Source: Clytia hemisphaerica (Eukaryota; Cnidaria; Hydrozoa; Leptothecata; Clytiidae). From it: a DNA stretch of 64,000 nucleotides. The DNA lies in assembly GCA_902728285.1 (NCBI GenBank), contig CACVBU010001358.1, positions 3,248,067 to 3,312,066 of the forward strand, read 5' to 3'. The first letter of the stretch is position 1. Every line of letters begins with the position of its first letter. A program made the position numbers and the translations under genes. The notes below the pieces were generated by a model. The model was not told the DNA's origin and ran no database searches. It saw only the letters and a list, made by a program, of their open reading frames with translations. This document shows, in pieces, positions 1-64,000 of this stretch.

Positions 1-408
1 TAACTTCACAGAAGAATTCATAGGAGAGGGACGAAATGTCATAGGGCACGTCAAAATTCGAGGGCACGTCGAAATTCGAGGGCACGTCAAAATTCGAGGG
101 CACGTCAAAACTTGAGGGCACGTCAAAATTCGAGGGCACGTCAAAATTCATGGGCACGTCAAAATTCGAGGGCACGTCAAAACTTGAGGGCACGTCAAAA
201 TTCGAGGGCACGTCAAAACTTTGGGCACGCAAGCACGTAAGCACGTAGGCACGTCAGGCACGTAAAATTTCGGAGGGCACGCGAGCACGTAGGCACGTTA
301 AGCACGTAAGGCACGCGAGCACGAAGGCACGTAAGGCACGTAGGGCACGAAGGCACGTCAAAAAAATGAGGGCACGTGGGCACGTAGGGCACGTCATTTA
401 GCAGACTC
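1..408. repeat. 18-bp GGCACGTC minisatellite, copy A
   Basis: Tandem units of about 18 bp (GGGCACGTCAAAATTCGA and variants) give way to a degenerate ACGTAGGC/ACGAAGGC tract and end at GTCATTTAGCAGACTC. The same left flank (GAATTCATAGGAGAGGGACG) and right flank occur in the copy at 5,711-6,244, and the array occurs inverted at 2,541-2,985. It is a dispersed unit, not one local array. Long open frames here only reflect a unit length divisible by three. Confidence 0.9.
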
Positions 409-2272
409 GATAAAAGTTTACAATTTGATTGGTCGAACGGGATTTTCACTTTCGTTTTCGTAATCTAAACAAACCGAAAAATACTTTGCGACATAAAAAA
501 GTTCGAAGTTGGGAGGGGAATGAAAAATCTTTCGTGTAATTTCTTCTGTCTTGTATCATACTTATATGAAGGAAATTTTCTGTTTTGCTATGCCAAAATT
601 GATTCACAAATGTAAATACTACACAAGAGTTTTTCTATACAAAGAGAGATTGTGAGATGAGAAGATATAACAGTTCTTTTGTGTTTTCCTGTGTTCTTTG
701 TGTTTCATCAAGAGCAGATGAACAAAATAACAAATAGTAAATAAAGCATAAAACATTTTTTGAAAAAAATAACATCACATTACAAAATTCCTGTATATAC
801 ATTTGGATTTTGAAAACTATATAAAGTATTTACAAATACTTTATGGCTTCACTTTTAACAAGAGTGATGCAAAGTATTTGAATAATAATATGCCTCCTCT
901 TTGAAGTTGCCTTTCAAATATTTCTTTCCATTCAAAAAAAAAATCTCAATTAAAGCACCCTCAGAATTTTTCACACAGTAGCACTTCATAGGGAAAAAAG
1001 TTGCCTAGTAAATAAAATTTTATCAAAACTGTTGGTGAAAAAATACTTTTTTTAGCAGAAAATGTTTTTAATATCTTAAAATTTCATCATTGAGTATATG
1101 TATTTATCGTCACTTCATACAACATCAGTCACAATATTCCACATTCACTCAAGTTAACAACGTAAATAAAATGTAAACAGTTCTTCTTACAGCAGCATAT
1201 CCATACCACTGTAAAAAATGCAGCTATGTCCATCCATCACGAAACAAACTGGTACATGAAAAATATGTTCAACTGTTCCCAAATCATAGCATGTACGAGG
1301 ACTTTCAAAAAGGGTGCAGAGATATGTAGCTTCAGAGTCGAACCATGCTAGAAGCACAAGAAGACAAAGTCCCTTGATCGATGGTTTTGATCTAATTTTC
1401 AATGATAGTCACAGGATTTTAAATTTAATAATCAAATCAATGTGTCCTACGGCTACTTCCTCAACAATATTATTTCATAAAATTCCACATCAGTACATAT
1501 GATGCTTAGAACCAGAGTTTTTCGTTCATCGTAGAGTTACTTTTCACTTCATTTTATTTGGTTCGTGCAAAATCTCATGATACAGTGCTTTTGTCGAGAA
1601 AATAATATCCGCGTTCCATGATTCTATCGAAGTATTCTGAAGTTATGTAGACTACAGTCTCCAGAGTTGATTTTTCAAGTCATTGGATGAACAAAAATGT
1701 CCCTTATTTTGAAGTACGAACCATGAAAATCTTCTTTGAAAAAGGCTTTCTTGTCTTGATGAGTTTCATTCACTTCTCAGATCCATATATGCACACTTTT
1801 GAGAGATGATGAAGTATTTCTTGTCTCTTGTTGATGAGTTTCATTTCACTTCTCAGATCCATATGCACGCTTTCGAGAGAAAATAGAAATCTCTTTCTCC
1901 TCTTGAGTGTTCAAAATTGACTACATTGTTATTTAACTGAAAGAAGCAAGAGAAGAGATAGTTCTGTCTGTCTGTATAAATTGGTTACAGCCTTGTTGGA
2001 AATATCTTCTTTGTATCTTCAGCATCGTAGAAAAATAAACATTGAAACTTTGCACAAAGATGAATAAGAACACTTCATGATTTTGATAATATAAACATGT
2101 TATAGACACCTGAAAGTATATTTAATCAGTGGTAAAAATATAAACATTTCACTGATCAAATTATTTCGCTTCCATTTTGCTTCCACTTTTGTTCTTAGTA
2201 TTTAGTTTATAGTATTCTGCGGAACGAGATTTTAACTAATCTGATAAGCCCGATAAACCCGATAATCCGGCA
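409..2272. other. No gene seen; one imperfect direct repeat
   Basis: AT-rich sequence with no convincing coding potential on either strand. An imperfect direct duplication of about 60 bp (GATGAGTTTCATT...CTCAGATCCATAT) lies at about 1,749-1,806 and 1,819-1,880. Confidence 0.6.
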
Positions 2273-2540
2273 TTGTATCCCGGCAGTTTAACCCGGCAGT
2301 CTGGTTCGACGCTACGACCCGGCCGTTCGACATCACGACCCGACCCTTTGATATTATTACGACCTGACCCTTTGACATTACGACCCGACGGTTCGACCCG
2401 ACGATCTGACAGTTTGACATTACGACCCGACGGTTCGACCCGACGATCTGACAGTTTGACATTACGACCCGACGGTTCGACCCGACGATCTGACAGTTTG
2501 ACATTACGGCCTGACGGTTCGGCACGACGCTCTGACAGTT
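2273..2540. repeat. 42-bp tandem array
   Basis: Three to four copies of a 42-bp unit built around GACCCGACGGTTCGACCC and GATCTGACAGTTTGACATTAC, with degenerate units at the left edge. It abuts the inverted 18-bp array at 2,541. A degenerate piece of the same unit (CTGACAGTTTGATATTACGACCCGACG) follows the 18-bp array at about 6,245, where it keeps the same strand although the 18-bp array is flipped. Confidence 0.85.
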
Positions 2541-2985
2541 GAGTCTGCTAAATGACGTGCCCTACGTGCCCACGTGCCCTCATTTTTTTGACGTGCCTTC
2601 GTGCCCTACGTGCCTTACGTGCCTTCGTGCTCGCGTGCCTTACGTGCCCAACGTGCCTACGTGCTCGCGTGCCCTCCGAAATTTTACGTGCCCGACGTGC
2701 CTACGTGCTTACGTGCTTGCGTGCCCAAAGTTTTGACGTGCCCTCAAGTTTTGACGTGCCCTCAAATTTTGACGTGCCCTCGAATTTTGACGTGCCCTCA
2801 AGTTTTGACGTGCCCTCGAATTTCGACGTGCTCTCAAATTTTGACGTGCCCTCAAATTTTGACGTGCCCTCGAATTTTGACGTGCCCTCGAATTTTGACG
2901 TGCCCTCCAATTTCGACGTGCCCTAAAATTTCGGCGTGCCCTCAAATTTCGACGTGCCCTCAAATTTTAACGTATTGTCAAAATT
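2541..2985. repeat. 18-bp GGCACGTC minisatellite, copy B (inverted)
   Basis: Reverse-complement version of the array at 1-408. It begins GAGTCTGCTAAATGACG, the complement of the other copies' right edge, passes through the ACGTGCC tract and ends in about 12 units of GACGTGCCCTCAAATTTT. Confidence 0.9.
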
Positions 2986-5075
2986 AACAACAGTATTTTC
3001 ACTATGATAAATTATACACTACACTATAGGTTGGGGTTTTAAAGTTGGAAGAAAAAAATATTTAGAAGATGTTTTGATGTCTGCTTATAAAAGAATTAGC
3101 AAGAAACACTGAAGGAGATGGTTAAGCATTACTTCGAATCAACCAAAACTAAACTAGTCATAGCTTTCACTAAATGCCCCCACAGAAAGGTCATGTCATG
3201 CAGTTATAAAGCTTTTAATAAAAATAATCAGGAATAATTGATTGATTTAATTATTTATTAATTGATTGAAAAAAAATCATATTCCATTAACAAAATATTT
3301 GAAGAATTCATGCAGCTTGACAATTTAATGAAATTCAAGGAAAAGCTGGAAAAGCTTCTCAAAAACATATTTCGAAAATCATGGTATCATTATCTTACTG
3401 ACTTTCACATCTCCTTGTTTGTTTGTTTTTTCTTACAACAATATATGTCATGATCATTCACTAAATAGACCTTTTCCGATAATGCTGCAGACATCTTAGA
3501 TTGTAGGCAAAATATATAGCGGTGCGGTGAATAAATCAACAAGGTAACCAATCAGAAATAGCTTGTTTATTTTTCATTGGCTGCTATATATTTCAACAAC
3601 TCTCTATTGCTACTTTGCCTAATAAACAATAGTAAGATGATAAGATGATACTGCGTATAAAATCCATCAAAAAGTTCTGCGCCATCTGAAATAGACCAAT
3701 TCTAGTTAAGGCCCGGGTTCCACTTGCGTACGCTGTGATTGCAGTCAAAAGAAAAATAAAGGAATGTCATTGTGGTCCATTCAGGCGTACAGTCGAAAAG
3801 TTGAAATGTGCCTAATTTTTTTTCATGACATTCAACCACTTTTGGATTCAACTTTACTCACGTGCACATTCAACTTTTTTGTACTTTGCCGGTATCTTGT
3901 TTTACCAAGTTAAGAAGGACTTTCTCGAGTTACGACCATATGATGGTCTTTAAAGCTCAAGAAGCTCTATAAACAATAAAGCTAGTTATTAATATAATAA
4001 CAGACAAAGATAAATTACAGTGTGAACAAAAATATCAAAATATACATTTGAAAACTTGAGCAAACTTCTTTAAAGATTCCAGAAAAAGAATTGAAATCAT
4101 TGCTGAAATAAACTTCTGACTAAATTACAGTATTTAGTATTCAGTTTGAAAGACAAGAAACAAAATTTGACATACAAAACACTTTTTCCAGTCAACGAAT
4201 CAGCTCATCATCATAACCAGTCTGCCATTTTGTTTGTTTTGATTTGCACAAGTAATATTGTAATTCGTGTTATGGTGTAATCACTATACTTTTTCTATAA
4301 TTTGCATTTATAACACTCGCTTCAGCTTTTCAATGCTAAATCGAAACTAATAAAATGTAATACGCAATAATGGTAATAGCATATAACGTAATATGAAAAT
4401 ATGTATAACTATAACATTTACCGCTGTATAATTTACCGCCATATTTTTGCGGAACACTTAATTGGCCGGAAAGCCGATTACGACGCAAACACAAAAACAA
4501 AAACAATTCGCAAAAATTCGAGATTCCAGTCCAATATATTGCGTGAAGCTATGAATGCCTCCTCAGTCGCTGCGCTCCTTGCGGGGCAATAAAGAACTTT
4601 TCAGATTGGTTGAAAAAAAGAGAAAATATGTGAGACGCATGCTATTTACTTTTTATCAGCTTGCTCTCGTTTTATTTTAAGTTAGGGGATATAGTGTTAA
4701 TTATAAGAACTTTCTGAAATAGGAAGGAATTTTTTAAGATTTTAATAGAGGTATGGCATTAGAATTCCCTTCAAATCTTAAGCATCACATTGAAATACAA
4801 CTTGAAATTTTGCACAAAGACAGTCTCATAGTTTTTTGTTTCCCTATAGAAAAACTTTTTTAATTCGATGCCAAATTTTTTGGAAATTTGTATTAAAAAA
4901 ATGGTGTATGTTGTCTCCACTTTAAGGAGAACATTTTAAGTAAAACATCATAAAGTCAGTGACGCTGAAAATCTTAAATCCGCTGACCAAAAAGAAAAGT
5001 TGGTGTTTCTTTAAACACCACATTTTCTTATACAAATTGTCTGTGTCTGCACTTTTAATTAAAAAGAAAATAGTA
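2986..5075. other. No gene seen
   Basis: AT-rich, with no recognisable protein, RNA gene or complete mobile element. The stretch at about 3,709-3,800 (GGCCCGGGTTCCACTTGCG...) looks like a fragment of a dispersed repeat. An open frame at 4,401-4,592 has no recognisable domain and is not called. Confidence 0.5.
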
Positions 5076-5508
5076 CTTTAGGCGTACAAACTTTCGCGAG
5101 CAGAAACTTTCGCGAGGACGAAAAATCGCGAAATTCACGACATTTACTTTCGCGAATTTAAACGGAAAAATATTTTTCGCGAGCATAAACTTTCGCAAAT
5201 CAAGACGTAAAATTGAGAATTTTCACATTAAAAAATGGCTTAGAGAGACAAATACTTCTTAAATTGGCTTGAAACATTTGTCCTTTGACTTATTAGTCTT
5301 TTAGCAGGCTAAAAAGTGCCATAAAAGTTACATTTTATTCAAAGTTTGAAGTTTTACAGATTTTTTATTTTGTCAAGAATTTTTCGCAAGCAAAAACTTT
5401 TGCGAATGGCCCTTCCTAGAATTGTTAAAGACATTTACTTTCGCGAAAAGGGCCAAAATTCGCGAAAATCGCGAAAGTTTCTGCTCGCGAAAGTTTGCAC
5501 GCCTAAAG
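5076..5508. mobile_element. TA-flanked MITE, CTTTAGGCG / TTTCGCG family
   Basis: Terminal inverted repeats begin CTTTAGGCGT(A/G)CAAACTT, followed by TCGCGAGCAGAAACTTTCGCG at both ends. A TA dinucleotide flanks each side (5,074-5,075 and 5,509-5,510). Non-coding. TA duplication and short TIRs fit a Tc1/mariner-type non-autonomous element. A shorter relative lies at 10,959-11,100. Confidence 0.8.
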
Positions 5509-5710
5509 TAAATCAACGATATTCTTATGTGTAAATAAGCGACATTCGAAAACGATGGCTTTCGCGAATATATTCAAGGACAATCTTATTAAAAGCTGTG
5601 AAGTGTGTGGTGTACTCAATATAATGATAAGTAAATACGGTGATTTTTGATTTTTACTCTTTTGTGTCGACTTTTTGCGATTTTTGTGTGCAAAACGAGG
5701 AACAGTTTAA

Positions 5711-6244
5711 CTTAACAGAAGAATTCATAGGAGAGGGACGAAATGTCTTCTGATAATGAATCATCAAGGTAGGGCACGTCAAAATTCGAGGGCACGTCGA
5801 AATTCGAGGGCACGTCAAAACTTGAGGGCACGTCAAAATTCGAGGGCACGTCAAAATTTGAGGGCACGTCAAAATTTGAGGGCACGTCAAAATTCGAGGG
5901 CACGTCAAAACTTGAGGGCACGTCAAAATTCGAGGGCACGTCAAAATTTGAGGGCACGTCAAAATTCGAGGGCACGTCAAAACTTGAGGGCACGTCAAAA
6001 TTCGAGGGCACGTCAAAATTTGAGGGCACGTCAAAATTCGAGGGCACGTCAAAACTTTGGGCACGCAAGCACGTAAGCACGTAGGCACGTCGGGCACGTA
6101 GAATTTCGGAGGGCACGCGAGCACGTAGGCACGTTGAGCACGTAAGGCACGCGAGCACGAAGGCACGTAAGGCACGTAGGGCACGAAGGCACGTCAAAAA
6201 AATGAGGGCACGTGGGCACGTAGGGCACGTCATTTAGCAGACTC
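5711..6244. repeat. 18-bp GGCACGTC minisatellite, copy C
   Basis: Same orientation and flanks as the copy at 1-408 but with more units (about 16 clear 18-mers from 5,774) and a unique 25-bp stretch between left flank and first unit. The right edge ATTTAGCAGACTC runs into a fragment of the 42-bp repeat. Confidence 0.9.
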
Positions 6245-6299
6245 CTGACAGTTTGATATTACGACCCGACGTTTTGATTTTGACACCGATCTGACTTTA

Positions 6300-6715
6300 T
6301 ACTCTTACACTGCTTGGCCACGGTCCACAGTGCTCACATATACAATTTTTACACTGCCTGGCCACGGTCCACAGTGCTCACATATACAATTTTTACACTG
6401 CCTGGCCACGGTCCACAGTGCTTACATATACAATTTTTACACTGCCTGGCCACGGTCCACAGTGCTTACAGATACTATTACACTGCTTGACCACGGTTCA
6501 CAGTGCTTACAGATACAATTACACTGCCTGGCCTCGGTCCACAGTGCTTACATATACAATTTTTACACTGCCTGGCCACGGTCCACAGTGCTTACAGATA
6601 CTATTACACTGCCTGGCCTCGGTCCACAGTGCTTACATATACAATTTTTACACTGCCTGGCCACGGTCCACAGTGCTTACAGATACTATTACACTGCTTG
6701 ACCACGGTTCACGCC
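6300..6715. repeat. 44-bp tandem array with hairpin core
   Basis: About ten units of roughly 39-44 bp, each holding CACTGCCTGGCCACGGTCC then ACAGTG, so every unit has a CACTG...CAGTG inverted core. Spacers alternate between a CATATACAATTTTT and a CAGATACTATT type. A lone core occurs 44 kb away at about 50,316-50,350, so the unit is dispersed. Confidence 0.85.
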
Positions 6716-7410
6716 TTAGCGAAAGTATTGTGATAGACTTTCTGTGGTGAAGTTGGAGAAAAATGTAGAAAACGAAAGTAGTCGGGTGGATAGACTCACT
6801 AAATTTAACTATCAGTTATGTATCACAAATTTTTACAAGCTAGTTTAACCACGGAATCTTTTCGCGCGTTTTCTAAAAATTACGTCATGAATACTTTACT
6901 GGCCTAGTACTGTGGAGAATGAATGCCAACGGCTGTGAACTGCCTAATTAGCTCCACAGTTTAGAGCGTACGGCTGTCCTCCAAAGTAATTCAAGCTTGA
7001 ACATTGAAACATTTTTGGAAATTTTCTAGAAGGTTACGTTGTTAACGTTTCAGTGTATCAAATTCTTGCAAAATAGTGGAACTCAAAATATTACAAATCA
7101 GGAAGAAATAGTAAGTATAAACTTTCAATTTGCTTTTCCAGTTCCACATAGAGTTATTTATCTGGTGGATCTGTTTCAAGCACCTTTTTTGCCCTTTCAC
7201 ATAGTGAGGCTGAGGCACTTTTTTTTGCCCTTCAGATTTATCTGCACCGCTTCCGGGCTGCTGAATTTGATTGAGGTATTTTTTTTTTGTCCTTCAGATT
7301 TAAGCACTGTATTGGCCACTGAATCTGACTGAGGCACCCCGTGGCCAGGGCAAGTTATATCTTGTGCCTGCGACCGAACAAGCTGTACGATATCGACAGC
7401 TCTAAATAAA

Positions 7411-7509
7411 CCAGACCCGATCAATCGAACTTGTCGAACCAATCGAACAATCGAACTAATCGAACTCCATCGAACGATTAAAGTTCGATTAAAAAAATTA
7501 ATCGAACTT
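7411..7509 (+). repeat. Left 99-bp TIR of the 16.3-kb transposon
   Basis: Identical, base for base over 99 bp, to the reverse complement of 23,606-23,704. Rich in AATCGAAC words, with one ATCAAT word near the tip. The two ends diverge abruptly after ATCGAACTT. Confidence 0.95.
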
Positions 7510-7539
7510 AATCGAACACTCACAATTTTACCGGAAATT

Positions 7540-7975
7540 GGAGTTCGATTAGTTCGGTAAGCTGCTTCGGATTAGTTCGATTAGTTCGGTAAGCTGCTTC
7601 GGATTAGTTCGATTAGTTCGGTAAGTTGCTTCGGATTAATTCGATTAGTTCGGTAAGCTGCTTCGGATTAGTTCGATTAGTTCGGTAAGTTGCTTCGGAT
7701 TAGTTCGATTAGTTCGGTAAGTTAATCTACGGATTAGTTCGATTAGTTCGGTAGGTTAAGCTACGGATCAGTTCGATTAGTTCGGTAGGTTAAGCTACGG
7801 ATTAGTTCGGTAGGTTAGCAACGGACTAGTTCGATTAGTTCGGTATGTCACGTTAGTCCGTTAGCTATGGATTAGTTCGATAGATTCGCTACGGATTAAG
7901 TTCGATCAGTTCAGTATAGGTTAGCTACGGATTAGTTCGACTTATTCTGTAGGTCAGATCAGCTAAGGATAAAAA
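7540..7975. repeat. Left subterminal array
   Basis: About 12-15 degenerate units of roughly 33 bp with the core GGATTAGTTCGATTAGTTCGG separated by TAAGCTGCTTC-like spacers, decaying inward. The matching right array carries the complementary word CGAACTAATCGAA, so the arrays are inverted with respect to each other, as expected of protein-binding sites inside transposon ends. Confidence 0.85.
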
Positions 7976-9317
7976 AGTTCGGTGAGTATAAAATCAGTTC
8001 CGTTTAAGTTTAAGGCTTAGGCTGATATTGATAAGTTTGATTAGTACGATTAATACATATCAGAAGCCATTAAAAATACGGTTATTCTATCTCTCCACCC
8101 CGATACCTTCAAGTTGATCGTAATTTTGAAATTACACACATCGTAAGTTTTTTCAAACTCTCCACTGACTTCTTTCCTGATTTACAGGGGTTTTATAACA
8201 AAGAATAAAAAACTTTGAAAGCGTAATTGGTAATCATGACCACTCCGCGCTAAAGACTATTAGTCCAAAGTTTTGAAAATTTTTAAAGATTTTTGCGTCT
8301 AGCCAACAGGAAGCCGTTTGGAGGCGCAATCAGTCCTGATTACCCATGATCTATTTCGACTGTGAAATGGCCTATGCTGATTCAACCACAATTTTTTTAT
8401 TTATAGTCGGATTGGAAAATCTCTCTCAGAACGCAAATGATTGAACCACATCTTGGGAAATAAAACAAGTAAGAAAAATTTTTATATAACATGCGCCGTC
8501 CCCACGCCGTCCCCTTTAAAGGAAATTTATGGAGCAGGCCCGGCGGAAGCAGATAGACTAGGGAGACTGAAAGAGAATATAAAAACATATGTTTAAATAT
8601 TTGTTTTTATACATATTCTCTTTGGGAGACTTCATCCTCCCCCTTTTTTTCTCAAATTCCTAGTAAAGTTTATACTAGTCACACCTAATACCTAATATAC
8701 GCTTGCTAAACACTATTAGCTGTATACCGTTTGTTTCTATTTTATGTACTTAACGTTGGACTATCTATCGCATTCCTTTGGACTAAGACAGAAGACGACA
8801 CGACGATGCATTCGTGAAGAAAATATTCAAAGTTACCGATGAACTTTCGTTATTATCAAGGAACATTTCTCTAATCGGTTCCAGATCTTAAATTTGATGT
8901 ACAGTACAGCTGTTCCAGACAAAAAAGACGATATATGAAAATATTTGAAAGCCTTTTTTTATATTAATGAGCTAATCAAAAAGGTGGAATTAACGGATGG
9001 GCTAATAGGTTATCGATATTGCCCTCGCTTTAGATCGGTATTAAGGGAAAATAATAGGTTGCGGTAATTGGTACTTCAAGAACATCAGATTTTTAAATCT
9101 CTATTTCGGTGTTTTCGGTCAACTATCGGTGTCAAGGATAATTAAATTTAGACAAATTGCGAATACTGTAGGTAAAAACTTTCAATAAATAAAAAAGCTA
9201 AGGAATGCTGATATACCAAGATAATCAAATTTAACTCCTAATAATTTTGACTCGATTGGCTTGGGGATAAAAAGAAGCTTGGAAAACGAAATAGAAAATG
9301 TTTGTAAATAATGTATA
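7976..9317. other. Non-coding interior of the transposon
   Basis: No gene recognised. About 8,221-8,330 matches a dispersed repeat seen again at about 56,715-56,815 (AAAGATTTTTGCGTCTAGCC). An imperfect hairpin, AGAGAATATAAAAACA...TGTTTTTATACATATTCTCT, lies at about 8,571-8,624. Confidence 0.55.
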
Positions 9318-12063
9318 TCAATCTTCTTCCTCGTCACTACTAACAATAACAGTTTTTCGTTTTTCTTTTGGCACCTCGTTGACGTACTGGCCACGTTTGT
9401 ACTCCCCGATCTTCTCTTTCCTTCGCGAATTGTAAATCCAATTTGTGACCTGAAAGAAATAAGTTAGTCTATGAGTATAAGATATACCTTACTTTGGGGT
9501 GCTTGATAAACGCAACCCCCTAGAGACTTTATACTAAATAAATATATATATATGACAGTCAGCCTGTCCCAAGCCAGGATAAAGACAGAGGGACCCAGAG
9601 AGGACTAATTACCCTTTCATTATAACATCGTCTCTCTAAGTGGAAAAAGAATTCGGCCATTCTTTGTTGTTTGTAGATCTGACAGGAGAAAACACTTTAT
9701 TTTCATACTATATATATATATAAAAAAATGCAATTCATTGTTTCTCCACTATTACTTTTCTTCTATCTTCATTTGGATTAGGTTTTTCTTTCACATACCA
9801 CTATTTAAATTCCCTTTAACTTTTTGCTAAATTACCCTCTGTTTCGGAATGATTAAAAAATAAAAAATACCAAAAAAATCGTAAATACACACAATAAACA
9901 AAAATATTCTTAACTTTTTTCGTTTTTATCAGTTTGAGTTATTTATATATCAATACTTTTCTTTTTCTAAAATGACAGATATTACATATCTTCACTATAT
10001 ATATATAGTATATCTATATATTTTTAGAAATCTTTAAACTTCGCGATTATATATTATAAGTTTTCATTACCTGCTGTACACTGCATCCTGCCATTTTAGC
10101 CATAGCCTTTTTTTTTATTAATGGAGGTTTGCCATCCTCCTTCATGAATTGCTCGTCCAGCATCGCCTTTTCCACCTCCGAAAATTTTGCAGGACCTTGT
10201 CCAGAACGTTTTCTCTTTACTGATTGTGCTAAAAGGAGAAAACAAGACATGAGAAGCTTCTTGCAAAATCAAAATGGAGTTTCAGCCCCACTGGGAAATC
10301 GACTTTTATTTCACCCCCACTCGAAATTCAATTCTTAAAAATTTACACTCCAAAACCATGCCCACTTCACATAGAAAAAGTTCCCCGGGGCTGTGAGACA
10401 GGGGTGTCTTCAATAAGCACATTTAAAAAAACAAGCATCTCCTTATAGTTATATCCAAATGATTTTTTTCTATTTGTACTTTCGACTATGAGATTCCATT
10501 GCGCGTACTAAGTAAAATCTGTTTTTGGTGAAAACAGAGTTATTTTTCTGTTATAGAGTTCATTAACAATTATAAAAATAAATTAAGTTTAAATTCAATT
10601 TTCTTACTTGAATTGACAGCTACCTCCTTCAGATCATGCTGCTCCTCTTCACTGTCCAAAAAACCTTTAATCTTCAACCAGATTTGTTTTCCGTCTTTCG
10701 TTGCCGTTGGTGTTTTGTTCAGCAAATCTGACAACGTTCCTTTGGAGCGTCCTATATATTTGGCAAAATCGACCCGTCTTACGTGGTTGACCGTCAGCCA
10801 CGCGATGATTTGTCGTTGAATCTCCTCCAAATCAACGTTTGGTTCGTCATCATCCTCAACTGTCGGCTGAAAAAGCAAATGAAATAATTAATCGTAAATG
10901 TCTAAAGTTGATTTTATTCGGTGTGAATTAATTTTTTTTAGCGGCAGACTTTACAACTGTTTTAGGTGTACAGATTTCGCGAGGAGAAATTTGAGCGATT
11001 TTCACGAATTTTGGCCTTTTTTGCAAAAGTAAATGTCAGAAATTTCGCAATTTTTTGACCTCGGGAAAGTTTTTACTCGCGAAAGTTTGTACGCCTAAAG
11101 TACCTCCTTTAGATCTTTTAGATTTTTTTACGAAAACCCCCAGAATTTATCGAAATTCCGTGTAATCTTCCTTAGATATTTCTTTAACCCAAGATCACGC
11201 ATTTTCATATTGTATTTAGTTAATTCATACCCTTCCCCTCCAGTAGAGTTAAGTTTGGTTTATTGAGAGAGCAAATTTCCAAAATTGGCCTTTTTAGCGT
11301 CCCTTGGCTTTCGGAGTCTTGAATTAATGGGCCCTACATGTACCCTAATTTAGCTAAGTCAATGCTTTAAAAAACCTACTACTTCCTTAAAATTAATTCA
11401 CCAAACGGCCCGGACCTTACCAATGTGGATTTCTCAACCACGTCCTCGGTCTGAAAATCGACATCGTTCATCTCAGTGTACTGGATATTATTTTCTCGCA
11501 GCAACGTAAGTATTCGTTCTTTTTCTACCACTGAAAACTTGAGTTGAAAAGACTGAAATCAAAAATGAAATTTTTCGTCACAGATTTGCTTCTACGGGTT
11601 CCTAGGCAAGCAATCACTTATTAACTTTGTATCATAGCTTTATATTGAATAAATATTTTAGTGAAATTTCTTCACAGTGATGACCTCCAAAGACCAAAGA
11701 ATCTCTCCAGTGAAAATCAAAGTTATAGCACTTCTCTACAAGATCTTCATTTTTTTCTTCTTCATTTTCATCTTCGTTTTTAGAATTCTTTTAAAGACTT
11801 TTTTACTTCAAATTGTTCCACTCACAAATATCTATCCCACGATACCAAATTTATAAAGAACGAAGAATTCCTTCAAAAGTAATAGCGAAAAGAAAAAAGA
11901 GTGCACACTTATCGTGAAAAGCCAGCATTCCCAGCTATAATGCGGTAGTTTTGCTAATATTTGAATTGACCCAAAATAAAATTAATTTTAGAATCGTACA
12001 AACCTCCGCTTCTGAAATGTTATGACTGCTACTGCCTTGATCTGATTGCGTTTCAGAATCCAT
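9318..12063 (-). CDS. CUT-homeodomain protein, five exons
   Basis: Exons (minus strand, 5' to 3') are 12063-12004, 11552-11421, 10866-10608, 10228-10071 and 9449-9318. All introns are GT-AG, phases agree, and they give 246 aa from ATG to TGA. Residues about 78-137 resemble a CUT domain, with GTLSDLL at 107-113 matching its conserved helix. Residues about 160-219 form a divergent homeodomain whose third helix keeps W207, N210 and R212/R213 (WIYNSRRKEK). The C-terminus TVIVSSDEEED resembles a SUMO-interaction motif. Expected role: nuclear sequence-specific DNA binding. The gene lies wholly inside the 16.3-kb transposon, so it may be cargo or part of the transposition machinery. Exon 2 repeats a KFSxVEK motif found in homeodomain helix 1. 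It could be closer to another CUT/SATB-type subfamily; the class is firmer than the subfamily. Confidence 0.85.
10959..11100. mobile_element. Short CTTTAGGCG-family MITE in an intron
   Basis: The right end, GCGAAAGTTTGTACGCCTAAAG followed by TA at 11,101, matches the element at 5,076-5,508. The left end (TTTTAGGTGTACAGATTTCGCGAGGAG) is degraded, so the left border is approximate. It sits in intron 2 of the CUT-homeodomain gene. Confidence 0.65.
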
Positions 12064-12478
12064 TTTTTCTGCCTGGTTTTGTTTGCCTTGTTTGTAGGGA
12101 AGTCAGTCACAGAAAGAAAGAAAAAATGTTTTGTGTGTGTATTCTTTTCGAATAAGGCCCTATTTACTTGCAATAAACGTTCGATTCGAATGATAACAAT
12201 GTAAAAACAATGTTTTAAAACCTCGGATACACTTCTTTTTGGAATGTTGTTACGCAATACTTTTTTTGTAAAAGGACGCCATGTGTTTGTTGAGTTTTGT
12301 TTTTTTATTGTTGAGCATGAAAATGGATGTCTGTGTTTTGGATAAATGTTTATATCGGTTTTTGTATTTTTTATTTCTTTTCTTTTTAACCCTATAGTTT
12401 CCATCACCAAGGGAGGGGGATGCTAGGGTAGGATTTGGACTGTCTTGAACTAAAAATGTCTCTTGTTGTGAGTATACC

Positions 12479-12837
12479 CCGGGGGGGGGGGGGTACTAGG
12501 TTTGCAAGGTGACGGGTATGTCCGAGCCGAAAATCGAAAATCGACCCTTTGAGAGACAAAATCTTGGTGATTTTGAGACCCTTTGGGAGACTTTTTCCTA
12601 AATTTTGGTCCATCTTTTCCAAATTTTGGTTTGATTGTCACCAAATTTTGGTCAAAATTTTTGGAATTCGTGACCCTTTGAGAGAGAAATTTTTGATTTT
12701 CGTGATTTTGGGACCCTTTCAGAGACTAACTTTTGAATTTGTACCCCTTTGAGAGACTTTTGAGGAATGAGAAAGGTACCCTTATGGCTCGCACATACCC
12801 GGCACCCGTTTTGCCTAAGTACCCCCCCCCCCCCGGG
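12479..12837. mobile_element. G-tract MITE, copy 1
   Basis: Ends are (C)CCGGG followed by a long G run and TACT, mirrored at the right as AAGTAC, C run, CGGG. AGTATACC lies on both sides (12,471-12,478 and 12,838-12,845). The interior repeats a GACCCTTTGAGAGAC word. Non-coding. An 8-bp duplication suggests mobilisation by a hAT-like transposase. Confidence 0.85.
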
Positions 12838-13216
12838 AGTATACCTCAACTCGACTGTCCTTTCTAAGGTTCCGAATTATGGGGGAGGGGGTAGGGTCCG
12901 AAATTCGAATTTTTTCAAAATGTATGTACCAAAACGAGGGGGCAAGGGGGGGGGGCTAAAAACAATTCGAAAATAAGTTGTTATCTAATTTTGAATTTTC
13001 AAGCATCAAAATCTATTAATGAAAACCCTAGGAATATTACTCCTACCAAGAAACATGTGGATGAGCTTTACGGACTCTCATGTAGAATCAATTTTCGAAT
13101 CTGAGCAGCACACTTCCGTCAGTCGGCAACGGCCAAATACACTTCTCTTCTCTGCTTCTCTGAATCACATCCATCCTCCTTCGTAGATGTTTTTTTCTCG
13201 AATTTTCGCGGTAACT

Positions 13217-13375
13217 AATTCATGATATTCATGACGTAATGTTTTCTACGGAAGCAACCCGGTTTTAGCCCGTAGTAGCAAACTTTAGCTAGAGGAAAGT
13301 TGTTCAAAACTTGCCACTACTGGCAAAAACTGGGGTGTTTCAATTAAAAACATTACGTCATGAATATCATGAATT
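13217..13375. mobile_element. Short palindromic MITE, ATTACGTCATGAAT type
   Basis: AATTCATGATATTCATGACGTAATG at the left is mirrored by CATTACGTCATGAATATCATGAATT at the right, with about 100 bp between. No target duplication is evident. The ATTACGTCATGAA word is shared with the element at 20,589-20,787 and with about 6,880. Confidence 0.6.
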
Positions 13376-13484
13376 TTTGCGGCGAAATTCTTTGATTACC
13401 CTAGCAGTATATATGTATAGTGTCCCCCGGATAGGTTCACGCAAATATAAGTATCTTTGGTTTACGAAATATGACAAGTAAATA

Positions 13485-13789
13485 CTTTAATGGGATAAAC
13501 TTTCGCGGGGATTAAATTTTGCGGATTCCTCGGATTTGGGTGTCATCCGCGAAATTCCGCGAAATTAAGTCCCAATGGAAATTTGAAAGGGCCTCATCCG
13601 CGAAATATTTCTAAACAAAACTCAAAATATGTCAAATAAATACTGTTTGGATGGTTACTTGTAAATGATGTGTATTTCAACAACCAACACGCACGATTTG
13701 ACAGTAAAAGTCACAAAATCGTGAAAATATTGCCACCCAATAGTGCCAACCGCGAAATTTAATCCCCGCGAAAGTTTATCCCGTTAAAG
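13485..13789. mobile_element. TA-flanked MITE, CTTTAATGGG / TTTCGCG family
   Basis: TIRs start CTTTAATGGGATAAACTTTC (right end CTTTAACGGG) and continue GCGGGGATTAAATTT. TA lies at 13,483-13,484 and 13,790-13,791. Non-coding; about 90 bp upstream of the intron acceptor side of a second similar element. Confidence 0.85.
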
Positions 13790-13809
13790 TAGCTGTACAT
13801 CGTGTATTA

Positions 13810-13975
13810 CTTTACTGGTATAAATTTTCGCGGAGATTACATTCCGTGGATCACTTTGTTAAGGAATGTTTTAAATATTTCGCGTATAAAGCTTCTTATA
13901 ATTCTTTTAATTTTCTTAAGACACATACGCAAATCTGCAAAATTAAAACTTTCGCGAAATTTTACCCCATTAAAG
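13810..13975. mobile_element. TA-flanked MITE, CTTTACTGG / TTTCGCG family
   Basis: The left end CTTTACTGGTATAAATTTTC is mirrored by GAAATTTTACCCCATTAAAG at the right, each with a TA outside. It lies 20 bp from the element at 13,485-13,789 and just upstream of the HIRAN gene. Confidence 0.7.
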
Positions 13976-14042
13976 TATGAAACCATGTGGCAAAAACTTA
14001 TAGCCAGAGTTTTTGTTTCAGATTTTACTCTTAACGTACAAA

Positions 14043-14953
14043 ATGCTTTGGAAAATAGAGATCTTTACAAATTCCAAGGGTTATCATGATTGCGAGTTCA
14101 GAGTTTCCATAGACGAAAGGTTTTTGGTAAGGAAGGTCAATGGACAACATGGTAAATCGCTACAAGTCTATGATAGTAGGGGAATCCTTGGCCACGTAGA
14201 AGAGGAAGCTGCTTTGCTACTTTACGATCTTCCAATCATGAACATCCTCTGGTAAGTAAAATTTTCAAACCATGTGAAGTCGTGTAGTGTAGTTGAGCCT
14301 GCTCGATTATCGAATTTTAATTTTATTAATTTGGGTTAAAGTAGAGTTTCAAAAGCCTTTTTTTCTGGAGAACAGTCTTGTAAAATTTGGTTTACATACC
14401 TCTGATACGTTCTTTTCATAATTTTGGAATAAACGAGACTGATTTTCTTTTTCTTACTTTAATCTTCTTGACTTTCGTTGTCATACATACCTTAAAGGAA
14501 CACATTTTCGCAGGAACAAATTTTCCCAGAATCTAATTTCGCAGCTTTTTGACTAATCTGTTAAACACGAATATTCTCAGGGTTAAAAAAACCACCTTTA
14601 ATATTTCTAGGGTAAAATAGGCAATATAGTAAATAAAAAATTCTCTAAACGACGAAGTTAAATTCTGCAAAACTTCTGAATTTAGAGTTGTGAACCGCGA
14701 AATTAAATTCCGCGAAAATCTCTTCTTGCGAGAATTTCTTCCCTTAACTTATCAGTATATAATGTACGCACAAACATTCTGAATTTTCAGTGAAGTCATA
14801 GCAAATCCGATTCCAGACAGGCATGGAAGATATAGACAAGGAGGAGGGCTAAATGTTCCAATAAAAATGACGTTTTTAATGGCAGATCATGCTGAGGAAA
14901 CAATAAGGCAGTTGAGAAGAAAAAATTACGGCGTATCATCAACACATTATTAA
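14043..14953 (+). CDS. HIRAN-domain protein, two exons
   Basis: Exon 14022-14251 (first ATG at 14,043) joins 14791-14953 through a GT-AG intron; TGT is completed across the junction, and the frame runs to TAA, giving 123 aa. The sequence around RFLVRKVNGQHG and GILGHVEEEA matches the HIRAN fold's pattern: a charged strand, a variable loop, then a small glycine/histidine-containing 'IGHV' strand followed by a helix. ILCEV and GGGLNVPI after it recall the CEV...GLEVP segment of animal HIRAN proteins. HIRAN domains bind DNA 3' ends in HLTF. A TTTGTTTCAG acceptor precedes the first exon in frame, so an upstream exon or trans-spliced leader is possible. A poly(A) signal AATAAA follows at about 15,005. 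Lies inside the 16.3-kb transposon. Confidence 0.75.
14490..14749. mobile_element. Degraded CTTAAAGG / TTTCGC MITE in the HIRAN intron
   Basis: The left end TACCTTAAAGGAACACATTT and the right end TTCTTCCCTTAACTTA are imperfect inverted repeats, with CGCAGG and CGCAAGAAG words inside them as in the related elements. Borders are approximate. Confidence 0.5.
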
Positions 14954-15189
14954 GCTTAATATCCGACTTCAGTTGTTTCAATTTTGTATTGTACGCTATT
15001 TCCAAATAAAGAAATAAAGAAATTTATCAAATACCATTTGTCTTTATTAAAAAATTTTGGAAAAAAATATCCTTTATCCACCAATTTTATTTTTTTTTCA
15101 AGTCAACCGAATTAAATTTTTGCCAAATTTTTACTTTATTTTTGGATGGTTCTTTTAAAAACTTTTTAAAGCTGTAACTCTTTTCTTAG

Positions 15190-18100
15190 ATGTCAATTGG
15201 TAAAAAGTACGAAGATATAAGTAGAGAACTAAAAAATAAAGGCTACGAAAGTCATTTGAATTTATCAGAACATGACTTCAAATGTATATGTTCATCAAGT
15301 CCAATTCTTGTGAAAGATGATACACAACTCATGTGGATTATAAGACGTCATTCGCTGTCAAAATGCCACAAAGATATATGCGGATGGTATCTAAATAATG
15401 AATATGAAGTTACGCCTCTTCAAAGTAAGCGGAAACTTATTATCAGGGTTCGATCATAGACTTATAAAGCCCGAAGGGCTAGATGTCGTACTTTTGCTGA
15501 AAAGAAATCCTACCTCGCTGTGCGAGGATACTAAATTTGCTATAGTTTTGTTGGTTGCATCAGTCAGAAAAACACATTTTATACACGACAAATATGAAAT
15601 ATTCACTATGGTCAGAGCCCTTCAGGTATAAGCTGTTTTGTTTGTTCTGGGTGTACACCTAATGCAGTCGTTTGTACTGTTTACATTGAATAATTTACTG
15701 TATTTTCTTTTTAGAGCATGGGATATCCACCTTTTTCAAACCTGGTAAGCGACCATCAGCAGCACGAAATGAGCCGGATAAGAGAACGAGAACAGATTTT
15801 CCAGGATCAGTCGCGGTAATTTTCCTTATTAACTTTCTTGAAATCAAACCCGATAATAGGGGGAGTTTAAGACAAGACCCTTTTTAATGGTATTTAGGTA
15901 TCCCGGAAACCCACCTTGAAGTACTTTGTATTTTCAAGGCAAGCAACTCCACTTCAAACCATCGCTTAATTCCGATTCTAGCTCGTTTTGAAAACTTAGA
16001 AAGTTTTTTTCTGTTTTAAGAAACCTACCAAAGAAAGTGACAACTGGCAATCGTATACTTTAACAAAGAAAGACAAAGAGCCTTCTTGTATATCAAATCA
16101 GGTAATTTCATAAATTTATTTTTCATTAAGCTGTTACATTGTATAAGGATCCAGGACATAAAATTTCCGTACGCAAATTGAATTCGAAGGTGAGAATAAA
16201 AATACCAGTGTGCTTCCGATTTTTCCACCAGGTTTTGTCTAGAAAGCTCCGGGAATAAAAACACAGAGTGTGAAATCGTTTCCTCTTCTTTAGGCTAAAG
16301 ATAAAGAAAGAGCTTTGGGGCGGCAAAAATCGAGCTTTGTGAACATTTTATCGGAGCAATATGAGCGTGAAGATCGAGTTTCTGCGGAAAAAGAGGTACA
16401 ATGGTGCTACGAAGCAAATCTTTTAAAGAAAGAAACGAAAGTTCTCCGTGTAGAAAATCAAATCTCAAAGTCTATGCAAAATATTCAAAAAGAACGTATG
16501 ATTAATTCAATGAAAACGCAAAATCAAAGGATGATGAAGTTTTTCGAGAACCAGGCTGCTAAAGCTCTAGAAGAATCCACGATAAAGATTCAACATGCAT
16601 TGCAGTGTGTGGATGACGCTCAGCTAGAAGTCTCACAGAACCAAGCGCGTCTTTTCGAAATAACACACTATATGAGCAGTCAGGTAATTGTCAAAACGGT
16701 CTTTTCTTCTTTTTTTGCTGCTTTTCGTAACGTAACTTGTGAAAACTGTAAGCTCTACCTTATCGGCCAAAACTTAGTCGGCCAAAGTGACAAAATTTTG
16801 GCTTGGTGACTAAAATTAGGGCCGAATAAAAATTTGGGCCGACTAGAAATTTGGGCCAAATTAAAAGTTTATAATTAAGCTTTCTTTATTTTGCAGTATT
16901 TTAAGCTTTCTCCTGTTTTCCACCTGCTTGTAAATCTAGAAATTTTTAGTCGGTCTTAATTATAAGTCGGCCCTTAGTGACTAAATTTTGACGAGGTGAC
17001 TAACATTAGGGCCGACTAATAATTAAGGCCGAGTAAGTTTTGGACGATAATCTAATAACAGCAGCTGTAGGTTCTGGCATTTCTTGTGACAAATAAGTTC
17101 TTTTTTTTAGCAAACGAAAAATGATTTGAAAACTGCAATCTCGGAGAAAAATGTGGATAGTGAATTCATTGAAATTGCAAAACGCATCCAGGATATCTCA
17201 AAATCATCTTCCGACCTCCACATCATTTTGAAAGACATTATAAACAATTACGGAAAAAAAGGTATAAATAAGTCCACATTTTAACACCCCTGTCTCAATG
17301 ATAAAGACGGTGGAATTTCAGGGCTTCGTTCTAATTGATGATATGAGACCTCCCCACTGGGGAATGGGGCCTACTCCTTACGAAGTATTGGAGTAGTGGT
17401 ACCCAATTCCCCTCACATAGTATGGGTTGACCCGGGCGAAGGTATGTTCACTAGCCAAATGAACCGTAGTACTAAAGTGGGAATTGAACTCGGACATCCC
17501 AGACGAGAGTTAAACGATGACCACCACACCACTTCGTCTGTCTAATTTGAATTGTTTTTACTTATTTATTTATAATATTTTTCAATCGATAATGGGAGCA
17601 AAACACGAAAACTAAAGTTTATTAATGACGCACCTATATTTTTACAGGAAAACGATGGTCAGACGAAACAAAGACACTTTTTACAGTTGTACTGGATTAT
17701 GGTGGCGTCTCTGCCGTAACCCCATTGATCGAGGCTCTAGGAGGACCAAGCACATCGACTTTATTTAAGGTATATTAAGTAAATGCATCAGTTGTTGTAC
17801 TGGAGGTGAAATGAGTGAAGAAGTTTTATTTTATTTTTGACGCTTTTGACCTTTTTAAAGGGATCCGTGTTACAACCAGGTTCTTATTCGTTAAGTAAAG
17901 GGAATACACAAAGGAATCGATAAAACCCTTCAAATTCTGCAAAAATGTCAAGAAATTTATTTTCCAAAATAAAAATACTGGCCAAAATACTCCTTCCGAA
18001 TAAGGTTGCCTCTTTCTCTCTTATTTTAATTTACAAATTGCTATACTTACGACGTTCAACATCACTTCGGTTCTCTCTTCTACAGGTTGCAAGACCAACG

Positions 18101-21100
18101 TTTAAAATTCAAAGCTCCATCAAAGAAGAATCTTTCCGTTACGCTTCGCAATTTTACGATGAATACAACTACCTTCCCGGGCCATTTATTCTCTCCATTG
18201 ACGCAACTACAATCATCGCAGCTCTTAGGATACGGGGTAACAAAATTGTCGGCTATGCTACCCAAGATGAAATTATTGCTCACAGTGCTGAAGATATAAT
18301 CAAAATGGTGAGTGAAGATCTATCAAAAGCAAAACAGGCAACACTCTTCCTTCTTTCTCCGGTCATCGAAAAGGTTCCATGTTGCGTCGTCTCAATAAAC
18401 CCAGTTATCAAAGGCGAAAATTGGAATACTGTGGACGATTGGTTCAAGACAGCTAGAGGCTACGCAAGAGCATGTAACATAGATATTATTGGTGTTGGTG
18501 CTGATGGTGATGGAAAGGTGAGGCATTGTAAAGGTGGCTATCAAACTTTGAAAATGTTTCTTTTTAAATCTTAGAAATCTTTTAACTTATGATAACTAGA
18601 TATAGTAAAAAGTCTGATAGGTAGCAAGTAGCTTTAACTAGGATTGGTGTCCATATAATTACTCTTTCAGTATTTGTTAGAGTTTTCATGATAGTCCGCG
18701 GAAACATGATTTTCAGTAAAAATCCGATTAACCACAAAGTGACATAGTTTAACATATATGAATCTACAACATCGTATATTTCTTTATTTTGAAGGTGCGG
18801 AAGTTCTATCAAGACCAATTCATCGACTCACCTCATGCTGATCAAAGTCTTCAGATCCCAGGTCTACTTTATATGTCCACACTGACCGAAGAAAATGGAA
18901 AAAGCATACCTAATCTTCCATTTCCTGACTGGAAACATCTTGTAAAGAAATGGCGCAATCAACTTCTTAATGGAAAACGTCTGTTGATTCTAGGGAAATC
19001 TATGGTAAAATTGGAGTATTTAATGGAAGTACTTTTGAAGTAAGTTCTTCAACAGAAATCTTGTTTTGATTTTCTTTTCGCTCGTGTACGTCTCAGTAAA
19101 TTCATTCTACGTCGGTGAAATAATGTAGGTAAAACATTCGTTTACACGGTCATCTAAAGAACAATGTGAAAAAGAAAGGATACATACAGCAATAATTTAT
19201 TACGTCATTGATTTACGTTTCATTTCTCAGGTATCCAAGATCTTCAAACTTATGGGCTACGGATGTTCACGTTAGAGATAAGCAAAACGTCGCTTCAGCT
19301 AAACGCATCCTGCAGCCTGCTGTGCGAACATGCTTAAGGGAGCTCGAACACGATACGAAAGGTCTCGAAGCGTACCTCGCGATTGGGGAGCGTATTCTTA
19401 ATGCTTTTGACTCGGACGTATCAATGACTCAAAGAATTTCCGATATTTGGTGTGCAACAATTTTTGTGCGTTATTGGAAAACATTCCTCGAAATCAAAGA
19501 AATGGATAAGGATCAGCATTTTATAAGCCAACAGACGTTCGATGACATCGTCATAGCTGGCCATTCGATCATTTTGTCCGCTGCCGTGTTTGGCCGGTAC
19601 TATCCAAACGTAAAATATTCTCCGCGACTTTTTGGCTCTGACAACTGTGAAAAGTTTTTCAGTCAGCTCCGAGGGTTTGTCCGTGGGAAGCCTAATTTCA
19701 ATTTAATGGAAATGATGGACTACGCAGGAAGGTAAACTTACATTTTCCGAAGTGATACACTGTGAGATTGAGCTTCGCCCATGGTTCTTGTTTAAAATAC
19801 CTTACCTTACCTAAAGTTTGATCGATTGACTTTTCGACTTATCCTTTTTCTTGTAACAAAGGAAAATTATGATGAATAACATGAAATGTATTTCTTTCGA
19901 AAGTTTTTTACAAAAACTGTCATGGGAAGGCTGTATATGCGTTTATTTAATTTCGCTGCCTGTGCCGGGTGATGATATTACTTACTTACTTACTTTTTTT
20001 CATTATTAATTTCTTCAGATTGCAAAAGCTTGCTGAAATCACTAAAAAGGCACCGATGACACCATTAGATCAACAGTCCAACAGCAACAATATCGGCGAT
20101 GAGGAAATTGTCAAGGCCATGAAGAAAGGAGCAGAAGAAGCCCTCGCAATCCTCAAGGACTTGGGAATGACAAAATCTTTGGAGGAGTTTCATTTTATCA
20201 AGACTGATGACACCGGTGCAATCTTTGTCATCAATATTGACTACCTTGGCTGGAAGGGTGGATGGTCTCAGAAGAATGACATTGACGAGAATGACATCAT
20301 TTCTTTCGAAGAGCTGACAGACCTCTCAAATGGATTTCTTGTTAATGCCATCGAAACTAACGAAGAGACGAGGAGTGAAGTATCCAATGCTGTCACTGAA
20401 TTAATTATTCAAGGTGCTTGTTTTGTTTATATCTTTTGATACTCTTATGGTTCAAAATAACGTTTCCAAGGTTTTTATATTATATACAGAGGGTTTATGT
20501 CTCAAGAGACGACATTAGGACACTCTTGTACTTTGAGCACAGGGGCAGCAAAGGAAGTTGTCGTATAAAGGTGGATTATATGCCAATAGACCTTTTCATA
20601 AATTACGTCATGAACATCACTTGCCTCGTTTTGAAGTTATTGTCAAGGTGATTACCTCCCAGTGGATTTTATTAGAAGTACTTTCTATTCATAAAAAAAT
20701 CATTTGATGTCTCAAGGGACATAATCACCATGGTAATTGTTTGAATACGAGGCAAGTGATGTTCGTGACGTAATTTATGAAAAGGTCTATGAGGCGCAGG
20801 ATCTTTCATTTCTGGATTGCTGATGAAGAAAAGAAATTTTAATCATTATATTTCTCTCGACAGGTCCATCGAATGAAGAAATCGACGTGGAGGACCCAAG
20901 TCAATGCAACATGTATAATGACAAAAAGTGCAAGCTGGCAAATTCGCGAACGCGAAAAAATATTGACTGGGTTCAGTGTGACGTGTTGTCATGTAGGCTA
21001 TGGTTTCACGCAACATGTGTTGGGCTAAGCTTTTCTTCAACAACGGAGAGAGAAAATTTCATTTTTAACTGTCCCTCACACAAATCGATAGTTTACAGAG

Positions 21101-22129
21101 CAAAACTTGACGCTGGCCCGAGCCAACTGACCAACGAACAATCGATCCATATTACCCAAGTTACAGCAGCAGTAGCTAATAACAACCGCAAATTGGGAAC
21201 TGTACGGTCAGGTAAAAAAACAAACTTAATTTTAAATCGTTTAGCCTCTATTTATAATCGATTTATTCTAGATTACATATGCGCGGAAACTAATTTTCGA
21301 AAAATTCAATGTAATTATAACTTAAAGGCTAATCTGAAATTCACTGTACGAGAGTAAATGTTGCGAAAATTAAATTCCTTAACACACCTCCATGTCAGAG
21401 AGTTTTGTGCGCAAAAATTTCAGGTATTAATAGTCGTCGTTAGCCATTTGAAGGGCATAAGATGTTTTTTTGGTTTTATTATCAGGTCCAAACTATGTAG
21501 AATATGAGGGCAATACGTATCATATTGCACAGTTCCTCGCTATTCAAACCGGAAGATCGTACACACCTATGGCGTCGCGAAAAGAAAGGTGGAAATCCTC
21601 AAATATGGACAATTACTTCGATAAAATTCGTCGTGATATCGGTGATATTTGTAGCGGCCAAGTTGCTTTTTTTGTTGATCACGAAGAATCCAAGAAGGTA
21701 AAAAAGCTGGGAACCATTGTCAGGGTTATTAAACGATTTTCTTCAAAGTCAACCGCCATTTTATCATCCGGAAAAGGATCGGAATTAAGCCAATTACAGC
21801 TTATAATTCAACGTTCAACTAGTGTTGAGAGTATTATTAATTCAGACGAATTCGCCAATATTTCTGGAAAAAACATTATCAAAATATGCAAGTCATTGAA
21901 CAAAGATACAATCACTGAAGCTGAAAAAGCCTTTGACAACTTCGCAAAAGATCCGGTAAACAAACCAAAAGAGTTGGAACCACAAGAAATGACAGTTGTG
22001 CTATTGAAAAAGGTGTTGACTGAGAATGGAGTCTCTTATAAGAGCAAAGATAGGAAGCCCGAATTAATAAACAAATTGAAGGAAGTGCTTGAAAAAAGAG
22101 CACAAGAAAAACAAAAAAACGACGATTGA
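15190..22129 (+). CDS. 12-exon protein: coiled coil, DDE-like core, PHD-like, SAP-like
   Basis: Exons: 15190-15424, 15715-15815, 16021-16101, 16294-16683, 17111-17261, 17648-17769, 18086-18517, 18795-19039, 19231-19731, 20019-20413, 20864-21211, 21486-22129. Every intron is GT-AG and all phases agree: 1,214 aa. Residues 140-319 are coiled-coil-like. Residues about 390-740 look like an RNase H-like transposase core: SIDAT (D399), GADGDG (D500/D502), then after a long helical insertion GSDNCEKFFSQLRG (E726), a pattern recalling P-, hAT- and Kolobok-type enzymes. Residues about 899-957 carry PHD-like Cys/His spacing (C-x6-C, CDVLSC, WFHATC, CPSH). Residues about 1,164-1,204 resemble SAP (VLLKKVLTENGVSY...ELINKLKEVL). 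Near the N-terminus a CIC...SKCHKDIC cluster may bind zinc. I infer the transposase of the surrounding 16.3-kb element; a domesticated or unrelated nuclease-fold protein is the alternative. An acceptor-like TTTTCTTAG abuts the ATG. Confidence 0.85.
17290..17535 (-). mobile_element. tRNA-derived SINE in intron 5
   Basis: Read on the minus strand, GTGGTGTGGTGGTCATCG resembles a pol III A box and CCGAGTTCAATTCCCAC a B box, about 35 bp apart with CGTCTGGGATG between, as in Glu/Asp-type tRNAs. A non-tRNA body follows. The 5' end is near 17,535; the 3' end is approximate. Confidence 0.6.
20589..20787. mobile_element. TA-flanked MITE in intron 10
   Basis: TIRs start GACCTTTTCATAAATTACGT and continue through CATGAACATCACTTGCCTCG, nearly perfect over more than 40 bp. 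TA lies at 20,587-20,588 and 20,788-20,789. It lies in the intron between the central helical exon and the PHD-like exon of the large gene. Confidence 0.8.
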
Positions 22130-22964
22130 AACTATATTATTATCCTTTATTTCATCGATATAAAAAATCCCTTATATCCCTTAAAATCCCTTAAAAATCG
22201 TCTTAATGATTTACAAATAGTTGTCCCATTATTACAAAGCGGTGCTCTAGAAACTAAACTAATCTCATGAATGTTGATACAGTACTACTTCGAATAAACG
22301 CCCCAGGTGTTTAGTTTATTAAATTTTTATGTAAAAAGACGATTCTTAGAAAAGATTACCGCATTACTTCGAAAAACATCTTGAACATCCCCTTCCTTTG
22401 AACGCCTTCTCGAATAAATGCATCTCCTTTACACCCGCTTCTCACAGACCCACTGGAACCCTTTCTACTGGAAAATTGGCAAAAATATCGTCACCAGTGG
22501 AATATTATACTCTAATTTTTGTCCCACTGAAAATAACCACTGAAAATAACCAGATAAGCAAATCCTCTCACTGCAAAATATTGTGCTATTTTTTTTCATC
22601 CCCACCAAATTTTTTGGCTAGAAATCAATGAAATTCAAGTCTCCGCAACCAAAAAGAATAAGGGAATATCAATCCCCATCGAATTTGGGTCCGTTATTTT
22701 CTACCCCCACTGGCTGATAAAATCCCACCGGATCTATGAGAAGGGAATGTTCGCTAGGAGAGCTGGAACACTTTGTACTAAAACGTTGTACTAAAACACT
22801 TAGCGTCGTTAACTCCCGCCCTTATTAGTTTGCTAATGTTATTAAATATTAATAATTAGACTATACTATACTTTTATCTATCTTATACTAATCGAATTAT
22901 GTCGTTATATATCAAACCCGAGTTTAAAAATAAATGTATTCAATCGAAATAGTCGCATTGTGCC
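22130..22964. other. 3' flank of the large gene; no gene seen
   Basis: The first plausible poly(A) signal after the stop codon is AATAAA in ACTTCGAATAAACGCC at about 22,286. Otherwise AT-rich sequence with no recognisable feature before the MITE. Confidence 0.45.
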
Positions 22965-23309
22965 CCCGGGGGGGGGGGTACTGGGGTTGGTGAATGAGGG
23001 GTATGTGCAGACGGGACCTCCGAAAACCGACCCTTAGAGAGACCAAATTTTAGTGAAAAAGTGACCCTTAGAGAGACTTTTTCGAAAAATTTTCTCTGAT
23101 TTTCAAAAATTTGAGACTTTTTTGTAATTTTTTCTCTCAAAATCAAAATTTTTTTCTAAAAATCGTGATTTTTCCCACCCTTAGAGAGACTACTTTGAAA
23201 TTTCCTGATTTTTGTAACCCTTAGAGAGACTTTGAAAGGTGAAAAACCCGACCCTTACCGTCCGCACATACCCAGCACCTATTTTTGCCTAAGTACCCCC
23301 CCCCCCGGG
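22965..23309. mobile_element. G-tract MITE, copy 2
   Basis: Ends CCCGGGGGG...TACT and AAGTACC...CCCGGG flanked by an exact 8-bp duplication ATTGTGCC (22,957-22,964 and 23,310-23,317). The interior repeats CCCTTAGAGAGAC four times, as in the copies at 12,479 and 54,657. Confidence 0.9.
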
Positions 23310-23329
23310 ATTGTGCCTTTAGCGAGCTA

Positions 23330-23600
23330 GCCGAACTTTGTTTTCGTCGAACTGATCGAACTTTGTTTTATCGAACCTATCGAACCAATTCATTTAATCG
23401 AACTACTCGAACCATATATCAAACGAATTAGTCGAACCAATTCATTTAAACGAACTAATCGAACCATATATTAAACGAACTAATCGAACCATAAAGGTTA
23501 ATCGTACTAATCGAACTATGTATTGATCGAACTAATCGAACCTTTTCGAACTTAATCGGACTGGTCGAACTTAATCGAACACTCACAATATTTGAAAAAA
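23330..23600. repeat. Right subterminal array
   Basis: Irregular units of CGAACTAATCGAACC with AT-rich spacers (CATATATTAAA, CAATTCATTTAA). It is the complementary-strand version of the left array's word but with different spacers, so only the short word is kept at both ends. Confidence 0.8.
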
Positions 23601-23605
23601 ATGGA

Positions 23606-23704
23606 AAGTTCGATTAATTTTTTTAATCGAACTTTAATCGTTCGATGGAGTTCGATTAGTTCGATTGTTCGATTGGTTCGACAAGTTCGATTGATCGGGT
23701 CTGG
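23606..23704 (-). repeat. Right 99-bp TIR of the 16.3-kb transposon
   Basis: Exact reverse complement of 7,411-7,509, ending GATCGGGTCTGG and followed by the AATAAA target duplication. Perfect identity implies recent insertion or end homogenisation. Confidence 0.95.
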
Positions 23705-23921
23705 AATAAATATATAACAACAACAACTAACATAGTATAGATATACTTAAATTGTCGGTTCACTTTTCACAGTTCACAGCTGTTTTTTTATAAATCTTTA
23801 TTATTATAGATTGAATTTTTTAAGAGATACTTTACACCATCAGACTTGTAAAAAATATTTTAGTCAGAGGAGAGACAAAGGTTTTATTTTTATTTTGCAG
23901 CGTTTCTGTGTGATATAAAAA

Positions 23922-24867
23922 ATGATATCAATTGTATTGTACCGTGCACGTATAGGAAGCTTTGCTTTCACAGCTCAAAGAAACATGAAATGTATCACTA
24001 AATCTATTGTTCTTGGTTCTGAACTTTCCAATGATGCTCTCTCAAAACTATTGAGACCTGTTCGTTTCGTAGCTAGCACTTTTAACCCTCCTATGTTTTG
24101 CGATCCCAAAATCATTTGAACCAACAGAGGTTTTCACACCTTTAGATTTTAATTGGTTTTCAAGAAATGGAATTTTTGTTGAGTATCCCAATGCAGTGCA
24201 CAAATTAGGAGATGAAAGCCTTATTTTTCTCAAAGTGAATAACACACTTCTACTATCAGGTGATGTAGAACTTAACCCTGGTCCTAGTGTTCAAGGTTCT
24301 TTTCATCAGGGTAACCGTAAATTCGGTGAGACAGCAGGTATTCAATGCTCGTCAAATTGTTTTTTTGCTATTTGCTATGCCCAATTTAGAAAATTATCAT
24401 TGTGGAAGACTCATGATTTGGATTACGTTTTAGACCAAGGCGATCTGAATTTCAAAAAGCTGGGTATCGTTGGTAACTCCCCATATATTGAAGAGTTTTC
24501 AAGATCTATTGATATAGGAGGAAGTATGTGTGCACTAAATTTCAATATTTTTGAAGGTTATTTTGAGACTGATAATATTACGGTAAATTTTGTTCAGGAG
24601 GAACTCCTATTGCAGCATTCTGGTGCAGTTTTAGTGATAGCTGGAAATTGCTTAGCTGTAATGCACTACAACAAAAATTATTTTCTTTTTGACTCGCATA
24701 GCAGAGACTCTGAAGGCCATCAAATTGAAAGCGGAATTGGAACTTCTGTTCTTTTAAAGTTTGACAGGTTACAAGAAATTAAACAGTATATAAGATCTGA
24801 GTATAAGAACACAAATCTTTTAACATTATTTATCTCAAAACTGATTTTTGTAATGAGAAAAATATAA
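23922..24867 (+). pseudogene. Helentron leader, 2A peptide and cysteine protease (frameshifted)
   Basis: An open frame from ATG 23,922 runs to 24,119, and the message continues from about 24,103 in another frame after a shift in a CCCAAAA run. A 2A motif sits at 24,247-24,285. After it comes a cysteine-protease-like domain: GIQCSSNCFFAICY (candidate nucleophile Cys), and LFDSHSRDS with an Asp-x-His pair, as in herpesvirus-tegument-type (C76) and OTU-like deubiquitinases that are known partners of Helentron Rep-helicases. The frame is lost again near 24,838. The assignment is to the fold class; exact family is unsure. Partial copy at 38,884-39,505. Confidence 0.7.
24247..24285 (+). other. 2A ribosome-skipping peptide
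   Basis: Encodes LLLSGDVELNPGP, matching the consensus DxExNPGP with the usual leucine-rich upstream helix. Translation is expected to release the N-terminal leader at the final Gly-Pro and continue into the protease. Known from picornaviruses and animal non-LTR and other transposons. The same DNA is at 39,200-39,238 in copy 2. Confidence 0.9.
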
Positions 24868-25548
24868 AAAGTACTATTTCGACAGAAGTCATACGTAGAC
24901 AAAGAAATGCTTCATATAAGAGATCAGTCGAGAAAATCAAAGGCACTGAAAAGTATAAAGATTTATTGCAACAAAAAAATGTTTCTCTTAAAAGGTTACG
25001 TGAAAAAATTCAAGGCACTGATAAGCATGAACAAGAAAAGGAGAAGAAAAGACAGCGTCTAGAATTGATTAAAGGATCAGAAAACATGAAAATGAAAGGA
25101 AAATAAGCGTAGCGCTGCAAAATCTCTTTATAACTATAACAAAAAACTGAATTTAGGAAAAAGGGTTGAGAATTTCAAGCAGAAAAAACAAGACGGTCCA
25201 TATTTTATATGTGTAATATGTAACCGAGGCTTGTATAAAAAAGGAGTAATTACTTTTGATGAAAAGAAGTACACAATTGGCCTTGACGATTTGGAAATTG
25301 ATCCTATTGCCTCCTATGACAGCAATTTCTATATATGTAAAACTTGTCATAAAAAACTAATTAAAAATGAAATTCCATGTCAATCTGTTTCTAATAAACT
25401 CCAAGTTTTTAATCTCCCTGACCATTTGAGTGATATAAGAAAACTGGAAAGAATTTTAGTAGCACAGCGGATTTTATTTTCCAAAGTCATGATCATGCGC
25501 AAGGGGGATTCCCTAAATTGCAGGGTGCTATATGCAATGTTCCGATAG
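24836..25548 (+). pseudogene. Helentron linker and DUF6570-like zinc domain (frameshifted)
   Basis: From about 24,836 to 25,106 a basic, repeat-like region encodes IKGTEKYKDLLQ and IQGTDKHEQEKEK, ending in TAA. The frame resumes from about 25,096 with a zinc-finger-like segment: FICVICNRGLY, then FYICKTCHKKL, then a basic helical region ending near KLERILVAQRILFSKVMIM. This arrangement precedes Rep in many animal Helitron proteins. The frame breaks at a GGGGG run at about 25,502-25,506, where one extra G would join it to the downstream Rep-helicase frame. Confidence 0.65.
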
Positions 25549-28500
25549 AAACACCAAATGTATGTAAGGTTCTTCCTAGAGGAAATGATAGTAGTGGTAT
25601 CGTAAATGTTGAATTGAAAAGGAAGTTATCCTATAAAAACCCTGTTATTTCTCAACAAGTCAGGCGTCAGAAAATTTTTGAAATTTTAGATTTTTTAGTC
25701 AATAATAACCCATTATACCATGATATTAATATAGATATGTCAGCTATTGATCAAATCATTGTCAATAATGAACAAAACACTAATTTGAGTGATTCCTTGT
25801 CAACAAATAGTTCTCGCAATGATGTAAGGTTTATTGATGATTCAACAGTTTGTCTGATAATCAAGCCCTTCGAAGAGCCATTGGAAAATGAATTTGAGTC
25901 TGACGATCCACTCAGTCAATATCGCTCTGCGACATGTGAAACAGTAATCGTATCTGAAGTACCTAATGTAATCGTGGATGATGAAAATGCAATTTTGGCT
26001 CCTGGTGAAGGTCAAACCCCTAATTCGTTAACTAATGATGAATTTTGTGAAGAATTAGCTCATCCACATCTATTTCCTACTGGCAAATTTGGGTATAATG
26101 TCAAAAGAGATATCAAATTGTCACCGACTAAATATTTTAATCAACGCTTATTAAATTTTAGCCAAAAGTTTGCCTCAGATTCTGATTATATTTTTTTTGC
26201 TATGAAAACATTGCTACAGTTTAACCTTAGAAGTAAAATCAACATTGCCATAAAAATTACCAATTCAAATTTAACTGCAGGGATGCTTGCAAGCAACTTT
26301 AATGATATGATTCAAAACTGTGTAGCGTCTGATAATGCTTACAAATTTATGAGTAATATCAAGGGAACACCTGCGTATTGGCAACATATGTTATCTGATG
26401 TTCTTGCTATGGTTAAGCAACTTGGTGTTCCAACTTACTTTTTAACGTTGTCTTGTGCGGATCTCCGCTGGGAGGAATTCATAACCATTATAAGGAGATT
26501 GGCCGGGGAGCCTGATACTAATCATGAACTTCTTGATTACAACACCAGGTGTGCGTTACTAAATAGCAACCCTGTTGTGTTAGTGCGTCAATATCAATAT
26601 AGAAAAGAATTATTTTTTAAAGAGGTTGTAATGGATGGGCAACTTGGAAAAATTACATACTACGCACTTAGAGTCGAATTTACATTCAGGGGTAGTCCAC
26701 ATGACCACTGTTTACTTTGGGCAAAAGATGTCCCGAAGCTTGAAGATGGAAAAGAGAATTACATTGAACATATAGATAGTGTCATATCTGCTAATGTTCC
26801 GGACAGAGATGAAAACCCCGAACTATGGAATCTGGTGACGAAATATCAAATTCACTCTCATTCACGCACATGCAGCAAGTATCGAAAGGATGAATGCAGA
26901 TTTAATTTCGGAAAACTTTTTTGTAAGCGCACCATTTTGTCTGAACCACTTTCTGAGAATTTACCTGAAGATGAAAAACATGAAATATTAGTTTCTCGAA
27001 ACAACGCAATCCAAACTGTTCAAGAATATATTGACACAAATTTACATCCAAAAAAAAGAAATATTTTGAATCCTGATAAGCCTGATTTTATTGAAATTGG
27101 AACTATAGACTCAATTTTAGAATCTCTAGGGCTAACATATGATCAATATGAATATTATTTGTCAATATCACCTGATAAAGATCAACATTTATTTTTAAAA
27201 CGTGACGCGTATTCCTGTTTTGTTAATAATTATTTTGCGGAAGGTCTAATGGCATGGGAAGCCAATATAGACATCCAGCCCGTTTTCAATGCGTACAAAG
27301 CAGTTACATATATGTGTGCTTATTTTTCCAAAAGCGAAGACAAATGTTCCACTGCAATGCAAGAAGCACTAAAACAGGCCAATGATTCAAATGACAGTCA
27401 GTATGAAAAAATGTCTAAAATTGCAAAAGTATACAACTCTAATAGAGAGTGCTCAATACAGGAGGCAGTTTATTTAACCATGCCTGAATTATGGCTCAGA
27501 AAATGTTTTCCTGCTATTTCTTTTGTAAATACTAACTTACCTGATCAAAGATACAGAATTTTCAAGTCCAAAGAAGAAATCGAGGAGTTACCTGAGGATT
27601 CAGATGATCTTTTTAAGCGGAATATGCTCAATAGATATATAGACCGTCCAAACACTGGCATATTTAATAAAATGTGTTACGCTACTTTTTGTGCTAACTA
27701 TACTTTAGACACTAGAAATCCTATTAATGTGGAAAATGACTGGCAGCCAACTGTTTTAGATGATTCTGTCAGCGGTGTAAATCACCAAGATCCTCAGACA
27801 CTTCCTAAAGTGATGCCATTAATGAACAGTAAGGAAAAACTCAAGCTAAGAAAAATCCCTAAAGTTTTGAGATATTACACTCCAAATAAACACAAGCATC
27901 CTGAAAAATTTGCTCACCACATATTGATGTTATTTTATCCCTTTCGATCAGATGAAACAGATCTTCAAGTTGATGGATCCTTTGTTGTGAAACTAAATAT
28001 GGATGAAGTAAATACCACAGTCAATGAAAATAAACAGATTTTTGAACCTGATGGTGATCTTGTTGATTTGGTATTGCAAAACTATCGAAACGACATGGTT
28101 AACAATCAAGATGCATTTGCGCAACAAGAAAATGATGAAGTGCTTGACTTAATGAATAACTTCCAAGATTCATCCGAAGACGAAGATGAAAATGTTAATG
28201 AAGAACCAACTTTTGCGCCCTTCACACAAACACGACACAGCTTCCAGTCTGATGAAGAGATTAATGCCCACATCATATCTTTGAATTCTAAACAAAGAGA
28301 CTTTTTTGATGTAGTACTGGATTGGGGTAAAAAATTTGTTCAAAACTCAAAGTGTACACAACCTGTACAACTAGAGCCGATAAGGATGTTCCTAACAGGT
28401 GGTGCAGGTGTAGGAAAATCACACTTAATAAAATGTATTTTCAACTGTTTATCCAAGGTACTTGCCTATAAAGGTCAGGAACTTGAAAAACCACGCATAA

Positions 28501-29801
28501 TTAAGTTAGCACCAACAGGAATTGCTGCCATAAACATTTCTGGAACTACGATACATACTGGGTTGAGTATCCCCGTTGGAAAATTTAAACCCATGGGTCA
28601 AAAGCAGCAGAATGCCATCAGAAACAAGCTATTACATGTTCAATTGATAATAATTGATGAGATATCCATGGTTTCATCTAAACAACTCTTGAATATCCAT
28701 ACAAGAATTTGTCAAATTTTTGGATTACATGATGATAAAGCCCCACCATTCGCTGGAAAAAGCATAATTGTTTGTGGTGACCTTTACCAATTACCACCAA
28801 TCATGCCACCACCCATATATTCATCAGGAAAAAGCAGAAAAAGCACTACTGTTGATTCATTTGATTTATGGCATTCATTCAAACTTGCAGAACTTGACGA
28901 AATTATGCGTCAAAAAGATGACATGGATTTTATTGATCTTTTGAATGATGTTAGAGTTGGCGAACTGGATACAAATGGAGAGGACTTAATTAAATCTAGA
29001 ATGATAGCTCGAGACAACCCCAACTATCCTATAGAATCTTTACATTTGTTTGCTGAAAATGCCACTGTTAATCTTCACAACAGTCAAAGGCTAGACACTC
29101 TACCATCTCAAATGATAAGTATGGAAGCTTTAGATATCTATCCAAGAGGTCTTACTGAATCTCAAATTAGAAAGGTTAAAAACATGGGCCCAAGCGACAC
29201 TGGTGGTTTGCTATTTCAGTTAGAATTGAAAATCGGTGCAAGAGTAATGTTAATTTCTAATATTGATATCGAGGATAGGTTGATTAACGGTCAACTGGGT
29301 ACTGTTAACAAAGTTAATGTCAGAAACAACAGAGTAGAGCAAATTTATGTGAAGTTTGATGATATACAAGCTGGGCTGAAAGCTCAAAGTAAGGATCAAT
29401 ATGCTAGGGCTACTCAAACTGTTCCCCTCGAAAGAAGTGAAGCCAATTTTCCTTTTGACAAAAAGAACGCAATGAGTTCTCCCAGTATCGCTCGAACACA
29501 ATTTCCATTTAAATTAGCTTATGCTTGCACAGTGCATAAAGTACAGGGCTTGACCTTAGATTCTGTTGTTGTTAGTTTTGACCTTCGGGCACAAAGAAGA
29601 TTCAATGCGGGACAAATGTATGTAGCAATGAGTAGAGTAAGGACTATAGATCGTTTGTATTTTACTGGTCAATACCGTCGAAAAGCTTTTGTCTGTAGTA
29701 AAGATGTTACCCTTACGAATTGTTTTGCAATTCAAATACATTCCAAGAACAATCCATTTGCAATTCAAAATCTGAATGTATTTGAAATATTTTGGAAATA
29801 A
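25518..29801 (+). CDS. Helentron Rep-helicase
   Basis: Open for 1,427 codons. Helitron-like N domain at about residues 170-430, with the HUH-type metal site seen as PHDHCLLW (H395, H397) and the two candidate Rep tyrosines in TYMCAYFSKSE (Y598, Y602). PIF1-type SF1 helicase at about 940-1,410: Walker A GGAGVGKS (961-968), Walker B IIIDEIS (D1047/E1048), CGDLYQLPP, DEIMRQ, NGQLGTV, CTVHKVQGLTLD and AMSRVRT. Rep nicks and joins DNA and the helicase unwinds it for rolling-circle-type transposition. The annotated first codon is not a true start: the frame belongs to the DUF6570-like region upstream. The last roughly 30 residues (from 29,710) are encoded by an inserted MITE, so the native C-terminus, which continued into the endonuclease, is cut. 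Confidence 0.92.
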   Translation: MQGAICNVPIETPNVCKVLPRGNDSSGIVNVELKRKLSYKNPVISQQVRRQKIFEILDFLVNNNPLYHDINIDMSAIDQIIVNNEQNTNLSDSLSTNSSRNDVRFIDDSTVCLIIKPFEEPLENEFESDDPLSQYRSATCETVIVSEVPNVIVDDENAILAPGEGQTPNSLTNDEFCEELAHPHLFPTGKFGYNVKRDIKLSPTKYFNQRLLNFSQKFASDSDYIFFAMKTLLQFNLRSKINIAIKITNSNLTAGMLASNFNDMIQNCVASDNAYKFMSNIKGTPAYWQHMLSDVLAMVKQLGVPTYFLTLSCADLRWEEFITIIRRLAGEPDTNHELLDYNTRCALLNSNPVVLVRQYQYRKELFFKEVVMDGQLGKITYYALRVEFTFRGSPHDHCLLWAKDVPKLEDGKENYIEHIDSVISANVPDRDENPELWNLVTKYQIHSHSRTCSKYRKDECRFNFGKLFCKRTILSEPLSENLPEDEKHEILVSRNNAIQTVQEYIDTNLHPKKRNILNPDKPDFIEIGTIDSILESLGLTYDQYEYYLSISPDKDQHLFLKRDAYSCFVNNYFAEGLMAWEANIDIQPVFNAYKAVTYMCAYFSKSEDKCSTAMQEALKQANDSNDSQYEKMSKIAKVYNSNRECSIQEAVYLTMPELWLRKCFPAISFVNTNLPDQRYRIFKSKEEIEELPEDSDDLFKRNMLNRYIDRPNTGIFNKMCYATFCANYTLDTRNPINVENDWQPTVLDDSVSGVNHQDPQTLPKVMPLMNSKEKLKLRKIPKVLRYYTPNKHKHPEKFAHHILMLFYPFRSDETDLQVDGSFVVKLNMDEVNTTVNENKQIFEPDGDLVDLVLQNYRNDMVNNQDAFAQQENDEVLDLMNNFQDSSEDEDENVNEEPTFAPFTQTRHSFQSDEEINAHIISLNSKQRDFFDVVLDWGKKFVQNSKCTQPVQLEPIRMFLTGGAGVGKSHLIKCIFNCLSKVLAYKGQELEKPRIIKLAPTGIAAINISGTTIHTGLSIPVGKFKPMGQKQQNAIRNKLLHVQLIIIDEISMVSSKQLLNIHTRICQIFGLHDDKAPPFAGKSIIVCGDLYQLPPIMPPPIYSSGKSRKSTTVDSFDLWHSFKLAELDEIMRQKDDMDFIDLLNDVRVGELDTNGEDLIKSRMIARDNPNYPIESLHLFAENATVNLHNSQRLDTLPSQMISMEALDIYPRGLTESQIRKVKNMGPSDTGGLLFQLELKIGARVMLISNIDIEDRLINGQLGTVNKVNVRNNRVEQIYVKFDDIQAGLKAQSKDQYARATQTVPLERSEANFPFDKKNAMSSPSIARTQFPFKLAYACTVHKVQGLTLDSVVVSFDLRAQRRFNAGQMYVAMSRVRTIDRLYFTGQYRRKAFVCSKDVTLTNCFAIQIHSKNNPFAIQNLNVFEIFWK

Positions 29802-31032
29802 AAGAAGAACAATCCAAATGTGATTCACAATCTGAAATGCTTTTGAATTGTATTTTTGATTTTCAAAAGAGTTTTCGAATGTATTTCAAATACAATCCAG
29901 AATGGAGGGAATGGATGGTATTTGAAATGTCCAGGAAAACAAAAATAGCAACATTCAATAATTCAAATGTAATCCAGTACTGAGCATGCCCAGGCTTGTC
30001 AGAAAATCGAACTCCAAAATCAAAACAAACCACTTCAAGATTTTTCAGAGTCAAGGAAGGTTTACTTGAAAGACGGAAAGCTTTACAAATTATATTTTTA
30101 ATGTGAAATACTCTAGAATGTATTATGAGGTTGTTGATTGTGGCTTTTTTGAAAAATGGTTGTTACATTATATGGCAATAATGTATGTAAGTTGTTGATT
30201 TTTTATGACTTTCTGTACCTGTTCTAAATTTGCATCAATATATTTGGTTTTAAAGGAAAAGATAGCAAAGAGGGGTCCGAGTTTTTAGCCATTTATTTTG
30301 CGATCTATAAACGGAGATCAGAGAAGCTGCTTGTATACTTTTTAAATAAAATCTTACGTTTTGTAGGAGTCCATGTTCTGGAAGTCTTGATTGAGTTTCC
30401 ACTAAACAACCTCATTCTTTTTCTTGAATGCTTGAATGTTTTGAATTAAAAGGAGGTAACAGGTTTGTTAAATTTCATATGAGTATAAAATAATCTTTCT
30501 TGATAATGAAATTTATTTTCGTAATAAGCATTGCAAATTTTCTGAATCTTCTGGTGTTTTCAAATTCTGCCATCTTGTCCAATTTTAATTGCATTGCCCA
30601 CAATGCATGATTTAGATTGCATTTGAAATGTGAAATGTGCAATGGAATGACTTCTATGTTTCAAATACAATTCAAATTAGATATTTCAAAAACATTTCAC
30701 AGAGTGCTTTTGAAATGTGTTTTCGAAATGCTTTTGAATTGCTAACTATTTTCTTGTAAATTCACAATTCAAATACAATTCAAATTATACAATTCAAAAG
30801 CAGTTCATGGATTGCTTTTGAAATGTCATTATGAAGTGCATTTGAAGTGCTAACTATATTCTTAGAAATTCATAATTCAAATACAATCCAAATTATACAA
30901 TCCAAAAGCAGTTCATGAACTGCTTTTGAATTAACTGCGAAATGTATATGAATTATTATTTGAATTGTAACTGAACCTTCTTTGAAATACATTTGAATTG
31001 TACAATTCAAATACAATTCACATTCGTAGGGG
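29710..31032. mobile_element. 1.3-kb TA-flanked element splitting helicase and endonuclease
   Basis: Left end CCCTTACGAATTG and right end CATTCGTAGGGG are imperfect inverted repeats. TA is present at 29,708-29,709 and 31,033-31,034. Removing the element and one TA restores a continuous frame from the helicase (KDV) into SDEYSRLR and the endonuclease. The interior is packed with AATTCAAATACAATTC and ATTGCTTTTGAAATG words in both orientations. Non-coding. Confidence 0.8.
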
Positions 31033-31749
31033 TAGTGATGAATACTCAAGGTTGCGTCAAAATAAGATTGAATCGATAAAAGATGTTATAAGGTCAAACT
31101 CGACTTTGAATATTTGTTTGCTGAATACAAGATCCTTGAGACTGCATGCCATTGATATTCAGAAAGATAAGTTTTTGTACAAAAATGATCTGCTTTGTTT
31201 GACTGAAACACAAATGAGTTATGAGAATTCTGACGAAGATACCCAAAATATAAGAGAACAGCTCTCAAATTATATTCTTAGTCACAATATTGATCAGCAT
31301 AAGTTCAACAGCATTACAGTTTGTCATCCTCCCCTTTTCTTGACATAACTGAATATGATCATTCTTCATGTTTTTCTCTTGTAAAATTTAGAAAAAAGGA
31401 GTTTTCTGACAAGGAATTTTCTGTTTTAGTTCTTTACAATAGCTCAAAAATTCACCGGGAGGTTTTTGCTTATACTCTTGCTCAATTTATTGAAAGACAC
31501 GTTATTGATATCATTTTAGGTGACTTCAACACGGATGGATTTGAATTGGACAAACGTGAACAATTACTGGTTGAAGTTTTGTCGAATTACACTTTGATGA
31601 CACGCTTCCCGACACACGTGGATGGGAAAATGCTGGATCATGTATGGGTACAAAAGGAGTTGTCAATCCATTATGATATTCAAGTGATACGAAAATGTGT
31701 GAATTTGTCGGACCATGATGCTGTGAAGATATCTTTATCGAAAAAATAA
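31033..31749 (+). pseudogene. Helentron AP-type endonuclease (EEP), copy 1, frameshifted
   Basis: Encodes an exonuclease-endonuclease-phosphatase domain: LLNTRSLRLHAIDI, LCLTETQ (catalytic Glu), GDFNTDG (Asp/Asn pair) and SDHDAVKI (Asp-His pair), then TAA. Helentrons typically carry this domain after the helicase, and the frame analysis across the MITE shows it was fused here. One T is missing in CCCCTTTTC at about 31,333 relative to copy 2, which breaks the frame; copy 2 has the T but lacks an A elsewhere. Confidence 0.85.
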
Positions 31750-33119
31750 TTTGTAAGAATGCCAGGCGAGAACACTGCTGGTTAGAATACCTGCCAGAGA
31801 GAACACTGCTGGTAAGAATACCCGCCAGAGGCAAGGCCCGGCGGGGATTTGGGGGGTTTAGTGTAGGGGGATTTAGTGTAGGAGTGGGATGACCTTATTA
31901 ACTACTCTGTGCTTAATTTTAGAGGAAGCTGATAAGCTAACATAGTTCGAACTCCCCCCTTATTTTTCTAAATGGGGGGGGGGTAGAGACCTTTCAAAAT
32001 TTGCAAAAAGGGAGGGACAGTAAAAAAGGAAAAAGGGAGGGGTTGGATAGATGTTTTTAAATATTTTACCAACTAATTCAAAGGTTTTACAAGATTAGCA
32101 AGATATTCAAAAAGTATTTTTGAAAGTCCACCACTTAATATGAACTTTTTCTACCACACACAGGTTAGGAACTTTAAATTTAATTATTCACTGTCCTGTA
32201 CTGTCTATTAAAAACCCTTAGAAAAAAATTGCCCAAAGGCTGGTGGTAAGTAGGGGTATTTTTCAAAAAGGAAGATCTTCAATGAGGGAGGGGTACAGAC
32301 CCATCTGCGAACTATGAGCTATTAAGTAGATGCTTATAATAGAGGTAAGCTCTCTAAATATCGCAAAAATATGCGTCGAAGATATTTCATAAAGAAAGGG
32401 AAAAATTTTCAGATAGATAGGAATACAAGAAGGAAATCTCATATATTTTGACAAATAATTAGATCCTTGCCAGTCTAACAAATTTCTTGGACCGATAATT
32501 TTCTGTTTCTAAGGTCAACAGGCAAAATTTCTTAGATACTCGCGACACCCTTTTGAAAATAGAAAGTGTATAATGTATTAAATTTAGGCTACTCATGGAC
32601 GGTGATTTAAAAGTCATTTTATAAAGAAGTAAAGGGACAAAAGCAATGCAAATTAAAAAAAATTGGACTTGTGGGAGGGTTGGTGGAGGCTGAAAGATGC
32701 CTTTAAAGGATGTAAAATTTGATAACTTCCAGACTAAAATTAAGCACACTCGAGTATTATGATAAATTTAGTCTATTTTTGATCATTTCAAACATGTTGT
32801 TTTACCTTAAATATTCTTTTTTGACAAAAATTCTATCTATCAGGACCACATTTCACCAATAGCTTGTATTAAAGACGTAAGAGCTTGTAAAGAGGAAAGA
32901 AAATGTGAAAATGTTTCTCTAAGGAATTTGAATTTCTACTTAAAGGTCATCCCTTCCGATCACGTTTTCTATTTACTTTTTGCTGATATCTTTTGTTTGC
33001 AATTGTTAATTATTTTGTTCATGATTTTTCTAGTTTTTTTTTTTTAAGTCATATAGTTTGTTTATATTTATTTTCTTGTTATGTTATTTATTATCTTATG
33101 TCAATGTTCGATTCCGTAC
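31750..33119. other. Helentron non-coding region with a short direct repeat
   Basis: Two copies of AGAACACTGCTGGT(T)AGAATACC(T/C)GCC at 31,767-31,830, then CAAGGCCCGGCGGGG and G/T-rich DNA. No credible protein. Nearly identical sequence is at 40,198-41,570. Confidence 0.5.
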
Positions 33120-33127
33120 TATAAATA
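33120..33127 (+). promoter_or_regulatory. TATA box of the 83-aa ORF
   Basis: TATAAATA lies 40 bp upstream of the ATG at 33,167 with no intervening ATG, leaving room for a start site about 25-30 bp downstream. The same element is at about 41,569 in copy 2. Confidence 0.5.
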
Positions 33128-33166
33128 CATCACCACCAAAATTAATTTAAACTCTCTAACATCAAT

Positions 33167-33418
33167 ATGAATTTATCTGGTACAGAACATTTGTGGGAAT
33201 TGAAGCATTGTGCATCAAACTTCCAGTCGATTACAACGTTACAATTACAGATGTACTTTGATGTTATTTACGATTACTACCATACAGTTACATACCATAC
33301 TGATTTATACCCGATTTTAAAGAAAAGTCAAACAAAGCCACCAAAAGAAAGTGTCAGAAAATGGCTCTCTATTTGTATTCATCATTATCTCAACCTGCAT
33401 TCATTCAAATATTTTTAA
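33167..33418 (+). CDS. Small 83-aa protein of unknown function, copy 1
   Basis: No domain recognised. Starts MNLSGTEHLWELKHC, rich in aromatic and His residues, with a basic KKSQTKPPKESVRKW stretch followed by CIHHYLNLHSF. Preceded by a TATA box and followed by AATAAA at 33,671, so it has the layout of a compact transcription unit inside the Helentron-like element, between the endonuclease and the inverted RPA-like gene. The copy at 41,615-41,866 encodes the same protein, but the flanking DNA is nearly as conserved, so identity alone does not prove coding. Confidence 0.45.
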   Translation: MNLSGTEHLWELKHCASNFQSITTLQLQMYFDVIYDYYHTVTYHTDLYPILKKSQTKPPKESVRKWLSICIHHYLNLHSFKYF

Positions 33419-33670
33419 CCAACAATGGAATCGTCATTGGTAATATTAATTAAAACTCTTTCGTATAATCTGTATTCGTTGATTATCGACTCATGTCATT
33501 GATATTTATTTACTGTTTACTGCTTCATCTACTTGGTTATCCTTCGACCGTTTATTTGATCTCGCAATGCATCCTTCTCTCTTGAAAATTATGATTGTCC
33601 TGATGATCTTGAAAGTTGATGAAAAGACGTGTGCATATTACACTCATGGTCATAATAATTTGGCATTTAC

Positions 33671-33676
33671 AATAAA
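33671..33676 (+). terminator. Poly(A) signal after the 83-aa ORF
   Basis: AATAAA in TTTACAATAAAGAC, about 250 bp past the stop codon; copy 2 equivalent at 42,119-42,124. Confidence 0.35.
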
Positions 33677-36529
33677 GACATTGAAATATATTTTACAATA
33701 ACTAAAGACAATTATTATTTAAATTTTACTGGAAGCCGGGAACCACCGGATGTGAAAAAAAGCCAAATTTGCAACTATTCTTTTAATTTTGTGCTAGTTT
33801 TTATTTTTTTGTTTACTGTATTGAAGATTAGTTACGAATATTTCATTATAAAGTAGAAGAAAAACTATTATACTCCTATCCGAAAATGTCTCTAATCATC
33901 TTTTATTTGGGCTAATTAAAATTTTCTTTTATAAATCTCAAGTTTCTAAAAAGTTATTTTGCTTTTTTTCTCAAAATTTTAGAACTACTAGGAGTAAAAT
34001 AAATATTTTTCGAATTCAATTATTAAAAGATTGCTGATCCTTATCCGTTCGAGTTCAATTCAGTTATTATTGTTCTTTTTCCTCTTCTAAGTCACGTGGA
34101 TTCTATCTTTAAAAAGGGTGGCTGTAAATGGTTTTCTAGATGACACAGAAATTACCCTTACTCATAAAAGAATGCAAATTATGCCGAATAAACAGCCCCC
34201 CCGCTTGTTAATTTTTCGATTTTTTTCCAACCCCCCCCTCTCCTGACCTTATTAGGAACCCCCCGTTTATTAATTTTTGAAAAGTCCCCAGCTACCAAAA
34301 GAAAAGTTCCTTGTTTTGCTCTAATAAGCCTAAATTTAGTCTATTTTCACCCTTCTTTAGCGTTTTTAGGGACACATTTTCCAACCCCCCTGTTTATTAA
34401 CCTTGAGGTAACTATTTTTTGCGGGAACTAATTTTTGCCGTGCACTGATTTGAGATTTTTTGCGGAACTTAATTCTGCCGATTCTGGACTTGGGAGAAGA
34501 TTTCAGCCGTTCTGTAAATAATCAGCCATTGTTTTTCTAATTTTAAAAATTTTGCGGGAACTTAATTTTGCGGTTTGGGGCCAAATCCGCAAAAACCGCA
34601 AAATTTAGTTCCCGCAAAAGTTAGTTCCCTTAAGGTAAATTACAAAAAAAATTCCAACCAGGATTCAAGCTAAAATTTTTAGCAAAATAAATACCCAAAC
34701 ACCAATTTTGAAAGTAATTTTGACATTTTCCATGACAAATTTTAAATTTTTCTTTCAAATTTTTAAACTACCACCAAACTATAATTTTTTTCTTCTCAAA
34801 ATTAAAAGCTTGTTTAAAATTTAGTAAAATGGTATGCTTCTGTCACTTTTACTTTTTTTTTTTTTTAATTTTTTTATATTGAATATTTCCACAGGATGGC
34901 GCATACAGTTACAAATGACTGATATTATTATTGGTCCTGATAAAAATATAAAATACTATAATAGGGGAGATAGAGATAAACGCTATGATTTACGAATAAG
35001 TTGACACAGAGGAGTATACCAATACTAGATGTAAGAGAAGCTTTGAACCTAAATTTATGTACTTTGTTGATTACCTGTGATTACTGTTATTGCAGACTTA
35101 CTTTTGGCCTATTAGTTTCAAATTAGGATAGCGTGTGTCAAATTACGTATATGGGAAAGAATTAGACCCTCATGGAGATGCCAAACACCTAAATATTCTT
35201 ATCCAGAAACGATAGAATGATCCGGTCCGAATAGGGTCAATTTTTTGCTGTCCAAATTTAAAAAGTAGTTTTTGACAGGGTCCAAGGTCAGTTACGGTGG
35301 GTACCCACCCAGGGGGTACTTGGTAAAAAGGGCAACTTTTCTTCTATTAAGTTCTATTAATCTATAAAGGGGTATAAAATGTATCAATGCAAAATGGAAT
35401 TTTGATCCTCGCAGTGCTAGTTTTGCTTTTTTCGGGTACCCAAAGGCTTTTTTTCACTAAGTACCCGGGTACTTCTTGGGTGGGTATGGGTCTAATTCAG
35501 GAAAATTTGACAAGTACCTGTACAAGTACTTATTTGGGTGGGTGGGTCTCAAAAAAATTTTTAATGCATAACTACCCTCTTTTGGCTATGCTTTACTACC
35601 CTGAGGGTTGACCCCCTTAAACCCCATAAAACTATACATTTTGTGAAAGATAATGAAAAATAGAATAAAAATATGCAATTAAAATTTTTCAAAATTTTTT
35701 CCAACGACGTCATTAAAAGGTCACCAACAAAAAAGTCGAAAATAAAAATAAAATTCAAAACTTTTGATTTCAAATTGTGACAACGAAAAATCATCGAGAA
35801 AAAGCCTATTCTGCAAAGAAGCAAAGTTCAAAGCACGTTCTTTCAGGAAGTTTTTACAGAACTTTCTGTTTGTCTAGATCTTTCATAATGGCTAAATATA
35901 GGAGGCAGTTTAGGAAATTTTCCCTTGCAATTTGTAGGGCATTTTTTGCTTGCAAGAAACAATTAAGTAAGTTGAAAAAATTTGACAGAAATGAGAAAGG
36001 TCTATGTGCAAAAAAACTCTCGAGAAAATCTCAAAAAACCGCTTTTTAGGGACATTTCCGGTTCTACCGGCCGGAAAACTTTTTCCTTCGAGCTGCCCGT
36101 TAAATAGGTCAAAAGAAAATGAAACTTGATATTTAAATTTCAGAAGACATTAAGTTTTTCACTACCAGAGTGTCCTAATTAACAAAACAAATATATAAAA
36201 CTAGAAAAATATTCTTAGTTCCTCTCTATGACAAAAAAAGTTTGTTACAAGTTCTTTCAAACAAATAAATAACAAAAGAATTTCTGACAAGTTGTTACTA
36301 GTTCTTTCAATCAAATAAACATGTAAGAATTTCATAGAAAACAAATGAAATACAAAAAGCAAAAAGGAATTACCTAAAATTCTCTATGAAAAAAGTTCTT
36401 TCTTGCAAAATATGACTTTTCACGTTCGGAAAAACAAAAGTTCTCAAAAACAAAAGCTAAAAATGCCTAAATTTAAAAGCATCCACACTCTCTACACCGG
36501 CTCTAAATAGTATAACCAAAACAAATAAC
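33677..36529. other. Helentron-like element, non-coding
   Basis: Apart from the MITE at 34,401 nothing is recognised. About 35,290-35,530 repeats GGGTACCC/GTACTT words with palindromes. Nearly identical in copy 2 (42,125-44,984). Confidence 0.5.
34401..34635. mobile_element. MITE CCTTGAGG / TTTTGCGGGAAC, in Helentron copy 1
   Basis: Left CCTTGAGGTAACTATTTTTT and right rc CCTTAAGGGAACTAACTTTT are inverted repeats continuing as GCGGGAACTAA. A TA-containing flank lies on each side (TTAA left, TAAA right). It is present at the same place in copy 2 (42,850-43,084), so it was inserted before the two copies separated. Confidence 0.7.
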
Positions 36530-37682
36530 TTACAAAATATTTGTCACCATATTATTTTGAGCGTTGTATTCAATGTTTATCAAACTTGTTCTTTTGGAGA
36601 AACAGGGCAGTTTCCACTTCTTCCTTGTTATTTAGTTCGATGTTCAAGGTTTTTGCAAGTTTTACTACAGAATCATTTGGAAAAAATAGAATTTCCTTTT
36701 GCGTCTTCGAAACAATTAACAACTTCAAATACCAACGTTGATTAGCGTCATTTTTAAGAATCTTCAAGTTGCATGTTTCTGCAAAACAATGAAATAGATA
36801 CCTTCGACACGACCATCTCTGTTACATTCTGAGCAAAGATATTTGACATTTACTTCAGACACTCCTCGAATTGATCCAGTTATGTTCGCAACACAGAAGT
36901 TTTCTTTACTCACGTCGACGAGATTTTCCAAGGGTTTGATTTCGGCAAATATGAATGGCATGTTTTTCGTAGAATTCAGAAAAACGCGATTTTGAACTAT
37001 CTTTAGACGAAGATGTTCATTTCGTAACTCTTACCAACTTTTAATTGGTCGACATAGTCACCGTAAAGCGTGAGACGACAAAATGACGTACTGTCACAAA
37101 TGTTTATGTCTTGTTTCATTAAACGTCCACCCTCGTAGGACTTGGTATCAAAACTTCCTCGCAGCTCACAACCGAAGCTTTGACTTTGACGAGTTGGGAT
37201 GTGGCCAATTTGTTAAATCTTTGATCGTAACAAACACATTCCCTTTAAAGCAGGGTTTACATCAAATGTTAACTTTTTGGCATCTAATAAGGATATTTTA
37301 ACAATTGTTTTGATAACAATGGTATCCTTATTTCATCATACCTGGACAGCTTCACAGGGTGTGAGATTTTCAACTTGCTCTAAAATTGATCGTTTCGATG
37401 GGGAAAATCCAACAGCTTTACAGATTTCTCTCTCATTTGCAATACACAATTGAAATAAGGGCTTTTCCAGGGGTTGAAGGTTTCATCATGGTCCAACTGC
37501 ATGTACAAAGCATTCGTTTTGGGTCATTCGTATCGTTTCCATTGTTTGGAGGTACCTCTTGACCTAGAAAAACGGAAGAAAAAAATGTGAAATTAATTTT
37601 ATCAAACACACCATTCAAAATTGTATGCCGGAGTTTAAACAAATCATGCGCTAGTTCTAAGCCTGACGTCTCAATCAGATTA
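36530..37682 (-). pseudogene. RPA-like protein, copy 1, many frameshifts
   Basis: Same gene as the open 411-codon frame at 44,985-46,220, but broken by numerous single-base differences, nearly all in homopolymers (for example GAAATAG for GAAAATAG, AAGATGTTC for AAGATTGTTC, AACTTCC for AACTTTCC). The clustering of such indels in the last kilobase before the N at 37,686 suggests poor consensus at a contig end more than biological decay. Confidence 0.8.
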
Positions 37683-37685
37683 AAA

Positions 37686-37686
37686 N
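37686..37686. other. Ambiguous base at a homology break (probable contig join)
   Basis: The only N in the window. Up to 37,685 the sequence matches 46,148 and before; directly after it a different element begins. A single N placed exactly at such a break is most simply an assembly junction. Confidence 0.75.
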
Positions 37687-38021
37687 CAATTGCGGTAGTA
37701 ATTTCTTACTGCAATTGCGGTATAAACGTCACTTTTGAATTTTTCATATACCGCAATTGCAGTATATTCAAGAAAAAGAATTCAAGATTCAAGGAGAAAA
37801 CAGGCAATTTTTGTACATAATTGGTCATATCTTTTGAACGCACAGACAAAATATTTTTTCCGTAGATCAGATTCTTTTAATAAAGAAAAGCTATCTTCTC
37901 GTACGATTTTTTACAGTCGATGTTTGTTTATCTTTGTCGACCAGCACTATATATAGCTGTTATAAGCCTTTGTAGGCTAATCACGAATGAAAACTACCGC
38001 AATTGCAGTATACCGCAATTG
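37687..38021. mobile_element. CAATTGCGGTA MITE
   Basis: Left CAATTGCGGTAGTAATTTCT and right rc CAATTGCGGTATACTGCAAT are inverted repeats, each holding two copies of a CAATTGCGGTA word. About 335 bp, non-coding. The left target site is lost in the N. Confidence 0.7.
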
Positions 38022-38883
38022 AGGGATTTCCCTGACTGATTGTGATAGACTTTCTGTGGTGAAGTTGGAGAAAAATGTAGAAAACGAAAGTAGTCGGGTG
38101 GATAGACTCACTAAATTTAACTATCAGTTATGTATAACAAATTTTTACAAGCTAGTTTAACCACGGAATCTTTTCGCGCGTTTTCTAAAAATTACGTCAT
38201 GAATACTTTACTGGCCTAGTACTGTGGAGAATGAATGCCAACGGCTGTGAACTGCCTAATTAGCTCCACAGTTTAGAGCGTACGGCTGTCCTCCAAAGTA
38301 ATTCAAGCTTGAACATTGAAACATTTTTGGAAATTTTCTGGAACTCAAAATATTACAAATCAGGAAGAAATAGTAAGTATAAACTTTCAATTTGCTTTTC
38401 CAGTTCCATATAGAGTTATTTATCTGGTGGATCTGTTTCAAGCACCTTTTTTGCCCTTTCACATAGTGAGGCTGAGGCACTTTTTTTTGCCCTTCAGATT
38501 TATCTGCACCGCTTCCGGGCTGCTGAATTTGATTGAGGTATTTTTTTTTTGTCCTTCAGATTTAAGCACTGTATTGGCCACTGAATCTGACTGAGGCACC
38601 CCGTGGCCAGGGCAAGTTATATCTTGTGCCTGCGACCGAACAAGCTGTACGATATCAACAGCTCTAAATAAATATATAACAACAACAACTAACATAGTAT
38701 AGATATACTTAAATTGTCGGTTCACTTTTCACAGTTCACAGCTGTTTTTTTATAAATCTTTATTATTATAGATTGAATTTTTTAAGAGATACTTTACACC
38801 ATCAGACTTGTAAAAAATATTTTAGTCAGAGGAGAGACAAAGGTTTTATTTTTATTTTGCAGCGTTTCTGTGTGATATAAAAA

Positions 38884-39505
38884 ATGATATCAATTGTATT
38901 GTACCGTGCACGTATAGGAAGCTTTGCTTTCACAGCTCAAAGAAACATGAAATGTATCACTAAATCTATTGTTCTTGGTTCTGAACTTTCCAATGATGCT
39001 CTCTCAAAAAACTATTGAGACCTGTTCGTTTCGTAGCACTTTTAACCCTCCTATGTTTTGCGATCCCAAAATCATTTGAACCAACAGAGGTTTTCACACC
39101 TTTAGATTTTAATTGGTTTTCAAGAAATGGAATTTTTGTTGAGTATCCCAATGCAAATCAGGAGATGAAAGCCTTATTTTTCTCAAAGTGAATAACACAC
39201 TTCTACTATCAGGTGATGTAGAACTTAACCCTGGTCCTAGTGTTCAAGGTTCTTTTCATCAGGGTAACCGTAAATTCGGTGAGACAGCAGGTATTCAATG
39301 CTCGTCAAATTGTTTTTTTTGCTATTTGCTATGCCCAATTTAGAAAATTATCATTGTGGAAGACTCATGATTTGGATTACGTTTTAGACCAAGGCGATCT
39401 GAATTTCAAAAAGCTGGGTATCGTTGGTAACTCCCCATATATTGAAGAGTTTTCAAGATCTATTGATATAGGAGGAAGTATGTGTGCACTAAATTTCAAT
39501 ATTTT
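38884..39505 (+). pseudogene. Helentron leader, 2A and truncated protease, copy 2
   Basis: Matches 23,922-24,552, including the 2A DNA at 39,200-39,238, with small indels (extra AA near 39,008, a net loss of about 7 bp near 39,155, an extra T near 39,312). The protease ends after MCALNFNI at the deletion junction and lacks the Asp-x-His segment. Confidence 0.75.
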
Positions 39506-39525
39506 AAGAGAGAAAGATGCATTTT

Positions 39526-40197
39526 AAAAGATGTTATAAGGTCAAACTCGACTTTGAATATTTGTTTGCTGAATACAAGATCCTTGAGACTGCATGCCAT
39601 TGATATTCAGAAAGATAAGTTTTTGTACAAAAATGATCTGCTTTGTTTGACTGAAACACAAATGAGTTATGAGAATTCTGACGAAGATACCCAAATATAA
39701 GAGAACAGCTCTCAAATTATATTCTTAGTCACAATATTGATCAGCATAAGTTCAACAGCATTACAGTTTGTCATCCTCCCCTTTTTCTTGACATAACTGA
39801 ATATGATCATTCTTCATGTTTTTCTCTTGTAAAATTTAGAAAAAAGGAGTTTTCTGACAAGGAATTTTCTGTTTTAGTTCTTTACAATAGCTCAAAAATT
39901 CACCGGGAGGTTTTTGCTTATACTCTTGCTCAATTTATTGAAAGACACGTTATTGATATCATTTTAGGTGACTTCAACACGGATGGATTTGAATTGGACA
40001 AACGTGAACAATTACTGGTTGAAGTTTTGTCGAATTACACTTTGATGACACGCTTCCCGACACACGTGGATGGGAAAATGCTGGATCATGTATGGGTACA
40101 AAAGGAGTTGTCAATCCATTATGATATTCAAGTGATACGAAAATGTGTGAATTTGTCGGACCATGATGCTGTGAAGATATCTTTATCGAAAAAATAA
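39526..40197 (+). pseudogene. Helentron AP-type endonuclease, copy 2, frameshifted
   Basis: Same EEP motifs as copy 1 (LCLTETQ, GDFNTDG, SDHDAV). The frame is broken near 39,693, where CCCAAATAT lacks one A relative to copy 1, while the T run that is short in copy 1 is complete here. No start codon or upstream helicase remains. Confidence 0.8.
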
Positions 40198-41614
40198 TTT
40201 GTAAGAATGCCAGGCGAGAACACTGCTGGTTAGAATACCCGCCAGAGAGAACACTGCTGGTAAGAATACCCGCCAGAGGCAAGGCCCGGCGGGGATTTGG
40301 GGGGTTTAGTGTAGGGGGATTTAGTGTAGGAGTGGGATGACCTTATTAACTACTCTGTGCTTAATTTTAGAGGAAGCTGATAAGCTAACATAGTTCGAAC
40401 TCCCCCCTTATTTTTCTAAATGGGGGGGGGTAGAGACCTTTCAAAATTTGCAAAAAGGGAGGGACAGTAAAAAAGGAAAAAGGGAGGGGTTGGATAGATG
40501 TTTTTAAATATTTTACCAACTAATTCAAAGGTTTTACAAGATTAGCAAGATATTCAAAAAGTATTTTTGAAAGTCCACCACTTAATATGAACTTTTTTCT
40601 ACCACACACAGGTTAGGAACTTTAAATTTAATTATTCACTGTCCTGTACTGTCTATTAAAAACCCTTAGAAAAAAATTGCCCAAAGGCTGGTGGTAAGTA
40701 GGGGTATTTTTCAAAAAGGAAGATCTTCAATGAGGGAGGGGTACAGACCCATCTGCGAACTATGAGCTATTAAGTAGATGCTTATAATAGAGGTAAGCTC
40801 TCTAAATATCGCAAAAATATGCGTCGAAGATATTTCATAAAGAAAGGGAAAAATTTTCAGATAGATAGGAATACAAGAAGGAAATCTCATATATTTTGAC
40901 AAATAATTAGATCCTTGCCAGTCTAACAAATTTCTTGGACCGATAATTTTCTGTTTCTAAGGTCAACAGGCAAAATTCTTAGATACTCGCGACACCCTTT
41001 TGAAAATAGAAAGTGTATAATGTATTAAATTTAGGCTACTCATGGACGGTGATTTAAAAGTCATTTTATAAAGAAGTAAAGGGACAAAAGCAATGCAAAT
41101 TAAAAAAAAATTGGACTTGTGGGAGGGTTGGTGGAGGCTGAAAGATGCCTTTAAAGGATGTAAAATTTGATAACTTCCAGACTAAAATTAAGCACACTCG
41201 AGTATTATGATAAATTTAGTCTATTTTTGATCATTTCAAACATGTTGTTTTACCTTAAATATTCTTTTTTGACAAAAATTCTATCTATCAGGACCACATT
41301 TCACCAATAGCTTGTATTAAAGACGTAAGAGCTTGTAAAGAGGAAAGAAAATGTGAAAATGTTTTCTCTAAGGAATTTGAATTTCTACTTAAAGGTCATC
41401 CCTTCCGATCACGTTTTCTATTTACTTTTTGCTGATATCTTTTGTTTGCAATTGTTAATTATTTTGTTCATGATTTTTCTAGTTTTTTTTTTTAAGTCAT
41501 ATAGTTTGTTTATATTTATTTTCTTGTTATGTTATTTATTATCTTATGTCAATGTTCGATTCCGTACTATAAATACATCACCACCAAAATTAATTTAAAC
41601 TCTCTAACATCAAT

Positions 41615-41866
41615 ATGAATTTATCTGGTACAGAACATTTGTGGGAATTGAAGCATTGTGCATCAAACTTCCAGTCGATTACAACGTTACAATTACAGAT
41701 GTACTTTGATGTTATTTACGATTACTACCATACAGTTACATACCATACTGATTTATACCCGATTTTAAAGAAAAGTCAAACAAAGCCACCAAAAGAAAGT
41801 GTCAGAAAATGGCTCTCTATTTGTATTCATCATTATCTCAACCTGCATTCATTCAAATATTTTTAA
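41615..41866 (+). CDS. Small 83-aa protein of unknown function, copy 2
   Basis: Encodes the same 83 residues as 33,167-33,418, with the TATA box and AATAAA also conserved. No domain recognised. Retained in this deletion derivative. Confidence 0.45.
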   Translation: MNLSGTEHLWELKHCASNFQSITTLQLQMYFDVIYDYYHTVTYHTDLYPILKKSQTKPPKESVRKWLSICIHHYLNLHSFKYF

Positions 41867-42849
41867 CCAACAATGGAATCGTCATTGGTAATATTAATTA
41901 AAACTCTTTCGTATAATCTGTATTCGTTGATTATCGACTCATGTCATTGATATTTATTTACTGTTTACTGCTTCATCTACTTGGTTATCCTTCGACCGTT
42001 TATTTGATCTCGCAATGCATCCTTCTCTCTTGAAAATTATGATTGTCCTGATGATCTTGAAAGTTGATGAAAAGACGTGTGCATATTACACTCATGGTCA
42101 TAATAATTTGGCATTTACAATAAAGACATTGAAATATATTTTACAATAACTAAAGACAATTATTATTTAAATTTTACTGGAAGCCGGGGAACCACCGGAT
42201 GTGAAAAAAAGCCAAATTTGCAACTATTCTTTTAATTTTGTGCTAGTTTTTATTTTTTTGTTTACTGTATTGAAGATTAGTTACGAATATTTCATTTATA
42301 AAGTAGAAGAAAAACTATTATACTCCTATCCGAAAATGTCTCTAATCATCTTTTATTTGGGCTAATTAAAATTTTCTTTTATAAATCTCAAGTTTCTAAA
42401 AAGTTATTTTGCTTTTTTTCTCAAAATTTTAGAACTACTAGGAGTAAAATAAATATTTTTCGAATTCAATTATTAAAAGATTGCTGATCCTTATCCGTTC
42501 GAGTTCAATTCAGTTATTATTGTTCTTTTTCCTCTTCTAAGTCACGTGGATTCTATCTTTAAAAAGGGTGGATGTAAATGGTTTTCTAGATGACACAGAA
42601 ATTACCCTTACTCATAAAAGAATGCAAATTATGCCGAATAAACAGCCCCCCCCGCTTGTTAATTTTTCGATTTTTTTCCAACCCCCCTCTCCTGACCTTA
42701 TTAGGAACCCCCCGTTTATTAATTTTTGAAAAGTCCCCAGCTACCAAAAGAAAAGTTCCTTGTTTTGCTCTAATAAGCCTAAATTTAGTCTATTTTCACC
42801 CTTCTTTAGCGTTTTTAGGGACACATTTTCCAACCCCCCTGTTTATTAA

Positions 42850-43084
42850 CCTTGAGGTAACTATTTTTTGCGGGAACTAATTTTTGCCGTGCACTGATTT
42901 GAGATTTTTTGCGGAACTTAATTCTGCCGATTCTGGACTTGGGAGAAGATTTCAGCCGTTCTGTAAATAATCAGCCATTGTTTTTCTAATTTTAAAAATT
43001 TTGCGGGAACTTAATTTTGCGGTTTGGGGCCAAATCCGCAAAAACCGCAAAATTTAGTTCCCGCAAAAGTTAGTTCCCTTAAGG
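42850..43084. mobile_element. MITE CCTTGAGG / TTTTGCGGGAAC, in Helentron copy 2
   Basis: Same element and same insertion point as 34,401-34,635; shared inheritance by both copies. Confidence 0.7.
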
Positions 43085-44984
43085 TAAATTACAAAAAAAA
43101 TTCCAACCAGGATTCAAGCTAAAATTTTTAGCAAAATAAATACCCAAACACCAATTTTGAAAGTAATTTTGACATTTTCCATGACAAATTTTAAATTTTT
43201 CTTTCAAATTTTTAAACTACCACCAAACTATAATTTTTTTCTTCTCAAAATTAAAAGCTTGTTTAAAATTTAGTAAAATGGTATGCTTCTGTCACTTTTA
43301 CTTTTTTTTTTTTTTAATTTTTTTATATTGAATATTTCCACAGGATGGCGCATACAGTTACAAATGACTGATATTATTATTGGTCCTGATAAAAAATATA
43401 AAATACTATAATAGGGGAGATAGAGATAAACGCTATGATTTACGAATAAGTTGACACAGAGGAGTATACCAATACTAGATGTAAGAGAAGCTTTGAACCT
43501 AAATTTATGTACTTTGTTGATTACCTGTGATTACTGTTATTGCAGACTTACTTTTGGCCTATTAGTTTCAAATTAGGATAGCGTGTGTCAAATTACGTAT
43601 ATGGGAAAGAATTAGACCCTCATGGAGATGCCAAACACCTAAATATTCTTATCCAGAAACGATAGAATGATCCGGTCCGAATAGGGTCAATTTTTTGCTG
43701 TCCAAATTTAAAAAGTAGTTTTTGACAGGGTCCAAGGTCAGTTACGGTGGGTACCCACCCAGGGGGTACTTGGTAAAAAGGGCAACTTTTCTTCTATTAA
43801 GTTCTATTAATCTATAAAGGGGTATAAAATGTATCAATGCAAAATGGAATTTTGATCCTCGCAGTGCTAGTTTTGCTTTTTTCGGGTACCCAAAGGCTTT
43901 TTTTCACTAAGTACCCGGGTACTTCTTGGGTGGGTATGGGTCTAATTCAGGAAAATTTGACAAGTACCTGTACAAGTACTTATTTGGGTGGGTGGGTCTC
44001 AAAAAAATTTTTAATGCATAACTACCCTCTTTTGGCTATGCTTTACTACCCTGAGGGTTGACCCCCTTAAACCCCATAAAACTATACATTTTGTGAAAGA
44101 TAATGAAAAATAGAATAAAAATATGCAATTAAAATTTTTCAAAATTTTTTCCAACGACGTCATTAAAAGGTCACCAACAAAAAAGTCGAAAATAAAAATA
44201 AAATTCAAAACTTTTGATTTCAAATTGTGACAACGAAAAATCATCGAGAAAAAGCCTATTCTGCAAAGAAGCAAAGTTCAAAGCACGTTCTTTCAGGAAG
44301 TTTTTACAGAATGAAGAAAGTTTGTCTAGATCTTTCATAATGGCTAAATATAGGAGGCAGTTTAGGAAATTTTCCCTTGCAATTTGTAGGGCATTTTTTG
44401 CTTGCAAGAAACAATTAAGTAAGTTGAAAAAATTTGACAGAAATGAGAAAGATCTATGTGCAAAAAAACTCTCGAGAAAATCTCAAAAAACCGCTTTTTA
44501 GGGACATTTCCGGTTCTACCGGCCGGAAAACTTTTTCCTTCGAGCTGCCCGTTAAATAGGTCAAAAGAAAATGAAACTTGATATTTAAATTTCAGAAGAC
44601 ATTAAGTTTTTCACTACCAGAGTGTCCTAATTAACAAAACAAATATATAAAACTAGAAAAATATTCTTAGTTCTTCTCTATGACAAAAAAAGTTTGTTAC
44701 AAGTTCTTTCAAACAAATAAATAACAAAAGAATTTCTGACAAGTTGTTACTAGTTCTTTCAATCAAATAAACATGTAAGAATTTCATAGAAAACAAATGA
44801 AATACAAAAAGCAAAAAGGTTTAAGAATTACCTAAAATTCTCTATGAAAAAAGTTCTTTCTTGCAAAATATGACTTTTCACGTTCGGAAAAACAAAAGTT
44901 CTCAAAAACAAAAGCTAAAAATGCCTAAATTTAAAAGCATCCACACTCTACACCGGCTCTAAATAGTATAACCAAACAAATAAC

Positions 44985-46220
44985 TTACAAAATATTTGTC
45001 ACCATATTATTTTGAGCGTTGTATTCAATGTTTATCAAACTTGTTCTTTTGGAGAACAGGGCAGTTTCCACTTCTTCCTTGTTATTTAGTTCGATGTTCA
45101 AGGTTTTTGCAAGTTTTACTACAGAATCATTTGGAAAAAATAGAATTTCCTTTTGCGTCTTCGAAACAATTAACAACTTCAAATACCAACGTTGATTAGC
45201 GTCATTTTTAAGAATCTTCAAGTTGCATGTTTCTGCAAAACAATGAAAATAGATACCTTCGACACGACCATCTCTGTTACATTCTGAGCAAAGATATTTG
45301 ACATTTACTTCAGACACTCCTCGAATTGATCCAGTTATGTTCGCAACACAGAAGTTTTCTTTACTCACGTCGACGAGATTTTCCAAGGGTTTGATTTCGG
45401 CAAATATGAATGGCATGTTTTTCGTAGAATTCAGAAAAACGCGATTTTGAACTATCTTTAGACGAAGATTGTTCATTTCGTAACTCTTACCAACTTTTAA
45501 TTGGTCGACATAGTCACCGTAAAGCGTGAGACGACAAAATGACGTACTGTCACAAATGTTTATGTCTTGTTTCATTAAACGTCCACCCTCGTAGGACTTG
45601 GTATCAAAACTTTCCTCGCAGCTCACAACCGAAGCTTTGACTTTGACGAGTTGGGATGTGGCCAATTTGTTTAAATCTTTGATCGTAACAAACACATTCC
45701 CTTTTAAAGCAGGGTTTACATCAAATGTTAACTTTTTGGCATCTAATAAGGATATTTTACAATTGTTTTTGATAACAATGGTATCCTTATTTTCATCATA
45801 CCTGGACAGCTTCACAGGGGTGTGAGAATTTTCAACTTGCTCTAAAATTGATCGTTTCGATGGGGAAAATCCAACAGCTTTAACAGATTTCTCTCTCATT
45901 TGCAATACACAATTGAAATAAGGGCTTTTTCCAGGGGTTGAAGGTTTGATCATGGGTCCAACTGCATGTACAAAGCATTCGTTTGGGTCATTCGTATCGT
46001 TTCCATTGTTTGGAGGTACCTCTTGACCTAGAAAAACGGAAGAAAAAAATGTGAAATTAATTTTATCAAACACACCATTCAAAATTGTATGCCGGAGTTT
46101 AAACAAATCATGCGCTAGTTCTAAGCCTGACGTCTCAATCAGATTAAAATATGAAATTTGGCCTATTGACACACATCTTCCATCGTGACATGAAACCCCA
46201 AAATATTTTAGCCCAATCAT
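44985..46220 (-). CDS. RPA-like single-strand DNA-binding protein, copy 2
   Basis: Open for 411 codons. The N-terminal part has YFGVSCHDGRC. A central OB-fold-like region (about residues 190-270) shows VKVKASVVS, then DSTSFCRLTLYGDYVDQLKVGKSY and a strand with VFLNST. A second OB-like region has a zinc ribbon pattern CSECNRDGR...HCFAETC (about 325-350), as in RPA1-type proteins. RPA-like genes are known partners of Helitrons in plants and several animals, where they would coat single-stranded DNA. The ATG at 46,220 is probably not the true start: the frame is open upstream to about 46,322 except for one TGA at 46,232-46,230, where the local pattern suggests a former TGG. A likely first coding exon is 46,405-46,360 (MADYESDEQQAGSSA then GTAAGT), but its phase does not fit the frame directly. 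Confidence 0.8.
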   Translation of the reverse strand: MIGLKYFGVSCHDGRCVSIGQISYFNLIETSGLELAHDLFKLRHTILNGVFDKINFTFFSSVFLGQEVPPNNGNDTNDPNECFVHAVGPMIKPSTPGKSPYFNCVLQMREKSVKAVGFSPSKRSILEQVENSHTPVKLSRYDENKDTIVIKNNCKISLLDAKKLTFDVNPALKGNVFVTIKDLNKLATSQLVKVKASVVSCEESFDTKSYEGGRLMKQDINICDSTSFCRLTLYGDYVDQLKVGKSYEMNNLRLKIVQNRVFLNSTKNMPFIFAEIKPLENLVDVSKENFCVANITGSIRGVSEVNVKYLCSECNRDGRVEGIYFHCFAETCNLKILKNDANQRWYLKLLIVSKTQKEILFFPNDSVVKLAKTLNIELNNKEEVETALFSKRTSLINIEYNAQNNMVTNIL

Positions 46221-46359
46221 TTTCGAAAGTCAAGATATTGCGATGCATTCCTCCATCGAAATATTTTTCGGAAGTTTAACTTTATAGATCTTTGTTGGCA
46301 AAGAATGTGTATTCCTTAACATCTTAATATTTGTATACATAAAAACCAAATAAACTTAC

Positions 46360-46405
46360 TTGCTGAACTTCCAGCCTGTTGTTCATCACTTTCATAATCC
46401 GCCAT
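46360..46405 (-). CDS. Candidate first exon of the RPA-like gene
   Basis: ATG at 46,405 opens MADYESDEQQAGSSA and ends at a strong donor (A|GTAAGTTT). The acidic, Ser/Gln-rich start and 40-bp spacing from the next open frame support it. The single-base overhang does not match the visible acceptor ATTAAG|ATG at 46,322, so either an intermediate exon is missed or an indel is present. Confidence 0.45.
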
Positions 46406-48192
46406 TTTGAATATTGAATTGAAGACTGACCCTCAACTTTGAAAACCTACAAATAAATACAATTTCTTTTTCAGGGGGTTTCAAATAATTTAATTTTGAT
46501 CAAACGATAATTTTCATTGGTTAAAGCCTTTCTTATTATTCAATTAACACAATCAGTATGTATATTGAACAATAAGAAAGAAAATTATACTACCCCCGGT
46601 TAAGAAACCATTTGTGTTCTGTGTGCAACGTGCTTTCAAAAAATTTTAGTATAGAATTTATAGCTTTTGAAGTCGTAAATATTTAAGTTTAATGACGTCA
46701 ATGCAAAAAGAATGTAGAAAAATTAATTGCATTGGGTAGTCAGGTTGCGATCAATTGGTCACACTTGAGAGTTTTATAAATACACAAGTTTTAACAATAC
46801 AGCAATAGATTTAATGCTGCAATAGGTTAGTACTTTTCACGTGAGGGAAAATTTATACGCCCAAAAATCTTCTTAAACGTGCGCGAAAATGTGACGCAAA
46901 TGAGTTGATGTACCATTTTGAGGCGATTTTGGTAGAGCCTCCATAGAAAGCGGCAAATTACGAAAAGTTCTTTGATGTTCAAAAGAGCACATGTATTAGT
47001 CAACTGAGACTATTTATTTACATAAGATTTTCTTCGGCATACTGGAAAATACAAAAGTACCAACAACAGAAAAATATTCTAAATATTTTGGCGAATTATT
47101 TCTGTACAAGATGAAAGAGTCAATACATGTTCTTACGTCACCAATCTGCAATTTGAATCTACAAAGTGACCTCCGAAAGGTTTCTATTAAAAGTACTCTT
47201 TTTTTAATAAGAACAATTTTATAAGAACAATGAAGCTCAAAATGGCCAAGAAATAAGAAAAAATTCCAAGAAATAAGAACAGTTTTAGAATTTGTTCAGA
47301 CTCAACTGATGACTAGGTATTAATCAAATATAGTGCTAAATTCGGGTCAAAAGGCAAAATACAGCTTTAAACTATCAAAAAATAAGAGCATCGTGCAAAA
47401 CACGTTTTTTTATTAGAACACCTAAATTTTGGCTGTTCCTGGATGTGCTTATTTTTTCAGCAAATTTCAGACTCAGATGTTCTTATTGATGTTCTTCGTT
47501 TGAAATCAAATAACACAAGAAAAAAGAATTACACCTTTTATAATTCAAAAAAATTCTTTCTGTAGGAAAATCTGATTGCCAGGTGAAAAAACATTTCCTT
47601 TGATTCGCTTTGCAATTAAAGGCTATCATTTCCTAACTTCACTTCTCGATTTCCAGGCTGGGCATGTTCTTAAGATGTTCTTATTTTTTTGGACAATTTC
47701 AGCCTAAAAGTTCTTATAAACTGGGTTGTAATAAAAAAACCGTGAATTACATGGTTCTTATGAAAAAAGCCCTCATTACGTGCGGCTTCCTTTTCAGACC
47801 TTTAAAATCTCTCTAGGGCGTGAAGGCCCAGCTCAGGAAAGACGTTTAGATAGCTGAAAAATGCCCAGAATGTCATAGCCCATCAAAGCGGTATAAAACC
47901 ACATCGCGCAAAGTCAATTGTATAGAATTGCATAGGGGTAGAAATTGGGCCATTTGCTTCAGAAAAAATTGGAATTAGGTTTTTTTTCTACAGACATACA
48001 ACGTACAAAACACGTCGCTTGGAAATCCTCGAGAATTTTGGACTGGATTTCTTTCATTCATTCGTTCATTCAACTACCTGTTGTTGACCTCTCTAAAAAT
48101 AACACATGCTTTTTATATCATCGCCCGCTGACAATCAGCCATAACCGCTGGGGTGTTTCTAAACACCGACCAAAAGTTACAACCACGACCAG
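46406..48192. other. No gene seen; divergent TAAGAACA repeat
   Basis: About 47,196-47,480 contains divergent TAAGAACAATTTTATAAGAACA and GTTCTTATTTTTT words related to the 245-bp family at 48,940 and 53,788. Otherwise AT-rich, unannotated DNA. Confidence 0.5.
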
Positions 48193-48500
48193 TGACGTCA
48201 AACTCTTTTATCTCGCTTATGAAGAAAAATATTTCGAAAATTTCTAGACTGGGACACTTTCGGCGCATCTGATTTATTCTTGTCTTTTTATTTCTTGCAA
48301 GTCTTGACGTCAAACTCTTTTATCTCGCTCATGAAGAAAAATAATTTGAAAATTTCTAGACTGGGGCATTTTCGGTGCATTTGTTCTATTCCTTGACTTT
48401 TTATTTCTCGCAAGTCTTATATTGCAGTAACGTCAAACCCTTTTATATCTCTCATAAGAAAAATTTCTAAAATTTTGGGACAAGTTTTATTAATATCTCT
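48193..48500. repeat. Diverged tandem repeat of about 113 bp
   Basis: Three copies begin at 48,192, 48,304 and 48,430, each with GACGTCAAACTCTTTTAT, CTCATGAAGAAAAAT, TTTCTAGACTGGG and TTTTTATTTCTTGCAAGTCTT. Not coding. Confidence 0.75.
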
Positions 48501-48939
48501 TTTATCACCTTTTTAGTAACGGTATAGAATAAAATAAAAGTACAATATATGTAAGTCGTGCTGCTAAAAAATAACAAGTTTTCGTTTTCGGAAAAAAAAA
48601 CTGAATTAGATAAAAAAATGTATCTAAGCAGATCTGAAAAAAGGCGAAACTAGGGCCGCAAGCCAGCATGGGGGCAGTAGAAATGTGAAGTAACACAGCA
48701 AGGAGGTAAAATCCGAGAGGCTAGACTAGGCCACTCAAAGAGCAAAAAGGCTCGGATAGGAAGGAACTCAGACGGCCACAGTGCATTTACTCTATTGGTA
48801 TTCTTATTTGCTTATTTATATCTGATCCACGTGCTTTTTCTTCGGTACTTGTTCTTTTGAAAAAAGGTCAAGCTTCATAAAGACGTCCAAAGAACGTTTT
48901 CTGACTGTTCAGTGACGTCATTAAGTTACTAATGTAATT

Positions 48940-49187
48940 TTTTATAAGAACCAGTAAATTTTCCTGAGGCTCGGCTGTTCTTATTTTTTGGCACTTTCAG
49001 CCTCAAATTGTTCTTATTTTTTGAGGTTATTTTTTCTATTTTTGCCGTATTTTACCTTATTTGAACCCATTTTCGACAAAAAATTAGACATCCCAGCCTT
49101 GGGCTTGTTCTTAAATTGTTCTTAATTTTTGGCATTTTTGAGCCTCATTGTTCTTATAAAATTTTTCTTATAAAAAAAAGTGTAGGG
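48940..49187. repeat. 245-bp TAAGAACA dispersed repeat, copy 1
   Basis: TATAAGAAC...GAGGCT at the left and GAGCCTCATTGTTCTTATAA at the right are inverted repeats; the middle has TTTTGCCGTATTTTACCTTATTTGAACCCATTTTCGACAAAA-like DNA. The reverse complement of the whole unit is at 53,788-54,035. Fits a MITE; no clear target duplication. Confidence 0.65.
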
Positions 49188-49849
49188 AAATGAAAATTGA
49201 AAATTTGAAAATCTACAAAATTGATTATTGAATGGAAAAATCAAGAAATGGTCAAAAATCAATTCAATTTGTGCTCGAAAATTGAATAAAGCTCAAATGA
49301 TCGTTAGGTACACGGACGATTGGGTACTGGCTAATAATGTTTCATGGTCCAAAAAAATTAATTACTGCGAAATTTAGTTCCGTTAAGGTATGTACAAAAA
49401 CAGACAGACTGACCCATGTCATGGAAAACTTGCTGAAGTCCAGCTAAGTGCTGGGCCAAAAAAAATATAACCCGTGTCACTTTTTCCATCGTTTAAGTGA
49501 AGTATTGAGTACTAGTACTGAGTAGAATATTTTGAAAATTTTAGGAAGACTCTCTACTGGTGCATATAATCATTAAACGTTTATCACTTTACGAATAAAA
49601 TCATCACCTTTTATATTGTATAAAAAAACTGATGAACGTCTTGAAATATATTGAGTTTCCTTTTCAGATTTGTTTGTTTAAAGCGTATAAAGGCCCCGAT
49701 ACACTTGTCAATAATAAATCAATATTCAAAATCTGTTACTAAATATAGCAACAAAAATATTATTGACTCAATATTGATCGAGTCCTGACACTTATCAATT
49801 TTAAAAATATATTAGTTAATAATATAGAATTATTTATTTTTACACTGGA

Positions 49850-50095
49850 GGGTACTAGGGTTGGGGATGCTGGGTATGTGCGAACCACGACCTACGAACC
49901 CTGACCCTAGAGAAACTGAATTTTGTTAAAAAGGTGACCCTTAGAGATTTCATCGATTTTCAAGAAAATATGTGCAATTTAAAAAAATTTTCTTAAAAAT
50001 ATTTGAAACATTTCTATGATTTTTAAAAATAATTTTCGCCATGTTTTGACTCGTATTGTGAAAAACCCGACCTTAGAGAGTAGAGAGACTATTTA
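49850..50095. repeat. Degenerate G-tract MITE
   Basis: GAGGGTACTAGGGTTGGGGATGCTGGGTATGTGCGAACC and GACCCTTAGAGA match the interior of the copies at 12,479 and 22,965, but the G-tract ends are lost. Borders approximate. Confidence 0.55.
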
Positions 50096-50315
50096 CACAA
50101 ATGTCGACTTAAGTTTGTGACTTTTGCCTGGATGTTTCGTGAAATATTAGCAGTAGCAGCAGTACCTATAATATCATAATTTTCTCTCTTTTTTACGAAT
50201 CGATTTTCTTATATTTCTCTGATAAGGAAGGTTATCAATTGGTCTTGTTTATCATTTCGTACAATTTCATTTTATGGCGAAATTTTTCGATCTTTGATCG
50301 TCTTGTTTATTTTTT

Positions 50316-50350
50316 TTTTTACACTGCTTGGCCACGGTCCACAGTAATTT
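50316..50350. repeat. Lone monomer of the 44-bp repeat
   Basis: TTTACACTGCTTGGCCACGG then TCCACAGT, a single copy of the unit arrayed at 6,300-6,715, embedded between T runs. Confidence 0.7.
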
Positions 50351-51094
50351 TTTTTTTTCTCTTTGTTAGCCTCACCTCCTTTAGGGGTGTTGGCTTACCT
50401 TCGGTAACCTTAGGGCCTCCTTACATTCCTAGTGTCATTGTCCTGGCTGCTCAGCCCATACAGTGCACAGGATATCATGGCTCACTTGTTTGATTAGAAT
50501 TAAGGTACACAGCACATCCCCAATGTTACCCCAAAGCAATCCATTGATTTTCATGTTATTTCATTCAATAAATTTCGACTTCATTCAATTATCTTGTCTC
50601 CATTTATTTTCACTCAGATCCATTCTAGGCAAAACAGGATCTTCATTTCGAACAATAGACTAAGTAAATTTTTAATCCAGCCTTATCATTCGATCCCCAT
50701 TAGGTAAAACAGGATCATCATTTTGGAATACCACTCATGATACTTTTACTGTGTTTATTTCGAACCGTTTTATCAATCGTTGCCCACAGGTCAGATAATT
50801 AATGCCAAAAGAAGAAAATTCGTTAACAAATTCGATTGCTCTCGTTCATTTTTTTCTTTCCGGAAGTAATTTCGAACAAACTATCAAAACATTCGAAAAT
50901 ATATATTTTTAACAATGGAACAAAATAAAAAAACAAATTCGAAGAAAAAATCCTTTTTTTATTTTATTTCAATCTCTTTTATCACCAAGAACTGGTATAT
51001 ATAAAAATTTGTCCTCTAGATATATGGATTATCTACAAGTTTTCGTTTTTCATAAAAAAAAAAAGAATGATTGAAATTGCAGACATGCTGCAAC
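50351..51094. other. No gene seen
   Basis: Contains a short imperfect direct repeat (CATT(C/A)..GGTAAAACAGGATC and CATTCTAGGCAAAACAGGATC at about 50,620 and 50,695). Nothing else recognised. Confidence 0.4.
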
Positions 51095-51785
51095 CATAGT
51101 ATAAGAAAGCCGCGGCTGGAATGATAACATCTGAATTTCTGTTGTTCTATCTCTGTCGTATTTGATGACTATTTGTTGATCAAGAAATCAGTAATGTAGC
51201 ATCTTTAATGGTAAACTTTATTGCTTTGTCGTTAATAATTACTTGTCAGTGCGTTTTAAACATTAACGATATGCCCTTGATATTACACTTGCATTATAAA
51301 TCATTGTAAAGGAGAGATCAACAATAAGAATTTTAAACAAGCACAAAACGGCTGGGCTGAAAGAACTCAAAAATTAATAAAGTGCCTCGAATGCCTTCAC
51401 AATATTTCAGTGAAATATTTTTAGAAATCAATAAAAAAGTACATCAAGTACCTTCAAAATTTATCATTCAAACTGACAGGAAAGTTGTCATCTTGAATAT
51501 GGTTATTATAATTTCAATTTTGGCAAAAAACCATTGCTTCCACAAAATACCCCTAAAATATGTCCAAAATTAGTTCAAGTGTTCTATTGGGTACAGATTC
51601 AAAGATATAATTAGCAATAAAAAAGCTTTTTGTAAAGGAGAATAAGGGAAAAATTTCAAAAACTATCTCCCAATAATAAACTGAGCATCTTGATGTTCTT
51701 ATAAAGCTCGGAGACAGAGATGGAACAGCAATTAACTCAAAAGACAATGCGGTACATATTCCAGCCGCGGCTTTCTTATACTATG
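51095..51785. mobile_element. TIR element with CCGCGG-containing ends
   Basis: CATAGTATAAGAAAGCCGCG at the left (continuing GCTGGAAT) is perfectly mirrored at the right. CTGCAAC flanks both ends (51,088-51,094 and 51,786-51,792), and up to 10 bp are shared if the end palindrome is counted. About 690 bp; internal open frames show no domain. Confidence 0.75.
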
Positions 51786-52468
51786 CTGCAACAAAATATA
51801 TCAGATCAAAATTGGGCATCAAAAGTTAGAACACGAAAACTGACTTTTCTTAAGCAATCTCAAGCAAAACGGAATTTTTACCTCCCAAAATTTTTAAACA
51901 CAACGGTGAAGCACACACCTTCCCGGGTGATATTTGAATTACGGGAAAGGTGTATTTTCTGTGAAATTGACAAAATATAAATCATAAAAAAACTATGAAA
52001 TAAAAATTACTTCTCGAGAGACCAGTTTAATGCAGATAGGAAAACCAATTTTGTTTCTAAATATTTTTTTCATGATCAAAATAGTCAAAAATAAGAACGG
52101 AAGATTGAAAAGAAAATAATACAACCGGCCGGTACAACTATACCAGACTATACTCCTTTTTGTAAAAACAATTTTACAAGAAGTTCAAACTGGCCGAAAA
52201 ATAAGAATAATTCAAGAACAAGCCCAAGGCGGGGCTGTATAGGTCCAAATCACAAATCTGTAAAAGCTCGAGGGGGCTAGATTTGAAACCTTGGAAGGAT
52301 TTTCAACAAAGGTCAATGGTGACTACGATATAATTTCTCCCTTTTGAGAGATGAGAAATAACTTTTCACGGTTCTTACAAAAACAGGGTGTATAAGGCTC
52401 AGTCTTTTGGAAAAAGTACAGTTTTCGCCTTTTTTCCGTCATTTTAAAATTCTTTAACTAAATATGTA

Positions 52469-52738
52469 CAGTCTAGTCGGATTTCAGAAATGGAAGTTTT
52501 TTTTGCATTCAAAAAGGTTGCCGATAATTTTCAAAAAACCGTACCTCTTGAGATTTTCTGATACATAGGGTGATGGAAGAAAGATGAAATTTTACGAAAG
52601 CATTTGTAAAAAAAATATCTATCGGGCAAAATTTTCATATTTTTCAATTGAAATCACCCAAAATTGGCGACAATATTGACGTCAAAACTTAAATTTTGGA
52701 TTCAAAAAAACTTCCATTTTCGGAAGCCGACTAGACTG
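52469..52738. mobile_element. 270-bp palindromic MITE, CAGTCTAGTCGG ends
   Basis: CAGTCTAGTCGG(A)TTTC and AAATGGAAGTTTTTTT at the left are mirrored by AAAAACTTCCATTTTCGGAAGCCGACTAGACTG at the right. Target duplication not clear. Non-coding. Confidence 0.65.
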
Positions 52739-52882
52739 ACGTATACAAACACTAAAAAATATCGTTTTTAAAAACACTATTACTATTTTAAACGCACTAT
52801 TACAATATTGTTGTTAAGTAGTGGAATAATCGCAAAGCGTGTTCCAAGCTATCATAATCACCATGGACAAGATGGGAAAAAA

Positions 52883-53577
52883 TTATTTCAGGGGCAGGAG
52901 TATTTGCCACAAAAATCCTATGACGAGACTGATAAAGGTCTGCTGTACCTGTAGCACAAAGCGGGTCGATGCCAAACTGTGGATCACGAGTAAGCTGACC
53001 TCCCCTTTCTTCGGGTACATTCGAACAAGCTCAGGGGTCGAGGGAACCAAAAATTCTACAACTTGTGCCATGTGCATAGATTGCTGCATGTTCTCTGCGG
53101 GTATGCAACCATTAAAACCTGGTACTCGATGATGGTTCCATGAATTGAGCAAATGTTCCACTGCGTCTTTTGAAGTATACAACGTAAGCCAGGATAAACA
53201 AAACTTGAATACGGGATCACTTTCATCAAGATGTCCGTGATGTCATTAGCTATGATAGTGTTCAATGCACGTTTAAGATGGTAGTTCACGCGCGTATTCA
53301 TCTCGGGCCAAAAGCGTTCAATAACGTTGTTTTTCGTCGAAGTTGTCATACGAAAAGGTTCAGAAGTACCAACAAGCCTATGGTGTGACATAATAGTTTG
53401 AGCGAAACTGACAAGACAGAATTCTTGACCATGGTCCATACGCACTTGTTCCCATACACCATAAGTTAACATAGCTGGTCGAAAAATAAATTCGTAAATT
53501 AGTATTGGGTTTTTAACGGCATTGAAGCGTACTGAGCGTAGCCTGTTATAAAACGAGAACATCATCATCACAATCAA
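52883..53577 (-). pseudogene. Integrase-core transposase fragment, frameshifted
   Basis: Read on the minus strand: LIYEFIFRPAMLTYG, VRMDHGQEF (catalytic Asp), then NNVIERFWPEMNTRVNYHLK (catalytic Glu with a conserved WPEMN-RVNY block), and in another frame WNHHRVPG near 53,130. This is the layout of an animal integrase-core (rve-like) transposon family. The first catalytic Asp region is degraded and at least one frameshift separates the halves. An inactive relic. Confidence 0.7.
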
Positions 53578-53787
53578 TCATTGCAATCGTGCATCCGTAT
53601 CTTTGACCAATTTTCTCGTTTTGGTCGAAATGACATTTGAAGCCAAAGTAAGGCGCAAAGTACCGATACAGTTACTGAAGTTTAAGGTATATTGTATTTG
53701 TCATCTAAAAAATCAAAGGTTATTTCAAGTTTTGGTTCTCTCAAACAGTCTCAAATTCTTTGTGTTTTTTTCAAACCACATCTCGGC

Positions 53788-54035
53788 TACACTTTTTTTT
53801 AAAAGAACAATTTTACAAGAACAGTGAGGCTCAAATTGGCCAAAAATTAAGAACAATTCAAGAATATAAGCCCAAGGCTGAGTTGTCTGTTTTTTGTCGA
53901 AAATGGGTCCAAATTAGGTAAAATACGGAAAAAAAAGGAAAATTAACCTAAAATACCTAAAAAAAATAAGAACAAAATAAGAACAGTTAGAGGCTGAAAG
54001 TGCTAAAAATTAAGAACAGCTTGAGCCTCATGTAG
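53788..54035. repeat. 245-bp TAAGAACA dispersed repeat, copy 2 (inverted)
   Basis: Reverse complement of 48,940-49,187 at good identity, including GTGAGGCTCAAA, CAAGCCCAAGGCTG-like and GTCGAAAATGGGTCCAAATT blocks. Further fragments are at about 52,155-52,235 and 55,340-55,375. Confidence 0.65.
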
Positions 54036-54431
54036 GGCTAGCCCTATGTAGTAACTGGAGAAATACAAAAATATCATCAGTCAGATCAGTATACTCCGGT
54101 AAAAAAATAATGAAACCCCTCAACCACCAACACACCAAAAGATCTTTAAAACTATTTTAATATTTTTTGATTTTTTTTTCTCTCATGGTGAAATCGTGAA
54201 ATGACCTCAAACGAAAAATATGTAAATAATAGAACTATGTGCCTCATGCAAATAGTAGACTTATTGTTACTTTCGGAAAGTTATAAATAGACTTAACCAT
54301 TTCTTTGACTCTATGGAGGAGAGTGTCTATGAGTTTCATATTTTCTTTTCAAATCACGAAGATTGACATTATTGTAAAATAATAATAAAACCATATTTGG
54401 CAAAACCGAGTTTTCCAACTTTGATCTTTCG

Positions 54432-54505
54432 AAACGTAGTGTAAGATAGCAAAACGCAGTGCAATGTAGCAAAACGTAGTGTAATGTACCAAAACGCAGT
54501 GCAAT
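54432..54505. repeat. Short tandem repeat, about 20-bp unit
   Basis: Four units of AAAACG(C/T)AGTG(C/T)AATGTA(G/C)C. Confidence 0.75.
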
Positions 54506-54656
54506 TAAGTATAAAGCATAATGTCTAGAACACAAAAACTTAATTGGCCGCAAAGGTACACTCATGGATACCCTGCCTCGAAGTATAAAGAGGCAAAAAA
54601 AGGGTTTTCGAAAATAGAGTTGAAGTTCTTTTATTATTGCAGAGGTAGACAAGAGT

Positions 54657-54949
54657 CCCGGGGGGGGTACTTAGGCAAATGGAGGGTACGGTATGTGCCG
54701 CCCTTAAGGGTACCTTTTTTGGACTTCCAAAGTCCCGCGAAGGGTCGGAAAAATCAAAATTTCAACTTTTTACCCCCTGAAAAATCGAAATTTGTTCAAA
54801 ATTGGTCAAAATAGTCCCGCTAAGGGTCGTAAAATTCCCAAAATTTTCCTTTGTTTTCTCCTTTTTAGTCCCGGTAAGGGTCCAAAGTACGAAAGTCGGG
54901 CGGCACCCCCCCCCCGTCAGCTCGCAACCCTAGTGCCCCCCCCCCCGGG
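54657..54949. mobile_element. G-tract MITE, copy 3
   Basis: CCCGGGGGGGG...TACTTAGG at the left and a C run ending CCCGGG at the right. Exact 8-bp duplication ACAAGAGT (54,649-54,656 and 54,950-54,957). The interior repeats GTCCCG(C/G)(T/G)AAGGGTC. Confidence 0.88.
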
Positions 54950-54957
54950 ACAAGAGT

Positions 54958-56015
54958 AAAAGGTTTTACAACTCACACAAAACTACTGTTTACACAATTT
55001 CTCACTTGATTTTATGTTAAAAACAGAAAAGACGTATTTAAAAATTATTCTTTTGTGAAAAGTATTGATATGAAAAAAGTCACTTTCTATAACAAAAGAT
55101 AAAGATTTTCATTTGAATAGAAACAAATCAAAAAGAGCTCTGGTTGGTCAGTTATCAAAGAAATGTTCCGATTGGCTAAATTTTCTCAAAAAGAATTTTT
55201 AAACAGATGACTTAAAATGTTCTGATTTTCAGCATTTTTGAGCATTTTGATGTAATTTCTTAAGAAATTGCATGTTTTTAAGTCTCCAAAGCCTTAGTAT
55301 GTTCTTAGAATGTTCTTAAATTTTTGGGCTCGAAGCCTTATGTTCTTATATAGTTTGTTCTTATAAAAAAAAACGTGTACCACGCAGACTCACTTCTAGC
55401 CTTCGGCTTTACTTCATTGACTAAAAATCAAGATTTTTTTAAGAATAGCGCTCAGCCTCAAATTCTGGCCGGAATATTCATGAGTTCTGTTGAAAAAATT
55501 TGGATTTCGTGCCTCTCATTTTGGTTCTACTATGTTTGTGAGCGTTTGAGAAGAAGTATATCTTAGGAAAAAATCTTAATTTTTGAGATGAATTCCAAGG
55601 CGAATTCAGGTTAAATGAGGCTCATCTCCATTTATGTAATTTTTATTAAAAATAGTGTACCAGTTTTTGGATTTTGTTTACGATAAAAGGGGCCAAACTT
55701 AGTGATTTTTGGTGTTTTCTTCTCTCAAAAAAGGTATACGAGATTTTTTTGAGTGACTCGAAAAAGTAAAAACTGCTCAAAGTCATCTGGAAATATTTGA
55801 TAATTTTTTTTCGTCATTTTTTCTGACGAATTATTTACCGTTGACCCATATTTTGGAGAAATATCGTGACTTGACAGAAAAATATCGTGACAATGGAAGC
55901 GGTACAAAAAAGAAGTCTAAAATGTTCGAAATGGATTACTTGGTTATTGCATTGCCGACAGAAAGAAAAATCGTGACATGAAAGAAAAAATATCGAGACA
56001 ATAGACTTTTTGGAA
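54958..56015. other. No gene seen
   Basis: AT-rich; fragment of the TAAGAACA family near 55,340-55,375. No recognisable protein. Confidence 0.45.
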
Positions 56016-57525
56016 GGGTGCATGTCACTAGTCCGACACTTTCTAGTCCGACAGTAAAATAGTCCGAATCTATAAAATAAATTCAAAATTTGGAAGTCTT
56101 TTTTTCCGACGTCACTTTTGTCCGAAAACGAAAGATTTTTGAGTGTCAAATGTTGAATAAGGGTTTTTCACTGAGATAATATTAATAAAAGTTGATTTTG
56201 GCGGAATTTTGAAATAATTAGAAATAAAGGAACAATCAGGGTTGCAAATCACTAAAGAAGAGTCGTAAAAACAGCTAAATCCAATTTCTTGACTCTTGAA
56301 AGCCTAATCCTAACAAGCTTACCAAAATTTAAGAAAAGTCAGGTTAGGGGCCTAACCTCAAAATCGGAACTTTGGATTTTTAGAAAAAAATGTATGGCGC
56401 GCCAAAAGGCTTTTTAATACTAACTTTTTTTTATAATACCAACTTTTTTTTATAATACCAACTTTTTTTTATAATATCAACTTTTTTTTATAATATCAAC
56501 TTTTTTTTTATAATACCAACTTTTTTTATTATAATACCAACTTTTTTTTTATAGTACCAACTTTTTTTTTAGTTTTCATAACACCAATTTTTGTCTCGCT
56601 TACTATGCGTGTATAATCGATCAAGTGTAGAAAGAGTCTTAGCGCGATTACACCTAGCCTGGAGACCACTTAAGGTTTTTTGATAGACTGGATGATGCCA
56701 TTTCACAGTCGCAAAGCGTAATGGGTAATCAGGGCCACTGTGCGCTGATGACGACTTATTATTGGTCCAAAGTTTTGAAAAAATTTAAAGATTTTTGCGT
56801 CTAGCCAACCGATTTGATTGGTCTGAAGAATCAATCCACCAGCCAGAGAGAGAACAAACGACACAAATGATAAAAATAAGCTGAACTACCAGCAGTCTTT
56901 GGACCTTTACCCAAGCAGCAAGCAGCCAACAGCCAAGTCAAGGACAGGACATCCATGACCATGTGCTGATGTGCCTCATGTAGATTTTCCAGTGAAGAAC
57001 TGTAAAGGCCCGTCTACATGGTGAAAAAAGAAAATTGACTAAGCGAGACCAAAAAAATTGATATTATAAAAATGAAAGTTAGTGTTATAAAAAAAAGTTG
57101 ATATTATAAAAAAAGTTGGTATTATAAAAAAAAGTTGCTATTTAAAAAAAAAAGTTGCTATTTAAAAAAAAATCTGATATTATAAAAATGAAAATTTGTA
57201 TTATAATAAAAAGTTGGTATTATAAAAAAAAGTTGATACTATAAAAATGAAAGTTGGTATTATAAAAGTGAAAGTTGGTATTATAAAAAAAATTTAGTAT
57301 TATAAAAGAAAGTTGATATTATAAAAAAAAGTTAGTATTAAAAAGCCTTTTGGCGCGCCATAAAAATGTGCCTCCTCTTCCGCGATTCATATTACGTTTT
57401 TTATATGTTTTTTTTTTACTCGTTGTCGGACAAAATTGTTGTCGGAATACTGACGCATTCGTCAAACCCAACGTCGGACATTTATACTGTCGGACTAGAA
57501 AGTGTCGGACTACTGACAACCTCCC
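56016..57525. mobile_element. TIR element with 8-9-bp target duplication, host of a nested element
   Basis: Ends GGGTGCATGTCACTAGTCCG and rc GGGAGGTTGTCAGTAGTCCG continue identically as ACACTTTCTAGTCCGACAGTA. TTTTGGAA (9 bp if the next G is counted) lies at 56,008-56,015 and 57,526-57,533. Without the nested element it is about 545 bp and non-coding. The duplication length fits Mutator- or hAT-like transposition. Confidence 0.85.
56395..57360. mobile_element. Nested foldback element with inverted tandem arms
   Basis: Ends TGGCGCGCCAAAAGGCTTTT in inverted orientation, with TA outside both (56,393-56,394; 57,361-57,362). Each arm is an array of about 20-bp TATAATACCAACTTTTTTT units, plus orientation at 56,415-56,600 and minus at 57,055-57,345. 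The spacer contains a fragment of the repeat seen at about 8,221-8,330. Non-coding. Confidence 0.85.
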
Positions 57526-57533
57526 TTTTGGAA

Positions 57534-59377
57534 GACACGACATCTAAGCAGCGTGTTTTTAAAAACGTTTTGGCAGTCAAAAGTTTTTGGACAGAGACTA
57601 ATTTTCTAATTTGAAGTTTTTTACAAATTTGAGCTGAAAGTTCCCTTAAAAACACTCCCCTAAACACAAAATATGAGAAGCAAACAAAAGTCAAAATACT
57701 ATCTTACTCAAACAGGTTTATTTAGGATTCTTCAATAGCTTGACAGTTTGATACTCGTGACCTAAAAACTCCCCTTTCCATTTCAACCGCCATTACATTT
57801 TATTGCAAAACAAACAAAAAGGCCTGAACGAGACTTTATCTGATATTCCGATGGCGTATTGGCGGCCGCCCACGCTTTGCTCTACTAAAGGAGCGGGCCA
57901 ATATCCCATCGGAGAGGGATAGTAGTCATCCATTGATGTGCCGACAAGCTGTGATTGGTTATTTGTCTTGGTTATGGACGAAAAATGCATAATATTCCGT
58001 TTTAGGCCTAAAAATGTTCGTTAAATGTTTCTTATTTTCAGCATTTGTGAGTATTTATTTGGTGCAATTTCTTAAGAATTTTAGACCTCGAAGCCTTCTG
58101 TTCTTATGTGTGTTCATTTATGCCTTATGCGTTTTTGCATTATGGACGTTTTACCAGTTGTATTGCGTTATGTACTATACATTATATGCATTGTGGGTTA
58201 TGTATTATACATGCATAATGTGTTTTTGATATTGTGCGATGAGGTTAGTAGAAACCCCCCACCGCAAAAACAAAGTTTTGGTGCCGGCATTTCCCGACTC
58301 ATTCAAGAATCCGACTCTCGACTCAAGATTTCCGCGACTCATGACTCAAGCTTTCTGACTCGTGACTCGTGAGTCATACTGGTCATACCTAGACTTAGCC
58401 GGAATGGAGTTTTGAAAACCCGAGAGTAAAGTAGACCCGAGGGTATTAAGGTTGGCGGATAAGGGGTATGTGCGGACAGGACCTTAGAAAATCGAGCCTT
58501 AGAGAGCATTGACGTAATAATAAACACTGGGTAGCTTTTTAGAGAGAGACCAAATTTTACAAGATTTTAGAAAATCGTAAATTTTTCTACCCTAGAGAGA
58601 CTTACCGTGAAAATCACAGCTCAAAATCATATTTAGCCTTACGGGCTAGCCGTTACGGCTTTTTTTTACGCAGTTTTTGGTGAGGTACTCGCTGAATCAT
58701 ATTCTGACCTGTGATGACAAATCGCAATTCTATTCATTGCGCACACGGAATTCCGTGTTGCGCATCAACACAAACAATAAGTATGTTCTGAAAAATGACA
58801 TTTTATAGAAATATGTCATCAACGCTTTTAAAAAAGAGTCAGCGAGAATCATAACATAAAGAGCTTTCTATTATTAAATTTCGATTCCATTGAAGTAAAT
58901 TACCATTATTGATAGTTTAGTAAGTACTATTATACACTTGGGAATCATGTAGAAGATTTCTTTTGAACGAAACTCATTTCAATTACACTTGGAGGTTTCT
59001 GGGGAATTCATCATGTGTTCTGATACAATCTGCTAGACATTAATATGGTAATATTTGCTCTTCATCTTTGATTCTTTCGATGGTGATTAGATTGACACAT
59101 GCGCCATAAAATTTCTACACTCGGTGGTCAGAGGTCAGATATTTTCTTTGAAAACTCGGCATCTGATACTCAGGGTAAGAGAGACTAATTTGAACATTTC
59201 TGTTTTTTGTAACAAATATTTAAAAAACCTTCATAGAAGTTTACTTTGCGGGTTTTCGATTGTTCCCACCAAATTCCCGTACGCGGCTTTTTTCTTCTTT
59301 TCCACTTTAAGGCAAAATTGCTCCTATGTTTTGCGTTAAAAGAATAGTGGTTTGGAAATCGAGACTACTTTACGATA
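57534..59377. other. No gene seen; degenerate repeats
   Basis: A GACTC-rich minisatellite lies at about 58,290-58,375, and a degenerate G-tract MITE at about 58,436-58,615 (GAGGGTATTAAGGTTGGCGG, GGGGTATGTGCGGAC, CCTTAGAGAG). An imperfect palindrome CCGATGGCG...CCATCGG lies at about 57,848-57,915. Confidence 0.5.
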
Positions 59378-59706
59378 CTTTAATCGGATTTGATTTTTGC
59401 GAGATTAAATTTCGCGATCTCGCGAATTTTCCATTTTGCCATTATCGCGAAATTAAAACTCGCGAAGTTAAAACTCGCGAAAACGCGTGAGATTGCTGAG
59501 TCGCGAAATTAAATCCATCACGAAATTTTTAAAAACAAATTTTCGGCAGAGAATCCAGACAAAACTCTCTATTTGTGGTAAAAATGGCCATTTCCAGCTG
59601 CTCTGCGGCTCCTCTTTGCGAAGTTAAATCCACGTAAAATTTTTCAAAACTCTGACTCACGAAATTAAATCCAAAAAATTTCGCGCGAGATTTAATCCGA
59701 TTAAAG
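59378..59706. mobile_element. TA-flanked MITE, CTTTAATCGG / TTTCGCG family
   Basis: TIRs CTTTAATCGGATT(T/A)(G/A)A, then TCTCGCG/TTTTGCGAG blocks. TA lies at 59,376-59,377 and 59,707-59,708. The interior is full of CGCGAAATTAAA words. Non-coding. Confidence 0.8.
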
Positions 59707-59708
59707 TA

Positions 59709-60276
59709 AATGATTTTCCGGCAACACACTTACCCGACGTTTGCGACGAAGGAGACGTCTAGTATCTTCTATTTTCGGATGTGAACTTGGAAATTCATAA
59801 ATAATCTTGATAAATCTTTGCACTACGAATTGATGTAAAATTCTATAGCGTTTCTAATAGCATTTCAATTGACCGTCCTAACTGAGAAGTTAAACCATTC
59901 AATTCATACCTGCTTAACTATGATTGACGAAAATGGATCCGACTTGCGACTCATTATTTGGAAAATCTTGCCAAAATTTTCTAATTTGGTATTTTCTCAA
60001 CCCTACCGGGACCCATGGCGATGAATGAAAAGAAACCTGTCCAGTGGAACATCCGCGTATCGCTTTTTACCCAAATCTCCCAGGAATAAGACACTTTCCC
60101 GTTAACAAAATGAACTTATGTCATCAAAAGATCCGCATGGGCTGGAAAAAAACGAAAAGTTAACAACGGGCATTTATTAGGAACCTCAGACTGAATAAGT
60201 TGATTCAGGTATCCTCTTAGAATCACTCACTGTTTCCAGTACCTAAATCAAATATATATGCGTTAAAATATGTCCT
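59709..60276. other. No gene seen
   Basis: AT-rich DNA without recognisable features on either strand. Confidence 0.4.
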
Positions 60277-60418
60277 TTACAACCGGCACGCGGGCACGTC
60301 AAATTTTGGAGGGCACGTAGGCACGTGGGCACGTCGAGGCACTTGGGAACTTGGGCACGTCAAAAAAGTAGGGCAAGTGGGCACGCAGGGCACTTCACTT
60401 ATCGGACTCCCGGTGTAA
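60277..60418. repeat. Degenerate fourth copy of the GGCACGTC minisatellite
   Basis: GGGCACGTCAAATTTTGGAG then GGCACGTAGGCACGTGGGCACGTC and a diverged right edge CACTTCACTTATCGGACTCC, which aligns with GTCATTTAGCAGACTCC of the copies at 1-408 and 5,711-6,244. Confidence 0.75.
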
Positions 60419-60900
60419 ACAGTGGAAACATAAAAATTGGATGAGTGTCCACGGGGAATCAAAGTTACGAAAATTGCACGTGTCCGCAAGGGTCACAGAA
60501 GACAGAAGTGTGTCCGTTGTCCAGGGGGTCAAAAGCAGACACCAGAAAAAAAAACGTACACCCACAAAAAAATTTTCAGCCATAATCCAAGGGGTAATAT
60601 GGTAAATATAATGTATAGCCTATAGCTAAAACTACGTTGAGGACATACACAAGGAAGGGGTTCAGATTCCTTCCGGGAAAAATCATTGGCGTTATTAAGT
60701 AAGAGAGGTAAGGCCCTATCCATGTTGAGGATATAGGACATCCAGGGGGGTAATGTTATTTCTTTTCACAACGTCACACGTCCTAGAGGATGGGGAAAAT
60801 TTAACCTTGAAATCCAAGGGGTTGGAGAAAAATAGGGCTTGGACATCCCGGGCTTTAACAATTTTGAAAATGGATATCCTCAACGTGGGGGGTACGGATT
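60419..60900. other. No gene seen; truncated edge of the retrotransposon
   Basis: GTCC(A/G)...GGGG words recur but no protein is seen. Reverse transcriptase and integrase, expected here if the LTR element were complete, are absent. Confidence 0.5.
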
Positions 60901-61170
60901 TTAACTGGAAAAGCCCATTGCTTCAGTAGCAATGTTTTCAAGGACCAGAAACTTGTGACTTATTAAAATGTTACGTCCGATTCCAAGTTCCAGGTTTATG
61001 AATCCTTTCGTAAGAAGTGTCGTGCCCGATGCACTCATCAAAGTGATTTTCGATTTTCCATCAATACTCCTTTTAAGTTTTTTCATCATACTAACACTGA
61101 TGATAGAGACCAATGATCCACTGTCAATCAAAAAATTTATGTTTAAACTTCCAACAGAAACTTCAAGCAT
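60901..61170 (-). pseudogene. Retrotransposon aspartic protease, truncated
   Basis: Encodes FLIDSGSLVSIIS with the catalytic DSG triad of retropepsins, then LMSASGTTL and LGIGRN, and stops after TEAMGFSS where an (I/L)GxDFL motif would be expected. It is in the same frame as gag, following the gag TGA by five codons to this ATG. The element ends soon afterwards, so pol beyond the protease is missing. Confidence 0.8.
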
Positions 61171-61182
61171 TGGAAGGCCTAG

Positions 61183-62565
61183 TCACTTTGTAGTATCCTC
61201 CTGGTGTTGATTCTTGGACCGACAAAATTTTGAAATGTGTCCATTTTTTCCGCACGTATGGCATGTGATATTCCTGTATCGTTTGGTGCGACATTCTGCC
61301 TCTACATGTCCATTTCTCTTGCAGAAGGTGCAAGTCTTGCCGTTGCTGCGGTCTTTCGTTATTGAATTTAGTGATGATTTGACATTTTTGGTGATCTTCT
61401 TTAGCTGTTCGATCTGTCTTGTCATTGCCACTGGATCGAAGTCATTGTTGTCCATGACCTTGGAATGGGAAATACTTCTTCCATTGTTCATTAACAGCTG
61501 GCGTACCATGTCCTTTAATTCGCCATCCTGCTGGTTCGGTCGTTCAAGTGCATTCTTGAGCTGAATGAAACGTACAGCATCGTTGTACGTTTTTGGCTGC
61601 TTCATCTGAAGACGGTAGGCAAGTTCTGGCCTAAGATTTGCGGTGAGAATGTCTATCTTTGTGGTGTCAGGTGTTCCGAGCTCTTCAAACGATAGCTCGA
61701 GTCTCTCCAAGAAACTTTCAAGATCTTCACTTCCCTGTCGCTGCGTGTATAGGATAGCACGGTGCTTCGCAATATCTTCTGGCGAACAGAATTGATTTGT
61801 TATACGCTCTTTACATTGTTTGTAGTCCTTCTGGATTTCCAGAGGAATGGTGTTGTAGAAGGTCAGTGCTCTCTTCACCAGACAATTTGGCAAAATTAGA
61901 GCCTTTTGCAGCTCTGTCCATTCATTCAAAAGAGCATACCTCTCGTATTTGTTGAAGAATTGTTTTATGGTGAGCTTCTTGTCACCAAAGCATGGCAGAT
62001 CAGCTATTCTGGTGCTGAGGTGTGGACGATGGTCGATTGGTTGCGTTTGCTTCTGCCTTTGGTCAGCCATCATTTTCTCGAATACTGCCACGAGTCCTTC
62101 CGATTCACTTCCAGTACCGATTGGATTGACATGTCTTTCAACGTTCGGACTGTGTTTGCTTTCGGCAACTTGCTGGATTGAGTCAATCTTGTCACCGTCG
62201 TCCCCTCTTGGAAATAGATAATATTCATCTTCTTTGAGACCATTTAACTTGTTTTCTGTTTGGCTGCTGTCCATAACTGTTTTTATGGTTATTGGTACTT
62301 GGAAAGCCTTCTTTCTGTGATCCCTTTTTGAGGATGGATGTTGGAACGATGTCTTTGTTGACTCAGGAGTGTACAGCAAAGTTGAATTTTCAGCTGACGA
62401 TTCTCCTATTGCGAACGGTGTGTTTGACTGTTCCTTTTCAGCTTCTTCGTCTTCTTCGATTGAAGATAAGCTTGTTTTTGACTCGTTTTCTTCTTCTGCT
62501 GAGTAATCTGCTTCGTCTGGCACAGAGGTTAATCTTTTTCCTTTTCGAAACCACCTCTTACTCAT
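61183..62565 (-). CDS. LTR-retrotransposon Gag with two CCHC knuckles
   Basis: 460 aa. Residues 1-190 are acidic, Ser/Glu-rich and probably disordered. About 200-350 is a capsid-like helical region typical of Ty3-type gag (KQFFNKYERYALLNEW, LPNCLVKRALTFYNTIP, QRQGSEDLESFLERLELSFEEL). Two zinc knuckles follow: CTFCKRNGHVEAEC (412-425) and CHTCGKNGHISKFC (435-448), for RNA packaging. The frame ends AAG TGA CTA G and continues in the same frame into protease, a known leaky-stop context. Product: structural polyprotein of cytoplasmic virus-like particles. Confidence 0.88.
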   Translation of the reverse strand: MSKRWFRKGKRLTSVPDEADYSAEEENESKTSLSSIEEDEEAEKEQSNTPFAIGESSAENSTLLYTPESTKTSFQHPSSKRDHRKKAFQVPITIKTVMDSSQTENKLNGLKEDEYYLFPRGDDGDKIDSIQQVAESKHSPNVERHVNPIGTGSESEGLVAVFEKMMADQRQKQTQPIDHRPHLSTRIADLPCFGDKKLTIKQFFNKYERYALLNEWTELQKALILPNCLVKRALTFYNTIPLEIQKDYKQCKERITNQFCSPEDIAKHRAILYTQRQGSEDLESFLERLELSFEELGTPDTTKIDILTANLRPELAYRLQMKQPKTYNDAVRFIQLKNALERPNQQDGELKDMVRQLLMNNGRSISHSKVMDNNDFDPVAMTRQIEQLKKITKNVKSSLNSITKDRSNGKTCTFCKRNGHVEAECRTKRYRNITCHTCGKNGHISKFCRSKNQHQEDTTK

Positions 62566-62957
62566 TTTTTAGATATCACTTCTTGTATGATTGAATGCTT
62601 GTTTGAAAGCGTCTGTTTGTTTGAATGTGTCTATTTGTTTAGAAACAATTGCTTTGTTATCTAATCTATGTTGAGATAATTTCTCCATTGTTTATGTTTA
62701 CCTCATCTTGGGTACGATTTGGCTTATCTGTTTGTTTATCATTTGGCTCCTGTGCTGCATTGCTTGTTTCTTTGTTTTGGGCTATTACTTCATTCTCTTT
62801 GAAGTTTAGCTTTACATTTTTCAAATCTCTTTCTGCATTAATTATAATTGTTTCATTTGTGTTTGTCTCCATGGAAACGATAACTGGCTTCTCCTGAAGC
62901 TGCCTTCAAGTTTTACATAACTGATTCGCTGGGGGTTTTTCCTTGACCCCAGTTTCC
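62566..62957 (-). other. Retrotransposon 5' leader with a small open frame
   Basis: Upstream of gag on the minus strand. A 68-codon frame at 62,872-62,666 (METNTNETIIIN...) is hydrophilic, Asn/Glu-rich, with no domain; it may be an upstream ORF or chance. At 62,957-62,940 TGGAAACTGGGGTCAAGG directly follows ...ATATATCA, which fits a primer-binding site abutting an LTR end, though the tRNA was not identified. Confidence 0.45.
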
Positions 62958-64000
62958 ATGATATATTTATATATTTGCCTGTACTTCGTAATTGTACCTG
63001 GCTATTATTTTACCTTTTCCTAGGCTTCCGCTTTTATACTGTATTAATAGCTCTGCTGTTAACTTTCTTTATAATGTTTATTCAGGTGAACGTGAATATG
63101 AAGCAAAGACTCTCGAATATAGGGCCCTTCCGAAAGAATTTATTTCAATATCCTTGCCACCAGCGATCGCTCTCCGTCAAGGTGATCTGCTGTCCTTTGC
63201 AAATCGAATATGACGTCGTGTGAACTGTTTCGATATGGTATTGTCAATTACCGCATGCATCCGTGGTACCGAGACACCAGAGCACGACTTACAACCATCT
63301 ACAGCCAGCGCGCTGTATTACTTTTATAAATAAACTGTTATTTTTTTCTCCGATTTGTCACGCGTGTTTCCATTTTTGTTTATAGTTTTGTAAATATACT
63401 TTTCTGATATGTCATATGTGTTTCCATTTTATTTATTGTTTCTGCTGCCATATTCTTCCGACGGCATCATATGTTTGTGTATTAACTTCACATAGCCAAT
63501 TTTAAAACTACTTCTTGTATCATTCTCTATGATTCATATACTTCGTCGTGACCCTGACGCGGGGAGCTACAGGGTACTGTCCTTGCTCAAGGGAGCCCTG
63601 GAGCATGTTATAGTCTTGCTCATGACATTTCCATTGATTAAATTCCCATCAATCAAATTCTGACTACCTTTGAAGGTGTCGGTCTTCCATTTATAAACTT
63701 AAGTTCTCTTTATGTAACTCTCGGTTCCCCAGAACAGTACAACAGTCCAAGATCCATTAAGGATCTCGGTAGAACCTCCACTTGTTAGCCGAAGCTAACA
63801 AAACTGTCCTGGGGGTTCAGAATTAAATAGAGAGCAATAGAATGTGCTTTTTATAGATTTTTACTACAATGTCCTAAGTTCATAATGTCTAGTTCCATAT
63901 TAAAATTCCTTCTTTCTAATTAAATAGTTGCGGCTAGATACAAAGAATAACCTTCAGCATAATGCCGAAGGTGGGCCGTATTTCATATAGCTGCCTGACA
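62958..64000 (-). other. Probable LTR / promoter region of the retrotransposon
   Basis: Inferred from position 5' of gag and the CA|TGG junction at 62,957/62,958. Minus-strand TATA-like boxes TATAAAAG lie at about 63,321-63,328 and 63,029-63,037, and a minus-strand AATAAA at about 63,085. No second LTR is in the window, so the borders cannot be tested. Confidence 0.35.
63723..63818. repeat. Cloverleaf-like inverted-repeat structure
   Basis: Outer imperfect arms GGTTCCCCAGAACAGT and ACTGTCCTGGGGGTTC enclose two perfect 6-bp hairpins: AGATCC-ATTAA-GGATCT (63,750-63,766) and GTTAGC-CGAA-GCTAAC (63,784-63,799), the latter a TTCG loop on the minus strand. Confidence 0.6.

Follow-up and report, generated by a model that had tools for sequence, protein, structure and literature searches.

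Positions 7411..23704 of the DNA analysed here raise two questions: what kind of mobile element has inserted there, and whether all three of its genes belong to it. The window, a stretch of 64,000 nt from Clytia hemisphaerica (GCA_902728285.1, contig CACVBU010001358.1, 3,248,067-3,312,066, forward strand; window position 1 is its first letter), holds what is very probably an autonomous DNA transposon of the cut-and-paste type, apparently intact, inserted recently and belonging to a diverged family whose members carry three genes and measure 13-18 kb. Sequence comparison establishes its ends, the 6-bp duplication, the empty site, the open genes, the conserved cassette and the numerous short relatives that share these ends.

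Ends, target site and related copies

The boundaries of the element, which is about 16 kb long, were fixed exactly by terminal-repeat comparison:

7405..7410, no strand: left target-site duplication AATAAA (flank comparison)
7411..7509, + strand: left terminal inverted repeat (TIR), 99 bp, starting CCAGACCC..., 100% identical to the right TIR
7544..8048, + strand: left subterminal array of TTCGATTAGTTCG-type repeats (motif scan)
23348..23540, - strand: right subterminal array, TTCGATTAGTTCG-type motif in mirror orientation (motif scan)
23606..23704, - strand: right TIR, 99 bp, ending ...GGGTCTGG, 100% identical to the left TIR
23705..23710, no strand: right target-site duplication AATAAA (flank comparison)
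about 38667..38672, no strand: empty site, where the other copy of the flanking repeat has a single AATAAA (flank comparison)

The identity between the two ends extends over 99 bp, and no alternative register within ~10 bases gives a longer repeat. At the left junction ...CTCTAAATAAA is followed by CCAGACC, and at the right junction GGTCTGG is followed by AATAAATATATAAC; in the uninterrupted second copy of the flanking repeat the sequence is ...CTCTAAATAAATATATAAC, where AATAAA occurs once. The identity of this copy to the left flank is 99.4% over 334 bp, and to the right flank 98.2% over 850 bp. The flank and TIR comparisons thus agree throughout with the first-pass annotation, which had described a single TIR insertion with 99-bp TIRs, AATAAA duplications and an empty site. 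It called the flanking repeat a Helentron; the Rep/helicase ORF sits within ~24552-31076, a stretch missing from the second copy, and this leaves the empty-site argument unaffected. The subterminal arrays are confined to the element, as the TTCGATTAGTTCG-type motif (up to two mismatches tolerated) has 30 matches in the 64-kb window, 19 starting at 7426-8036, 11 at 23348-23677 and 0 elsewhere. The motif ATCRAT, which we take to be a CUT-type site, was not enriched in the element ends.

The earlier reading had been staked on the presence of other loci with these TIRs, and on their not being just gene-less copies of a known family; it withstands this check. A genome search with the element ends returned 40 scored end matches, and three more complete three-gene elements with related ends were found. 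All four complete three-gene elements, the one in the window included, have 6-bp duplications, and of the 26 complete short copies at other places 22 are flanked by exact 6-bp duplications, which puts the duplication beyond chance; these 22 copies occupy 22 different target contexts. In the C694 element the inner CCAGGGG ends, flanked by TTTGCA on both sides, were chosen after the flanks of an outer 34-bp inverted repeat were seen not to match. The ends of the C942 element came from a scan that demanded equal 6-bp flanks, so the duplication is partly built into their choice; an independent BLAST of both pieces begins at the same two end positions. At the P0002 locus (C832), element ends were not found within the 9.4 kb examined, and two end pairs given there by the equal-flank scan, with 11/14 bases matching and no CCAG ends, were taken as chance.

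The transposase and its place among known superfamilies

As first annotated, the element carries three spliced genes, all of them open across GT-AG introns. The largest encodes the transposase:

15190..22129, + strand: transposase gene, 12 exons, 1214 aa, one terminal stop, introns all GT-AG
exons 1-6, + strand: 15190-15424, 15715-15815, 16021-16101, 16294-16683, 17111-17261, 17648-17769
exons 7-12, + strand: 18086-18517, 18795-19039, 19231-19731, 20019-20413, 20864-21211, 21486-22129
18200..19651, + strand: catalytic codons D399 (18200-18202), D500 (18503-18505) and E726 (19649-19651)
18927-18929 and 18936-18938, + strand: DxxH codons D549 and H552
20864..21211, + strand: exon carrying the PHD finger, best solved relatives the KDM5B/KDM5A PHD fingers
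21486..22129, + strand: exon with the conserved YxEYxGxxYHIAxFL block and a C-terminal HeH/LEM (SAP-like) domain

An additional exon at ~17861-17990 (22 residues) was dropped because the homologues are continuous across the junction; the gene model with this insert had been used for the homologue identities, the 14-member Pfam scan and the 14-member alignment, whose numbers therefore run 22 above the final ones. The D399, D500, DxxH and E726 columns are invariant in all 14 aligned members; in the transposase of the window the spacings are 101 (D399-D500) and 226 (D500-E726). The PHD finger is KDM5-like with both tryptophans retained. What was first described as "DDE-like/PHD-like/SAP-like" resolves into a P-like DDE core, a PHD finger of the KDM5 type and a SAP-like domain of the HeH/LEM kind.

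Structure prediction supports a P-element architecture for the core (an HTH, an RNase H fold and a helical insertion domain, plus the D, D, E catalytic residues and DxxH). The fold was judged on predicted models of two homologues of the window protein, 40% and 45% identical to it over the core, with mean pLDDT of 64 and 59; in the model of P0011, the Actinostola relative, the RNase H stretch at residues ~161-210 scores only 39-46. The defining features of the P-superfamily core were all found: an RNase H core with D, D and [C/D]xxH after beta-5, the helical insertion domain, and E. The alignment of HTH, RNase H fold and insertion domain covers P residues 129-567, and the Foldseek TM-scores lie in a moderate range, 0.38-0.39 when taken by query and 0.57-0.60 by target. 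The only P-type entries among the solved structures found were 6p5a and 6pe2; no structure of Kolobok, MuDR or Dada came up in these searches, which excludes none of those groups. Separately, a viral fold library gave one match below 0.001, a Pandoravirus protein annotated as hAT.

At the sequence level, P proteins are matched weakly in the profile comparison (probability 12.5%; score 33.5 vs 32.9 for the best of 60 shuffles), and the P transposase alone gives no significant match (p 0.22). With E allowed up to 0.5, neither Pfam transposase families nor the THAP domain matched any of the 14 members, and the alignment has a CxC..H..H stretch in the Clytia members where P elements have their N-terminal THAP domain. 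P-specific Pfam models gave nothing against P0011 at E up to 10, whereas a THAP9 query was matched as strongly as 3.2e-45. Of those residues in the GTP-contact set of P (K385, K400, V401, S409, F443, D444, N447, D528) that could be placed, only V401 and perhaps D528 look kept: V401 aligns with V in the element family, K400 with an invariant N605, and at E-3, equated with D528 from its spacing to E, the window protein has D723 and the 13 homologues have 7 D, 4 N and 2 Q.

The target-site duplication of the P superfamily is 8 bp (PMC7776569), and the first-pass annotation had taken the 6-bp duplication to exclude most hAT, P, Tc1 and piggyBac assignments. For P that argument fails: because the predicted fold and the catalytic signature are P-like, a 6-bp duplication does not remove the element from P. 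It is quite possible, if short of an even chance, that we are dealing with a plain P/THAP9-type element to which accessory genes were added and in which the duplication was shortened; fold, signature and the alignment across P agree with this, and the 6-bp duplication, the missing THAP match and the silence of the P-specific models speak against it. A bolder reading, about as probable, makes these elements a eukaryotic cut-and-paste superfamily of their own that has nothing but the fold in common with P, with a P-like transposase fused to a histone-reading PHD finger, a fixed 6-bp target, its own CUT-homeodomain end-array binder, its own HIRAN-type handler of the 3' single-stranded ends that P-type cleavage leaves, and a RAG1/RAG2-like division of labour.

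Membership in the Dada superfamily, whose proteins are marked by N-terminal CCCC and C-terminal CCHC zinc motifs, is improbable. As described in PMC3706591, Dada elements have 6-7-bp duplications, DxxH and large intron-containing genes, to which the Clytia element is similar in duplication length, motif, introns and protein size. That paper, against which the element was compared, has Dada families targeting specific snRNA or tRNA genes and gives spacings of 68 and 176 for Dada-U6_DR, against 22 short copies in 22 contexts, a window element inside another repeat, and spacings of 101 and 226.

The accessory genes

Two further genes lie between the left end and the transposase gene:

9318..12063, - strand: CUT-homeodomain gene, exons 12063-12004, 11552-11421, 10866-10608, 10228-10071 and 9449-9318, 246 aa
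14043..14956, + strand: HIRAN-like gene, exons 14043-14251 and 14791-14956, 123 aa

The CUT-homeodomain protein is 100% identical to the NCBI Clytia protein P0014 and has the ONECUT-type arrangement of a single CUT domain followed by a homeodomain; the former is above its Pfam cut-off (3.9e-9) and the latter below, with a collinear match to HNF6/ONECUT over both (1.5e-4). The HIRAN identity of the 123-aa protein is marginal on sequence grounds. Its profile matches the HIRAN domain of human HLTF over columns 39-119 (probability 20%, p 0.0011), scoring 24.7 vs 23.0 for the best of 100 shuffles, none of which reaches it. The earlier label is weak: Pfam recognises HIRAN in 0/6 sequences, the window's included, the protein search yielded 0/11 candidates at E 0.001, and no solved structure matched.

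All three genes occur in the same order and orientation at 8 loci including the window, as related copies and not as independent captures, and at the more distant loci identity to the CUT and HIRAN-like pieces of the window is 29-63%. That the window copy captured the two genes as chance host passengers is therefore very unlikely, even though the CUT protein resembles host ONECUT-type proteins and 13/24 CUT clusters lack a scored partner; among scored rows, neither accessory gene was seen at 7/22 transposase loci. The combination had seemed unfamiliar as a superfamily from the outset, and the openly licensed literature yielded no description of the three-gene set, Repbase and Dfam lying outside that search.

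The least probable assignment, to the point of being negligible, is to IS3EU/GingerRoot or Polinton, described groups that share the 6-bp duplication and large size: IS3EU, as characterised in PMC10045372, has TA..TA termini and a core aligning with IS3/IS481 and integrases, and is ruled out by CCAG..CTGG termini and a P-like core, while no Polinton gene (DNA polymerase B, integrase, capsid) appeared in the 10/27 ORFs scanned, a survey that a spliced gene could escape.

Proposed mechanism and comparison with known systems

In the mechanism that we propose, the transposase would pair the ends, cut, and join the 3' ends to the target strands with a 6-bp stagger; the inverted arrays of subterminal repeats would be where the CUT-homeodomain protein binds. 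The KDM5A PHD finger reads H3K4me3 via two tryptophans, as does that of RAG2; by analogy with RAG2 and RAG, the PHD finger here may tether the complex to H3K4me3-marked chromatin. The HIRAN domain reportedly binds 3' DNA ends, going by the title of Kile et al. 2015, and the HIRAN-like protein might, like that of HLTF, bind and shield 3' single-stranded ends. Such a helper would fit the 17-nt 3' extensions left by P-element cleavage, which with the GTP cofactor make P elements a model for an odd transposition mechanism (PMC7776569). The short copies are non-autonomous and would be mobilised in trans by elements of the window type.

A diverged, probably recently active relative of P with another stagger, a chromatin reader and conserved helper genes could test which P features are general, and the PHD finger, if its role is as proposed, would be a case independent of RAG2 of such a finger aiming a transposase. 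Clytia is a laboratory animal, so these predictions can be tested in the host.

Among the closest known systems we count RAG1/RAG2-like transposons (ProtoRAG). IS3EU/GingerRoot shares 6-bp duplications, and its fungal members carry passenger genes (PMC12730594); it differs in its termini and integrase-type core. Dada, as described, shares duplication length, DxxH and a large transposase with introns, and differs in its catalytic spacing, in the accessory genes and in its specific targets, against no single target among the 22 short copies here. With the P element and THAP9 the Clytia element shares the predicted HTH, RNase H fold and helical insertion domain, D, D, DxxH and E, subterminal repeats and introns; it differs in a duplication of 6 bp instead of 8 bp, a length of 13-18 kb against 2.9 kb, no THAP found, the added PHD and HeH/LEM domains, CCAG..CTGG termini and two conserved accessory genes.

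Ends, empty site and short copies of the element

The window element is a real, structurally intact, family-level transposon. It is bounded at 7411 and 23704 by inverted repeats that match perfectly over 99 bp and begin CCAGACCC, AATAAA lies directly outside both, and a single AATAAA (about 38667-38672) marks the empty site in the second copy of the flanking repeat, which is 99.4% (334 bp) and 98.2% (850 bp) identical to the element's flanks; the coordinates 7411..23704 proposed in the first-pass annotation are exact.

That annotation had also suggested searching for other copies with the terminal repeat, and these exist. In the window's own assembly (417 Mb in 951 contigs), the left 102 bp of the element gave at least 40 scored matches at 98-100%, among 894 candidates. 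Loci were fetched for 30 of these 40: 26 contain a short element (584-1073 bp) with both of its ends, and four hold unpaired ends, two of them the window element's own. An exact 6-bp duplication, and none longer, flanks 22 of the 26 short copies; the remaining duplications carry one mismatch (locus L024), two (L014) or three (L028 and L029, which look like one insertion present on two contigs). The 22 exact duplications lie in different contexts each, the only visible site preference being T at position 3 (16/22) and A at position 4 (19/22). The short copies share with the window element little beyond the terminal 100-170 bp plus short subterminal pieces, and their low pairwise difference (median 4.2%, range 0-12.8%) suggests a fairly recent non-autonomous spread.

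Flanking repeat and other features of the window

The large repeat holding the element is present in two copies (6727-7410 + 23705-24551 + 31077-37014, and 38039-45469), 98-100% identical in the compared pieces. The transposon splits the first copy, which is split again by a segment of about 6.5 kb (24552-31076) with a 1455-aa ORF encoding Helitron_like_N and a PIF1 helicase. The second is without this segment; the Rep/helicase part may therefore have inserted separately, or may have been lost from the second copy. Upstream of the Rep/helicase ORF, a 264-aa ORF (24073-24867) matches Pfam Herpes_teg_N at 7e-10, perhaps a cysteine-peptidase-type domain, and the second repeat copy contains an endonuclease-like ORF (39682-40194). 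Dense tandem arrays with units of 18, 21 and 41/44 bp, partly inverted, occupy 1-6730, with inverted arms of 433 bp at 2541 and 5812 (96%). Two separate features are retroelement remains:

61183-62568, minus strand, Gag-like ORF with zinc knuckle
53056-53577, minus strand, integrase-core (rva_4) fragment

The three-gene cassette and its companion proteins

Genome searches with the three proteins gave at least 48 (transposase; 38 of 340 candidates scored), 36 (CUT) and 31 (HIRAN-like) matching rows, clustering, window included, into at least 22, 24 and 18 loci, respectively. Around the 18 HIRAN-like loci, a transposase lies within 15 kb in 14, a CUT gene in 10, both in 8 and neither in 2, with order and orientation as in the window in 14/14 and 10/10 pairings; random placement would give about 0.03 pairs of each kind. 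At least one companion accompanies 15 of the 22 transposase loci, and seven have none among the scored rows. The 13 of 24 CUT loci without a scored partner could represent host genes, relics or portions of elements outside the scored rows. CUT genes on five contigs (C25, C885, C822, C524 and C857) share 61-89% piecewise identity with the CUT gene of the element and have no transposase or HIRAN-like gene nearby among the scored rows; we suggest reading them as decayed copies or domesticated genes.

The cassette loci are related copies rather than independent captures: contig C882 and the window share 87-97% identity in most pieces of the three proteins, and HIRAN-like exons are nearly alike between C793 and C694 and between C832 and C540. 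The cassette is retained in C341, C450, C694, C832 and C942 at 29-63% (CUT/HIRAN-like pieces) and 33-64% (transposase pieces) identity to the window, which argues that the companions are a property of the family and not accidental cargo of a single copy. Three further elements carry all three genes between CCAG..CTGG ends with exact 6-bp duplications, as the first-pass annotation had proposed looking for:

Three-gene elements elsewhere in the assembly
C232:135376-151634, 16,259 bp, duplication TTCAGA
C694:8214-26485, 18,272 bp, duplication TTTGCA
C942, about 37,468-50,847 (computed from locus offsets), duplication TTTATT

Their transposases are 61-87% (C232), 33-53% (C694) and 41-64% (C942) identical to the window's by matched piece. 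The scan for the C942 ends demanded equal flanks, so that its duplication was part of the selection, but BLAST places both ends of the repeat at exactly these positions. Element ends were not found within the sequence fetched for C832.

The spliced CUT-homeodomain protein, 246 aa long, shows 100% identity to a Clytia hemisphaerica protein at NCBI, aligns to HNF6/ONECUT across CUT and homeodomain (1.5e-4) and matches Pfam CUT at 3.9e-9, with the homeodomain below cut-off. Arrays of TTCGATTAGTTCG-type repeats stand in mirror orientation in both element ends, and since all 30 matches of this motif in the 64-kb window fall within the element's first 640 and last 360 bp, they are natural candidates for putative sites of this protein. 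ATCRAT, a CUT-type recognition site, showed no enrichment in the ends.

The HIRAN-like protein had no Pfam or solved-structure match and no protein-database relative at threshold. A profile of six sequences (five Clytia relatives, one partial, aligned to it) is collinear with human HLTF HIRAN over columns 39-119 (p 0.0011, probability 20%), and 0/100 shuffles reach the score (best 23.0 vs 24.7). HLTF HIRAN binds 3' DNA ends. P-type cleavage leaves 17-nt 3' extensions, according to PMC7776569, and together these suggest that the HIRAN-like protein could act on such ends.

The transposase and its comparison with P elements

The transposase PHD finger is closest to those of KDM5B (1.5e-6) and KDM5A (4.7e-6). 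The two tryptophans that form the methyl-lysine cage in KDM5A are both kept in 10/13 homologues and also in the window (W920 and W931); P0011 (from Actinostola) and P0012 stop at this region or short of it, and P0013 passes it without a PHD. Their retention predicts H3K4me3 reading, by analogy with RAG2. In seven homologues (P0003, P0005-P0010) the HeH/LEM region is followed by a long C-terminal tail that is hydrophobic and membrane-like and is missing from the three Clytia sequences; a LEM domain combined with membrane segments would be in keeping with a place in the inner nuclear membrane. Clytia members share an N-terminal CxC..H..H stretch that looks, by eye, like a BED-type finger; one member matches Pfam zf-BED at E 0.1.

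Among CC-licensed PubMed Central papers, no description of such a three-gene element was found. IS3EU and some Dada, described superfamilies with 6-bp duplications, fit worse. By fold and signature, the window transposon should work like a P element. The region of P K400/V401 reads DKQNV (DRQNV in one) in 13/13 homologues, so that the GTP contact K400 of P is here an invariant asparagine, whereas V401 is kept; position E-3, taken as P D528, is D, N or Q. According to PMC7776569, duplications are 8 bp long for both P and zebrafish P-like elements, and the transposase of P carries a THAP domain, whereas the element described here has a 6-bp duplication and a THAP domain was found in none of 14 family members. 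These are two features that define P, so the element is not filed there.
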